Source: Apostichopus japonicus (lineage: Eukaryota > Echinodermata > Holothuroidea > Aspidochirotida > Stichopodidae). Taken from it: DNA of 64,000 nt. The notes beneath the pieces are model-generated. The model saw only the letters and a program-made list of their open reading frames with translations. It searched no databases and was not told the origin of the DNA. Positions 1 to 64,000 of the stretch are shown here, in pieces. The stretch spans positions 3,565,001 to 3,629,000 of the forward strand of contig NC_092568.1 of the NCBI RefSeq assembly GCF_037975245.1. The letters are read 5' to 3'. A program made the translations under genes and the position numbers. Within the stretch, counting starts at the first letter, position 1. Each line of letters starts with the position of its first letter.

Positions 1-759
1 CTGCCGAATTTTACCCATTGACTTATTATAGAGGCAATCGTATGTTGTGCCTGGCGTTGTACTTTTGACGGTCGCCTATAAATCTCACTCCAAATAAAAC
101 CATAGTTAATTTTTCCAGGTGTCTGAGATCAGATAACAACTTTGTTTATCACGAATATAATGTGTACGGAATTCATCTAGGCCTTCTCATTGCATAGACA
201 TTTAAAGCCAACATGTAGCTCGCGAGAGTCAACAATTAATATCACGATTTTCCCCGATCGATCATATATACGATATCAATTTACAAACTTAACTTTTTCT
301 TTTGAACCAAACATACGACTTTTTGGTAATTCAAATGTTATCAGCATTTATGTATTCTAACGTTAGATAATATTAAGTTCATACGAAAATTCCGTACCTT
401 CCTAACAAAAAAGAAAGAAAGAAAGAAAGAGGGAATTTGAGGGCCACTTTAAATTTGGTATGGGTTTAGTTACAGCCGAACAGGAAATATGGTCCTAGCC
501 CTATAACTATAGTATAGGTCTATGTAGGCCTAGTATATTATTTGTGTGTTAGGTTAGCCTACTCCGACGTCTATGCCCCTTGATCATTGATGTGTAAGCC
601 TAGATGCAAATATAAATGTCCCTGTTTCTAAAAACCTCAATTATCATATCATTTAAGTTACTGAAAATATAGAATATACATTCGATATGTCTGTCAGTGA
701 TGACCAATTCCATTTCTGGAGTTTTTCTGTCACAAAATCGTCCATTTAGCCTATATATA

Positions 760-1028
760 GTTGTCGGAAAAGGCCGGAGCTAGCACAACTTGCTAATGTG
801 AGAACCTGACGCTATGAGCCGCGCTTTGACGTTGGCCAATCAGAGCTGTCAGATCACGTCTCCCGAGCTCTGATGTAATGTTAAACCAATCCGGGAACAA
901 CCGTTGAAAAATCTATTCCGTTATATTGCTCGTTACAAGTAACAAGAACGTCGTTTCCGCTGAGGAGTACAAAATCCAAAGAAGAACAAAAAGTTAAAAA
1001 CGTGAAGGAGTCATTAGGGTTAAACAAG
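760..1028 (+). promoter_or_regulatory. Promoter and 5' leader of receptor A
   Basis: A CCAAT box (836-840) sits about 190 bases upstream of the ATG. The leader from about 905 matches the leaders of receptor B (from about 17,930) and receptor A' (from about 36,485). This conservation between an old and a recent copy suggests it is transcribed. No TATA box is obvious. The left copy lacks about 164 bases present at 36,321-36,484. Confidence 0.5.
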
Positions 1029-2042
1029 ATGGATACGAACGGAGTTGAAGTTACGAATTTACCCACCGATTCGCCTGTTTATGTTTTGGAAGATCTGACA
1101 GTAAGAAAACTTTGGTCCGTTATGGCGATACTTGTGGCGGCTGTTGGCATTCCTGGGAATATATTGGTTATGATCGCTGTGACTTTCTCGAAACGATTGC
1201 AAACCAAGACCAATGCATTTGTCGTGAATTTGGCGTGTTCTGATCTTGCAGCGTGCCTCGTCCTTCCGTTCCAAGTTGTCGCTTTGTTGAACGATAGTTG
1301 GCCATTGCCAGACCCGTTGTGCACCTTTGTTGCTGTTGTTGTCTGGGTTGGTCTTGGTAGCAGCGTAGTCAATCTCGCCTTAATCGCATTTAACCGTTTC
1401 ACGTTAATAACTAAATCTCGTACTCACTACGACCAACTATATTCAAAGAGAAATCTTGTCCTCATGTTAGCTTCAGCATGGATCATTCCGATCTTCCTGG
1501 TTACGGTCCCACCCTTATGTGGCCTTGGAAGAATCGGCTACTCGGAGCGGTATAAGTTATGTTCAGCTGACTCTAATCATCCTTTATCGAATGTTTACTC
1601 ATTCATCACCAGTGCTTTCGTTGGAGTTCCATGTTTGATCATTATCATAACATGTTACGTCAAAATTTATCGCTTTATTCGAGCTAAAAATCGCGAGCTG
1701 TTTTCGAACAACGAATCTAGAGGGGAAAACAAGGGAAACGCCCACTCAGCGGCCTTCAAAAGTCAAGTGAAAGTGACAAGGAACTTGTTTTTGGTGGTTT
1801 GTTCGTATATCATATGTATAATGCCCTATGCTATCGCCTGTTTGATACCACCCAGCTACCCTGCCATTCCTTGGGTGTCGTTATTTCTTATTGCTAACTG
1901 TTGTGTGAATCCAATCATTTATGGACTAAAACATCCTCAGTTTAGAGATGTATTTCGACATATCCTATCGTGCAAGTTTAGACTTATTCCAGAGCCATCG
2001 AAGCTATTGCAGACTCTCACAACCAGTTCTAACGGCGCATAG
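1029..2042 (+). CDS. Class A (rhodopsin-family) orphan GPCR, receptor A
   Basis: Seven-transmembrane receptor of the plasma membrane, 337 residues, single exon. The ATG at 1,029 has a strong context (AAGATGG) and matches the start of the other two copies; an upstream in-frame GTG is ignored. Visible marks: GN in TM1 (43-44), D72 in NLACSD of TM2, W91 before Cys98 at the top of TM3, NRF (122-124) in place of DRY, W151 and P154 in TM4, Cys178 as likely disulfide partner of Cys98, P201 in TM5, CxMP (263-266) in TM6, NPIIY (294-298) in TM7, then a short tail. The long third inner loop is Lys/Arg-rich. NRY-type motifs occur in the melatonin, Tre1/Moody and GPR84 groups, so an orphan of that neighbourhood is likely. 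The ligand cannot be read. It differs from receptor A' at four residues (103, 137, 239, 245). Confidence 0.93.
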   Translation: MDTNGVEVTNLPTDSPVYVLEDLTVRKLWSVMAILVAAVGIPGNILVMIAVTFSKRLQTKTNAFVVNLACSDLAACLVLPFQVVALLNDSWPLPDPLCTFVAVVVWVGLGSSVVNLALIAFNRFTLITKSRTHYDQLYSKRNLVLMLASAWIIPIFLVTVPPLCGLGRIGYSERYKLCSADSNHPLSNVYSFITSAFVGVPCLIIIITCYVKIYRFIRAKNRELFSNNESRGENKGNAHSAAFKSQVKVTRNLFLVVCSYIICIMPYAIACLIPPSYPAIPWVSLFLIANCCVNPIIYGLKHPQFRDVFRHILSCKFRLIPEPSKLLQTLTTSSNGA

Positions 2043-3489
2043 AAGGCTAATTGGGTACCGTATTTCGAAATAGTGACAATTAATCGATTAATCTTCATAG
2101 AAGGCCTGGTTTAGACATGTTACTTTGAGGAAAGGAAAACGACAACATGATTTAATAACTCTTTTGACAATATATTGCGTTAACTGTGTTCCTAGTGATT
2201 CACTTGTCTATTCTTGTCTTAGCATTTCTTAGAATATGAAGTAACACTGTAAACCTAAAAATGGTTTAATATTTAGACAAAGCATTTTAGTGCTGATTTC
2301 AAATGTTTGGTGGCATTTTTTACTCTTCTTTAGAATTTTAGAATATTCAATAACATTCACAATATTAATTAATATTAAATAAGTTTAACAAATGAATATA
2401 ACCCAAAATATTTGCTATATATGCACTGCACATGAATATCCGTTCAATTTAACCTTTTGCAAAATGTTAAACGGATGTATAATATGGAAAAAATAAGGAA
2501 AGACGGTGTTCGGTTTACTTCGGAATCCTACAAAAACAACCTTGATGAAACTAATATGCTGACCATTCTTTGATTTATACATGAAAGTGGATACTGGCTC
2601 AAAGTATACTGAAATTTCAGTTGTTAAGGGATACTCTTCTTGCAAATAAATATTGAAAAACAAAAGGTTTTTTAGTATGAAAAATAATAACTGTGTCTGC
2701 TTTGCTACTGTATCTGGTTTACCAATTTAACTTCATCCTAAATGAGTGTTCGGTACTGTTGATGTTAGTGAGAAGATATTCATATACTTACAGTATATGA
2801 CAACATTGTTCTGTTACGTCTCGAATCTCCGAAAGGAATATAATGTGGAATACGGGGATGATGCACGAGGCAAACTCAGACAATAACGGAGCGAGAATTC
2901 AGTAGAATTAAGACACACTTATTCACCTCTAGATACATTATACAGCTTTACAACCTTTCTGAGGCTTAAGGCAAAAGACAACAAAATGTAACAAGCCAAG
3001 TCTCTCTAACTCTAAGACGAATTATCTTTTACTGACTAACATAACTAATATTATTGGGATTTACCTACGCTTATGTTGACATTAACGATTGACTTTACTC
3101 ATAATCGTTTCCGCAAGATAGAGTAGGCTATCCGGAAACAACTCACAGTCTTGGAAAGTCACATATTTAACTTCCGAAACGAGAGACGCTTACTTATATG
3201 GCCATTGTTGGCTTTCGGGAGAATCGCAAAGACGTGTAGCGTACTTACAGAGACCCTCCCGGAAACGACACCCGGAGATGCTTATTGTACCCGTAACAAA
3301 TAACAATATTTAGTGGAACGTTTAACGTACAATACGATTTTCATTGCTGTTTGTGTTTGAAAGTAAATGTATTTACTCAATGTGTTATCCTCACGTCAAC
3401 ATTTATCTAAATTGTCGGTTATTAAAGCTTAATTAATTCAACTGGAACATGAGACTTTTTTATTATTAATAACAGAATTCATGTTTCAA
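2043..3489. other. 3' flank of receptor A, old duplicated block
   Basis: No gene seen. The first ~350 bases match the flank after receptor B (19,078-19,424), and 2,410-3,480 matches 25,690-27,215. The original block therefore ran from the leader through the SINE. An AATAAA at about 2,645 could serve as a polyadenylation signal. Confidence 0.6.
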
Positions 3490-3790
3490 ATTGTAATGAG
3501 TTGGAAAAGCCAGAACAGTGAAAGAGTTCCAGCCTACACCGTGATTCGAATTCTGACCTCCCGCTTTATATGCGCGCACCCTAACCAACTAGGCCATGGA
3601 CGCTGATTGTATGTCCAGAGGTTCGAATCCAGTAAGGAAGGTCGTTATCCCACTGTAGGATTTTGCCACCTGTATCGAACAATGGCTATAGTTCTGTTTT
3701 GGTGACATATTTTGCGCTAGTCTAGAGATCTCTGAATCCTAAGGTCGGATCTCGAAAGACAAGACTGTTAAATGAAATGGAAATAAACTT
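3490..3790 (-). mobile_element. tRNA-derived SINE, copy 1
   Basis: Read on the minus strand, the sequence has a tRNA-like head with an A box at 3,596-3,585 (TGGCCTAGTTGG) and a B box at 3,553-3,543 (GAATTCGAATC, slightly worn). The same unit recurs at 27,215, 32,641 and 39,070, always on the minus strand. On the plus strand just outside the head a second B-box-like word, GGTTCGAATCC, appears near 3,614. The element was already present in the old receptor block, because copies sit in all three receptor units. It is not a working tRNA gene. Confidence 0.75.
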
Positions 3791-4380
3791 CCAAGGCAAA
3801 TATATATGTATATAGCAAGACTAGAAGTACACATTATTATAACCATACATGGAGACAATGAATAGTTCGTACATCTGTATAACGGGTACTACTAGTTTGC
3901 TCCTTCCAGTTAAGGATTATGTTTATATCAATGTAGTGAAAAATCTAGTACTCTATGATTACCTTCAGAAAGCTATGAAAAATACTTTCAACTTTGTTAC
4001 AACTAACAGAACTATCGTGGCATCAACAACTGATCTAAGACGTAATACTTTAATGTCTACTTAAATATATAGGAGTCAATAGTGAACCATACATTGTTTT
4101 ATTACTGTAATCCGTTTTGCTGTACTACTTTAGTGATCTCAACTCATCCTTAGTTCTTCTGATTTGTTCACATATTTTTTGTTCTATTACAACTCAATTA
4201 CAATATCATTAAACGTGTTGTAAGTTAAAACAATAGCATTCTTTTGTTATTTGTCTGAATGTCATTTGTTCAAATTTTTAATAATCTACGTTATTCTACA
4301 ACAAGAGCTATACTGCCGCGTAAGCAAGATGACATTGTTGAGATACACTTTGTTGATATATGAGAGGTTCCTGTTTCTAC
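3791..4380. other. No recognisable gene
   Basis: A 71-codon frame at 3,849-4,064 is also open in the right copy (39,449), but with so little divergence this carries no weight. Nothing else is seen. Confidence 0.5.
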
Positions 4381-4402
4381 ATATATATATATATATATAT
4401 AT
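4381..4402. repeat. (TA)n array
   Basis: A short TA array next to a PLE tail. In the right copy the sequence departs at the matching point (39,980) into a 10.5-kb composite and rejoins at 50,532, again at TA. Confidence 0.9.
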
Positions 4403-4405
4403 AGA

Positions 4406-4570
4406 TAAGTGATTGGAGGTAAAACAGCCAATGTTTGGTTTTTGCAGAGCTTTCGAGCAAACTAGCTCTTCTTCAGTGCATGATCACCGAAAATGACAAG
4501 GAGTACCAGGAATTTAAACTATTTTATAGAGAAGAGTGTCGGCAAAACTGCAAAACGTGCGACTTAGATG
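4406..4570 (-). mobile_element. Stray PLE-1-type 3' end
   Basis: The reverse complement of the end of PLE-1 (about 22,040-22,205), without any coding part. It includes the hammerhead-like core at 4,480-4,443: TGCA, CTGAAGA, a GAGC/GCTC stem, GAAA, AGCTC, TGCA. The same fragment sits at 50,533-50,700 in the right copy. Confidence 0.8.
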
Positions 4571-5644
4571 AGTGATTACGCCACTGCCGTGGCCAGACAT
4601 TAAAACAATTTATGTGGTGAGAATATTTCTCATACTGGCCACCCGTGACCACTCAACTTAGTTGGGAGTGTTCTGTAATGCACCTGAAAGAAAAGTGCAA
4701 TAACTTTTTACAAGATGCAAGTATTTTACCTGTGTGCATTTAATGTGTTTTCTGTTTTATCCCCTGGAATTTGACACAAAGGAACCTACTTGATGGTGTA
4801 AGTATGTATAGGATACGCCTTGGTTTTGTAACAATATATCTAGTTACAAAGGATACGGTGGGGAACGTAATTTTGTTATGTGGATACACCTTTAATATTG
4901 ATGTCAACAACCCTATTGTTTTATATTGACATCAAAGGTAATTTGATGCCAACAAAGGTTAATAACTGGAAAAAGCACTTATTAGCCCAAGAACTCGATA
5001 TTTCTACTTGGATAAACTTCACCCTTGGTATGTTGATCAAGTTTATCAAGTGCTGTAGATCTATTATTTTATGCCAAAGATTCCCATCCAATAAGTAAAA
5101 TGGTGGCCCTGCTGGTGACCCCTAGGCAGTTTGCCTCCTCTCTGTTCGCAATTAAGAAACTTGCAAAGCTTGTTTAAAAGAAAAAAGGTAGCTGGTAATG
5201 GTTTTATGCTTTTTACCTTCTTTCTGTAAATGTTCCACATTTCTGAAACAAAAGAGAAAAAGATTCATCAGTTATTGTGGGCTTACGTAGTGTTGATTGT
5301 CTTAGTGATAGTCGTGTTGTGAACATGTATTAAATAATATATATAAACAAGTGCTTTCAGATCAGAAAACCACCCACTATGTTCACTTTGCAGATGTAAC
5401 CATCAAACTTAACATGGAAGGTTTTGTCAATGTCAACTTAGGAAGCATGGATACTTTCCATACTTGGCATATGGATGCACAGCTCAATTGTTGTTGGTGT
5501 ATGTGAAAGGTCATCTGCGTCACCAGCAATCAATTATGTGAAAACCTTTTAAACATGATATCTCATGGTAGAAATCATGGATATACTCCTCGCATGTGGG
5601 ATATGGATTTTTCATATTGAGTACATGGATCATGTAGTTGTAGT
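4571..5644. other. No recognisable gene
   Basis: Unique-looking AT-rich DNA. At about 5,090 the left copy lacks about 1.1 kb that the right copy has (51,228-52,322). Confidence 0.5.
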
Positions 5645-6594
5645 CATAGGCGTACGGGACCATTTCAGTTTGGGGGGGGGCAGAAACTTTTGTGCCCGAA
5701 AGTTCCCGTGACACTATCTAAGCGGAGCGCCACCATCGGTTGGCGCGTGAAGTACAAGAAATTTTTGGCAAAAAATGCCTCTCAGATTGCCGGAAATGGC
5801 ACTTCTGAGGCCTTGCAAGTTGCATTTAAACATTCTTTATTTTATAATCTCACGTTTTAGAAATTAACACTTCCCCAAAAATTTGGTAAATTAGAAGAAG
5901 AAAAAATGGTAACATCACTTTGAAGGGGAAAAATAGGACAGTATATTTTTTAAGCTCCTAATTAGTTACCGTATATATTATTTTAACACAGTACTCAGCT
6001 ACCTCCAGAAAAACATACATTGTTCAACGACACGTATGCGGGATAATGTCGATGTGTCGGGTGAGACTGCAATTTGTCTCACAAAAAAGTAGAAAAAATA
6101 ACAAAGAATATGATAAACATGTACTTCTAGGCTTATAGGCACTCCCTCCCCCCCCCCCCCACCATCCATGAAAAAGAAAATGTTTCTTATATGCACTCAT
6201 GTCGGGGATGTCCAGGTATACAGTTGACTAGTTAGATCACATGATGTCACCACGATTGTGAGCGGCGTTCCCTGTTAATAATTGTGGGCGATAGTGCAAA
6301 AAGCGTGCTGGCCCAGATGAGCTGCGCTTGCGGCGGTGTTACACGGAAATATTCGGGCATCATGATGCTAAATAAAGAAAATCATTAGGCCTATATTAAT
6401 ATTAATGTAACAAAACATATTACACAAAACGCTCTCCACAGAGTTGTCGGGCAAAAATTCTAAGATTCGGGCAAGCTACTGCATATTTATATATATTTTT
6501 TTCTCCTCTTAGGCTGCCCGAATTTTTCAGAACTTTTGCCCGAATTTCTTGTCCTCTGGAAATTTGGGGGGGGGGGCCGCCTCGTACGCCTATG
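5645..6594. mobile_element. Non-autonomous hAT-type element, CATAGGCGTACG ends
   Basis: TIRs start CATAGGCGTACG at both ends, each followed inward by a G run. The element is flanked by 8-base duplications (GTTGTAGT / GTTGTGGT; perfect in the right copy at 52,861 and 54,806), which is the hAT signature. It is 950 bp long without a transposase. An internal stretch at 5,712-5,746 matches, inverted, 8,107-8,140 of the other hAT element, so the two are related. Confidence 0.82.
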
Positions 6595-6602
6595 GTTGTG
6601 GT

Positions 6603-7910
6603 TGGAGCTTAAATATCATTTGAGGTCACTAGAGGTCAAACTCTGAAAACTTTTAAACATGATAGCTCAAGGTAGGAATGATGGATACTTCTCATACTTA
6701 GTGTGTGGATGTAACACATTGAGAACAAGATCCCTATTGTCATTAGTGGAGATGTGCATTGCCGCGTATAGTAGACTGACCCGTGATTCACGTCATAGTG
6801 TAATGGTACATCAAAATAGTGGTTCAGGACATTTATATTGGTGAACAAGATCTATGTCATTAACTCCTCAATGCATTTTGCATTCTGGTGTTGACTTAAG
6901 GCCAAGGAGTTGATAGTAATTACATATTTCTTTGAGAACATGTCATGAATTCAACATATGAGATGTTGAATTTCCCAACCTCTGTTGATTGCAAAGTTCT
7001 TGAATTAATAGCATTGAAAGTTGTTAGTACCTCACAAGTGTATTTGGCACAATCATATGTCTAGTGGTCTCGCTGAGACGTTTCAGTGGGTCCTCCACCT
7101 GCCCTCCGATGCTGCTGTTTCCATATTTATCTCATTTAACATTACCATGGCACGGCACGGCATGGTTGATATTGATATGTTAAATTAAATGTAAGACAGG
7201 AAAAACAAATTAGCGTTCCGTATATATTGCCATCATATACGTGCTTAAGTGTGTGCACGTCATATACTCTCCTTTTAATGCTGACTCTGATAGTTAACTG
7301 ATATAATTTACAATCGATGAGTTAGGAGGTCAGCATTAAAGTCAAAGCTTTATATTATTAAGTTTCTATACACAATTTATTCGTCAGGGTACTGAAGTGA
7401 TAGGTAAGCGTTATGGTACCTACCTGTCTATTTACTATCATATTTATCATCTTTATTATTTATAGCTTTGGTATATTACATTTTATGATATTCCAAAGTA
7501 AAGTTTCGATTTGAGGCCTCGTTCTTATTGGTCGGTATTGTCATGTGACCTTCTTTGTAAGTGTCTGGAATTTTAACTTTGCCAACAAACTTGTTTGTTC
7601 GATATTGGGGGAAACCAGCAGTATCTGGTACAAAAGCAGTTTGTATTTTAAGAAATTTAACGCAGCTATTTACCTGCATCAACACTTACTATACTATTTA
7701 CGGTTGTATCCTACTAAAAAACAAGGATGAAAATAAAGTACATGTGTACATTGTAGTCAGTTAATCCGAGAAAATCACCAGCTGAAGAATGTAGCTATAA
7801 TTAGCTGAACAAAGATGGTCATCATCACTATCCTTTAATTAAAAGAACATTACTTCCCTTACTATGGCGAATTTACTTTATACCAGTTGTCACGCTTTTA
7901 TTTTTAGTCA
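6603..7910. other. No recognisable gene
   Basis: Present in both copies (54,814-56,125 on the right). Short open frames only, on both strands, without family resemblance. Confidence 0.5.
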
Positions 7911-7918
7911 AGGGCGGC

Positions 7919-8556
7919 GGAACCGGGGGGGCACAGGGGGCACGTGCCCCCCACTTTTCCTCAGGGTTAAAAATGTGCCCTTTTTCTACATAAAAATTGA
8001 GGTATCTTAAGTTAGCAAGAGGCCAGGGAACCGGAATGAACACTCTGGAAGGGCCGTTTCCGGCCATCTGAGGGGTTTGTAAAACAAAAATTTTTCTTGT
8101 ACGATCCGCGCCAACCGATGGTGGCGCTCCGCTCAGATAGTCGTGCATCCAACTTTGCAAATCCTGGCTACGCCCCTGAGTTTTAATGAATTTATGTGGG
8201 TCAAACTCAAAGCTATTTCGAATGGAAACAATTTGTTAAGATATTAACAAGAAATGAACTCTCATTCGGAAAATTCATACATTAGCAACTAGCATGATTT
8301 CACCTCATTTGTCTCAATAGAAAACTTGTTCCTTGTTTCCCAATTTGCACATTGGATATTGCAGTGCCAGTATGCATATTTTCCTTGAGGGGGGGGGGGG
8401 GGGCGTTGATGGGGTGATGTGTATACGCAAATAAGATAATACATTAAGAGTTATAAAGGGTACTAAATATCAGGCTACATCAGTCCAATCGAATTTCTGC
8501 AAAGTGCCCTTTGATGTCGGTGCCCCCCCAGATTAAATGTGCTTCCGCCGCCCTTG
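7919..8556. mobile_element. hAT MITE, left copy only
   Basis: TIRs of 14 bases, CAAGGGCGGCGGAA, lie at both ends. The 8-base target duplication TTTTTAGT (7,911-7,918 and 8,557-8,564) occurs once at the matching empty site 56,126-56,133 in the right copy. It is 638 bp, has no transposase, and holds G and C runs. The insertion came after the duplication, or is a haplotype difference. Confidence 0.93.
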
Positions 8557-8564
8557 TTTTTAGT

Positions 8565-10511
8565 GGGTGGTGGGGGAGGGTATTGCGGGTGAAGGGCGGG
8601 GGTCAGACGAGGAGTGGGGAGTTTGTCAGGTGCCAAGTACCAAGGTACCAGGATGAAAGGACCACAATTCTTCTCTTAAAAATATATATGTCATGCATTT
8701 CAGTGGGCACAATGTTGCATATGTCATCACCCAATGTTATCATCATACCAACTTCAGTTGATACAATATGACACTTTCATAAATTTCTCATAAATATGAA
8801 TTCGGTCAAGTACAATATGAGTAACTCCAATAGAAAAGTTAATGTTAGCACAATAGCCAAATGGAACTATCCAAAACTGAGTCCAGAAAAATGAAGGCTT
8901 GAAAAAATTTGGGCCCCACACGTCCAAACCAAAATTTGGGGTCCACATGGGCCTAAAATAATAGCTGTGATCCAAAAGTCAGGAACAATAGGGCACACCT
9001 CACTATATTACAGATACACAGCAAATATCGCAAATATCTATCACTCTGTATATGAGTTATCCCAGACTCAGAAAGGGCCACAGATGAACACACACACAAT
9101 CTTGTTTTCTATTATATTAGCTACAACCGATGACAATCCCTTTATTATAACCCTTTGTCTGGACAACCGATGACTATTGTTCTCTATTGTTCGACAACTG
9201 GGGACAGGAATTTCTTTTGTCCCATGTCACCAGTTGTGAGGCCAAACCTTGACCACACACACACATACACGCCGACCTGACTGCATAGGTTCCTTTGCTT
9301 CCATTGGAGAACCAAACATTAATAATAATTTCTTGGTTCTTATGTAACTTTATTACTACCGAAAGTTAATTAGGCTAGGCCTAGACGTAAGTTGGAGTTT
9401 GGGACTACTTGTGCAAACAGCTAGGTCTACCGCAACTTAGACATATGTTTGATGTGCAATTTCACCGTATTCAATTGTCAGTGGTCACTTGTTTTGGCTA
9501 TAATTTTATGATTTTGAGACGCTTCCGTGGTATCACATTTAAGACTTCGAGTTCGACGGTAAGATACGTGATGTTGAATGCTCACCAGCTGATCACTGTA
9601 CACATGGATAGTTGTGGCCAATGTATGATGACGTCGAAGTAAAACAGCAGTAAATAATGATCAGAATGTGCCGTAAAGGTTTATTTGAAATGAACGTATT
9701 TTAAAAATAGATAGTCGAATGATGAAAAGCACTACATTGCACAATGTTTAAACCATTTAGTTTAGAAGGAAGGAAAGATTTGGGGCCGATTCACTTGTCG
9801 CATGTTCTATTGCTGTGGGTGCACATAAGAAATAAATATACATTCCGTGTGAGCCGGAACGGCCTTGTTCGTTGTGAAAGTTTTGATGATAAGGGGGGCA
9901 TATTTTACGAAATCATATAGTGCATATAGAAGGGACGTTGTGAAAGATGTCAAAGGAATTCAAATATATACAGATACGAAAAATAACAAATGGGGTAACT
10001 TTTAAAAATGTGTAAACTATGAAATTATGTGTAGAGAAACATACGTAATGTTTTTTTTAAAAGGTTTCATGAAAAAATTTGACAAAGTTTTCCTTGATTT
10101 GAAACCGGAATTGTTGAAAACGATAATTTTGTACCGAATTTGCGTGAAAGTAGTACAATCAAAGTCGAAAATATACAGTTGGAATGTGTTTTAGCAACGA
10201 TGAAATCCTTATGTTTGAAGTCACCAAAAGTACCAACAAGTTTCAAGAGTATTAGATACTCTCTACGGCGAAAAAACCATCAAAAGGACCACATTCTTAG
10301 ACTGACTCCTAGAAATATTTTCAAGCGAGCGACATTAAAGTGATATAATTTCGATCCGGTTCTGACCTTATTAAACACTCAATAACTTCAGAATGCAAAC
10401 TATGTCAAACATATCTTCCTCAAAACTTTGAAAATGCAATTCCTTATTACGCATTAAGCATTTAAGAACTTTTATGTAATAATAATAATAGTGATAATAA
10501 TAGTGATGATG

Positions 10512-10549
<38 letters not shown>

Positions 10550-11190
10550 GATATCAGCCTAAACTGAATACAGAGGTACGGTATTAACTTTATTCTTTGT
10601 CGTAGGAAACGACGGTAACCTTTAACATCAGTCAGGCTCGCAAACGCAATAATCATATGGTGTTGTCAAAACGGCAAGATCTATATCTGCAAGTTTGCTG
10701 TAATGTATCATTTTGTTGAAAACCACGAATATTACAAAAAGATCTTAACATTTTGACAACACGTTCCAACATTTCAATACACATACGTCAATATATGGCA
10801 AAGGGATCGTCTGCAATTAGGGTCATACTGGTGCAAATAAAGCAACAACAACGGATATTTTTAGACAAATCCGTTCACGTCACGCTTCGACAGAGATATT
10901 GAAAGACAAAACCAGGCCTGAATAGTGCTTGCTTTTTACTGCTGTACCACAGGTGTTATCTCGGTATTGCAGGCAGTATAGCAAGTATAGGTGCACAGTA
11001 AATCGGATAGTTAGGTCCATGTATTACAAGGAGAGCATTTTACTTACAAAATGACCAATTTTGATGAGTAAAGCAGGATTATGGCTACGCCAAAGAAATT
11101 CCGAAATCGCAATCATTTTTGGAGAAAATTATCTAGCGACGAGATCAGTTCAGTAAGTACATACGTCGTACATAATATACAGATGAAAAC
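8565..11190. other. No recognisable gene; includes an (AAT)n array
   Basis: Apart from an (AAT)n microsatellite at 10,478-10,549 nothing stands out. This stretch probably lies upstream of, or in the leader of, the calmodulin-like gene. Confidence 0.5.
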
Positions 11191-11193
11191 ATG
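11191..11193 (+). CDS. Candidate first coding exon (ATG only) of the calmodulin-like gene
   Basis: An ATG followed at once by a GTATGT donor would give the phase needed by the exon at 12,335. Animal calmodulin genes often have an intron directly after the start codon. The right copy has TTG at the matching site (58,755). Many other ATG|GT words exist, so this is only a candidate. Confidence 0.25.
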
Positions 11194-11733
11194 GTATGTA
11201 AGCACACAATAACATGTGACGTCATGTGGTTTTCCTTCAGTTTATCTGTTGCTAGATTTATTTGTCGTGCTACTTAGTGTATCTATACATCGGCTATTCA
11301 TACTTACTATGAATAAATATGTTATCTTCTATATAAGCTTTGAAATAAATGAAGCCGTAGGTTAAACAGAACTTCTGGAAATGTTATTTTGGACGATTTT
11401 AACATACGAGACCTACTGCATATGTATTACAATCGTCCGTTTATTTACTTCATATACAACTTTCAACGACTAAATTTCATACCTTGATAATGAAGTTTAC
11501 AAAACGATCGAATATTATGATCTTAAAAATGTGCTTGGAATACTTTAAACTTAGAATTGGTTGGTATAAAGATATTTTGCCATTATTTCTATTCAGTGAT
11601 AGGTCAAACACATAAGCCACCACAATTTGTAAAATTAGCTATTTACGAAATAAAACAACCCTTGGTATAATCTTCCCTCAATCCCTTTCCCTAACTGATC
11701 TTGCCAATCAAGTTATTTAAATAACTATATTAA

Positions 11734-12140
11734 TCAACGAGTTAAAGCTATAGCTATCCTTGGAATATTTCCTCAACAAGTGAACACATTATTGATACAA
11801 ACTTGTTATGGTATTTCTTTTACCCCAGTGCTCAAGCTGAATAAAATAGCTGGAGTAAGCCGGAAAGTGTAGAACCGTTCGATAATATATATGAACATAG
11901 CTTACGTGAAAAGAAACACTAAAATATGAATAACTGTATTTATCAACGAGTTAAAGCTATAGCTATCCTTGGAATATTTCCTCAACAAGTGAACACATTA
12001 TTGATACAAACTTGTTATGGTATTTCTTTACCCCAGTGCTCAATCTGAATACAATAGCTGGAGTAAGCCGGAAAGTGTAGAACCGTTCGATAATATATAT
12101 GAACATAGCTTACGTGAAAAGACACACTAAAATAGATCAG
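11734..12140. repeat. 209-bp tandem repeat, two units
   Basis: Units start at 11,734 and 11,943 and are nearly identical. The right copy has three units (59,299, 59,509, 59,718). The repeat lies in the presumed first intron of the calmodulin-like gene. Confidence 0.9.
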
Positions 12141-12334
12141 TGACACCATGAAACGCTGACTCACTATAAGTATCCCACCTTGACCAACATTGACCCACCT
12201 TCGCTTCTGTCATCCCCATTTGCCCTCACAACACCCTCCGTCTAGAGGTAGTTTTAGACCGTTGATTACATCACTGACTATTAATGCATAAACATAAACA
12301 TTAACGTATTTTAACATTAATTTATCGATAACAG

Positions 12335-12365
12335 GTCGATGAGCTTACACCAGAACAAAGGCATG
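12335..12365 (+). CDS. Calmodulin-like gene, exon with DELTPEQ
   Basis: Preceded by AACAG and followed by GTGAGT. It encodes VDELTPEQRH plus one base and matches the calmodulin N-terminus. The right copy at 60,107 has GG in place of the acceptor AG. Confidence 0.8.
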
Positions 12366-15300
12366 GTGAGTAAGTCGCATGGTGTTCATTTGTTGCAAGG
12401 TGCAATTGAACGCCTGTGTTACACCTTTCATGGTTTCCTGGGTCTAACTAACCAAGAATTGTCCTTTTCCTTTTTGTACGTCATGTACCTAATGGTTATA
12501 TAATTTGATTTCTTCTGCTCCTGTGTATTAAGACAAACGGAACAATTTGCTGCCATATTTGATAACGTCAACACTGACATGAAAACATTCACAGTTTGTT
12601 GAACTTCGTTCACCATCAAATACAATACTTTAGTCATAGACTTGATACATGCGAACTACTCACGTCGAACATTGAACCTAGTTCACAATGTCATTCAGCT
12701 TAAGACAATAAATAATCCTACCATAGAAATCTGACGGAAATTTTCACATGATAAATCGAACTTTATCTCACGATTAATGCGGAAAACTAAGAGCAAATCG
12801 GAATAATTAAAGTGACTTTAAAACTACAGCTACGAACAGGTAAACCTGCACGCATGATAAGTAAAGAAGTATGAATTCTTAGATCCGGATTCTCGGAGTT
12901 TGAAAAAAATATATAGAAACAGTAAGAAATAGTCTACGTATGTGCAAGTCTTTTATATACTCCGAGCATAGCAAAAACAAAGCCACTCATCTCCATCCAA
13001 TATGTCTTTCTCCATTTTTGGGATATTCTTTGCTTTAGCATGATCTGAATCCGTCAGAATTATAAGTATAAAGAAGTAAACTAAATATGAACTCTTGTAA
13101 TTGAAAACGTTAGAAATATGTCATATCTTTATTGATTAAGGAAACATGTAATTCCGAGCTGGACAGGGTATTTGGGGGGAGGAGGGGAGGTTTTTTGCGA
13201 ATCAAGTTCTTCTTTACCATGACGACTATATACCTGTTTGCTTTGATATCCAGAGTTCAAGGAAGCCTTCCTTCTATTTGACCAAGACAAAGATGGCGTC
13301 ATCAGTGCCAATGAACTAGACAAGGTGATGAAGTTGCTGAAACAAGATACGAGTGAGGAGGAAATCAGAGAAATGTTTGACGAGGCTGACACTGATGGTA
13401 TAAAAACCATAGACTGCGATAGAAACAAATTCTTTGAGTTTTATTTATCCAATGAACACGATTATAGTGTTGTTGAATATCGGGCATTCTTTCCCAATAG
13501 CACGCTGGTAGGATTGGAGCACGAATGCGACTGTGAGGGAGGATTTGTTCATTTTGTAAAAAATTTCTCTGAGTATGTGAGAAACTGACAAATTCTTCAC
13601 ATATATTTATAAATTCTAAAATTTTACAATTACATCCTATAAAACTATTTCATAAACTATTGGAGCACGAATATATACATACATCTAGATTCCAAATGAT
13701 AACTTTGGAGAACGATGGGTACATTTTGTTGCATTCTGCTAACTACTTTGGTTAACGTTACGTCACATCCTTAAATTAATGGACGTTAAATATGCAGTAA
13801 CCACAATTGTGTCAATTCCTTCAAATTTCTTTCCATAGTACCGTATGTGTCTCCGATGTCTCTAATAATCACTTTAATGACAGCTCTATAGTTTTTGACA
13901 GTTCTTGATTGCGACCGGTACGTGTCATAGCTTGAAAACAGTATCTCACACATTTTGTTTCAAAAGGAAATGGAGCTATCGATTTCAAAGAGTTTCTCAC
14001 GATGATGGCGAACAAGATGTCCAAACATAGTATTGACGATGGGATGAAACAAGCCTTCAAAGTCTTTGAGACTGATATTAAAGGCCACGTAAGGTAAGAG
14101 CTGGAGTTTATTTGACTTTTGCTAACACCGAAAAACAAAAACAAATGATGAAATTGTTTTGAGGATATTGCCTGACACTTAAACAAAATAATGCATATAT
14201 AATTTGTACAATTATTTACATCACTTTTTCATTTTCATCATTTGCGGTCCTATCTGCGTGTCATATATATAATTTGTACAATTATTTACATCACTTTTTC
14301 ATTTTCATCATTTGCGGTCCTATCTGCGTGTCATATATATAATTTGTACAATTATTTACATCACTTTTTCATTTTCATCATTTGCGGTCCTATCTGCGTG
14401 TCACCTATTTACACGTCTTCGAGTTACTTCAGAAGATCATTTGTTTCACTAATTCTAATATCCGAAATCTTCACATTTGCATGTATTACCCACAGTGCCG
14501 ACGACTCAATACATATAGGCTAAGGGAAGAAATGTTGTTAATTTCGGTGACAATATTCAAAGTGTAACGGCATATTGCTCTACATACGTAATTCGACAGC
14601 ACTTATAGGTACAAGATTCATGAAGCGATATTGTTTATCTCATTTTATCTTTATTTTTGCTTGGCAACCATCTTAACTTTCAAAATTAAAATCCTGTTAA
14701 CAAAAAAACATCAAATGCGTTCCATAAATTTAATATTAAATGAAATACAAACGTTATTAAATTAATCATTCAAGTCCAATAAATGATACTATGGTAGCCT
14801 GTACCTTTCCGAAATAATTACCTTGATATTTTCCTTAAAACTATATTCGTTAATGTTAAAATAATCTTTAAAATACTTACGCAAACTAAACACATATGGA
14901 ATGGCTTTAAATTGCTTGCATTTAAATATATGTTCCTTTACTAAAATTATTCAACGTTAGCTACCTGGTCACACCCCCACAAAAAAAAAAAAAAAGGTTT
15001 ATTTTAATGTTTGCGCAGATACACAAACGCTGTGAATATAATTACAAAGTACAAATATAAACTTGCAATAAAATGAAAATGTGTTAGATTTTCTCGATGT
15101 CATTGTGGCAAAATGTACAGTTCACTGTAAGGCGTTTATAAAACAAATATAGGATAAATTATATGGAGAATAATATACTGAAACCATTTAATTTGAACGT
15201 TGGTAGAACAACGGAAATGAATGGAGTATAATATCTAGCCCACGATGATTGCGATATATCCAGGGATTTTCCAGAGATTTTCTTTTGAACTCGGATTGCT

Positions 15301-18300
15301 ATAAGAGTTTACTGTAAACAGATTTACACGTTAAATAATTACGGTGTAACATCATACTGCTTAACCTATATACCGGGGTTTGGAATGCTATGGTGTAGAT
15401 TATTAAAAAAGTTACTCCATGCCGTCGTAATATAGTGAATAAGCCAATGGTATTCAAGAAAATGATTACTAATGCCCAAAATACTAACCATATGGTATTA
15501 GACGTAGAAAGTACCCTTTTCTTATCAATTAGCTCGTTTACAAAGTAGATGCCCTTTCTAAACCGATGAGAGTAAGAACGGGTTGATTGATTACTAAAAT
15601 TATTATTCCACGACTGACTCAGAGTTAATGTGTCATTTTTCCTTTTCCCCCAGTGAAATCCCCTGTTTACAAAAATATTGGGCTGAGGCTAACACATCTT
15701 TCCAAAATTCATTCTACTCAAGTTAATTTGCATTCCTGTTAACATCATTCCCATACTTAAATATTCAATGTATCTTGATAAATAACAAGAAACATGTCCC
15801 TGACAACCGCTTTTTAACATACGTGCAAAACATGCAACAATAAGTGCAACGAACACAGTGTATGGATACGTCAACCATTCTTAATACCACCTTCAGAGTA
15901 ATCTTGAATAATATAGATTCGACTTTACACGATCTGGTTTCTGTAAACACAAATAATTAAAACAAAATATATACCTTTAAGTGCAACGCAATGTATGGCT
16001 ATGTCAATCATTTTTAATACCACCTTCCAGAATACTCTTGAATAATATAGTTTCGACTCAAACGATCTGTTTTTTTTTACCGTCATACTTCAGTATCGAT
16101 GTCAATGTTGAAGGTAATGCCAAGGATGTAAAATCCTCTCCAAAAACCCAATAAATATCGTTCAAAAACATTTGAAAACCAGTCAATGTTCCTGCTCCCA
16201 CTAACATGGACTTACTAATATTCATTTTTAAACCTGAAAATTCCACGAAAAAGTGATTGAGTAAATTGCGAAAACATCGTTCGTTCGCTTCGACAAAGAA
16301 CCTGGTGTCATCAGCATAAGGAGTCATTTTATATTCTTTTCCACCGATATCAATACCTCGAATGGAATCATCATTGCTTATTAAAACATTCAATAGCTGA
16401 GTACATAATTTAAAAATATATGGGGATAGTGGGTCTCCTTGCCGGCATCCTCTTTCAACAGGAAATTATTGTGATGGAAACCATTGATGAGGACAAAAGA
16501 GGAAGCACAGTTATAAAATGTTTCAAAACACTTGAAGATATGTGTTTTTCATTCGTTTTTAAAGTATGTTTTCATGTCTATATTTCTAGTGCTGACGACA
16601 TTCGTCACGTCATGAAGACGTATGGTGATACTCTACCCACCGAGGATGTTGAAGAAATGCTGAGAGTTGCTGGGGTAGATAACGATGGAAATATTGATTA
16701 CATGGGTAATTAATTGATTTTTCTCAATACAAATTAAAATGACTAAAAGGAATATATAGTAGCTAACGTCATATAAATTGTTTGTAAGTCAACTTGGAGA
16801 TTGCAATCGGCATCGAAGGTCTACCATCAAGTTGTGAAATCTCTCAAAATAAGGATGAACGAATATCTATATAGTTAACCCAAGTATACACTATCCGGTA
16901 TATAGCTCCCGAATGTTTTCTTTACTTGAGTGTATTAATATTGCCCTTAAAAGTACAAGTACTGTGAATTATTAAAAAGAATGACTAAATGTGCCTTATA
17001 GTTGCGAGTAAGAACCACGCTACATTTGTACATGGTAAAATACTGAATGACATAAGATGAAGAACGAAAGATTTAGACTATTAAAAAGTGTCTAATTCCA
17101 CCCCTTTTTCTATTGAAGTTACGTCATGAAACTAGAATATATTATTCTTTGTCAAATTTCTCATGGAGCCCGTGTTCATTTACCACAGTTTCTTTCAAGT
17201 TCTTTCAAGTCAACAGATCAAACAACATCTTTATATAAAATCGCAATCAGCTTGCAGTCTGAAACTAAAGACAATCCAAGATTAACTTCCATTAGATCTC
17301 GTGATAACTAACAACCGTCCACACCACATTATTGCTTTTTCATGGCCAACGTTTAAAAAAAACTATACGAATATCAGGAAGTGATTCATGTAACTGATTT
17401 ATATTTCACAATGCAAACGATACACTGCGTGGTATTGAACTAACGAACTTGGAAGTTCGTACATGCGCCATATAACCGCAATATAATGACGGATTTGATT
17501 TCCAAGTATTATATAGCAAATGAACTCAGAGGTCAGGTTTATAACACACAGAATATGGGACAAGTACCGGCTATTTCGAGTACATCATCATTGAGTATTG
17601 CCTCCGAAGTTAACAGCCTTCCCAGTTCACTGTGTCAAATAGCACCAGTTACATGCCATACGTAAATTACGACTTTAGACATTGCCTACATGTGTTAAAT
17701 ATCCGCAATATAATGACAATTTGATCTCCAAGTATTATATACCCAGCTAATATACTCAGGTTTATAACACACTGCATAGAGGAACCGAATGTGGGACAGA
17801 CCCGACTCGGTTGGGGGCCAAACCGGATATTTGGAATACATCATCGTTGAGTATTGCGTGAGAAGTTAACAGCCTTCTCAGTTCACTGTGGCATATAGTA
17901 CCAGTTGCATATCATACGTAAGGAATAACTACAACCGTTCAACCAATCTATACCGTAAAATTGCTCGTTACAAGTAACAAAACTGCCGTTTTCGTTGAGG
18001 AGTACAAAATCCAAAGAAGAAACAAAACCTTAAAAACGTTAAGGAGTCTTAAATGTAAACAAGATGGATACGAAGGGAGTTGAAGTTACGATTTTACCCA
18101 CCGATTCGCCTGGTTACGTTTTTGAAGATCCGACACAAAGAACACTTTTGTCCGTTATAGTGATACTTGTGGCGGCTGTTGGCATTCCTGGGAATATATT
18201 GGTTATGATTGCTGTGACTTTTTCGAAAAGATTGCAAACCAAGACCAATTCATTTGTCGTGAATTTGGCGTGTTCTGATCTTGCTACGTGTCTCGTCCTT

Positions 18301-19420
18301 CCGTTCCAAGTTGTCGCTTTGTTGAACGATAGTTGGCCGTTGCCAGACCCGTTGTGCACCTTTGTTGCTATTGTTGTATGGGTTGGTCTTGGTAGCAGCA
18401 TAGTCAATCTCGCCTTAATCGCCTTTAACCGTATCACGTTAATAACTAAATCTCGTACTCACTACGACCAACTATATTCAAAGAGAAATCTTGTCCTCAT
18501 GTTAGCTTCAGCATGGATCATTCCGATCGTCCTGGTTACGGTCCCACCCTTGTGTGGCCTTGGAGGAATCGGCTACTCGGAGAGATATAAGATATGTTCA
18601 GCTGACTCAACCCATCCTTTATCGGATGTTTACGCATTCATCAGCAGTGTTCTCGTTGAAGTTCCTTGTTTGATCATTATCATTACATGTTACGTCAAAA
18701 TTTATCGATTCATTCGAGCTAAAAATCGCGAGCTGTTTTCCAACAACGCATGTAGAGGGGAAAACAAGGGCAACGCCCAATCAGCGGCCTTCAAAAGACA
18801 AGTGAAAGTGACAAAGAACTTGTTTTTGGTGGTATGTTCGTATATCATCTGTATAATGCCCTTTGCTATCGCCTGTTTGATACCACCCAGCTACCCTTCC
18901 ATTCCTTGGGTGTCGATATTTCTTATCGCTAACTGTTGTGTGAATCCAATCATTTATGGGCTAAAACATCCTCAGTTTAGAGATGTATTTCGAAATATCC
19001 TATCGTGCAAGTTTAGACTTATTCCAGAGCCATCGAAGCTATTGCAGAGTCTCACCACCAGCTCTACTGGCGCATAACAAGCTCATTGGGTACCGTATTT
19101 CAGAATACGTGACAATTCTTCAATTAATCCACACAGAAGAACTGATTTAGTCGGAATATCATGTTCCTTTGAGAAAAGGAAAATGATAAAATGATTGAAT
19201 AACGCTTTAACCATATAGTACGTTAACTGTTTTCCTAATGATTCACTTGTCCATTCCAAACCGTATAATGTTTTTATACCTAGACTACTCTTTTTTAGCG
19301 TTGATTCAAATATTTGGTCGCATTTGTTTACTATACTTTAGCTTTCAAATATAGTTTGGATTATTCACTAATATTCACAATATAAATTAAGATTAAATTA
19401 GTTTAATAAATGAATATAAC

Positions 19421-19455
<35 letters not shown>

Positions 19456-22291
19456 CTTAGCCAGCAAATTGATTCCAAAACCAGAAAACTGCAAAAAGAA
19501 CTCCCCAAGAACGAGTTCGAAAGAAAGCTTGACTCCATCTCCAAAATTTGCTTGAACCTCTCACATACCCTAGCTTCAAGACAATGTCACAAATTGAAGA
19601 GGGATAATGTCACGCAAAGAGTTAAGTCTTCTGGTGAAACCCAACTTGAAACCTCAAAAAGAACCAGGTCTCGCAGATTCCGTCGGAAAGAGATACAGAC
19701 CGCATGCAACACCACCAAAAGTGCAGTTGTTACCATTGATTGCCAATTCTCGGCAGGAGAAACAAACCTACTCTCCAAAGGTCTAAATTTTTGCCCTAAA
19801 CCACGGCAAGTAAACGCTCAGAAACTTTCTCTTGACCTAAATCTGTTCTATCGACGCTTACGTCTCCGTGATTTTTTTGCCGACGAAAATGGCAATAACA
19901 CCACGCAAGAAACCAACGACTTGCATTCCAATTTTAAGCCAAAAAGCTCGTGGAATCCACCCAAGGCCCATTGTGCGCCTCTTGAATCATTTATTTCGGC
20001 CATTGAAGATGATGTCAAAACACACACCTCCGCCCCAGACTTCCGCGACAATCTCAACAAAACTGAGAGACAGGCCATTCATGAACTGCGGAAGCGCGAT
20101 GACATTGTCATCAAGCCAGCCGACAAGGGTTCTGCAATTGTCGCTATGGGCAAACAATTCTACAGAGAGGAAGCCAACAGACTACTCAGCAACCCTCAAC
20201 ACTACAAACTCCTGGATTCTGATCCAACTCAAGAAATCACACAAAACGTGAAAAGAGTCATCCAAAAGATAGTCTCTAACGGTTCCATTGACCGCAAGTT
20301 AGGCCAAAACCTCCTGGAAAATGACCCAAAACCTGGTCGCTTTTATTTTCTGCCTAAAATTCACAAAGAAGGCAATCCCGGGAGGCCCATAATATCGGGT
20401 AATGGCACAGCGACTGAAAAAATTTCCAAATTCGTGGATCTCCTCATCCAACCTCTCGTTTCGGCCCTACCGTCCTATGTGCAGGACACTACGGATTTCA
20501 TCCGGAAAATTGGGGAAATAAAAAATCTTCCCTTATCTTCTCTGTTAGTTACCTTGGATGTGTCTTCGTTATACACAAATATCCCTAACGAAGAGGGCAT
20601 TTCGGCCTGCACAAAAGCATTCAAACCGATACGTGGCAAAACCCCCACGAAGAAAGAATTGGCCGAATTAATGCAACTTATCTTGACCAACAATAATCTG
20701 GTATTTGGCAACAAACACTACCTCCAAATTCATGGCACCGCAATGGGTACCAAAATGGCACCGTCTTTTGCCAACATCTTTATGGGAAACCTCGAGAAAG
20801 AATTTTTATCTCGACAAAACTTGAAACCACACACGTGGTTACGTTACATTGACGATATCTTTATGATATGGACCCATGGTGAGGCTAATCTAAAACTCTT
20901 CATTGATGACATAAACTCGTTTCATCACACTATCAAATTCACTGCTGATTTTTCTGGACATGGCGTTCACTTTCTGGACACCACCGTGACCCTACAAAAT
21001 GGTTCACTCAAAACAGACTTGTTCAATAAACCTACGAACAAGCACAACTACCTCTTACCAAGCAGTTGCCATCCACGTCACTGTACCAGAAATATTCCGT
21101 ACAGTCAAGCGTTGCGCATTCGACGCATTTGCTCCTCTGAAGTCGATTTTGATTCACGCACTAAAGAACTGTCACAACACCTCCTAAACAGACAGTATTT
21201 TCGGGGTACTATTGAAAATGCCATCAAAAAGGCTAAAAGCAAACCCCGTACCGAAACATTGACGTACAAAACTCGTCCAACCAGTTCCAAAAGGGTACCA
21301 TTGGTTACTGAATTCCACCCTGGTCTCCCACCACTGGCTAATATCATTCAGAAGAATTTTCACCTACTTCAAGGCACCGAACGCCTGAAATCAGTATTCC
21401 CAGAATTACCTGTCATCGCTTTTAAAAGACCCAGCAACCTACGGGATATCTTAGTTCGGGCATCCTTTCGGGATGACACCCCATTAGGGGAAAGCAAAAC
21501 AGAAACTACAGGATCATCGCCCTGTACACAAAATTGCAAAACGTGCTTACTTGTCGATTCGACCGGGGCCTTTCAGAGCAACCAAACCAAACGCACGTTC
21601 CAAATTCGGCACAAAATTAACTGCCTATCCAAAAATGTCATTTACCTCATCTACTGCAATATTTGTAACTTACAATACATTGGAGAGTCAAAAAACACTC
21701 TTAGAATGAGAATGACACAACATAGATCGGCGATCAAAACAAAAAAGATCTACCAACCTGTTGCAAATCACTTCAATCTCCAAAATCATTCAATTGAGAA
21801 TTTGCGTGTTATTGCCATTGACCAGAACGATTCTTGGACAGATAAATCTAGGAAAGCGAAAGAAAATTTCTGGGAACTAAACCTAAAGACCACGGCACCA
21901 TTCGGTTTAAACATCAGAAACGATTTGCCGTCCCAGATAAACCAAAACAATTCCTTTACAATTACGACGGAATCGGATTAAAATAATCCGACGCGGATTA
22001 AAATAATCCGAATTTCTAAAACTTCTGCTCTATTCAGCAGAAATCAGTAAGTCGCTTTGCCTTTACAACCATGCCGACATCTTCTCTATAAAACAGTTTC
22101 AATTCCTGCTACTCCTTGTCACTTTCGGTGATCATGCACTGAAGAAGAGCTAGTTTTGCTCGAAAGCTCTGCAAAAACCAAACATTGGCTGTTTTACTTC
22201 CAATCATTTACCTAATTCAATTATTGTATCTCACTCGAGATCCAGCCTTTCTCTAAATGCAGCATAGTTGTTTAACAGTTTTTCCGTTATT

Positions 22292-22359
<68 letters not shown>

Positions 22360-25300
22360 TATATCCTACCTTTGGTCGACATCTGTTAAAAGTTAACATT
22401 TTGGTGGACAAATTATGTATATAGATATATATCTGTGAAAACACGTGTTATTGAGTGAATGAATGCCGAGGAACACTTCTACGGAACCCCTTTGCCATTA
22501 TTTCATCTGTCTTTTTTACTACATAGTCGGTTAGAGATATACACTTTTTGGGCCTTTTTATATAATTGTGTATGAGAGGGGGTCATTGTATATGTCTACA
22601 TTGAGTCATTTCTAAGGGACAGTATAAGTCTACTTCAAACCCTCATTTTGAGTGGGCAAAGTTATATCTTCATAAAACTAATGGAATAGTTGTGGTTGTA
22701 AAGAGATTTGACTAATTCTAACCAAGATCTGGACATTAAGGTTAATCATCGATCCTTTGATTGAATACCTTCTGTTGGACTACTACCACCCGAAATTAAA
22801 TCACCTCACCACAAATTATGTGCTGAAAGTGCATTTAATAGTTAAAATCTAACATGAATGTGTTAGAAAGACAGCATCGACATTCGTCAAATGGAATGTT
22901 GCAAATTTATAAATGGAAAATAAATATAGTAATTAGTAACTAATATCAATTTATGCTGTATTTTAAAAGGACCCCACACTTGTCCAGGAGTGTTGGAGGA
23001 AGGTGTGGTGAACTTGGCCCTTCCTCGAATTTCAAGGGATGAGGCCACTATGTTGGACCCATTTTATTTTTTAAAGGGACAGTAGAAAGTCTGAGACGCA
23101 AGTCGTTAGGGGACAGAATTTCACCCGTGAGGTCTAGAGCAGCGACCTTTGTAACCCCTCCTCAGCCCTCCGTGAAAATGTACAAATGGGTTTTTAGCAG
23201 ACTGTTAGCCAATAAAATCATCTAAAATTACGTTTTAGCCTGCTAAGGCAGACATTTTTCGAAAATAAGCATGTAGTGATTCCTATGTACTCAGTTCCGC
23301 AAAAAAGAATCTTTCACTAGTGAGTGGTTTAGCATTAGTAAACAATAGTCTTCATACGTTGCTTGACAACCACAATTACATTGATGATGTTTGATAAATT
23401 TTAGTGAAAGAAAAGTGTTTTGGTATTTTCTTTTCAAATATTTCTAAAGTTACAAACTTCAGCCTGTGAAGAGAGACCTGTTCAGTCGTAATTGCGATGG
23501 TGATGGTTTGGTCCTAACTGAGATTACAGGGAAATTGCACATATTGTACCCTAGACCTGATAATGGATAATGGACTTCACTGCGATCATTCCAAGGCAAT
23601 CTAGACGAAGGATAGACTTTGAATGCAATGAGCATGGTTGATGATATTGATTGCAGAAATATAGAGCGATATTCCGTATGTCAATTTCCTCCTAAGTCGT
23701 AAATGGAGAGTGGATTTTTTCGAGGATTGCTTTGCATAATTTTGGGCTCATGAAACGATACAATGTTATAAATACCATACACAAACACAATACAAGAAAC
23801 CAAACATTCAAGTAGGTCCTGTCTTTTCCAAACAAAATTACATTACTTCCTCTAAAAAACATTGCAAACAAAATTATATTACATCCTCTAAGAAACAAGC
23901 AAGCATACCATGCAAAAGTAAAACAAGGAAGGCAGACATACCATACAAACAACTTGTCTCACTTTTTGAAACAACAAAACAACAATCATGATAACAAATT
24001 CAAGGCAGTTGAAGTTGGAAATACCTACAGAATACCTCCACTATTTCTGGGGTCAAAAACTTTAGATGTGAATACATCTTGATCTTAGTGATCTTGAACC
24101 GAGGGAGAAATATATTTCTTAGTTAAGTTGACTAGCCTAGCTACTTCAGCACAGTGTACAACAAAATATGTCAGTTAAGAGCTCTCCGATGGTGAGGAAT
24201 GGCAACAAGTAGCTATTATTATTTCTACTATTTCCAGTTTTTTACTTATGACATGCACACAGCCCCCCCCCCCCCCCCGACAAGTAACTTGTTTTTTTTC
24301 CACAAAAGTGTAAAACTTGTGCACCAAGTAGCTCCATGTGGGTTTTCATGTTTCAAAAATCTCCAGGCCCTGACGGGGAATGTACCATCCTCAAAACCCC
24401 CTTACATGCTGCGTTAACACGCGTAGGTACACATTCAAACATTCCCAAAAGAAATCATGCGTATGCCCATAGAGAAGATTGTTCCAATCTCATTATAGTA
24501 TGCATTCAATCTTGATAAGGAAGATTAAAAGTCTCTTTGAGGAACTATGCCATCAGGATGTCGGTACAAGAGATCTAAGAAAATTGGCAGTCGACCATAT
24601 TGGGGGCAATGCAGGATATATCGTATGCAACACAAGGTTTTGATTTATGAAGCAGTCTATTTATTCTGGCTGGAGTTCCTTCTAGAGTGCTGTTTTAGCT
24701 CACCCTGTGATGTCGGAGTATAAGATCACACTGATAAAATGGAAATATGTCCCTTACTGCCAAGTAGCCTTGCACTCACATCAGAATATGATAAGGAAGA
24801 TTAAAAGTCTCTTTGAGGAACTACGTCATCAGGTTGTCAGTACAAGAAATCTAAGATAATAGGCAGTAGACCATATTTGGGGCAATGCAGAATATGTCGT
24901 ATACAACACAAGGTTCTACTGCCAAGTAACTTTGCACTCACGTGTTGCCTACAGTAACTGACATTAAGACCCAGCATGAACTGTCATTTTACAGAGACCA
25001 GAAATGAATATATTTATATTATGAAAATCCTTCTTGAAGGTGAGTTAGAAATTTGACAACACAATCTGGGGATGTATATGATCACTTTGCATTAAAATGT
25101 GCATTGTAAGTTATATATTACAGCTTGTCTTTTATATGGTTGTGGAGATAACCCCCAGTAGAATTTATACTTCTCTCATGTCAAGAGTATGGACTACATT
25201 TACATATCTGTGTTGCATTAAGTTTTTATCAGTGTTCGTGTCATTTGTTTCACTATCGTATGATACGACTAGTCTTAAACTACAACTATTGACAGCTTTG

Positions 25301-27831
25301 AAATGAAGATATACCTATCAAACTTTTCCGTAAAACACTTAAAAAATGAAGTCCTCTTAATGGCCCAATTTGAAATCACTAACTTATACGTCATTCAACT
25401 TCAACACGTGGTTAATGGTTGAAGACCAAATGCTAAAAAGACGGGAGTTAGACACAAAATAAATGGCGCTCTCCGGAGCAAGGAAAAGTATTTCCATAGT
25501 GTGATAGGTACCTATGAGTGGTCGCAAAATATTGCTCAAACAATACGTGGACACCAAATTGTCGACGTAATGTAGAAGTCCACGCAATGGCTCATTTACC
25601 ATGAAATGTCGACCAAAGTATACATTTAGCTATATATATATATACATACATACATATATATATATATACATATATATATATACACGCATATATGCACTGC
25701 ATATACAACTCATAATATGAGAATCCGTTAAATGTATCTTGAAGCTCAATAAACTATACGTACAGATAAGTTGGCTCGGCAAGGCCTTCCAGTTGTTGGC
25801 AATCTGGTCAACCGGATATGCATAATAGAGGAAAGACGGTGTCCGGTTTCCTTCCTACAAAAACCAAACTGATGAAACTAATATGCTGACCACGTATATA
25901 TATTTGATTTATGCAGCAACATGGATGTTGTTTCAAAGTATACTGAAATTTCAGTTGTTAAGGGTACTCTTCTTGCGATAAATATTGAAAAACAAAAGGT
26001 TGTTCATTCTTCTAAAAATGGCAAAAAGATGGTTTTAAGTATGAAAATAATGACTGTGTCTGCTTTGCTACTTTATCTGATTTACCAATTTGATTTCATC
26101 CTAAATGAGTGTTTGATATTGTTGATGTTAGTGAGAACGATATTCATATAATTACAGTATACAAATAATAAATGGTTATGAGTGCAATAGTGCAAATATT
26201 TCATGAGTTGAAAGATGGAATGTTCCATTCAACGAGGCGCAGCCGAGTTGAATGGAACAAATTACATCTTTCAACGAATGAAATATTTGCACTACTGCAC
26301 GAATGGAAACCATTCATTATTTGTTTTATACAACACCTTCAAATTTGGATATAATTGGATGTAAAATGCACTCATGCAACAGATTGTTTTGAACAGACAG
26401 GTTTCTCTGCTCTCTTACCACTGAAAAAAAGTGCTATCAAAAAAGTATAACACATGGTTCTATTTCATAGAGTGCAATAGAGCGGATTTTGCATGCAATC
26501 GACGAGCAATTGACCAATCTAATGGCCGGGAATATAATTAGGTGTTGTATAATATATGATAATATTGTTCCGTTACGTCTCGATTCTCCAAAAGGAATAT
26601 AATGTGGAATACGGGGATGTAGCACGAGGCAAACTCAGACAAAAATGGAGCGAGAAATTAGTATATTTAGGACAGAACCAAGATGTATTCACCTATAGAC
26701 ACATATACAACTTTACAACCTTTCTGAGGCTTAAGACCAAAGACAACAAAATGTAACAAGCCAAGTCCCTCTAACTCTAAGACGAATTATCTCTAACTGA
26801 ATCCCATTACTGATCTTATTGGGATTTACCTAAGCTTATATTTACATTAATGATTGACTTTACTTGTTATCGTTTCCGGAAGATGGATTAGGCTATCCGG
26901 AAACAACTCACAATCTTGGAAAGTCACAGATTTAACTTCCGAAACGAGAGTCGCTTCCTTATATGGCCATTGTTGGCTTTCGGAGACTCTCTCGGAAACG
27001 ACACTCGGAGATGCATGTTTTACCCGTAACAAATCACAATATTTAGTCGAACGTTTAACGTACAATATGATTTTCATTGCTGACTGTTTTTGAAAGTGAA
27101 TGTATTTACTCAATGTGTTATCCTCACGTCAACATTTAAATAAATTGTCTGTTATGAAAAACTAGATTAATTTAATTTGGACAAGAGAGTCTTTTATTAT
27201 GAACAACAGAATATATATTTCAAATTGTAATGAGTAGGAAAATCCAAACCATTTTAAATATTCGAACCCGGGCCTCCTGCTATATGCGGACACCCTAACC
27301 AACTAGGCCAAGGACGCTGATTGTATGTCCAGAGGTTTGAAACCAGTAAGGAATGTCGTCATTCCACTGTAGACTTTTGCCACTTGTATCGACCAATGCT
27401 AGTTCTGTTTTGGTGACATATTTGAATGAATGAGTTGAAGATCCGGAACAGTGGAAAAACTTCGTTCGTAAAACACAGTGCTTTAAGCAGTTACTTGAAA
27501 ACGAACAAGGAAGTTGATTTGAAGTCAAAGTACAAAACATGTTTACAAAAACCACAACCAGACTAAACGGCGTTTCGTATGATTATAACAATTTGAACTT
27601 TGGGAATTTGATATGAAATTACCAAACATGGATAATTATTACCCCCGAGGTGAACCGCTTGCACGCGACACCGCTTCATACGACATATGTAAGAAATAGT
27701 TCATCTATTCAGAAACCACATTCATACATTCAATTGACAATTTTGATTGTGAATCATTGTGTTTTCTCCTTTTCTCTGTTTTTACAGATTATGTAAGAAA
27801 AGTCTCCTCAACTGTGCAAGAAATTGACTGA
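12335..27831 (+). CDS. Calmodulin-like EF-hand protein, spliced gene
   Basis: Exons 12,335-12,365, 13,254-13,397, 13,967-14,093, 16,590-16,705 and 27,788-27,831 have AG/GT borders and join in phase (1, 1, 2, 1). With a start Met they give about 154 residues against 149 in calmodulin. The protein opens like calmodulin (DELTPEQ, then EFKEAF). EF loop 1 (DQDKDGVISANE) and loop 2 (DTDGNGAIDFKE) are canonical. Loop 3 (ETDIKGHVRSAD) has poor ligands, and loop 4 (GVDNDGNIDYMD) lacks the first Asp. It is thus a Ca2+ sensor whose N-lobe should bind better than its C-lobe. Exons 2-5 of the frame are strongly supported. The last exon is an inference: it lies 11 kb further on, beyond receptor B, but restores position 12 of loop 4 and gives a clean stop. 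The start exon is uncertain (candidate at 11,191). Confidence 0.8.
13254..13397 (+). CDS. Calmodulin-like gene, exon with EF-hand 1
   Basis: Acceptor CCAG, donor GTATAA. It encodes the EFKEAF helix, EF loop 1 and the first half of EF-hand 2, ending within DTDG. Confidence 0.85.
13967..14093 (+). CDS. Calmodulin-like gene, exon with EF-hand 2 and linker
   Basis: Acceptor AAAAG, donor GTAAGA. It encodes NGAIDFKEFLTMMANKM, as in calmodulin's NGTIDFPEFLTMMARKM, then the central linker and the start of a degenerate EF-hand 3. Confidence 0.85.
14196..14403. repeat. 70-bp minisatellite, three units
   Basis: AATTTGTACA anchors recur at 14,201, 14,271 and 14,341 with identical units. The right copy has a single unit (near 61,970). 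Recent expansion inside an intron. Confidence 0.92.
15844..16075. repeat. Tandem repeat of 137-151 bp, two units
   Basis: Units around 15,844 and 15,981 share GTGCAACG and the following 'taccacctt' words. The right copy carries three units (63,440, 63,590, 63,741). Confidence 0.75.
16080..16560 (-). mobile_element. 5'-truncated LINE fragment (L1/Tx1-like RT)
   Basis: Minus-strand translation shows RGCRQGDPLSPYIF (near 16,455-16,415), a PYADDT catalytic box (near 16,310) and the SGLKMNISKS segment, typical of reverse transcriptases in the L1/Tx1 group. A frame change near 16,460 separates the motif-B region from its upstream part. Present in both copies; the right one is cut by the window end. 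Confidence 0.75.
16590..16705 (+). CDS. Calmodulin-like gene, exon with EF-hands 3-4
   Basis: Acceptor TTCTAG, donor GTAATT. It encodes ADDIRHVMKTYGDTLPTEDV and then the EF-hand 4 loop up to DYM. It lines up with calmodulin's [20 protein letters not shown]. Confidence 0.85.
16706..17929. other. Intron DNA upstream of receptor B with diverged tandem duplication
   Basis: No gene seen. Two diverged ~227-bp units begin near 17,476 and 17,703 and end just upstream of receptor B's leader. Confidence 0.6.
18053..18058 (+). promoter_or_regulatory. Minimal upstream ORF (ATG-TAA) of receptor B
   Basis: A start codon followed directly by a stop lies 5 bases before the receptor B ATG, provided the leader is transcribed as in receptor A. 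Receptors A and A' lack it. Start-stop uORFs can hold back initiation at the next ATG. Confidence 0.5.
18064..19077 (+). CDS. Class A orphan GPCR, receptor B
   Basis: Single exon, 337 residues, about 90% identical to receptor A. It keeps the GN of TM1, the TM2 Asp, Cys98/Cys178, NPIIY and the NRx form of the DRY box (NRI rather than NRF). Changes cluster in the N-terminus (FEDPTQRTLLS), extracellular loop 2 (ADSTHPLSDVYAF) and the TM5 top (VLVEVP), which could alter ligand choice. It lies on the same strand inside the proposed last intron of the calmodulin-like gene. No breaks. Confidence 0.92.
   Translation: MDTKGVEVTILPTDSPGYVFEDPTQRTLLSVIVILVAAVGIPGNILVMIAVTFSKRLQTKTNSFVVNLACSDLATCLVLPFQVVALLNDSWPLPDPLCTFVAIVVWVGLGSSIVNLALIAFNRITLITKSRTHYDQLYSKRNLVLMLASAWIIPIVLVTVPPLCGLGGIGYSERYKICSADSTHPLSDVYAFISSVLVEVPCLIIIITCYVKIYRFIRAKNRELFSNNACRGENKGNAQSAAFKRQVKVTKNLFLVVCSYIICIMPFAIACLIPPSYPSIPWVSIFLIANCCVNPIIYGLKHPQFRDVFRNILSCKFRLIPEPSKLLQSLTTSSTGA
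19425..19453. repeat. (TA)n array at the 5' edge of PLE-1
   Basis: TA run ending where the PLE-1 frame opens. Confidence 0.9.
19456..21981 (+). CDS. PLE reverse transcriptase with GIY-YIG endonuclease
   Basis: Open for about 841 codons without an ATG near the front, consistent with 5' truncation; numbering below starts at 19,552. KPADKGSAIV lies near residue 185, LDVSSLYTNIP (motif A) near 340, HGTAMGTKMAPSFANIFMG (motif B) near 395, RYIDD (motif C) at 431-435, and FLDTT with a thumb region after that. A Cys-rich CTQNCKTC lies near 660. The GIY-YIG-type nuclease (LIYCNICNLQYIGESKNTLR) starts near 695. RT followed by a C-terminal GIY-YIG defines the PLE class. The absence of internal stops suggests a young insertion. 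Confidence 0.9.
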   Translation, partial: LSQQIDSKTRKLQKELPKNEFERKLDSISKICLNLSHTLASRQCHKLKRDNVTQRVKSSGETQLETSKRTRSRRFRRKEIQTACNTTKSAVVTIDCQFSAGETNLLSKGLNFCPKPRQVNAQKLSLDLNLFYRRLRLRDFFADENGNNTTQETNDLHSNFKPKSSWNPPKAHCAPLESFISAIEDDVKTHTSAPDFRDNLNKTERQAIHELRKRDDIVIKPADKGSAIVAMGKQFYREEANRLLSNPQHYKLLDSDPTQEITQNVKRVIQKIVSNGSIDRKLGQNLLENDPKPGRFYFLPKIHKEGNPGRPIISGNGTATEKISKFVDLLIQPLVSALPSYVQDTTDFIRKIGEIKNLPLSSLLVTLDVSSLYTNIPNEEGISACTKAFKPIRGKTPTKKELAELMQLILTNNNLVFGNKHYLQIHGTAMGTKMAPSFANIFMGNLEKEFLSRQNLKPHTWLRYIDDIFMIWTHGEANLKLFIDDINSFHHTIKFTADFSGHGVHFLDTTVTLQNGSLKTDLFNKPTNKHNYLLPSSCHPRHCTRNIPYSQALRIRRICSSEVDFDSRTKELSQHLLNRQYFRGTIENAIKKAKSKPRTETLTYKTRPTSSKRVPLVTEFHPGLPPLANIIQKNFHLLQGTERLKSVFPELPVIAFKRPSNLRDILVRASFRDDTPLGESKTETTGSSPCTQNCKTCLLVDSTGAFQSNQTKRTFQIRHKINCLSKNVIYLIYCNICNLQYIGESKNTLRMRMTQHRSAIKTKKIYQPVANHFNLQNHSIENLRVIAIDQNDSWTDKSRKAKENFWELNLKTTAPFGLNIRNDLPSQINQNNSFTITTESD
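22135..22173 (+). ncRNA. Hammerhead-like ribozyme core in PLE-1 tail
   Basis: TGCA, CTGAAGA (CUGANGA core), GAGC-loop-GCTC (stem II, one extra A at its base), GAAA, then AGCTC and TGCA. Stem I would be TGCA/TGCA. The stem III segment AGCT is self-complementary, which fits the dimeric hammerheads reported for PLEs. The extra A makes activity doubtful. Confidence 0.4.
22293..22356. repeat. (TA)n array at the 3' edge of PLE-1
   Basis: A 64-base TA run. Confidence 0.9.
22357..25690. other. No recognisable gene; a ~276-bp duplicated segment
   Basis: A 120-base stretch at about 24,514 recurs at 24,790. Around 23,480 a short stretch reads like an EF loop (NCDGDGLVLTE) after a possible AG acceptor, but it is one residue short and lacks a donor. 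A TA/TACA microsatellite lies at 25,630-25,690. Confidence 0.5.
26162..26551. mobile_element. Fold-back (palindromic) insertion
   Basis: 26,162-26,323 is a long imperfect palindrome whose arms start CAAATAATAAATGG and end CCATTCATTATTTG, with a GC-rich centre (GAGGCGCAGCCGAG). It is followed by a segment bounded by ATACAACACCT and its inverse AGGTGTTGTAT. The whole block is missing from the matching sites in receptor units A and A' (near 2,800 and 38,390). Confidence 0.7.
27215..27430 (-). mobile_element. tRNA-derived SINE, copy 2
   Basis: A box at 27,310-27,299 and a B-box region near 27,270-27,259 on the minus strand. It sits at the same place in the receptor block as copies 1 and 4, so it predates the old duplication. 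Confidence 0.72.
27431..27787. other. Intron DNA before the proposed last exon
   Basis: No gene. It ends with a long pyrimidine tract and TTTACAG. Confidence 0.5.
27788..27831 (+). CDS. Proposed last exon of the calmodulin-like gene
   Basis: After a strong pyrimidine tract and TTTACAG the exon reads, in the phase left by 16,705, DYVRKVSSTVQEID and TGA (27,829-27,831). Calmodulin has EEFVQMMTAK at this point, so length, acidic position 12 and aromatic next residue fit. Confidence 0.6.
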
Positions 27832-30290
27832 ATTTTTAAGTGGTGGATTCACACCAAATCAAAAGCAAAATGTTCTTTTTATAACAGTTTCTTTCCTTTA
27901 GTTTGCGGAGCGGAAATATATAACAGAAAATCACAGTTGACGTCATTTCCACGTTATGATTACACCATTTGCCTTCGACTTCATTTTCATTGCTTATAAT
28001 CATTTGGCTACATCTGTTAAAACATCTTTCTGTATTATGACCAAGTTTACTCTAAATTACTCAAAATAAGATAACAATTGATCACAAACATATGCTTTGT
28101 GACATGTTTAGATCAATTGCAGGTAAATACGCAGGTATTAGAAATAATGCATATTGAAAAGTTCACCGCCCAGAGACTTTTCATAGTAAGAAGATTGACA
28201 TCCTTGAAGATTTTCCGGCCTGAACAAGCTAAAGACTAACACTGAGATGACCTTTTACGATCGAATATATTCATCAATACAGTATCAAATTTACATCAAA
28301 AACGTTTCTTAAAGAGTGCACTAATATTATCATGATATGAAAGAGATGTTTGTACCAGAAATAAGGATATGAAAACAAGTCCATTGGTATGTATAACTTT
28401 CGTGCCTTTTTCCCCTTTCGTGAGCAACTTTATAAGAGGGCATATCTTTCAGCTTTTGAAAAAAAAAACTTTTCTCTTCTTAGGCAATGATATATATATA
28501 ACAATTGCAGTCTCTGAAAAATGTGATAACTGATGAATAAAAAGAAGGATTATTTAATTCAATTATCCACACTAGAATACTGACGAATACAAAACAAATT
28601 GGGTATTCTCGCTATAAACCTTTTGGAGAGCAGAAAGAAATGGTACAGTTGAACCATCATTGTAGCATCCATTAATTAAAATTGCCACATTTCCATCGAA
28701 TCCTTAGACTATACAAATCTATTTAATCTTCCAATTATGATCACAAATGGAAATTGTACTTTATAACTTGAATACGTCGGTACCTTGCATAACATCAATT
28801 TCAGTTCCAAAAGAAGAGTCATAACTTTGGATTACAAGACTAAGTGACACGCATACAAACGAAGTAAGCCATAAACCATCGTTGGTTAAGAAAGAAATAG
28901 TTGGATTATTTGTAACAGATAAGTCACATATGTTGTTGTATTAATTCCTAAATCCAGAGCATTTGTGAGTGATCCCATTCCCTATTGTATAATTTCTACA
29001 ATCACCCCCATCAGGGCGTGGGAACCAGTGGTCTGAAAATGACCATGGTCGAGTGGATGTGCGAGGCTTCCGCGATGTCACAAGAAAGTGACTTCAAATA
29101 TATAATATATACACGAATCCTGAACCAATTCTAAGTCATTTTACGTTAAATCTTTTGAACTCAGCATACATATCTTAAAATACTGTAAATATTTATTCTG
29201 AAGTAAAAGATATGTGAATAACTTATAATTTTCCGTCGAACATCAGTGAACATCGGTGAATGACGGAAGACGAAACGGCAGATGAAATAGCCACCCTGGT
29301 GCTATTTCCATGACTCTTAATCTCTCTCAGCTGTGGGCGAGAGAACATATCATGAGTTTTTACCTTTAGCATAATTATTCCTTGTGTTTATTTCAGGCCT
29401 TTTGAAATAGTCTATAATTTTGTTTACAACATTAATATAATTGTACAGCTAAGTTCTTCTTTTTATACCCAGGCGTTCATTGATCGCATAGCACATACAT
29501 ATCAAGATGTGTGGGTATTTAGTTGTCATATATGGTACACAATTGTGGTACATTTGATTTTTATCAAATGTAAAGTTATCTTTGGATAAAATATCGAATT
29601 ACGGTGTTTGCTAATAAGTTCATCGTAAATGGTGGATCGTGTCATTAAAAGGATGTTGCCAATTTTACTCCTGGTATCACCCGTTATCTCAGAAACGTTG
29701 ATCTAATCGACCAAAAGTCTTCACTGGGAAATCATTTTGATCGCCAAGCTAGTATGTTAAAAATACACTGCCTAAGCTTAAAGAGTGTGAAGACTTGCGT
29801 ACAAAGAAACGTCTCATGCCTAATTTCGAATGAGGTGTAACAGAAGTGTTAGACACCACCATCGATCCAAGAAAATCCGCACACAGCTTGCTACCGTCGG
29901 TAATTAGACACTAGTGTATAGTCAATACATACAGCTACGGTCAATACCCACAACACAGTGTACATAGCAGCGCTGGACATCTCAGGCCTAAATAAAAGAC
30001 AACAAGGTATCACGTTTCATTACTGTCTGCATTTTATAGCGACAAGAAGAAAACTTCACTTGCAAGGAACGGAAAGTTAACTTTTTCAAAGTGCGGCACG
30101 TGGTTTGGGGCGAGTCTTCAATGCCTTTAAATAAGTCGTTTCGAGGCACACAGACTGTTATCTTCGGAACAACATTACTATATTTGCGCATTTGGAATGA
30201 TTTTCCTATTGGCATAGCATAATGGTTCTCGCTGAAAAGATATCCCAGAGCTGTTAAAACAATTGCGGAGGATTATCCAATGTTCACTGG
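27832..30290. other. No recognisable gene
   Basis: AT-rich DNA without long frames, SINE heads or TIR pairs that I could find. Confidence 0.5.
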
Positions 30291-30317
30291 ATGACAAGGA
30301 GTAGCAGGAGTAACAGG

Positions 30318-30435
30318 TCACTTTCGGTGATAATGCACTGAAGTGCTAGTTTTGCTCGAAAGCTCTGCAAAAACCAAATATTGCCTGTTTTTCTTCCAAC
30401 CACTTTCCTAATTTAATTATTGTTTCTCACCCGAG
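30318..30435 (+). mobile_element. Stray PLE-1-type 3' end
   Basis: Matches the PLE-1 tail from 'cactttcggtgat' onward and ends near a TATG/TA array, as in PLE-1. The ribozyme core is damaged (CTGAAG then TGC). Just upstream (30,293-30,310) is a scrap of the same tail in the opposite orientation, making a short inverted pair. Confidence 0.7.
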
Positions 30436-30456
30436 ATCTATATGTATGTATGTATG

Positions 30457-30485
<29 letters not shown>

Positions 30486-30487
<2 letters not shown>

Positions 30488-32560
30488 GGTCAATTCCATG
30501 GTGACTCGCGTGACATTTTTACTAAAATTCCTCTCTATTTGATATTATTAAACAAATAAAGAAATTACCTGGGAGAAAAGCATTCATGTAGCAGTGAAGG
30601 TACGCCTTAATGCTTACAACAGTAGAGAAAAAATATTTATACCTCAAGTATTGGGGGTGAAATTGGCGAAAAACTAAATGTGACTCGCGTGACAGATACT
30701 ATTAGCAAAAATCAGAATGCACACACAAATGTTCGATTTCTTATGTCTTATTAAAATTTTTCCAATCACTTTTTATAATCATACCGAAGTTGAAAAACAC
30801 CTCTACCTCAATTGCTATGCAATTTTGAAAAAAATGTTGTAACGCATGAATGTAACAATGAAGATGTATTGTGACTCGCGTGACAAGAAAACGTGACTCG
30901 CGTGACAAGTTCACTTTTCGGATAGTTCTAGACCAAATGCAGTAGTGAATCGAAGGTATAGATCTTGCATAGTGAAATATAACATTCATTGGTCTAGAAA
31001 GTGTCCAAAAGGTACTTCCCTTGGGAATGTCCAGATGATATTAATGTCCCCTAGTTACCTTCGTGACTGCAGACAGTAGGTAATATACTGTACGGGTTGT
31101 ACAGTTGTTAAGGCAATATATCGTGTCAATTAATATAAATAACAATATTTAGTCTGTTGAACTCACTCATTGAAAGTTATAGAAGAAACAGATCTATCAA
31201 AATGTGATTCAAATTACCATTCTCATTTGTCATATTTGAATAAACCAAAAGTGTAATATTTGAGAAGATACATTCACTCATAAAATTTTGGGAATGATTG
31301 AGCAGTTAAAACCTTAAGGTTGTCAAGTCATAGCACATGGCATTGTCAGATACAAATATAGATTATGTTTTAGTATATCACTAAAAAATCAGTGACATGT
31401 GCTAACTTTCCAAATGTGGTGATAAAATAAGCAATATATTGCGATAAATATTCATGATTTTAATTTATGATATTTCAAATGAAATTATTATAATTAGTTG
31501 CATTATTTGTGCCCATATTATTCAAGTTGCCTAATTAAAGGGGAATGGATATATGATCAATATCTTTAATCAATGATTCATTCATTAAAGTATAACATCC
31601 CTGTAATTTTCACACAGTAAATAGGTAGAAACACTGTCTTGATTTGACGTGACTCGCGTGACGTGACTCGCGTGACATTCATAAAGGGTGATTTTCTCCA
31701 AAATTTGAATATCTTCTGAAAGGAAAATTCAGTAATCCTTTTGGGTATCTATGTGAAGACTTGATATTTCATAATTTGGAGTAAAACTATTGTGCAGGCA
31801 AGGAGAAAAAGAAAACAGTAAATTTTGTGACTCACATGACAGTAAATCGAGGGTGTTTACTGTTTTCAATTCACCACTGTTGTCTAATGCCTTGATGTCA
31901 AAATAAAATTGAAGCTATTAAGTGAGCACTATGCTATAGCAAATAAAGTTCGTCCAACACACAGTAAATAGGTAGAAACACTATCTTGAATTGACGTGAC
32001 TTGCGTGACGTGACTCGCGTGACATTCGTAAAGGGTGATTTTCCGCAAAATTTGAATATCTTCTGGAAAGGAAAATTCAGTAATCCTTTTGGTATCTATG
32101 TGAAGACTTGATATTCACTATTTGGAGTAAAACTATTGTGCAGGCAAGGAGAAAAAAACAAAAACAGTAAATTTTGTGACTCACATGACAGTAAATCGAG
32201 GGTGTTTACTGTTTTCAATTCACCACTGTTGTCTAATGCCTTGATGTCAAAATAAAATTGAAGCTATTAAGTGAGCACTATGCTATAGCAAATATAATAA
32301 GTCCAAAAAACTGATGATACCTATGATTACTATGTACAAACCTGCACAAAATGAAATTTCACTGTATTTTTCATAATTTAGTTACAACGGGAACCATTTT
32401 TTATTACCGACCCCGTAATAAAAAAAATGATGTTTCTGGGGTGAAAAAAATTATTTTTAGTAACTACAAGTATTCTATTTATTGGAAACTTATTCAATTT
32501 TAATGTACAATAATTTTAAATTTTTTGGTATGATGTTGACCTTATCATGGAATTGACCAT
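30486..32560. mobile_element. TIR element with GTGACTCGCGTGAC motif array
   Basis: Perfect 15-base TIRs, ATGGTCAATTCCATG (30,486-30,500) and its inverse (32,546-32,560), lie in TA-rich flanks. Inside there is no gene, but the 14-base word GTGACTCGCGTGAC occurs at 30,501, 30,680, 30,871, 30,893, 31,649, 31,663 and 32,010. Variants occur at 31,827, 31,996 and 32,176. All are on the plus strand and three pairs are close or abutting. A 347-bp internal duplication (31,611 and 31,958) doubled part of the array. Looks like a non-autonomous DNA transposon. Confidence 0.8.
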
Positions 32561-32570
32561 ATACATATTT

Positions 32571-32582
32571 ATATATATATAT

Positions 32583-32640
<58 letters not shown>
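32571..32640. repeat. (TA)n array
   Basis: Separates the TIR element from the SINE. Confidence 0.9.
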
Positions 32641-32644
<4 letters not shown>

Positions 32645-32905
32645 GAAAACGTAATGAGAAGGAAAATTCAGAACAGTGAAAAAACTTCCAGCCTCCGCCG
32701 GGATTCGAACCCGGGCCTCCCGCTTTGTGCGCGGACACCCTAAACCAACTAGGCCATGGACGCTGATTGTATGTTCAGAGGTTCGAAACCGGTAAGGAAG
32801 GTCGTAATTTCATTGTATGCGTTTGACACCTGTATCGAACAATACTAGTTCTGTTCTTGGTGACATATTTTGTCTTACTCTAGAGATCAAACATGATGCT
32901 AACCA
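32641..32905 (-). mobile_element. tRNA-derived SINE, copy 3 (best preserved)
   Basis: On the minus strand A box TGGCCTAGTTGG (32,756-32,745) and B box GGTTCGAATCC (32,711-32,701) are perfect. The T arm can fold as CCGGG/CCCGG. The tRNA-like head starts near 32,763, and about 140 bases of non-tRNA sequence lie outside it. The youngest-looking of the four copies. Confidence 0.82.
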
Positions 32906-32912
32906 ACTCGAA

Positions 32913-32952
32913 TATATATATATATATATATATATAAATATATATATATATC
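32913..32952. repeat. (TA)n array
   Basis: Borders the 3' end of PLE-2. Confidence 0.9.
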
Positions 32953-32972
32953 ACAAAATCGGTGGATCGGAT

Positions 32973-33014
32973 CTTGCTACTTAAAGTTTCACGCCGTAGC
33001 GATCTTCAGGCAAG
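32973..33014 (-). ncRNA. Minimal type I hammerhead ribozyme candidate (PLE-2)
   Basis: Minus-strand order: CTTGC (stem I), CTGAAGA (core), CGC-TACG-GCG (stem II with a UACG tetraloop; a U.U pair at its base), GAAA (core), a 3-bp stem III closing on GT, A as cleavage base, then GCAAG (stem I partner). All conserved core positions are present. PLEs are known to carry minimal hammerheads with short stem III. Confidence 0.62.
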
Positions 33015-33059
33015 TGATAGACTGAAGCCTAGTACCCCCTATATATATATACATGTATG

Positions 33060-33431
33060 TTAAGGCTTTTTTCTAGTACGGTTGAGTGATCTTAAGTGTC
33101 TGCATTTAGATACTAGTTCTGTTCGCTTGTTGAGAATTCTTTCCTTTTCAGAGTGTGCGTTGATGATCGCGAGTTTCTCCTGCAGGCACAGGCTGCATTG
33201 TGTGGTGCCGCTAAGTAGGGTGTTGGAATGCTTGAGAATTGACCACTCAATTTCGTAATCTTCCCCTTTATCCTTCAAGTCCCAAATAAATTTGGATAGT
33301 TCTGTTTCCTTGGCGTAGGTTTTGTTTCGAAAAGATTTCGTGTGGTTGTTATACCTTAACTTGAATGGGCCACCGCACATGCCGATGTATGAGTTGGTAG
33401 TGTCATTGTGATGAACTTCTGCCTTGTACAC
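33060..33431 (-). CDS. GIY-YIG endonuclease domain, C-terminal part of a PLE-2 protein
   Basis: About 120 residues. NSYIGMCGG supplies the YIG part, followed by [21 protein letters not shown], a CSLCLQEK knuckle and [12 protein letters not shown]. This combination is found in a group of invertebrate retroelement proteins. A stop lies shortly upstream of the first Met, so this is a fragment rather than a full gene. Confidence 0.68.
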
Positions 33432-33481
33432 ATGATGTTGTTCATGTAGCTACATTTTCGACCAGAAGTGACACATCGTGT

Positions 33482-33592
<111 letters not shown>

Positions 33593-34590
33593 TTCTCATA
33601 CATTGCAAGAGTATGAGTCCAACGCTGATTTGCGAGCTGATGCCTGTGGCGGTATTGCGCGACGGTCAGTGAATAACCCAGCAGTGGTTTGTGATCAATA
33701 ACCAGCGTAAAAAGTCGCCCGTAAAGATATGAGTGAAATTTATTCACGCCAAACACACAAGCCAAGCCTTTCTTTCCATTTAATAGGTCTTTAGAGTTAT
33801 TGAAGGCAGTTTTCCTACCCTTATTCTCATTTCCATTTAATTTCCTTCTTTAAATAAACCATAAAGTGGAGCCAAGGTAGTAGACAAAGTCGGTATAAAC
33901 TTCCCATAGTAACCAGACCCAGGTGTGACTTCAACTCCGTCACATTTCGTGGCGCGGGCGCGTCCCTGATAGCCTTTACCTTGGTTGATAAGGGATGTAG
34001 ATCTTTCTCATCGATCATATGACCCTAGGTATTCGACCGAAGACGCCATGAACGTACAATTGTCTCTTCTAAGACGGAGCCCGGCATTTTATAATTGATT
34101 AAGTACTTCGTCTAGGATTAGCAAATGTTTCTTATCCGATGAACCGGTAATGAAGATGTTGCCTATGTAAACCACCACATGAGGTATTCCCTGTAAGATA
34201 CCTTCGATGGCGTGTTGAAATATCCCGGGGGCCGAGGATGTCCCAAGCGGTAAACGATTATATTGAAAAAGACCTTTATGGTTATTGATTACCCATAAGC
34301 TTGGAATCTTCATCCAACTGTAATTGCTGATATGCTTGACTACTTTAAAATATCGAACGTTTCTGTCTTAGGTCCACAATTTCGTTAGCATTGAAGAAGT
34401 TTTCAACACGTTCAATATATTGCGTCCACTCTTCTCTTCCTTCACGAAATTCGTCCAATTATCCGAATAACGCCATTTCAACAATAAAATGTGAAAATCC
34501 GACAAAAATGTCCTTTATGGCGAGAAAATAAATCTTCGCTACTTCTTGTCGTGTTCCCGCTTCAGTACAGGAGTTCGACAAGATGAAAAA
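33593..34590 (-). pseudogene. Ty3/gypsy-type LTR retrotransposon fossil
   Basis: Minus-strand stretches resemble RNase H, reverse transcriptase and, at the far end, gag of the Ty3/gypsy family. The element is short, has several breaks, lacks integrase, and no LTR pair was seen. It looks old. Confidence 0.75.
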
Positions 34591-35422
34591 CACATTCAAT
34601 ACGCGTGAGTACATATGTCCGTTTTATTCGATAACTAAAAACACTCTGGTATGACCGTATGAGTGAGTAACCTGGGAGTAGGAATATCTGACGTAAGTGT
34701 ATAGAAATAAACGCAGTCGCTTAGTTATTCTACCACAGGAATGAGGTTTACAAATAACTAAACCATTCGCTTTGTCAAATTTGAAGTGCAAATGTAACTT
34801 TTGCCATTTTCGTAATGGCTAAATAGCAAATATATGTAACTTATTTAACTATTGGTACACTGAGAATGAAAAATATGCTTAATGGTTTGTAAAGACAATA
34901 CAAAGACAATGTAAAGACAATAACGGCCACCAACCCGAACTGCAATATGATTCGTGTTTGACTCGGTGGAATCATCTTTGTTGGTTTATTGAAATTAACA
35001 CCTCTAATTTGGTTTTATTTTGTTGTCTGGACAAAACTCCACAGGGGCCAACTTTGTTTTCCACAATCGCACCGAAAAACACTCGAAAATTTAAGCCTAA
35101 CAATGTTTTTGTTTTATTTTAGTGGCCGAAAATTGCTTATAAAAAGTAAGCCATGGCCTACCAACGCATCCTTCATCCTCCCAACATTTTGTAAGCAGTT
35201 AGCTTTTCAATCAGATTTCAACAAATAGATATCGCTACCAATCTTCCTTTCGTTGTAACTTTGCGATTTTTTGCCCCGGTTAAGTTGTCACTGCCTTCGC
35301 AACTAACGCCATCTTGAAAAGTGTAGAAATGGCGAAACAGCCGTTATGATTGAAAACTTAACATTTAAACACAGCAGGCCGTGGTTCACTTTTTATTACC
35401 AATATTGTGTGATTTGTTTGCT
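34591..35422. other. No recognisable gene; end of the first period
   Basis: Unremarkable DNA up to 35,422, after which the sequence of position 1 starts again. Confidence 0.5.
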
Positions 35423-36179
35423 CTGCCGAATTTTACCCATTGACTTATTATAGAGGCAATCGTATGTTGTCCCTGGCGTTGTACTTTTGACGGTCGCCTA
35501 TAAACCTCACTCCAAATGAACCCATAGTTAATTTTTCCAGGTGTCTGAGATCAGATAACAACTTTGTTTATCACGAATATAATGTGTACGGAATTCATCT
35601 AGGCCTTCTCATTGCATAGACATTTAAAGCCAACATGTAGCTCGCGAGAGTCAACAATTAATATCACGATTTTCCCGATCGATCATATATACGATATCAA
35701 TTTACAAACTTAACTTTTTCTTTTGAACCAAACATACGACTTTTTGGTAATTCAAATGTTATCAGCATTTATGTATTCTTACGTTAGATAATATTAAGTT
35801 CATACGAAAATTCCGTACCTTCCTAACAAAAAAGAAAGAAAGAAAGAAAGAGGGAATTTGAGGGCCACTTTAAATTTGGTATGGGTTTAGTTACAGCCGA
35901 ACAGGAAATATGGTCCTAGCCCTATAACTATAGTATAGGTCTATGTAGGCCTAGTATATTATTTGTGTGTTAGGTTAGCCTACTCCGACGTCTATGCCCC
36001 TTGATCATTGATGTGTAAGCCTAGATGCAAATATAAATGTCCCTGTTTCTAAAAACCTCAATTATCATATCATTTAAGTTACTGAAAATATAGAATATAC
36101 ATTCGATATGTCTGTCAGTGATGACCAATTCCATTTCTGGAGTTTTTCTGTCACAAAATCGTCCATTTAGCCTATATAT

Positions 36180-36615
36180 AGTTGTCGGAAAAGGCCGGAG
36201 CTAGCACAACTTGCTAATGTGAGAACCTGACGCTATGAACCGCGCTTTGACGTTGGCCAATCAGAGCTGTCAGATCACGTCTCCCGAGCTCTGATGTAAT
36301 GTTAAACCAATCCGGGAACAATACACAATCACGTGTATACAGTAGCCATTGTGACCATGTTGACCAGAGCTTTCCTTTCAGGATCGTGTTTATTTCAACC
36401 CTCGGCATGTGTAAACATAACCCTGAAATGTTAGCAGTATATCAACAAGGTAATTTTAACCATTGTGGTTTTAGAGTTTAACTGCAACCGTTGAAAAATC
36501 TATTCCGTTATATTGCTCGTTACAAGTAACAAGAACGTCGTTTCCGCTGAGGAGTACAAAATCCAAAGAAGATCAAAAAGTTAAAAACGTGAAGGAGTCA
36601 TTAGGGTTAAACAAG
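36180..36615 (+). promoter_or_regulatory. Promoter and 5' leader of receptor A'
   Basis: CCAAT at 36,257-36,261. A segment at 36,321-36,484, missing on the left, contains an exon-like piece: CTTTCCTTTCAG at about 36,370-36,381, then about 70 bases to CAACAAG followed by GTAATT at about 36,450. It may be a 5' non-coding exon. Confidence 0.45.
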
Positions 36616-37629
36616 ATGGATACGAACGGAGTTGAAGTTACGAATTTACCCACCGATTCGCCTGTTTATGTTTTGGAAGATCTGACAGTAAGAAAACTTT
36701 GGTCCGTTATGGCGATACTTGTGGCGGCTGTTGGCATTCCTGGGAATATATTGGTTATGATCGCTGTGACTTTCTCGAAACGATTGCAAACCAAGACCAA
36801 TGCATTTGTCGTGAATTTGGCGTGTTCTGATCTTGCAGCGTGCCTCGTCCTTCCGTTCCAAGTTGTCGCATTGTTGAACGATAGTTGGCCATTGCCAGAC
36901 CCGTTGTGCACCTTTGTTGCTATTGTTGTCTGGGTTGGTCTTGGTAGCAGCGTAGTCAATCTCGCCTTAATCGCATTTAACCGTTTCACGTTAATAACTA
37001 AATCTCGTACTCACTACGACCAAGTATATTCAAAGAGAAATCTTGTCCTCATGTTAGCTTCAGCATGGATCATTCCGATCTTCCTGGTTACGGTCCCACC
37101 CTTATGTGGCCTTGGAAGAATCGGCTACTCGGAGCGGTATAAGTTATGTTCAGCTGACTCAAATCATCCTTTATCGAATGTTTACTCATTCATCACCAGT
37201 GCTTTCGTTGGAGTTCCATGTTTGATCATTATCATTACATGTTACGTCAAAATTTATCGCTTTATTCGAGCTAAAAATCGCGAGCTGTTTTCGAACAACG
37301 AATCTAGAGGGGAAAACAAGGGCAACGCCCAATCAGCGGCCTTCAAAAGACAAGTGAAAGTGACAAGGAACTTGTTTTTGGTGGTTTGTTCGTATATCAT
37401 ATGTATAATGCCCTATGCTATCGCCTGTTTGATACCACCCAGCTACCCTGCCATTCCTTGGGTGTCGTTATTTCTTATTGCTAACTGTTGTGTGAATCCA
37501 ATCATTTATGGACTAAAACATCCTCAGTTTAGAGATGTATTTCGACATATCCTATCGTGCAAGTTTAGACTTATTCCAGAGCCATCGAAGCTATTGCAGA
37601 CTCTCACAACCAGTTCTAACGGCGCATAG
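36616..37629 (+). CDS. Class A orphan GPCR, receptor A'
   Basis: 337 residues, single exon, intact, with the same seven-transmembrane plan as receptor A: GN in TM1, NRF at 122-124, Cys98/Cys178 and NPIIY at 294-298. It differs from A at I103, V137, Q239 and R245. Three of these (I103, Q239, R245) agree with receptor B. Silent differences around 37,160-37,350 also side with B, so A' either keeps older states or has taken a tract from B. The start is the ATG matching receptor B's, with AAGATGG context. Confidence 0.93.
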   Translation: MDTNGVEVTNLPTDSPVYVLEDLTVRKLWSVMAILVAAVGIPGNILVMIAVTFSKRLQTKTNAFVVNLACSDLAACLVLPFQVVALLNDSWPLPDPLCTFVAIVVWVGLGSSVVNLALIAFNRFTLITKSRTHYDQVYSKRNLVLMLASAWIIPIFLVTVPPLCGLGRIGYSERYKLCSADSNHPLSNVYSFITSAFVGVPCLIIIITCYVKIYRFIRAKNRELFSNNESRGENKGNAQSAAFKRQVKVTRNLFLVVCSYIICIMPYAIACLIPPSYPAIPWVSLFLIANCCVNPIIYGLKHPQFRDVFRHILSCKFRLIPEPSKLLQTLTTSSNGA

Positions 37630-39069
37630 AAGGCTAATTGGGTACCGTATATCGAAATAGTGACAATTAATCGATTAATCTTCATAGAAGGCCTGGTTTA
37701 GACATGTTCCTTTGAGGAAAGGAAAACGACAACATGATTTAATAACTCTTTTGACAATATATTGCGTTAACTGTGTTCCTAGTGATTCACTAATTGTCTA
37801 TTCTTGTCTTAGCATTTCTTAGAATATGAAGTAACACTGTAAACCTAAAAATGGTTTAATATTTAGACAAAGCATTTTAGTGTTGATTTCAAATGTTTGG
37901 TGGCATTTTTTACTCTTCTTTAGAATTTTAGAATATTCAATAACATTCACAATATTAATTAATATTAAATAAGTTTAACAAATGAATATAACCCAAAATA
38001 TTTGCTATATATGCACTGCACATGAATATCCGTTCAATTTAACCTTTTGCAAAATGTTCAACGGATGTATAATAAGGAAAAAATAAGGAAAGACGGTATT
38101 CGGTTTACTTCGGAATCCTACAAAAACAACCTTGATGAAACTAATATACTGACCATTCTTTGATTTATACATGAAAGTGGATACTGGCTCAAAGTATACT
38201 GAAATTTCAGTTGTTAAGGGATACTCTTCTTGCAAATAAATATTGAAAAACAAAAGGTTTTTTAGTATGAAAAATAATAACTGTGTCTGCTTTGCTACTG
38301 TATCTGGTTTACCATTTTAACTTCATCCTAAATGAGTGTTCGGTACTGTTGATGTTAGTGAGAAGATATTCATATACTTACAGTATATGACAACATTGTT
38401 CCGTTACGTCTCGAATCTCCGAAAGGAATATAATGTGGAATACGGGGATGATGCACGAGGCAAACTCAGACAGTAACGTAGCGAGAATTCAGTAGAATTA
38501 AGACACACTCATTCACCTCTAGATACATTATACAGCTTTACAACCTTTCTGAGGCTTAAGGCAAAAGACAACAAAATGTAACGAGCCGAGTCTCTCTAAC
38601 TCTAAGACGAATTATCTTTTACTGACTAACATAACTAATATTATTGGGATTTACCTACGCTTATTTTGACATTAATGATTGACTTTACTCATAATCGTTT
38701 CCGGAAGATAGAGTAGGCTATCCGGAAACAACTCACAGTCTTGGAAAGTCACATATTTAACTTCCGAAACGAGAGACGCTTACTTATATGGCCATTGTTG
38801 GCTTTCGGGGGAATCGCAAAGACGTGTAGCGTACTTATAGAGACCCTCCCGGAAACGACAACCGGAGATGCTTATTGTACCCGTAACAAATAACAATATT
38901 TAGTCGAACGTTTAAGGTACAATACGATTTTCATTGCTGTTTGTTTTTGAAAGTAAATGTATTTACTCAATGTGTTATCCTCACGTCAACATTTATCTAA
39001 ATTGTCGATTATGAAAGCTAAATTAATTTAACTGGAACATGAGAGTCTTTTATTATTAATAACAGAATA
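37630..39069. other. 3' flank of receptor A'
   Basis: Matches 2,043-3,480. No further gene. Confidence 0.6.
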
Positions 39070-39385
39070 TGTGTTTCAAATTGTAATGAGTTGGAAAATC
39101 CAGAATAGTGAAAGAGTTACAGCCTATACCGTGATTCGAATTCGGACCTCCCGCTTTATATGCGCGCACCCTAACCAACTAGGCCATGGACGCTGATTGT
39201 ATGTCCAGAGGTTCGAATCCAGTAAGGAAGGTCGTTATCCCACTGTAGGATTTTGCCACCTGTATCGAACAATGGCTATAGTTTTGATTTGGTGACATAT
39301 TTTGCCCTAGTCTTGAGATCTCTGAATCCTAAGGTCGGATCTCAAAAGACAAACTTTGAAAAGACTGTTAAATGAAATGGAAATA
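39070..39385 (-). mobile_element. tRNA-derived SINE, copy 4
   Basis: Right-hand counterpart of copy 1: A box 39,186-39,175, B box 39,143-39,133 on the minus strand. Confidence 0.75.
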
Positions 39386-40263
39386 AACTTCCAAGGCAAA
39401 TATATATGTATATAGCAAGACTAGAAGTACACATTATTAGAACCATACATGGAGACAATGAATAGTTCGTACATCTGTATAACGGGTACTACTAGTTTGC
39501 TCCTTCCAGTTAAGGATTATGTTTATATCAAAGTAGTGAAAAATCTAGTACTCTATGATTACCTTCAGAAAGCTATGAAAAATACTTTCAACTTTGTTAC
39601 AACTAACAGAACTATCGTGGCATCAACAACTGATCTAAGACGTAATACTTTAATGTCTACTTAAATATATAGGAGTCAATAGTGAACCATACATTGTTTT
39701 GTTACTGTAATCCGTTTTGCTGTACTACTTTAGTGATCTCAACTCATCCTTAGTTCTTCTGATTTGTTCACATATTTTTTGTTCTATTACAACTCAATTA
39801 CAATATCATTAAACGTGTTGTAAGTTAAAACAATAGCATTCTTTTGTTATTTGTCTGAATGTCATTTGTTCAAATTTTTAATAATCTACGTTATTCTACA
39901 ACAAGAGCTATACTGCCGCGTAAGCAAGATGACATTGTTGAGATACACTTTGTTGATATATGAGAGGTTCCTGTTTCTATACAACACTACCCATTAATAT
40001 ACAGATACCTTGCATCAATATACGAAGAATGTTTTTGTACAAAAGGATTTGTAAATATACAGATATCTTGCATCAATATACAAAAGGAGAATGTTTCTGT
40101 ACAAAAGGTTTGTTTATATGCACTAGCCGTCCATCAAAAAACAAAAGGTATATGTTGCTCTACATTAAAAATTGTGACTTTACAGAACCTTTCTGTACAA
40201 ATGGTACTGTCATTTTTACGAGATTGATCGTAGGAGAATGGACACATTATGTAGGTAAACAAA

Positions 40264-40265
<2 letters not shown>

Positions 40266-40352
<87 letters not shown>
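40266..40352. repeat. (TA)n array
   Basis: About 87 bases of TA; open frames across it are artefacts. Confidence 0.9.
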
Positions 40353-40360
<8 letters not shown>

Positions 40361-40810
40361 AATATATATGTTAAAATATATGTTAAAATATTTTAATAAA
40401 CATTTAAATTGCCTCGAACTTCAAATCAGCTAGTGAACGTAAACGTAAAGAAATCGATTGGATCTTTCATATTAAGTCTCACATCACCGGCCTCAACAAA
40501 GACTTGGGACCCCTTAACAACTATCATGCAGTTCTACAAACATATGTTATCCGTTCTGTGCTCCTTAATCCGCTTCCTGTATAGTCATAGTTTATTTGGT
40601 TCTAATTCCATCATTGCAACTTACACTTATCTAGCGTTATACTTTCATTGTGTTACATTTTTACTTTTCATTCGACTGCCAAGTATTGCTGACGAAGGTC
40701 CCAGGGGACCGAAAATTCCAATATATTTTCTTAAACTTTACTCCTTATTTGTCAATTATGAGTCATATCTTATTTCTCTGGTTTTCTCTAATGATAATAA
40801 TAATAATAAT

Positions 40811-41206
<396 letters not shown>

Positions 41207-41404
41207 TATATATAAATAAATATATATATACACTCTAAAAACTGAAGTGCTAATTTAGTAGCTCCAACACGGTGCTAGTCATCAATTAGCACTTTAAGAG
41301 CTAGTATCTAAACCTTCAAGTGTTAAATAACTTGCACCATACCAAAGTGCTATCGCCGTAGTTGTGATGCACTGCACTTATTAAGTGCTGAAAGTTTCGT
41401 ATTA

Positions 41405-41523
41405 ACTTTTGATTGGCTGAAGGCGGTGACGTCAGTAACATGCAACAACGCTATTGGTTATAACCAAATAGTTGCATATCGCATCGCTAGACGTGACAAC
41501 TGACTTTCGTTCCAACGGCAGAC
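41405..41523 (+). promoter_or_regulatory. Promoter-like module and first-exon donor in the TIR element
   Basis: Inverted CCAAT boxes (ATTGG at 41,412 and about 41,453), a perfect CRE (TGACGTCA, 41,427-41,434), and a GTAAGT donor at 41,524 that could end a non-coding first exon. Confidence 0.45.
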
Positions 41524-42558
41524 GTAAGTTTCTGAATTGAAATCTGTGAATATTCTCCAGAGTAAGGAAATTTTGAAAGCTGATATGGCGACCTTTAATG
41601 AAATTTGAGTGATCATTCATGTTTTCAATAACCTAGCTTTGCTGATGACGTCGGGAATTCCCTTGAAATAATTGCTCTGTCGACGTCTTAGTGATGGTAG
41701 CCTACCACTGATTTCATAGGTCTATTCACGTATGTAAATGCCAAATGCGCTCTGATATAACATTAGGCTATGCCAAGTTTATGATTGGGCGTTTATAGGC
41801 CTAGCCTACCTCCTTATTGTAACATTTATAAGGCCTAACTTTATGGCCGCCAATGGGTGATTCGATTGAGGTGTGCTACTGGTACTACAGTTTACTATGT
41901 TTGCACAAGTGGCCATCACACAGTCTTAACGTATAAGAGAGGCAGGCCCAATGCAATAAGTATTGGTATTGGTTTAGGCCTATATGCCAATGCCTAAAGA
42001 ATACGAGCCGATGGCCGCTACACGACCACAAGAAAACGTTTAGGAAGGCCTGCCAACCCATATTACGCTTTGAATTTGTGGTAGCCTAGCCTACAAGTAC
42101 AAACCATACTTCACAGTCATTCTCATACATTATTCAGGTTTAAAGAAAAATTAAAGTTAATGTAAACATAAAATAATGATCAGAGTAATTTTATACATCC
42201 TATTCTTATTTGACCTTGATAGTGTTTCCCATAATTCATGCATCGCTTAATGTTGTGTACCCTAATGTTTGCCTTGTTTGCACCTATCAAGGAAGGCCTA
42301 CTATAGGTATGTTTTCCTTTTGAAATGATGACTCCCAATGTAAATATGCTTCATTTAAGATGTTCTGTCATGAAAAGTGAAAGAATATAGGTAGGCTAAA
42401 TTTTCCAATTAATTTGAAACAAATTTTGGTGAAACTTTAAACATGCTTTTTTTGGATCAAATCTGTTTATAGACTCAAGCTTTTGCAGAAAAATGAAAGA
42501 AACCTGACATGTTTTGGGATTCATCGCATGTTTTCTTGTTTTATTCTTGTACTTGTAG

Positions 42559-44931
42559 ATTTCGCAAGACTTTGAGCAGATGTATGGAGATCAGGTCGCC
42601 AATAACTTTTTGATGAAATGTGGGGAACATTCCCGCCTCATTTGGAAGTACATAGCATGTAGTACCAACTCAGCTCTGCGGGACCTTCAGTTTGAATTTG
42701 AAGAAACAGAAAATTCTGAGGGTATGTTTAAAAAAAGTGCTAACATTTTGTAGTCATGTGACTCTCATTGTGCAAGTTCAGTCAAGTTTTCTGTAGTGAA
42801 TATTTGGTATGTTAGCTCTATAAAAGACTGCTATAGATAAAATCATGTACAAAAAAGTGGCAATGCTGTTAACAGATTGTCTGGTACCCAACTTTCTTTA
42901 AACATACATGGAAGAAATGAATGAAAGTGATTAAACTGAAACTGAATTACATTTCAATCTAGATTTTGAAGAAGACTTAAGTTCTGACACCATCGAAGCT
43001 GGTGGGAGTTTATATGATTGGTGGGCATCTACCTGTCTAACGATAGTTCATTAAGTGGTATTATCTCCTGCAGTCTTATGTGAATTTTCAAGTACTGAAG
43101 CTAACTTGGCTAAACTGATCCATGGGAGGGGACCCATCACAAATGTATCCAAAAATTGAGGTCAAAGATCATTTAAGTGTCAATTCAGGCTGCAGCATGT
43201 GAATCAAAAATAGCCAGATCATTATCAGATTGCTCGCAAATTGTTGAAATAAGTGGATTAAACCTTGTATCCAGATTTCAGATCAAAGGTTATAACTATT
43301 GGGTCTAAATTTGTAGCCAGTTCTTAGGCCCATGCACTAAAATTGACTAAGCTGGCAATCCTGTTCAGTTTTGCTTTAATTCCAGCTGTGGAGTAAGGGT
43401 AAACTGAAAGAAAATTTGTTTCTTGAGCCACGTACTGTTAAAGCGCTGTGGGTGGAGGGGTGTGTTATTATTCTAGAAACATTCTAGAACCAATGTTGTA
43501 GGTCTGGTGGTGTAGGGTTGTACCTGTATAGCCACTTGCGTGGTTCATTCATTGATACAAGTTACTGTACCACTTGATGCCTTAGTTTCCTCCATCCAAG
43601 AGTGTATTCAGTAAGTATTAATTTCCTGGCCTAACCAATTTCAATTATAGAAGCATCCCAGAAATCCTTTCAGTCTTTCACCATATTTATTTTAGTGACT
43701 TTGAAAAGACCTATGACTGTGAAATTGACACAGGCCTTTGTAATTTGGGTTCAGTGGACATAAAGGTATATCTGAATAATGTTTTTTTTTTATCTTGGCT
43801 ATATGTAATTTGTATATTGCAATTTCTAGAGCAAGTAGTAGGAACAAACAATTACTAACTGACACGTCACACTATTTTGTTGACATATACATCTGTTTTG
43901 TTGAGATATGTAATCTGCTTTTATGTTTTTCATTATTAAGAAACTTTTTAGTTTCTTCTTTAGAACATGCATCCATGTACGGTCTGTTTGCTTTGGTTCA
44001 CCTATTGCCGTCTTTCAACACAAGGAAAAGTGGAAAATGCAGTCGAGATGACAATGTCCGTTTCTTCATCGCCTGACAACCAGTAAGTTGTTTTGTGTGT
44101 TGAGTGGGAAAGATCTGCCAAAATTCACGCAGAGTGATCATTCTTTAAGCCATTTGAGCCTAGGGGATATTGGTGCTGACATTCTGTCCTCTAGGCCTCA
44201 GCCCCTTGGCTCAATCTGCGCTGGGCGGTCCAGGTAGGTGCTCTTATTAAATGTGTCTTTCCTTCAGGAGATAAGAGTCAACCACATAAAACTATCTGAT
44301 ACAGATGTGGGTCAATGTAGACTATTCTGTACTTGAGCCAGATAATCCTTTATTATATATCAAGTTATACCTGCATATCTTTTTAGCTGGTTAGATATTA
44401 ACATGGATTTTATATTTGGTTAAAATATGGCACTAGCCAGGCAGCAGTTCAGGCAAGATACATAATAGTACGGTAAGTGATGCAAGCAGGATGTGAACCA
44501 ATTGTCACCCGGACTAGTTGAAGTTTTCAGAGGTTACTAGAGAAATTGGCACTATTTTGGAAATTAATGCTTGCTTAATTTATTTTCTTCTTAGATCGGC
44601 ACAAATGTGGAAGAATATGCAAAGAAAAGCCAACTCAGCAGAAAACAGCCACACCTCCTGGCCATTGGAAGCAATGTGACTGACTTGCAGCAGTTTTTTT
44701 TTTGTAGTTCTGGATGGAGTTGCCCTACCTGTTTCCAGGCAAGCATGTGGAATTGTAGCAGCTACAGATATTTTAATGAAAGTTCATTATGTTTTTAATG
44801 TAGCATATGCGGTGCAGCTCACAGATTTCTACACCTTTATCCAAACTGTGTTGTATGGCATACCCCTATCAGGTCAAAAGATAAGTAATCATGTTAAGGA
44901 GATAAGGATTGCTTTGCAAAATGTGGAGTAG
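42559..44931 (+). pseudogene. SAMD3-like C-terminal-domain gene, slightly broken
   Basis: Exons 42,559-42,721, 42,963-43,001, 43,964-44,082 and 44,595-44,931 join in phase (1, 1, 0) with AG/GT borders. Recognisable parts: QDFEQMYGDQVANNF, MYGLFALVHLLPSF, GTNVEEYAKKS, QPHLLAIG, FFVV/LDGVALP and HYVFNVAYAVQLTDFYTFIQT. The order matches the C-terminal half of proteins annotated as 'sterile alpha motif domain-containing protein 3-like', numerous in fish and marine invertebrates; their function is unknown to me. From the first Met (42,580) it would be about 210 residues, without the SAM domain. Two lesions: a TGA at 44,074-44,076 and a 10-T run (44,694-44,703) that shifts the frame by one base. 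The second may be a sequencing error. Stop at 44,929. Confidence 0.68.
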
Positions 44932-46383
44932 AGACTGTTCACAGTTTAGTTTAAAAGCATTAAGGAAAGTTTGTTGCAAGCATGTCTTAAAATTTATTCG
45001 TTTTAATTACTAGCATTACAGTAATCTCTTTCAAGATTTCTCTTAACGTTTCTTAAGTTACAATGGCCATTTTGTAGTAGAAAAACATGCCGTATGTTTT
45101 TACTTTGGGATCAATGTTTCAATTCTAGTAATCCTTTAGAGCTCAGTATGTACGTACCTATTATATAAAGTGTAGTTGGATTTTTGACATTAACAGAAAT
45201 ATAAGGCCTACAACACAGGGTTAACAAATACAAAACTGAACACTAGACAACTTAGACCCACATATATCTCTAAACTCATCTCCAGATGAACCTAGTTATG
45301 ATGGATAAACTCAGGTTTTGACCAGTTATTCAGGTTGTACAGTTGATGATTTAAGTTTTGGCTTATAAAAATGGGAGGGATACTGCTTGCACCAGATCTC
45401 AGCCACAGCCACTCACACAAATTACTCATTAGTAATTAAAGACTCACAATATGTCAGGTACTTGCTCGCCCTTCGGGAGCGTAGGTTTACCTAACTTAGT
45501 CTTGATTGGGTGTTGTCACTGTTAATTTTATCATGTTTTAAAACATTCATTCAGACTGTTAGATGTTATTCAGTGTTATGTTTCAGTTTAATTTTGCCCC
45601 ATTTGGGGATCAAGTTGGTGTTATTTTCATTTGACATCATTAAAAGAGTGGAGTGAATAGGTTTGAAGGTGTTGTCCAAAATAAGGGACCATGGGAACAA
45701 AGCCTCATTGGGTGGTCAAAAATGTTTTTTTTTTTAATTTAATTTTTGTCCAATCTGAGATCTTTTCCAGTTGGAATCTGGATTTTACTGGATTTTAGGG
45801 GTGCATAGTCCCATCTCCTGTAAATATCACTCGGTACTAATACAGAAAATTAATATCATGTTTGAAAATTGTAACATCCATGGCTAAATGTAAACATAAA
45901 GTTAGGCTAGAACACTATGCATGGATATACTCTAGCACTTCTGGTCAACAGCCTTAAATTTTTATAGTAACCAAAGGGTTTAGCTGAGACACTTAAGCTA
46001 ATCCGTCTACACTATAAGTCTAACTTATGAATTTTTATTTCTCAAGTACAGGAAGCAATAAAAGGAAGAAAGAAAAGAAAAAATGTGTTCCCTTTTATTT
46101 CAGTCAGGAGATGCTGTGTTTTGACCTATGCATTCCATATTTTGCAAGTGATACAGATTAATTAGGATTTGCACTTACAGGTGCTATATTTCAGTGCTCT
46201 TTCCAGTGCTGGTGGTAGCACTTAAAGTGCGGGACTGTTGTAGCACTTTTCAGGTGCTTGTATAGTTAGCACCTTTGAGAGTGCTGTTTATAGCACTTAG
46301 GGTGCTGTCCCTCTCAGGGCTCTTGGGAAGTGCTGTAAAATAGCACTCTATGTGCTGTTTTCAGCACTTTGGTTTTTAGAGTG

Positions 46384-46426
<43 letters not shown>

Positions 46427-46497
46427 ATATAACGAAACTCCACGTTTACTCCAAAAGAAAATATTATATATAAATAAATATATATATATACATTTGT

Positions 46498-46528
<31 letters not shown>

Positions 46529-46529
46529 A

Positions 46530-46562
<33 letters not shown>

Positions 46563-46637
46563 ACGATATATATATAACGAAACTCCACGTTTACTCCAAA
46601 AGAAAATATTATATATAAATAAATATATATATAAACC

Positions 46638-46639
<2 letters not shown>
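46384..46639. repeat. TA arrays with two copies of an inverted hairpin arm
   Basis: The arm 'aacgaaactccacgttt...' appears at 46,431 and 46,577, as at 41,160 and 50,346. These repeats form the TA-rich bed into which the flanking elements went. Confidence 0.8.
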
Positions 46640-46670
<31 letters not shown>

Positions 46671-49600
46671 GATGTTTTATTCAGCCACATGCATAAAAAT
46701 ACAATGGAAATTGTTCAAAACACAAGAGCTCTAAAACAGACATGAAATTGAAACGCAAAACGATGAAACACATATAAAAAGTGATATTGCATGAGTAATA
46801 AATACCGGTAGGCTATCGACAATGGTATAAAAACATTGCGATAAAAGTGACGATGTAAAACAGTACGAATGATAAGAAATATGTACGGCAAGAACCATAA
46901 AATGTATACTTGTACGATAAACAGAGCGCTAAGTCAATGAAACAGAATTCAGAACAAATAAGACATAAGATACAGGGAGTGATAAATAAGTTATCGACTA
47001 TGATGCGCATTGAAAATCTTCACTGCAGATGGATAAAAACTGTTGGTAAAACGATTCGAACCTCTAAAAGCTAGTAATCTATTTCCTGAGGGAAGGACAT
47101 TGAAATGCACAAATGCTGGGTGGGAATGGTCTTTCATAATACAGTCTACACGCCTCAGTGCTCGCTCCTGATATAGTGAATGGAGGGACGGTAGACTAGT
47201 GCCAATTATACCTTCAGCACTCCTGATAACTGACTGAAGTTTCCCTAGATCCCTCACACGACTAAACCAGACTAAAATGTTTGTAGTTAAAATACTCTCT
47301 ATAATTGCACGATAGAAATTCACTAAAATAAAATCACTAACACCATAAGATTTAAGAGTCCGTAAAAAGAATAGTCTCTGACGTCCCTTCTTCAATATTT
47401 CATGTGAATTTTCATTCCAAGACAAATTTTCCATAATGAATGTGCCTAATAATTTAAATGTGTGCACCTGCTCTACAGCAGAACCATTTATGATCAGAGG
47501 GTCCTTTGTATTTTTGTTACGCCTAAAGTCCACAATCAGTTCCTTGGTTTTGTCCACATTAAGAGTTAAGTTGTTATCGTGGCACCAGTTCACCAGAAGG
47601 TTTACCTCATCACGGTAGTGGCGTTCATCGTCATCTGTGATCAGGCCAGTCACTGTGGTGTCGTCTGCAAATTTGATGATCCGCGAGTTTGGGTGGACGG
47701 CTGCACAATCATGTGTGAACAGGGAGTACAGCAGTGGCGAAAGTACACACCCCTGTGGGGTGCCCGTGTTGAGAACGACAGCCGCTGAACAATTGTTACC
47801 GACCCTCACAGTCTGTTTGCGTTCCAGAAGGAAATCCAGGATCCAATTACAAATTGAAGGAGGGAATTTCAAATGTTCCAATAATTTAAAATGTAACTGT
47901 GAAGGAATAATAGTGTTAAAAGCTGAGCTATAATCGATAAAAAGTAAGCGGGCGTAGGAACACTTCCTCTCCAGGTGAGCCAGGGTCCCATGTAACCATA
48001 TAGAAATAGCGTCTTCAACCGATCTGTTCGTGCGATAGGCGAATTGCGAGCGATCAAAACCTTCGGGTAAAAGTGATTTGATAAAAGAAAGGATAAAACG
48101 TTCAAATGTTTTCATCGGTACAGATGTAAGCGCGACCGGTCGATAGTCGTTCAAGCCAGATACTTTGCCCTTCTTTGGGATGGGTACTATGGTGGCATCT
48201 TTGAATGACCGGGGTACTTCTGACGTGCTCAGCGACCAATTGAATATGTCAGTGTAGACGCCAGCAAGTTGTTCGGCGCATATTTTGAGCAGTTTTGGAG
48301 TGATGCCATCGGGTCCTGGTGCTTTCCGTTCGTTGAGTCGTTTGAAATTGTTCCTCACCGAGGTCACATCGATGGCAAATGGCGCGGTGACATCTGTGTT
48401 GTTGGCTGGAGATGGTTGGCTGTTATTATCTTTGTCAAAACGCGTATAAAATTCGTTCAGCTTGTCTGGCAGCTCTGCATCATCACTATCCGCTGACCTC
48501 TTCACCCCTTTGTAGTTGGTAATCTCCCCGATGTTCGCCCATGCTTCTCTCGGGTTTACAGTATCAAACTTTTGCTCAATCAGTTCCTTTTGTGCTCTTT
48601 TCGCGTTCCTAATGGCTCTCCTGAGGTCAGACTTGGCGAGGTGGTATCTATCTGGATCAATGGTCTTAGTCCGATAAGCTTCATCCTTGGCCTTTATTTT
48701 TGCTTTGACAGCTTTGTCACACCACGGTTTGTTGTTTGGGTATTGTGTGACAGTCTTAGTTGGTATACAAATGTCTTGGCAGAAATTGATGTACGCAGTC
48801 AACGTATTTGTGAATGAATGCAAATCATTATCCTCTTTGAACAAATCCCAATTCGTGTCATCAAAACAATCCTGTAGTTTATCGATCGCTTCCCGAGTCC
48901 ATACTTTGACCGTTCTTTTCACTGGCTTCGTTATCTTCAACTCTTGTTTGTAAATAGGGATAAGTAGCACTGTGTTGTGATCAGAGTTACCGATACCAGC
49001 TCGCGGGACTGACTTGTATACATTCTTTACTTTACAGTAACAGTGATCTAGGATGTTGTTGCCGCGAGTGGCACATGTCACATGCTGCTTCAATTCGGGC
49101 ATTGAGTTCCTCAGATTAGCGTGATTAAAATCCCCCACAACAATAGACAACGTGTTTGGGTCGGAGTTCTCACAATTGGAAATCATCCCTCGCAGGCTTT
49201 CTGTTGCTATGGTTGCATCGGCGCGAGGGTGTATGTAAACCGCTATCAGAGTCACTGATGAAAACTCACGGGGGATGTAGAACGGCCTACACTTGATTAT
49301 GATATGTTCCATATCCGGGGTGGTTCCTTGGGAAATTATCCTTACGTCCTTACACCAGTTATTGTTGATGAGGAAGCAAACTCCACCGCCCTGAGACTTC
49401 CCCGTAATCTGTCGATCCCGATCATGTCGATAGATTGTGAACCCCGGCGGTTGCAATATACAGTCAGGGTGATCTGTGGTGAGCCAGGTTTCAGTTAAAC
49501 AAAACACATTGCAGTCGGCATAATCACGGAAGTTTGCGATTCTCGAAAATAACTCACCCGTCTTGTTGAAAAGTCTCTGCACGTTCACTAAGATAATACT

Positions 49601-49918
49601 AGGTACTGGAGTGTTCTGATGTGTGCGACGAAGTTTTACTAGTTTGCCACCTCTCCTGCCCCGCTTACGTGTAGGCCTAACGTTAGGCTTAGGCTCATTC
49701 CAAGGGGCATCGGTTGGCCAGTCCACAGAAAATTGACTTTCGTTGAGTCCGAAACCGTCGGATTGCGAGAAAGGATCCTGGCGTAATCGTAATAAATCCT
49801 CTCTGGAATATTGCAGGAAAGTGGACGATACAGATGAAATGACGACATGAAATAACATTAAAAACAGGAGAGCTCTAGTGACCGTGTCGCTCTTGATCAG
49901 CGCCATCATATAATTCAT
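46640..49918 (-). mobile_element. LINE, CR1/L2/Rex1 group, intact ORF2
   Basis: Minus-strand element bordered by TA arrays. The 3' end has an AATAAA (plus-strand TTTATT near 46,677) and closes with short ATCT/TAGA repeats, as in the CR1/L2 group. No ORF1 is seen, so it is 5'-truncated or a one-ORF type. Confidence 0.85.
46991..49918 (-). CDS. LINE ORF2: APE endonuclease and reverse transcriptase
   Basis: 975 codons without a stop from the ATG at 49,918; ATGs at 49,909 and 49,906 are alternatives, and the frame stays open into TA repeats upstream. The N-terminus ([19 protein letters not shown]) is strongly hydrophobic and signal-like. APE motifs: LTETWL, VVGDFN, and SDH near the domain end. 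RT motifs: [13 protein letters not shown] (A), [13 protein letters not shown] (B), KFADDTT (C). The C-terminus ([22 protein letters not shown]) is typical of CR1/L2/Rex1-like elements. Intact over its length, so potentially recent. No NPGP (2A) motif is present. Confidence 0.9.
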
Positions 49919-49988
49919 ATATATATTTGTATATATATATATATATATATAAATATATAAATATATATATATATATATATGTATATAC

Positions 49989-50053
<65 letters not shown>

Positions 50054-50058
50054 TATAA

Positions 50059-50100
<42 letters not shown>
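49919..50100. repeat. (TA)n array upstream of the LINE
   Basis: About 180 bases of TA with scattered changes. Confidence 0.9.
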
Positions 50101-50383
<283 letters not shown>

Positions 50384-50453
50384 ATAAATAAATATATATA
50401 TATATATTTGTATATATATATATATATAAATATATATATATATGTATATACAT

Positions 50454-50532
<79 letters not shown>
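50384..50532. repeat. (TA)n array at the right edge of the composite block
   Basis: Homology to the left copy resumes right after it. Confidence 0.9.
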
Positions 50533-50534
<2 letters not shown>

Positions 50535-50700
50535 TATTTGTGATTGGAGGTAAAACAGCCAATGTTTGGTTTTTGCAGAGCTTTCGAGCAAAATAGCTCT
50601 TCTTCAGTGCATGATCACCGAAAATGACAAGGAGTAGCAGGAATTTAAACTATTTTATAGAGAAGAGTGTCGGCAAAACTGCAAAACGTGCGACTTAGAT
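50533..50700 (-). mobile_element. Stray PLE-1-type 3' end, right copy
   Basis: Counterpart of 4,406-4,570, with the hammerhead-like core at 50,611-50,574. The stem II loop differs by small changes from both the left copy and PLE-1. Confidence 0.8.
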
Positions 50701-51227
50701 GAGTGATTACGCCACTGCCGTGGCCAGACATTAAAACAATTAATGTGGTGAGAATATTTCTCATACTGGCCACCCGTGACCACTCAACTTAGTTGGGAGT
50801 GTTCTGTAATGCACCTGAAAGAAAAGTGCAATAACTTTTTACAAGATGCAAGTATTTTACCTGTGTGCATTTAATGTATTTTCTGTTTTATCCCCTGGAA
50901 TTTGACACAAAGGAACCTACTTGATGGTGTAAGTATGTATAGGATACGCCTTGGTTTTGTAACAATATATCTAGTTACAAAGGATACGGTGGGGAACGTA
51001 ATTTTTGTTATGTGGATACACCTTTAATATTGATGTCAACAACCCTATTGTTTTATCTTGACATCAAAGGTAATTTGATGTCAACAAAGGTTAATATCTG
51101 GAAAAAGCACTTATTAGCCCAAGAACTCGATATTTCTACTTGGATAAACTTCACCCTTGGTATGTTGATCAAGTTTATCAAGTGCTGTAGTTCTATTATT
51201 TTATGCCAAAGATTCCCATCCAATAGT

Positions 51228-52322
51228 GATCCTGTTTATCAAGTGCGATAGTTCTATCATTTTCTGTCAAGGTTCCCTTCCAATAGTGATCTACAGAGGT
51301 CCACGTACCAAACCTTGAATTCATATTCACTCAAAATGTACAACTTTGGTGAACTAAACAATTTGTATGTGGACTAGCGTACAAGATATCCCTATTCATA
51401 ATTTGAAACTTACAAAACGCTGTAAACATGATAACTTGAATAGTATTTCATACTTGGTTTACCGATCCACCTTATTACAAGGCTCTTGTGTGCAGTGCTA
51501 ACTTAAATGCCCCCACAAGACACACGAAGTAGTAGGATCACTAAGCCAAATAGCTTTCTCCTTTTTGTGAAGCATGCATATATTTTTCACTATCCCTCCT
51601 CCAATCTATTGTAAATGGTATCCGTCCAAGCACAGACATGAATAACATACTTTTACTTTTCATGTTATCTGGTCATCTTTTAAGTCGAGGACGATCTCTT
51701 TTTTTCTCTAAAAGGGAATGGTTGGAAGGTTGGGTGTTTCAGTCAACTGACCCGTCTGCCCTTCACTATTTGTGCTTGACTTAGTATTTATTTACTTACT
51801 GATGGTTGCCTCAAGCTCATCTGAGACACACTCCTTAAATTTAGCGACCTCTTTCGAAGGACGTCTGTTATATGGATATATATACGTAAGTAATATAATA
51901 TGTCGTTAAAAATGGATTGCAACCAGTGAACTGTTCCTGGCGCAGAAAGGAAGACGGAAAAATAGATTAATACATTTATTGATCGTATTGCTGTTGTAGT
52001 TCTTCAATGAGTAATGGGTTGTTGGTGGAGTGATATTATGAATAATGCTAGTGGAGCTCAAGTGAGGATGGTTGAGAAACAAACTGTGTATCTTATCTTG
52101 TTCTGCTGTCCACGTTATATTGTTAGGTGGACATGCATTGTTATTGCTAATCCATAAGTACATTTAATTTGAAGTTGAATGCTGAGAAAGGAGAGCATGT
52201 TCATATGTTTAAAGAAGCCAATTACACTTTAACCTTACCATTTATCCTTGTCCTCAGTTCCAACTCCCCGCGGACCGTCTGAGCACAGAGGGAAGCTGTG
52301 AAGTCGTCTGCACAACTTTGGT
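51228..52322. other. Segment missing from the left copy
   Basis: About 1.1 kb with no gene. Its start repeats the preceding ~60 bases in diverged form (CCAATAGTGATC at about 51,220 and 51,282), so a deletion on the left is more likely than an insertion here. Confidence 0.7.
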
Positions 52323-52868
52323 AAAATGGTGGCCCTGCTGGTGACCCCTAGGCAGTTTGCCTCCTCTCTGTTCGCAATTAAGAAACTCGCAAAGCTTGTT
52401 TAAAGAAAAAAGGTAGCTGGTAATGGTTTTATGTTTTTTACCTTCTTTCTGTAAAAGTTCCACATTTCTGAAACAAAAGAGAAATAGATTCATTAGTTAT
52501 TGTGGGCTTACGTAGTGTTGATTGTCTTTGTGATAGTCGTGTTGTGAACATGTATTAAATAATATATATGAAAAGGTGCTTTCAGATCAGAAAACCACCC
52601 ACTATGTTCACTTGCAGATGTAACCATCAAACTTAACATGGAAGGTTTTGTCAATGTCAACTTAGGAAGCATGGATACTTTCCATACTTGGCATATGGAT
52701 GCACAGCTCAATTGTTGTTGGTGTAGGTGAAAGGTCATCTGCGTCACCAGCAATCAATTATGTGAAAACCTTTTAAACATGATATCTCATGGTAGAAATC
52801 ATGGATATACTCCTCGCATGTGGGATATGGATTTTTCATATTGAGTACATGGATCATGTAGTTGTGGT

Positions 52869-54805
52869 CATAGGCGTACGGGACCATTTCGGTTGGGGGG
52901 GGGGGCAGAAACTTTTGTGCCCGAAAGTTCCCGTGACACTATCTAAGCGGAGCGCCACCATCGGTTGGCGCGTGAAGTACAAGAAATTTTTGGCAAAAAA
53001 TGCCTCTCAGATTGCCGGAAATGGCACTTCTGAGGCCTTGCAAGTTGCATCTAAACATTCTTTACTTTATAATCTCACGTTTTAGAAATTAACACTTGCC
53101 CAAAAATTTGGTAAATTAGAAAATGTAACATCACTTTGAAGGGGAAAAATAGGACAGTATATTTTTTAAGCTCCTATTTAGTTACCGTATTTATTATTTT
53201 AACACAGTACTCAGCTACCTCCAGAAAAACATACATTGATCAGCGACACGTATGCGGGATAATGTCGCTGTGTCGGGTGAGACTGCAATTTGTCTCACAA
53301 AAAAAGTAGAAAAAATAACAAAGAATATGATAAACCTGTACTTCTAGGCTAATAGGCACCCCCCCCCCACCATCCATGAAAAGAAAATGTTTCTTATATG
53401 CAGTCATGTCGGGGATGTAAAGGTATACAGTTGACTAGTTAGATCACATGATGTCACCACGATTGTGAGCGACGTTCCCTGTTAATAATTGTGGGCGATA
53501 GTGCAAAAAGCGTGGTAGCCCTGATGACCTGCGCTTGCGGTGGTGTTACACAGAAATATTCGGGCATCATGATGCTAAATAAAGAAAATCATTAGGCCTA
53601 TATTAATATTAATGTCGCAAAACATATTGCACAAAACGCTCTCCACAGAGTTGTCGGGCAAAAATTATAAGATTCGGGCAAGCTACTGCATATTTATATA
53701 TATTTTTTTCTCCTCTTAGGCTGCCCGAATTTTTCAGAACTTTTGCCCGAATTTCTTGTCTTCTGGAAAAAAATTTTGGGGGGGGGGCCGCCTGCGATTT
53801 TTTTTTATCCCAAACAGGTTGGCAAGTGTGCGTAAATAGTCGTTCATGATTGGTCGGAAAAGTTACGTCATCACCATAGAAACCTTCACTTCGAGGTTCT
53901 GCATCCATTTGTTGCAACGAAGATATACCCGTTCAAAATTACCCGTAGCTTTTCGTACATATATTTAGATATGTTTGGAATTGGTTTAGACATATTTAGC
54001 ACACTAGTATTGTATGATCTACTTTGATCGAATTTTTCTGTGAAGGCAACATCGCACAGTGAAAGTTTCGTACAGGGTACATTCACACATGCGCTGTAGG
54101 CCTATATGTATTAAAACTCTGTACACAGTGAAGTGACGGAAATATATCATACTATACACTACACTGTTTTGCGTATATTCACTCAAGACTCGTGAACTCA
54201 CGTCGTGAAGTTGCTTTTAGTGTAGGCCTACCCATTCCAAGAATCGACTTCTGATTTCAATAGAACGGCTCGCGAATCGTGGATAACGTAAACACGAACC
54301 AAATAAAATGTAGCGTATGTATCATAAGTGAGGTCAACATGTAATCCAAACATTAAACTCTGTACACAGTGCAGTGACGGAAATATATCACACTATATAC
54401 TATACTGTTTTGCGTATATTCACTCAAGACTCGTGAACTCGCGTCGTGAAGTTGCTTTTAGTGTAGGCCTACCCATTCCACGAAACGAATTCTGATTTCA
54501 ATAGAACGGCTCACGAATCGTGGATAACGTAAACACGAACCAAATAGAATGTAGCGTATGTATAATATATAAGTGAGGTCAACATGTAATCCAAGCATTA
54601 AGAGTAAAGTTAGGGCGTTTGAAGGGAAACCCCTTAACTAGACTCAATCAAGTGTCAGTGTGTAACTCAGTATATGTCTTCGAACTTCCAAGCGATGGTT
54701 ATTATTTATGCTGACGTCATGAGCAATCTGATTGGCTGAAAACTCCGTAATTGCAAACCTGTTTGGGAAAAAAATTCGCCCCCCCCCTCGCCTCGTACGC
54801 CTATG
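52869..54805. mobile_element. hAT-type element, right copy, with nested insertion
   Basis: Same element as 5,645-6,594. Perfect 8-base duplication GTTGTGGT at 52,861-52,868 and 54,806-54,813. Interrupted near its right end. Confidence 0.82.
53794..54779. mobile_element. Nested ~1-kb insertion with inverted ends
   Basis: Ends are inverted copies of GCGA, a T run, then CCCAAACAGGTT. Inside, a ~241-bp unit is duplicated (54,119 and 54,360). No gene. Absent from the left copy. The right border is blurred by a C run, so the exact edge and target duplication are uncertain. Confidence 0.72.
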
Positions 54806-54813
54806 GTTGTGGT

Positions 54814-57800
54814 TGGAGCTTAAATATCATTTGAGGTCACTAGAGGTCAAACTCTGAAAAATTTTAAACATGATAGCTCAAGGTAGGAATGATGGATACT
54901 TCTCATACTTAGTGTGTGGATGTAACACATTGAGAACAAGATCCCTATTGTCATTAGTGGAGGTGTGCATTGCCGCGTACAGTAGACTGACCCGTGATTC
55001 ACGTCATAGTGTAATGGTACATCAAAATAGTGGTTCAGGACATTTATATTGGTGAACAAGCAGAAGTCTACATCTATGGAGTCATTGACTCCTCAATGCA
55101 TTTTGCATTCTGGTTTTGACTTAAGGCCAAGGAGTTGATAGTAATTACATATTTCTTTGAGAACATGTCATGAATTCAACATATGAGATGTTGAATTTCC
55201 CAACCTCTGTTGATTGCAAAGTTCTTGAATTAATAGCATTGAAAGTTGTTAGTACCTCACAAGTGTATTTGGCACAATCATATGTCTAGTGGTCTCTCTG
55301 AGACGTTTCAGTGGGTCCTCCACCTGCCCTCCGATGCTGCTGTTTCCATATTTATCTCATTTAACATTACCATGGCACGGCACGGCATGGTTGATATTGA
55401 TATGTTAAATTAAATGTAAGACAGGAAAAACAAATTAGCGTTCCGTATATATTGCCATCATGTACGTGCTTAAGTGTGTGCACGTCATATACTCTCCTTT
55501 TAATGCTGACTCTGATAGTTAACTGATATAATTTACAATCGATGAGTTAGGAGGTCAGCATTAAAGTCAAAGCTTTATATTATTAAGTTTCTATACACAA
55601 TTTATTCGTCAGGGTACTGAAGTGATAGGTAAGCGTTATGGTACCTACCTGTCTATTTACTATCATATTTATCATCTTTATTATTTATAGCTTTGGTATA
55701 TTACATTTTATGATATTCCAAAGTAAAGTTTCGATTTGAGGCCTCGTTCTTATTGGTCGGTATTGTCATGTGACCTTTTTTGTAAGTGTGTGGAATTTTA
55801 ACTTTGCCAACAAACTTGTTTGTTCGATATTGGGGGAAACCAGCAGTATCTGGTACAAAAGCAGTTTGTATTTTAAGAAATTTAACGCAGCTATTTACCT
55901 GCATCAACACTTACTATACTATTTACGGTTGTATCCTACTAAAAAACAAGGATGAAAATAAAGTACATGTGTACATTGTAGTCAGTTAATCCGAGAAAAT
56001 CACCAGCTGAAGAATGTAGCTATAATTAGCTGAACAAAGATGGTCATCATCACTATCCTTTAATTAAAAGAACATTACTTCCCTTACTATGGCGAATTTA
56101 CTTTATACCAGTTGTCACGCTTTTATTTTTAGTGGGTGGTGGGGGAGGGTATTGCGGGTGAAGGGCGGGGGTCAGACGAGGAGTGGGGAGTTTGTCAGGT
56201 GCCAAGTACCAAGGTACCAGGATGAAAGGACCACAATTCTTCTCTTAAAAATATATATGTCATGCATTTCAGTGGGCACAATGTTGCATATGTCATCACC
56301 CAATGTTATCATCATACCAACTTCAGTTGATACAATATGACACTTTCATAAATTTCTCATAAATATGCATTCGGTCAAGTACAATATGAGTAATTCCAAT
56401 AGAAAAGTTAATGTTAGCACAATAGCCAAATGGAACTATCCAAAACTGAGTCCAGAAAAATGAAAGCTTGAAAAGATTTTGGCCCCAAAACGTCCAAACC
56501 AAAATTTGGGGTCCACATGGGCCTAAAATAATAGCTGTGATCCAAAAGTCAGGAACAATAGGGCACACCTCACTATATTACAGATACACAGCAAATATCG
56601 CAAATATCTATCACTCTGTATATGAGTTATCCCAGACTCAGAAAGGGCCACAGATGAACACACACACAATCTTGTTTTCTATTATATTAGCTACAACCGA
56701 TGACAATCCCTTTATTATAACCCTTTGTCTGGACAACCGATGACTATTGTTCTCTATTGTTCGACAACTGGGGACAGGAATTTCTTTTGTCCCATGTCAC
56801 CAGTTGTGAGGCCAAACCTTGACCACACACACACACATACACGCCGACCTGACTGCTTAGGTTCCTTTGCTTCCATTGGAGAACCAAACATTAATAATAA
56901 TTTCTTGGTTCTTATGTAACTTTATTACTACCGAAAGTTAATTAGGCTAGGCCTAGACGTAAGTTGGAGTTTGGGACTACTTGTGCAAACAGCTAGGTCT
57001 ACCGCAACTTAGACATATGTTTGATGTGCAATTTCACCGTATTCAATTGTCAGTGGTCACTTGTTTTGGCTATAATTTTATGATTTTGAGACGCTTCCGT
57101 GGTATCACATTTAAGACTTCGAGTTCGACGGTAAGATACGTGATGTTGAATGCTCACCAGCTGATCACTGTACACATGGATAGTTGTGGCCAATGTATGA
57201 TGACGTCGAAGTAAAACAGCAGTAAATAATGATCAGAATGTGCCGTAAAGGTTTATTTGAAATGAACGTATTTTAAAAATAGATAGTCGAATGATGAAAA
57301 GCACTACATTGCACAATGTTTAAACCATTTAGTTTAGAAGGAAGGAAAGATTTGGGCCGATTTACTTGTCGCATGTTCTATTGCTGTGGGTGCACATAAG
57401 AAATAAATATACATTCCGTGTGAGCCGGAACGGCCTTGTTCGTTGTGAAAGTTTTGATGATAAGGGGGGCATATTTTACGAAATCATATAGTGCATATAG
57501 AAGGGACGTTGTGAAAGATGTCAAAGGAATTCAAATATATACAGATACGAAGAATAACAAATGGGGTAACTTTTAAAAATGTGTAAACTATGAAATTATG
57601 TGTAGAGAAACATACGTAATGTTTTTTTTAAAAGGTTTCATGAAATACTTTGACAAAGTTTTCCTTGATTTGAAACCGGAATTGTTGAAAACGATAATTT
57701 TGTACCGAATTTGCGTGAAAGTAGTACAATCAAAGTCGAAAATATACAGTTGGAATGTGTTTTAGCAACGATGAAATCCTTATGTTTGAAGTCACCAAAA

Positions 57801-58050
57801 GTACCAACAAGTTTCAAGAGTATTAGATACTCTCTACGGCGAAAAAACCATCAAAAGGACCACATTCTTAGACTGACTCCTAGAAATATTTTCAAGCGAG
57901 CGACATTAAAGTGACATAATTTCGATCCGGTTCTGACCTTATTAAACACTCAGTAACTTCAGAATGCAAACTATGTCAAACATATCTTCCTCAAAAATTT
58001 GAAAATGCAATTCCTTATTACGGTTTTTAAGCATTTAAGAACTTTTATGT
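54814..58050. other. No recognisable gene
   Basis: Counterpart of 6,603-10,477 without the hAT MITE; the empty site is at 56,126-56,133. Confidence 0.6.
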
Positions 58051-58084
58051 AATAATAATAATAGTGATAATAATAGTGATGATG

Positions 58085-58115
<31 letters not shown>
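58051..58115. repeat. (AAT)n microsatellite
   Basis: Slightly shorter than its left counterpart at 10,478. Confidence 0.9.
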
Positions 58116-58116
<1 letters not shown>

Positions 58117-59298
58117 GATATCAGCCTAAACTGAATACAGAGGTACGGTTATATTATTCTTTGCCATAGGAAACGACGGTAACCTTTAACATCAGTCAGG
58201 CTCGCAAACGCAATAATCATATGGTGTTGTCAAAACGGCAAGATCAATTTCTGCAAGTTTGCTGTAATGTATCATTTTGTTGAAAACCACGAATATTACA
58301 AAAAGATCTTAACATTTTGACGACACGTTCCAACATTTCAATACACATACGTCAATATATGGCAAAGGGATCGTCTGCAATTAGGGTCATACTGGTGCAA
58401 ATAAAGCAACAACAACGGATATTTTTAGACAAATCCGTTCACGTCACGCTTCGACAGAGATATTGAAAGACAAAACCAGGCCTGAATAGTGCTTGCTTTT
58501 TACTGCTGTACCACAGGTGTTATCTTGGTATTACAGGCAGTATAGCAAGTATAGGTGCACAGTAAATCGGATAGTTAGGTCCATGTATTACAACGAGAGC
58601 ATTTTACTTACAAAATGACCAATTTTGATGAGTAAAGCAGGATTATGGCTACGCCAAAGAAATTCCGAAATCGCAATCATTTTTAGAGAAAATTATCTAG
58701 CGACGAGATCAGTTCAGTAAGTACATACGTCGTACATAATATACAGATGAAAACTTGGTATGTAAGCACACAATAACATGTGACGTCATGTGGTTTTCCT
58801 TCAGTTTATCTGTTGCTAGATTTATTTGTCGTGCTACTTAGTGTATCTATACATCGGCTATTCATACTTACTATGAATAAATATGTTATCTTCTATATAA
58901 GCTTTGAAATAAATGAAGCCGTAGGTTAAACAGAACTTCTGGAAATGTTATTTTTGGACGATTTTAACATACGAGACCTACTGCATATGTATTACAATCG
59001 TCCGTTTATTTACTTCATATACAACTTTCAACGACTAAATTTCATACCTTGATAATGAAGTTTACAAAACGATCAAATATTATGATCTTAAAAAGTGCTT
59101 GGAATACTTTAAACTTAGAATTGGTTGGTATAAAGATATTTTGCCATTATTATATATTCAGTGATAGGTCAAACACATAAGCCACCACAATTTGTAAAAT
59201 TAACTATTTACGAAATAAAACAACCCTTGGTATAATCTTCCCTCAATCCCTTTCCCTAACTGATCTTGCCAATCAAGTTATTTAAATAACTGTATTAA

Positions 59299-59910
59299 TC
59301 AACGAGTTAAAGCTATAGCTATCCTTGGAATATTTCCTCAACAAGTGAACACATTATTGATACAAACTTGTTAATGATATTTCTTTTACCCCAGTGCTCA
59401 AGCTGAATAAAATAGCTGGAGTAAGCCGGAAAGTGTAGAACCGTTCGATAATATATATGAACATAGCTTACGTGAAAAGACACACTAAAATATGAATAAC
59501 TGTATTTATCAACGAGTTAAAGCTATAGCTATCCTTGGAATATTTCCTCAACAAGTAAACACATTATTGATACAAACTTGTTATGGTATTTCTTTTACCC
59601 CAGTGCTCAATCTGAATACAATAGCTGGAGTAAGCCGGAAAGTGTAGAACCGTTCGATAATATATATGAACATAGCTTACGTGAAAAGACACACTAAAAT
59701 ATGAATAACTGTATTTATCAACGAGTTAAAGCTATAGCTATCCTTGGAATATTTCCTCAACAAGTGAACACATTATTGATACAAACTTGTTATGGTATTT
59801 CTTTTACCCCGGTGCTCAATCTGAATACAATAGCTGGAGTAAGCCGGAAAGTGTAGAACCGTTCGATAATATGAACATAGCTTACGTGAAAAGACACACT
59901 AAAATAGATC
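59299..59910. repeat. 209-bp tandem repeat, three units
   Basis: Units start at 59,299, 59,509 and 59,718, against two units on the left. Confidence 0.9.
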
Positions 59911-60106
59911 AGTGACACCATGAAACGCTGACTCACTATAAGTATCCCACCTTGACCAACATTGACCCACCTTTGCTTCTGTCATCCCCATTTGCCCTCA
60001 CAACACCCTCTGTCTAGAGGTAGTTTTAAACCTTTGATTACATCACTGACTATTAATGCATAAACATAAACATTAATGTATTTTTACATCAATTTATCGA
60101 TAACGG

Positions 60107-61861
60107 GTCGATGAGCTAACACCAGAACAAAGGCATGGTGAGTAAGTCGCATGGTGTTCATTTGGTGCAAGGTGCAATTGAACGCCTGTGTTACACCTTT
60201 CATGGTTTCCTGGGTCTAACTAATCAAGAAGTTTCCTTTTCCTTTTTGTACGTCATGTACCTAACGGTTATATAATTTGATTTCTTTTGCTCCTGTGTAT
60301 TAAGACAAACGGAACAATTAGCTGCCATATTTGACAACGTCAACACTGACATGAAAACATTCACAGTTTGTTGAACTTCGTTCACCATCAAATACAATAC
60401 TTTAGTCATAGACTTGATACATGCGAACTACTCACGTCGAACATTGAACCTAGTTCACAATGCCATTCAGCTGTAGACAATAAATAATCCTACCATAGAA
60501 ATCTGACGGAAATTTTCACATGATAAATCGAACTTTATCTCACGATTAATGCGGAAAACTAAGAGCAAATCAGAATAATTAAAGTGACTTTAAAACTACA
60601 GCTACGAACAGGTAAACCTGCACGCATGATAAGTAAAGAAGTATGAATTCTTAGATCCGAATTCTCGGAGTTTGAACAAAAAATATAGAAACAGTAAGAA
60701 ATAGTCTACGTATGTGCAAGTCTTTTATAAACTCCGAGCATAGCAAAAACAAAACCACTCATCTCCATCCAATATGTCTTTCTTCCATTTTGGGGATATT
60801 CTTTGCTTTAGCATTATCTGAATCCGTCAGAATTATAAGAATAAAGAAGTAAACTAAATATGAACTCTTGTAATTGAAAACGTTATAAATATGTCATATC
60901 TTTATTGATTAAGGAAACATGTAATTCCGAGCTGGACTGGGTATTTGGGAGGAGGAGGGGAGGTTTCGCGACTCAAGTTCTTCTTTACCATGACGACTAT
61001 ACCTGTTTGCTTTGATATCCAGAGTTCAAGGAAGCCTTCCTTCTATTTGACCAAGACAAAGATGGCGTCATCAGTGCCAATGAACTAGAAAAGATGATGA
61101 AGTTGCTGAACCAAGATACGAGTGATGAGGAAATCAAAGAGATGTTTGACGAGGCTGACACTGATGGTATAAAAAACATAGACTGCGATAGAAACAAATT
61201 CTTTGAGTTTTATTTATCCAATGAACACGATTATAGTGTTGTTGAATATCGGGCATTCTTTCCCAATAGCACGCTGGTAGGATTGGAGCACGAATGCGAC
61301 TGTGAGGGAGGATTTGTTCATTTTGTAAAAAATTTCTCTGAGTATGTGAGAAACTGACAAATTCTTCACATATATTTATAAATTCTAAAATTTTACAATT
61401 ACATCCTATAAAACTATTTCATAAACTATTGGAGCACGAATATATACATACATCTAGATTCCAAATGATAACTTTGGAGAACGATGGGTACATTTTGTTG
61501 CATTCTGCTAAGACTTTGGTTAACGTTACGTCACATCCTTAAATTAATGGACGTTAATTATGCAGTAACCACAATTGTGTCAATTCCTTCAAATTTCTTT
61601 CCATAGTACCGTATGTGTCCCCGATGTCTCTAATAATCACTTTAATGACAGCTCTATAGTTTTTGACAGTTCTTGATTGCGACCGGTACGTGTCATAGCT
61701 TGAAAACAGTATCTCACACATTTTGCTTCAAAAGGAAATGGAGCTATCGATTTCAAAGAGTTTCTCACGATGATGGCGAACAAGATGTCAAAACATAGTA
61801 TTGACGATGGGATGAAACAAGCCTTCAAAGTCTTTGAGACTGATATTAAAGGCCACGTAAG
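60107..61861 (+). CDS. Calmodulin-like gene, right copy (partial, possibly impaired)
   Basis: Exon bodies at 60,107-60,137, 61,023-61,166 and 61,735-61,861 match the left gene; later exons lie beyond the window. Coding sequence stays open, with changes such as KM for KV and NQDTSDEEIKE for KQDTSEEEIRE. Both visible EF loops remain canonical. However, the acceptor before 60,107 reads CGG where the left copy has CAG, and the candidate start ATG is TTG (58,755). If the gene model is right this copy cannot splice its first exons normally and may be a young pseudogene. Confidence 0.65.
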
Positions 61862-63439
61862 GTAAGAGCTGGAGTTTATTTGACTTTTGCTAACACCGAA
61901 AAACAAAACAAAAATGATGAAATTGTTTCGAGGATATTGCCTGACACTTAAACAAAATAATGCATATATAATTTGTACAATTATTTACATGATCACTTTT
62001 TCATTTTCATCATTTGCGGTCCTATCTGTGTGTCACCTATTTACACGTCTTCGTTTTACTTCAGAAGATCATTTGTTTCACTAATTCTAATATCCGAAAT
62101 CTTCACATTTGCATGTATTACCCACAGTGCCGACGACTCAATACATATAGGCTAAGGGAAGAAATGTTGTTAATTTCGGTAACAATATTCAAAGTGTAAC
62201 GGCATATTGCTCTACATACGTAATTCGACAGCACTTATAGGTACAAGATTCATGAAGCGATATTGCTTATCTCATTTTATCTTTATTTTCGCTTGGCAAC
62301 TATCTTAACTTTCAAAATTAAAATCCTGTTAACAAAAAAAGATCAAATGCGTTCCATAAATTTAACATTAAATGAAATACAAACGTTATTAAATTAATCA
62401 TTCAAGTCCAATAAATGATACTATGGTAGCCAGTACCTTTCCGAAATAATTACCTTGATATTTTCCTTAAAACTATATTCGTTAATGTTAAAATAATCTT
62501 AAAATACTTACGCAAAGTAAACACATATGGAATGGCTTTAAATTGCTTGCATTTAAATATATGTTCCTTTACCAAAATTATTCAAGGTTAGCTACCTGGT
62601 CACACCCCTTCCCCCCACAAAGGAAGGTTTATTTTAATGTTTGCGCAGATAAAAAAACGCTGTGAAAATAATTACAAAGTACAGATGTAAACTTGCAATA
62701 ACATAAAAATTTGTTAGATTTTCTCGATTTCATTGTGGCAAAATGTACAGTTCACGGTAATGGTGTTTATAAAACAAAGATATGATTAATTATATGGAGA
62801 ATAATACACTGAAACCATCTAATTTGAACAACGGAAAGGGATAGAGTATAATATAAAGCCCAAGATGATTGCGATATATCCAGAGATTTCTTTTGAACTC
62901 GGATTGCCATAAGAGTTTACTGTAAACAGATTTACACGTTAAATAATGACGGTGTAACATACTACTTAACCTATATACCGGGGTTTGGAATGCTATGGTC
63001 TAGATTATTAAAATAGTTACTCCATGACTTTGTAATATAGTTAATAAGCCAATGGTATTCAAGAAATTGATTACTAATGCCCAAAATACTAACCATATGG
63101 TATTACATGTAGAAAGTACCATTTTCTTCTTGCTCGTTTACAAAGTAGATGCCCTTTCTGAACCAATGAGGGTAAGCAATGAGTTCATTGACTACTAAAA
63201 TTATTATTCCACAACGACTGACTCAGAATTAATGTGTCATTTTTCCTTTTCCCCGAGTGAAATCCCCTATTTACAAAAATATTGGGCTAAGGCTAACACA
63301 TCTTTCCAAAATTCATTCTACTCAAGTTAATTTGCATGCCTATTAACATCATCCCCATATACTTAAATATTCAATGTATATTCATAAACAACAGGAAACA
63401 AGTCCCTGACTACCGCTTTTTAACGTACGTGCAAAACAT

Positions 63440-63830
63440 GCAACGCAGTGTATGGATATGACAATCATTCTTAATACCACCTTCAGAATAATCTTGAATT
63501 ATATAGATTCGAGTTTCCACGATCTGGTTTCTGTCTCCAAACAAATCGAAAAATACAAATTACTAATGAACAACATTTTACCTTTAAGTGCAACGCAATG
63601 TATGGCTATGTCAATCATTTTTAATACCACCTTCCAGAATAATCTTGAATAATATAGATTCGACTTTACACGATCTGGTTTCTGTCTCCAAACAAATCGA
63701 AAAATACAAATTACTAATGAACAACATTTTACCTTTAAGTGCAACGCAATGTATGGCTATGTCAATCATTTTTAATACCACCTTCCAGAATAATCTTGAA
63801 TAATATAGTTTCGACTCAAACTATCTGTTT
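63440..63830. repeat. ~151-bp tandem repeat, three units
   Basis: Units begin at 63,440, 63,590 and 63,741 (GCAACGCA words). Two units on the left. Confidence 0.85.
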
Positions 63831-63834
63831 TTTT

Positions 63835-64000
63835 ACCGTCATACTAGCGATGTCAATGTTGAAGGTAATGCTTAGGATGTAAAATCCTCTCCAAAAACCA
63901 AATAAATATCGTTCTGACAGCTGTAAAGAGACCATTTTAAAACCAGTCAATGTTCCTGCTCCCGCTGAAATGGACTTACTAATATTCATTTTTAAACCTG
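63835..64000 (-). mobile_element. LINE fragment, right copy, cut by window end
   Basis: Counterpart of 16,080-16,236. A small local rearrangement near 63,915 adds bases absent on the left. Confidence 0.65.

Follow-up and report, generated by a model that had tools for sequence, protein, structure and literature searches.

A 5153-bp element in the genome of Apostichopus japonicus is, with high probability, an internally deleted, non-autonomous, EnSpm/CMC-like cut-and-paste DNA transposon that moves in trans; in its autonomous relatives, the transposase gene would be accompanied by a gene for a second protein. The element lies in a window (the whole stretch of DNA analysed, 64,000 nucleotides) covering positions 3,565,001 to 3,629,000 of NC_092568.1 (assembly GCF_037975245.1; genome size, 671.6 Mb). 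In those relatives, both genes would lie on one strand, and the transposase would be a DDE-type enzyme bearing C(2)C and H(3)H motifs. On this reading, the 5-kb form no longer has the transposase or the 5′ portion of the second gene, of which only the three final exons survive, in decay. It would multiply in trans, relying on a related autonomous copy whose transposase recognizes the common TIRs and the AGTGCT-type subterminal repeats (putative binding sites).

Structure of the element and its gene relic

The paired CACTCT-type TIRs reported in an initial annotation of this DNA were confirmed. The sequence CACTCTAAAAAC occurs only twice in the 64-kb window, at 41231 (+) and 46383 (-), and the left and right ends of the element match at 19 of 21 aligned bp. 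The AGCACT-rich subterminal regions of that annotation are also present: the AGTGCT/AGCACT hexamer occurs nine times in the right 213 bp and four times in the left 213 bp, out of 45 occurrences across the whole window. TA does flank the element as annotated, but each flank is within (TA)n, and therefore the flanks at this locus alone prove nothing. The boxes of the proposed promoter module exist too (Table 1), but ATTGG is found 61 times in the window, and we list them only as promoter-like and putative. As annotated, no transposase was seen in the element: its longest stop-to-stop frame has 98 codons, and when the transposase piece of P0004 (a related protein described below) was compared with the window and with loci L001–L052, nothing matched at E ≤ 1e-3. 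The gene in the element had been described as phase-consistent with five exons. We found three exons instead, aligned with a protein of 541 aa (P0001), and the copy is not intact, being broken by an in-frame TGA and by a frame change in a T run. A segment at 42963–43005 was dropped as a required exon, since exon 1 connects in phase to 43964, as in P0001.

Table 1. Features of the element, in window positions
Feature	Position	Strand	Evidence
Whole element, very probably a non-autonomous EnSpm/CMC-like DNA transposon	41231..46383 (5153 bp)	.	Matching ends; many copies in the genome, the others with 2-bp target duplications
Left TIR, CACTCTAAAAAC	41231..41242	+	Exact 12-bp match; end-to-end alignment
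Left subterminal region	41231..41480	+	Fewest substitutions of all 250-bp bins (0.044 events per site vs 0.07–0.17 in the rest)
Promoter-like boxes (putative)	41412..41457	+	ATTGG at 41412 and 41453, TGACGTCA at 41427
Relic exon 1 (ISQDFEQMYGDQVANNFLMK...)	42559..42721	+	Matches P0001 331–384
Relic exon 2 (HASMYGLFALVHLLPSFNTRK...)	43964..44082	+	Matches P0001 388–429; in-frame TGA at 44074–44076
Relic exon 3 and stop codon (IGTNVEEY...YTFIQT...)	44595..44931	+	Matches P0001 425–537; frame broken in T run 44694–44703
Right subterminal region	46171..46383	-	Nine AGTGCT/AGCACT hexamers
Right TIR, reverse complement of CACTCTAAAAAC	46372..46383	-	Exact 12-bp match; end-to-end alignment

Copies of the element in the genome

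We scored 40 right-end matches in the A. japonicus genome, and the last exon of the gene lies within 4 kb of 36 of them, which bears out the earlier proposal that part of the gene family rides on a DNA transposon with these ends. An interior of at least 1.2 kb is common to 30 right-end loci retrieved (the window's own included), and both ends are present in 18 of 20 10-kb loci, with a spacing of 5240–5665 bp. For four of the 40 right ends, the exon was not matched within 4 kb. Both ends were read in 18 further copies, and identical 2-bp target duplications flank 17 of these (14 TA, two TG and one CA); L040 alone has differing flanks (TA/TG). Four of the 14 TA-flanked copies (L031, L037, L042 and L043) sit in TA repeats as well.

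The copies are 98.4–99.8% identical within subfamilies and ~95% identical between subfamilies A and B, and the high identity within subfamilies points to young copies. In none of the 19 aligned copies do the three joined exons read through, which, together with this identity, indicates that the copies moved with outside help. The last exon by itself is open in 12 of the 19. Within the family it shows 13 non-synonymous and 10 synonymous events (P = 0.047), which is just a hint of constraint. A second element family was observed nested in L050; it has ends CACTCTTAAAA and a TA duplication, and it too contains a relic of the gene, although a weak one.

Relatives carrying a transposase and the second gene

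A candidate transposase partner of the gene is seen in P0004, a single gene model of 669 aa on a 350,862-base contig. In it, ~257 transposase-like residues are fused to a region that shares 97% identity with P0001 across 382 residues. The N-terminal part of P0004 matches, at 99%, both C1:19551884-19552660 (open frame of 847 aa) and C16:9170608-9171384 (open for 698 aa). At both loci an open last exon of the gene follows 5.5 kb downstream of the transposase on the same strand (C1:19558183 and C16:9176892), and beyond it lies a right-end match that starts at the terminal base (C1:19560759, read directly, and C16:9179062). On C1, the exons covering residues 209–541 of P0001 are present, in phase and open; the C16 layout is known from match tables, and the gene there is known to be open in its last exon only. 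The same layout of a transposase frame, the gene and a window-type right end is found twice. The order, the spacing and this repetition suggest that a single pair of TIRs encloses both genes. Given a related copy with an open gene downstream of a transposase, the family seems to belong to the functional equipment of a transposon lineage and not to the ordinary genes of the host.

Pairing of the two genes extends beyond these loci. Among the matches listed (the best 150 of 440 gene candidates and the best 147 of 304 transposase candidates), the gene and a transposase are no more than 12 kb apart in at least 23 pairs, all 23 on the same strand, with the transposase upstream in 19 and the order reversed in four (C5, C12, C7 and C17). 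Outside the window family, 21 of the 97 listed gene loci are paired, compared to a random mean of 0.64 and a maximum of 4 in 1000 draws. For the other 76, no listed transposase lies within 12 kb; likewise, 122 of the 145 listed transposase loci lack a gene partner within that distance, and 35 of the 37 listed gene loci near window-family right ends lack a transposase partner. Identity among the transposases near the gene spans 34% to 99%, which suggests that the pairing is old or has arisen repeatedly.

The last exon of L046 differs from that of C1 mostly at third codon positions (65% differences at third positions and 24% at second positions), and its dN/dS is about 0.24, or 0.32 when L034 is used, with dS near saturation (YN00 1.3–1.9; NG86 undefined). 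These codon comparisons indicate past purifying selection on the exons of the gene, along the line joining the window family and C1.

Classification of the transposase

Tc1/mariner elements have a strict TA target duplication, and the TG (twice) and CA (once) duplications among the 18 copies exclude this group. The CMC(T) group, which includes EnSpm/CACTA, is recognized by 5′-CA..TG-3′ ends (CAC..GTG in EnSpm), a target duplication of 2 to 5 bp, and C(2)C and H(3-4)H between the second D and the last E of the transposase. The termini of our element are CACTCT..AGAGTG and its flanks are identical 2-bp duplications in the proportion given above. The transposase motif was read by eye in related copies only, the window element having no transposase: L053 contains ADNLGG...CKVC and P0004 contains HHFLVH...RFEAKH, which combine to D...C(2)C...H(3)H...E from the second D onward. 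A 453-aa transposase piece matched no Pfam family at E ≤ 10.

CACTA elements have subterminal repeats and a two-gene layout, TNPD plus TNPA. Our element is similar to EnSpm/CACTA in its CA..TG ends, its short target duplication and the D...C(2)C...H(3)H...E motif of the related transposase; its subterminal repeats and the probable two-gene layout of its relatives are also reminiscent of that group. It differs in that the related transposase piece has no Pfam match and the second gene can be likened to TNPA by analogy only. In PMC12730594, D...C(2)C...H(3)H...E is given as the CMC signature, fungal EnSpm families have a 3-bp target duplication, and ESTA elements are EnSpm-like transposons from fungi with TA duplications. 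Because the duplication here is 2 bp (mostly TA) and not 3 bp, we do not file the element under EnSpm in the narrow sense. Our element resembles ESTA in its mostly TA duplication and CMC-type motifs, but its host is an animal and TG and CA duplications also occur.

The second protein

The gene family may be the one labelled 'SAMD3-like' in fish and marine invertebrates. In databases P0001 is named merely 'uncharacterized protein', and the family members are plain 'uncharacterized' or 'hypothetical' proteins. Pfam detected no SAM domain in P0001, P0003 or P0002 (the last lacking its N part), and nothing above the curated cut-offs in the window exons, the joined C1 exons, P0001–P0004 or the transposase pieces; the best weak matches were Herpes_U44 (E = 0.014, joined C1 exons) and PB1 (E = 0.039, P0001). 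NCBIfam gave nothing for P0001–P0003 beyond a single match at E = 0.17. In the PDB, the best sequence match was not significant (E = 0.071), and a profile of P0001–P0003 had no significant match. Searching proteins with just the exon from the window as query gave no candidate, tblastn against plasmids gave no result, and none of 12 pattern matches in viral contigs was confirmed. An AlphaFold model of P0001 built from three sequences (mean pLDDT 46, pTM 0.29) is too poor for fold comparison. Among the papers listed from the open-licence PMC literature, we found no description linking SAMD3, SAMD3-like or sterile alpha motif proteins to transposons; an earlier description elsewhere, for example in Repbase, is possible. 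We tentatively propose, as a possibility that we still regard as rather doubtful, that this large animal protein family, annotated under host-gene names, is at root the second, accessory gene of an animal CMC-type transposon lineage kept by selection for transposition, and that vertebrate SAMD3 is a domesticated member of it.

Origin of the 5-kb copies

The enzyme that moves the 5-kb copies may be supplied by elements of the C1/C16 type or by a close relative. Like TNPA in the En/Spm element of plants, the second protein might be a DNA-binding or complex-forming accessory. If the overall reading proposed here is right, a multicopy family stored as uncharacterized proteins is transposon equipment, and the annotation, gene-family counts and expression studies of echinoderms, and perhaps of fish, would need correcting. 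It would also be an animal counterpart of the two-gene layout of plant En/Spm, providing a concrete gene pair for the study of two-component transposition.

The database names of the members would suit an ordinary host gene family amid unrelated repeats. The exact ends, the 2-bp target duplications and the near-identical copies on many contigs make this hardly credible, and for the window family the copy structure contradicts it. The initial annotation had suggested that the gene may be what moves the element; its product would then act as the mobility enzyme, with no need for a transposase encoded elsewhere. We consider this very improbable: it is the sole recognizable gene in the window element, but it is broken in all 19 aligned copies, related copies (C1 and C16) have a distinct transposase frame upstream of it, and P0001–P0003 and their profile have no significant match in Pfam and the PDB, respectively.

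Gene capture of the Pack type, in which part of a host gene was picked up and spread as a passenger with no role in transposition, is improbable, although less so. Copies that moved while broken speak for it, as do the many listed gene loci without a transposase match nearby. The annotation had likewise allowed that the ends belong to a known transposase family that merely captured the gene; a transposase family was found, an uncatalogued one, but mere capture is disfavoured by the purifying selection and the same-strand pairings. These pairings are far above chance and involve widely diverged transposases, and the gene is open from residue 209 on C1, between the transposase and a window-type right end, with the same layout on C16. 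The L050-nested family, with a gene relic of its own, also argues against capture, although the selection signal could also arise if host paralogues were captured twice. Like Pack-type elements, the 5-kb copies are non-autonomous and have a gene fragment between their TIRs, but this fragment resembles a relic of the second gene of autonomous relatives rather than a captured host exon.

The window element and its gene relic

The window lies at C8:3565001-3629000 in the 671.6-Mb assembly. The paired terminal inverted repeats proposed in the initial annotation were borne out by a perfect 12-bp repeat at both outer bounds, and the two ends can be aligned over 21 bp with 19 matches. The AGCACT-rich subterminal regions are likewise real: nine AGTGCT/AGCACT hexamers lie in the last 213 bp and four in the first 213 bp, out of 45 in the whole window. 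The proposed TA flanks are present on both sides, but they sit in (TA)n, so a target duplication has to be shown at other loci of the family. A flanking repeat, AACTCCACGTTTACTCCAAAAGAAAATATT followed by AT-rich DNA, also recurs nearby without the element, on both strands.

P0001, a 541-aa protein of a gene family labelled 'SAMD3-like' and possibly homologous to vertebrate SAMD3, matches the window in three places, where exons with phase-keeping splice sites can be drawn. The phase-consistent five-exon gene suggested earlier is thus a three-exon relic with a stop codon and a broken frame; the small exon placed near 42963-43005 is unnecessary, since exon 1 joins directly to the next exon.

Features of the window, in window coordinates
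Feature	Position	Remark
Inverted repeats (outer bounds)	41231 and 46383	CACTCTAAAAAC; no other occurrence in the 64-kb window
Relic exon 1	42559-42721	P0001 331-384 at 42559-42720
Relic exon 2	43964-44082	P0001 388-429 at 43972-44097
Relic exon 3	44595-44931	P0001 425-475 and 460-537 at 44595-44928
TGA	44074-44076	
Run of 10 T	44694-44703	breaks frame
AACTCCACGTTTACTCCAAAAGAAAATATT repeat	41178, 46436, 46581, 50350 (+); 41025, 50227 (-)	
Segmental duplication	1-16236 / 35423-64000	most of the window; ~98% identity over long stretches, lower near the end
10.5-kb block	39980-50506	not in the other duplicate (site 4378/4379)
Reverse-transcriptase-like open frame	46991-50149	by eye
Receptor-like open frames	885-2042, 18043-19077, 36475-37629	by eye
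841-aa open frame	19456-21981	by eye

A young family moving without a working copy of its gene

A genome search with a 204-bp right-end query gave at least 40 scored matches (best 40 of 41 candidates), and 30 right-end loci, the window's own among them, have 1.2 kb or more of internal sequence in common. Both ends are present in 18 of the 20 fetched 10-kb loci, 5240-5665 bp apart. In L045 the left end is absent and homology begins just beyond the last exon, and in L050 the element is interrupted by another insertion. The 18 two-ended copies are flanked by TA/TA (14, of which four are surrounded by TA repeats), TG/TG (two), CA/CA (one) and TA/TG (one, L040). The family is young. Its 19 elements, including the window's, form two subfamilies about 95% identical to each other, with 98.6-99.2% identity within A, which contains the window, and 98.4-99.8% within B; L050 falls in a third group by right-end score. 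Copies of different subfamilies, L031 and L041, are near-adjacent, about 130 bp apart (C16:16631742-16637000 and from 16637133).

A gene exon lies within 4 kb of 36 of the 40 right ends, in agreement with the earlier proposal that at least part of the gene family travels on a DNA transposon; C9:22177411, C21:8605236, C6:11778379 and C12:25795685 have no exon match within that distance. The further proposal that the gene may be the element's own mobility factor is not supported by the reading frames. Exons 1-3 joined are open in none of the 19 copies, so these copies transpose without a functional gene of their own; exons 2 and 3 joined are open in five and exon 3 alone in 12. Parsimony non-synonymous:synonymous events number 17:1 in exon 1 (a single frame counted, many copies being shifted there), 13:4 in exon 2 and 13:10 in exon 3 (one-sided P 0.047 vs neutral), the last being the sole hint of constraint within the family. 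Of the 250-bp bins, the one at the left end has the fewest substitutions (0.044 events per site); that at the right end, with 0.072, is not below one interior bin (0.072) or exon 3 (0.070).

Relatives with a probably intact gene and a putative transposase

The last exon was searched against the genome (best 150 of 440 candidates scored). Among the matches listed, C1:19558183 and C16:9176892 have an open last exon with 56% identity across the whole exon. About 2 kb away are right-end matches of 81% that start at the terminal base (C1:19560617-19560759 and C16:9178920-9179062); the C1 end reads ..TTTTTAGAGTG, then TA (L052), and the C16 layout is read from match tables only. On C1, the exons matched by P0001 are in consistent phase and cover its residues 209-541 (L051). 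Between L046 and C1, third codon positions of the last exon differ by 65% and second positions by 24%, and exon 2 is similar (68% and 22%). YN00 dN/dS for the last exon is 0.24, or 0.32 with L034, at a dS of 1.3-1.9 that is near saturation (NG86 dS undefined). At the DNA level, L051 (3 kb) and the element have a single match, 31 bp long and within exon 2. Together with the third-position excess, this indicates that selection preserved the coding sequence as the introns diverged.

In the 669-aa gene model P0004 (BSL78_23814, from a contig of 350,862 bases), about 257 residues of a different protein are fused to a segment that matches P0001 at 97% identity over 382 residues. Searching the genome with this N-terminal part (best 147 of 304 candidates scored) gave top matches of 99% identity at C1:19551884-19552660 and C16:9170608-9171384, in open frames of 847 and 698 aa, each 5.5 kb upstream of the respective last exon on the same strand. 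On C1 this frame stays open through the 583 bases preceding the match (L053), whose translation includes ADNLGG...CKVC. With HHFLVH...RFEAKH in P0004 this gives, by eye, D...C(2)C...H(3)H...E, the CMC signature stated in PMC12730594. A Pfam search with a 453-aa transposase piece matched no family. Neither the window nor any of L001-L052 shows a match to the N-terminal part, so the 5-kb copies among them lack the transposase, as the initial annotation had observed for the window element.

Merging neighbouring matches from both searches (best 150 of 440; best 147 of 304) left 134 gene loci and 145 transposase loci. Among the matches listed, a transposase lies no more than 12 kb from 23 gene loci, in all 23 cases on the same strand and in 19 upstream of the gene. 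Pairs occur at 2 of the 37 gene loci near window-family right ends and at 21 of the 97 elsewhere, for which random places on the same contig gave a mean of 0.64 and a maximum of 4 (1000 draws). Against a general pairing stand the loci left unpaired among these matches (35 of 37, 76 of 97 and 122 of the 145 transposase loci); they are as expected if many copies were deleted or diverged, but also if some members of either family are independent. Gene upstream of transposase, about 1.6 kb each, is seen at C5:10757433, C12:19953597, C7:4675950 and C17:3554959, perhaps a rearranged family.

The window element is probably a deletion derivative mobilised in trans by a CMC-like transposase through ends that both share. 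By analogy with TNPA of plant En/Spm, the second protein, of the P0001 family, may be an accessory that binds DNA or joins a complex. The 526-aa relative P0003 occupies one uninterrupted frame on a contig of 2529 bases, which hints at a spliced transcript.

A nested element and the surroundings

The insertion in the last exon of the L050 element is itself an element of 5817 bp (2314-8130 in element orientation). It has CACTCTTAAAA ends, is flanked by a TA duplication and contains subterminal repeats of the GTTGGG type. Its ends are close to CACTCTTAAAAA, mentioned in the initial annotation for fish repeats. One frame weakly matches two collinear pieces of the gene family's C-terminal domain (profile E 9.5e-5 in a six-frame search, 0.0026 with the P0001-P0003 profile alone), which is at most suggestive of a faint relic of this family.

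In the window, the 10.5-kb block comprises the element, the reverse-transcriptase-like frame and TA-rich repeats. The three related long receptor-like frames resemble seven-transmembrane receptors; two lie in the duplication and one shows about 91% nucleotide identity. The 841-aa frame is reverse transcriptase-like with an endonuclease-like tail.
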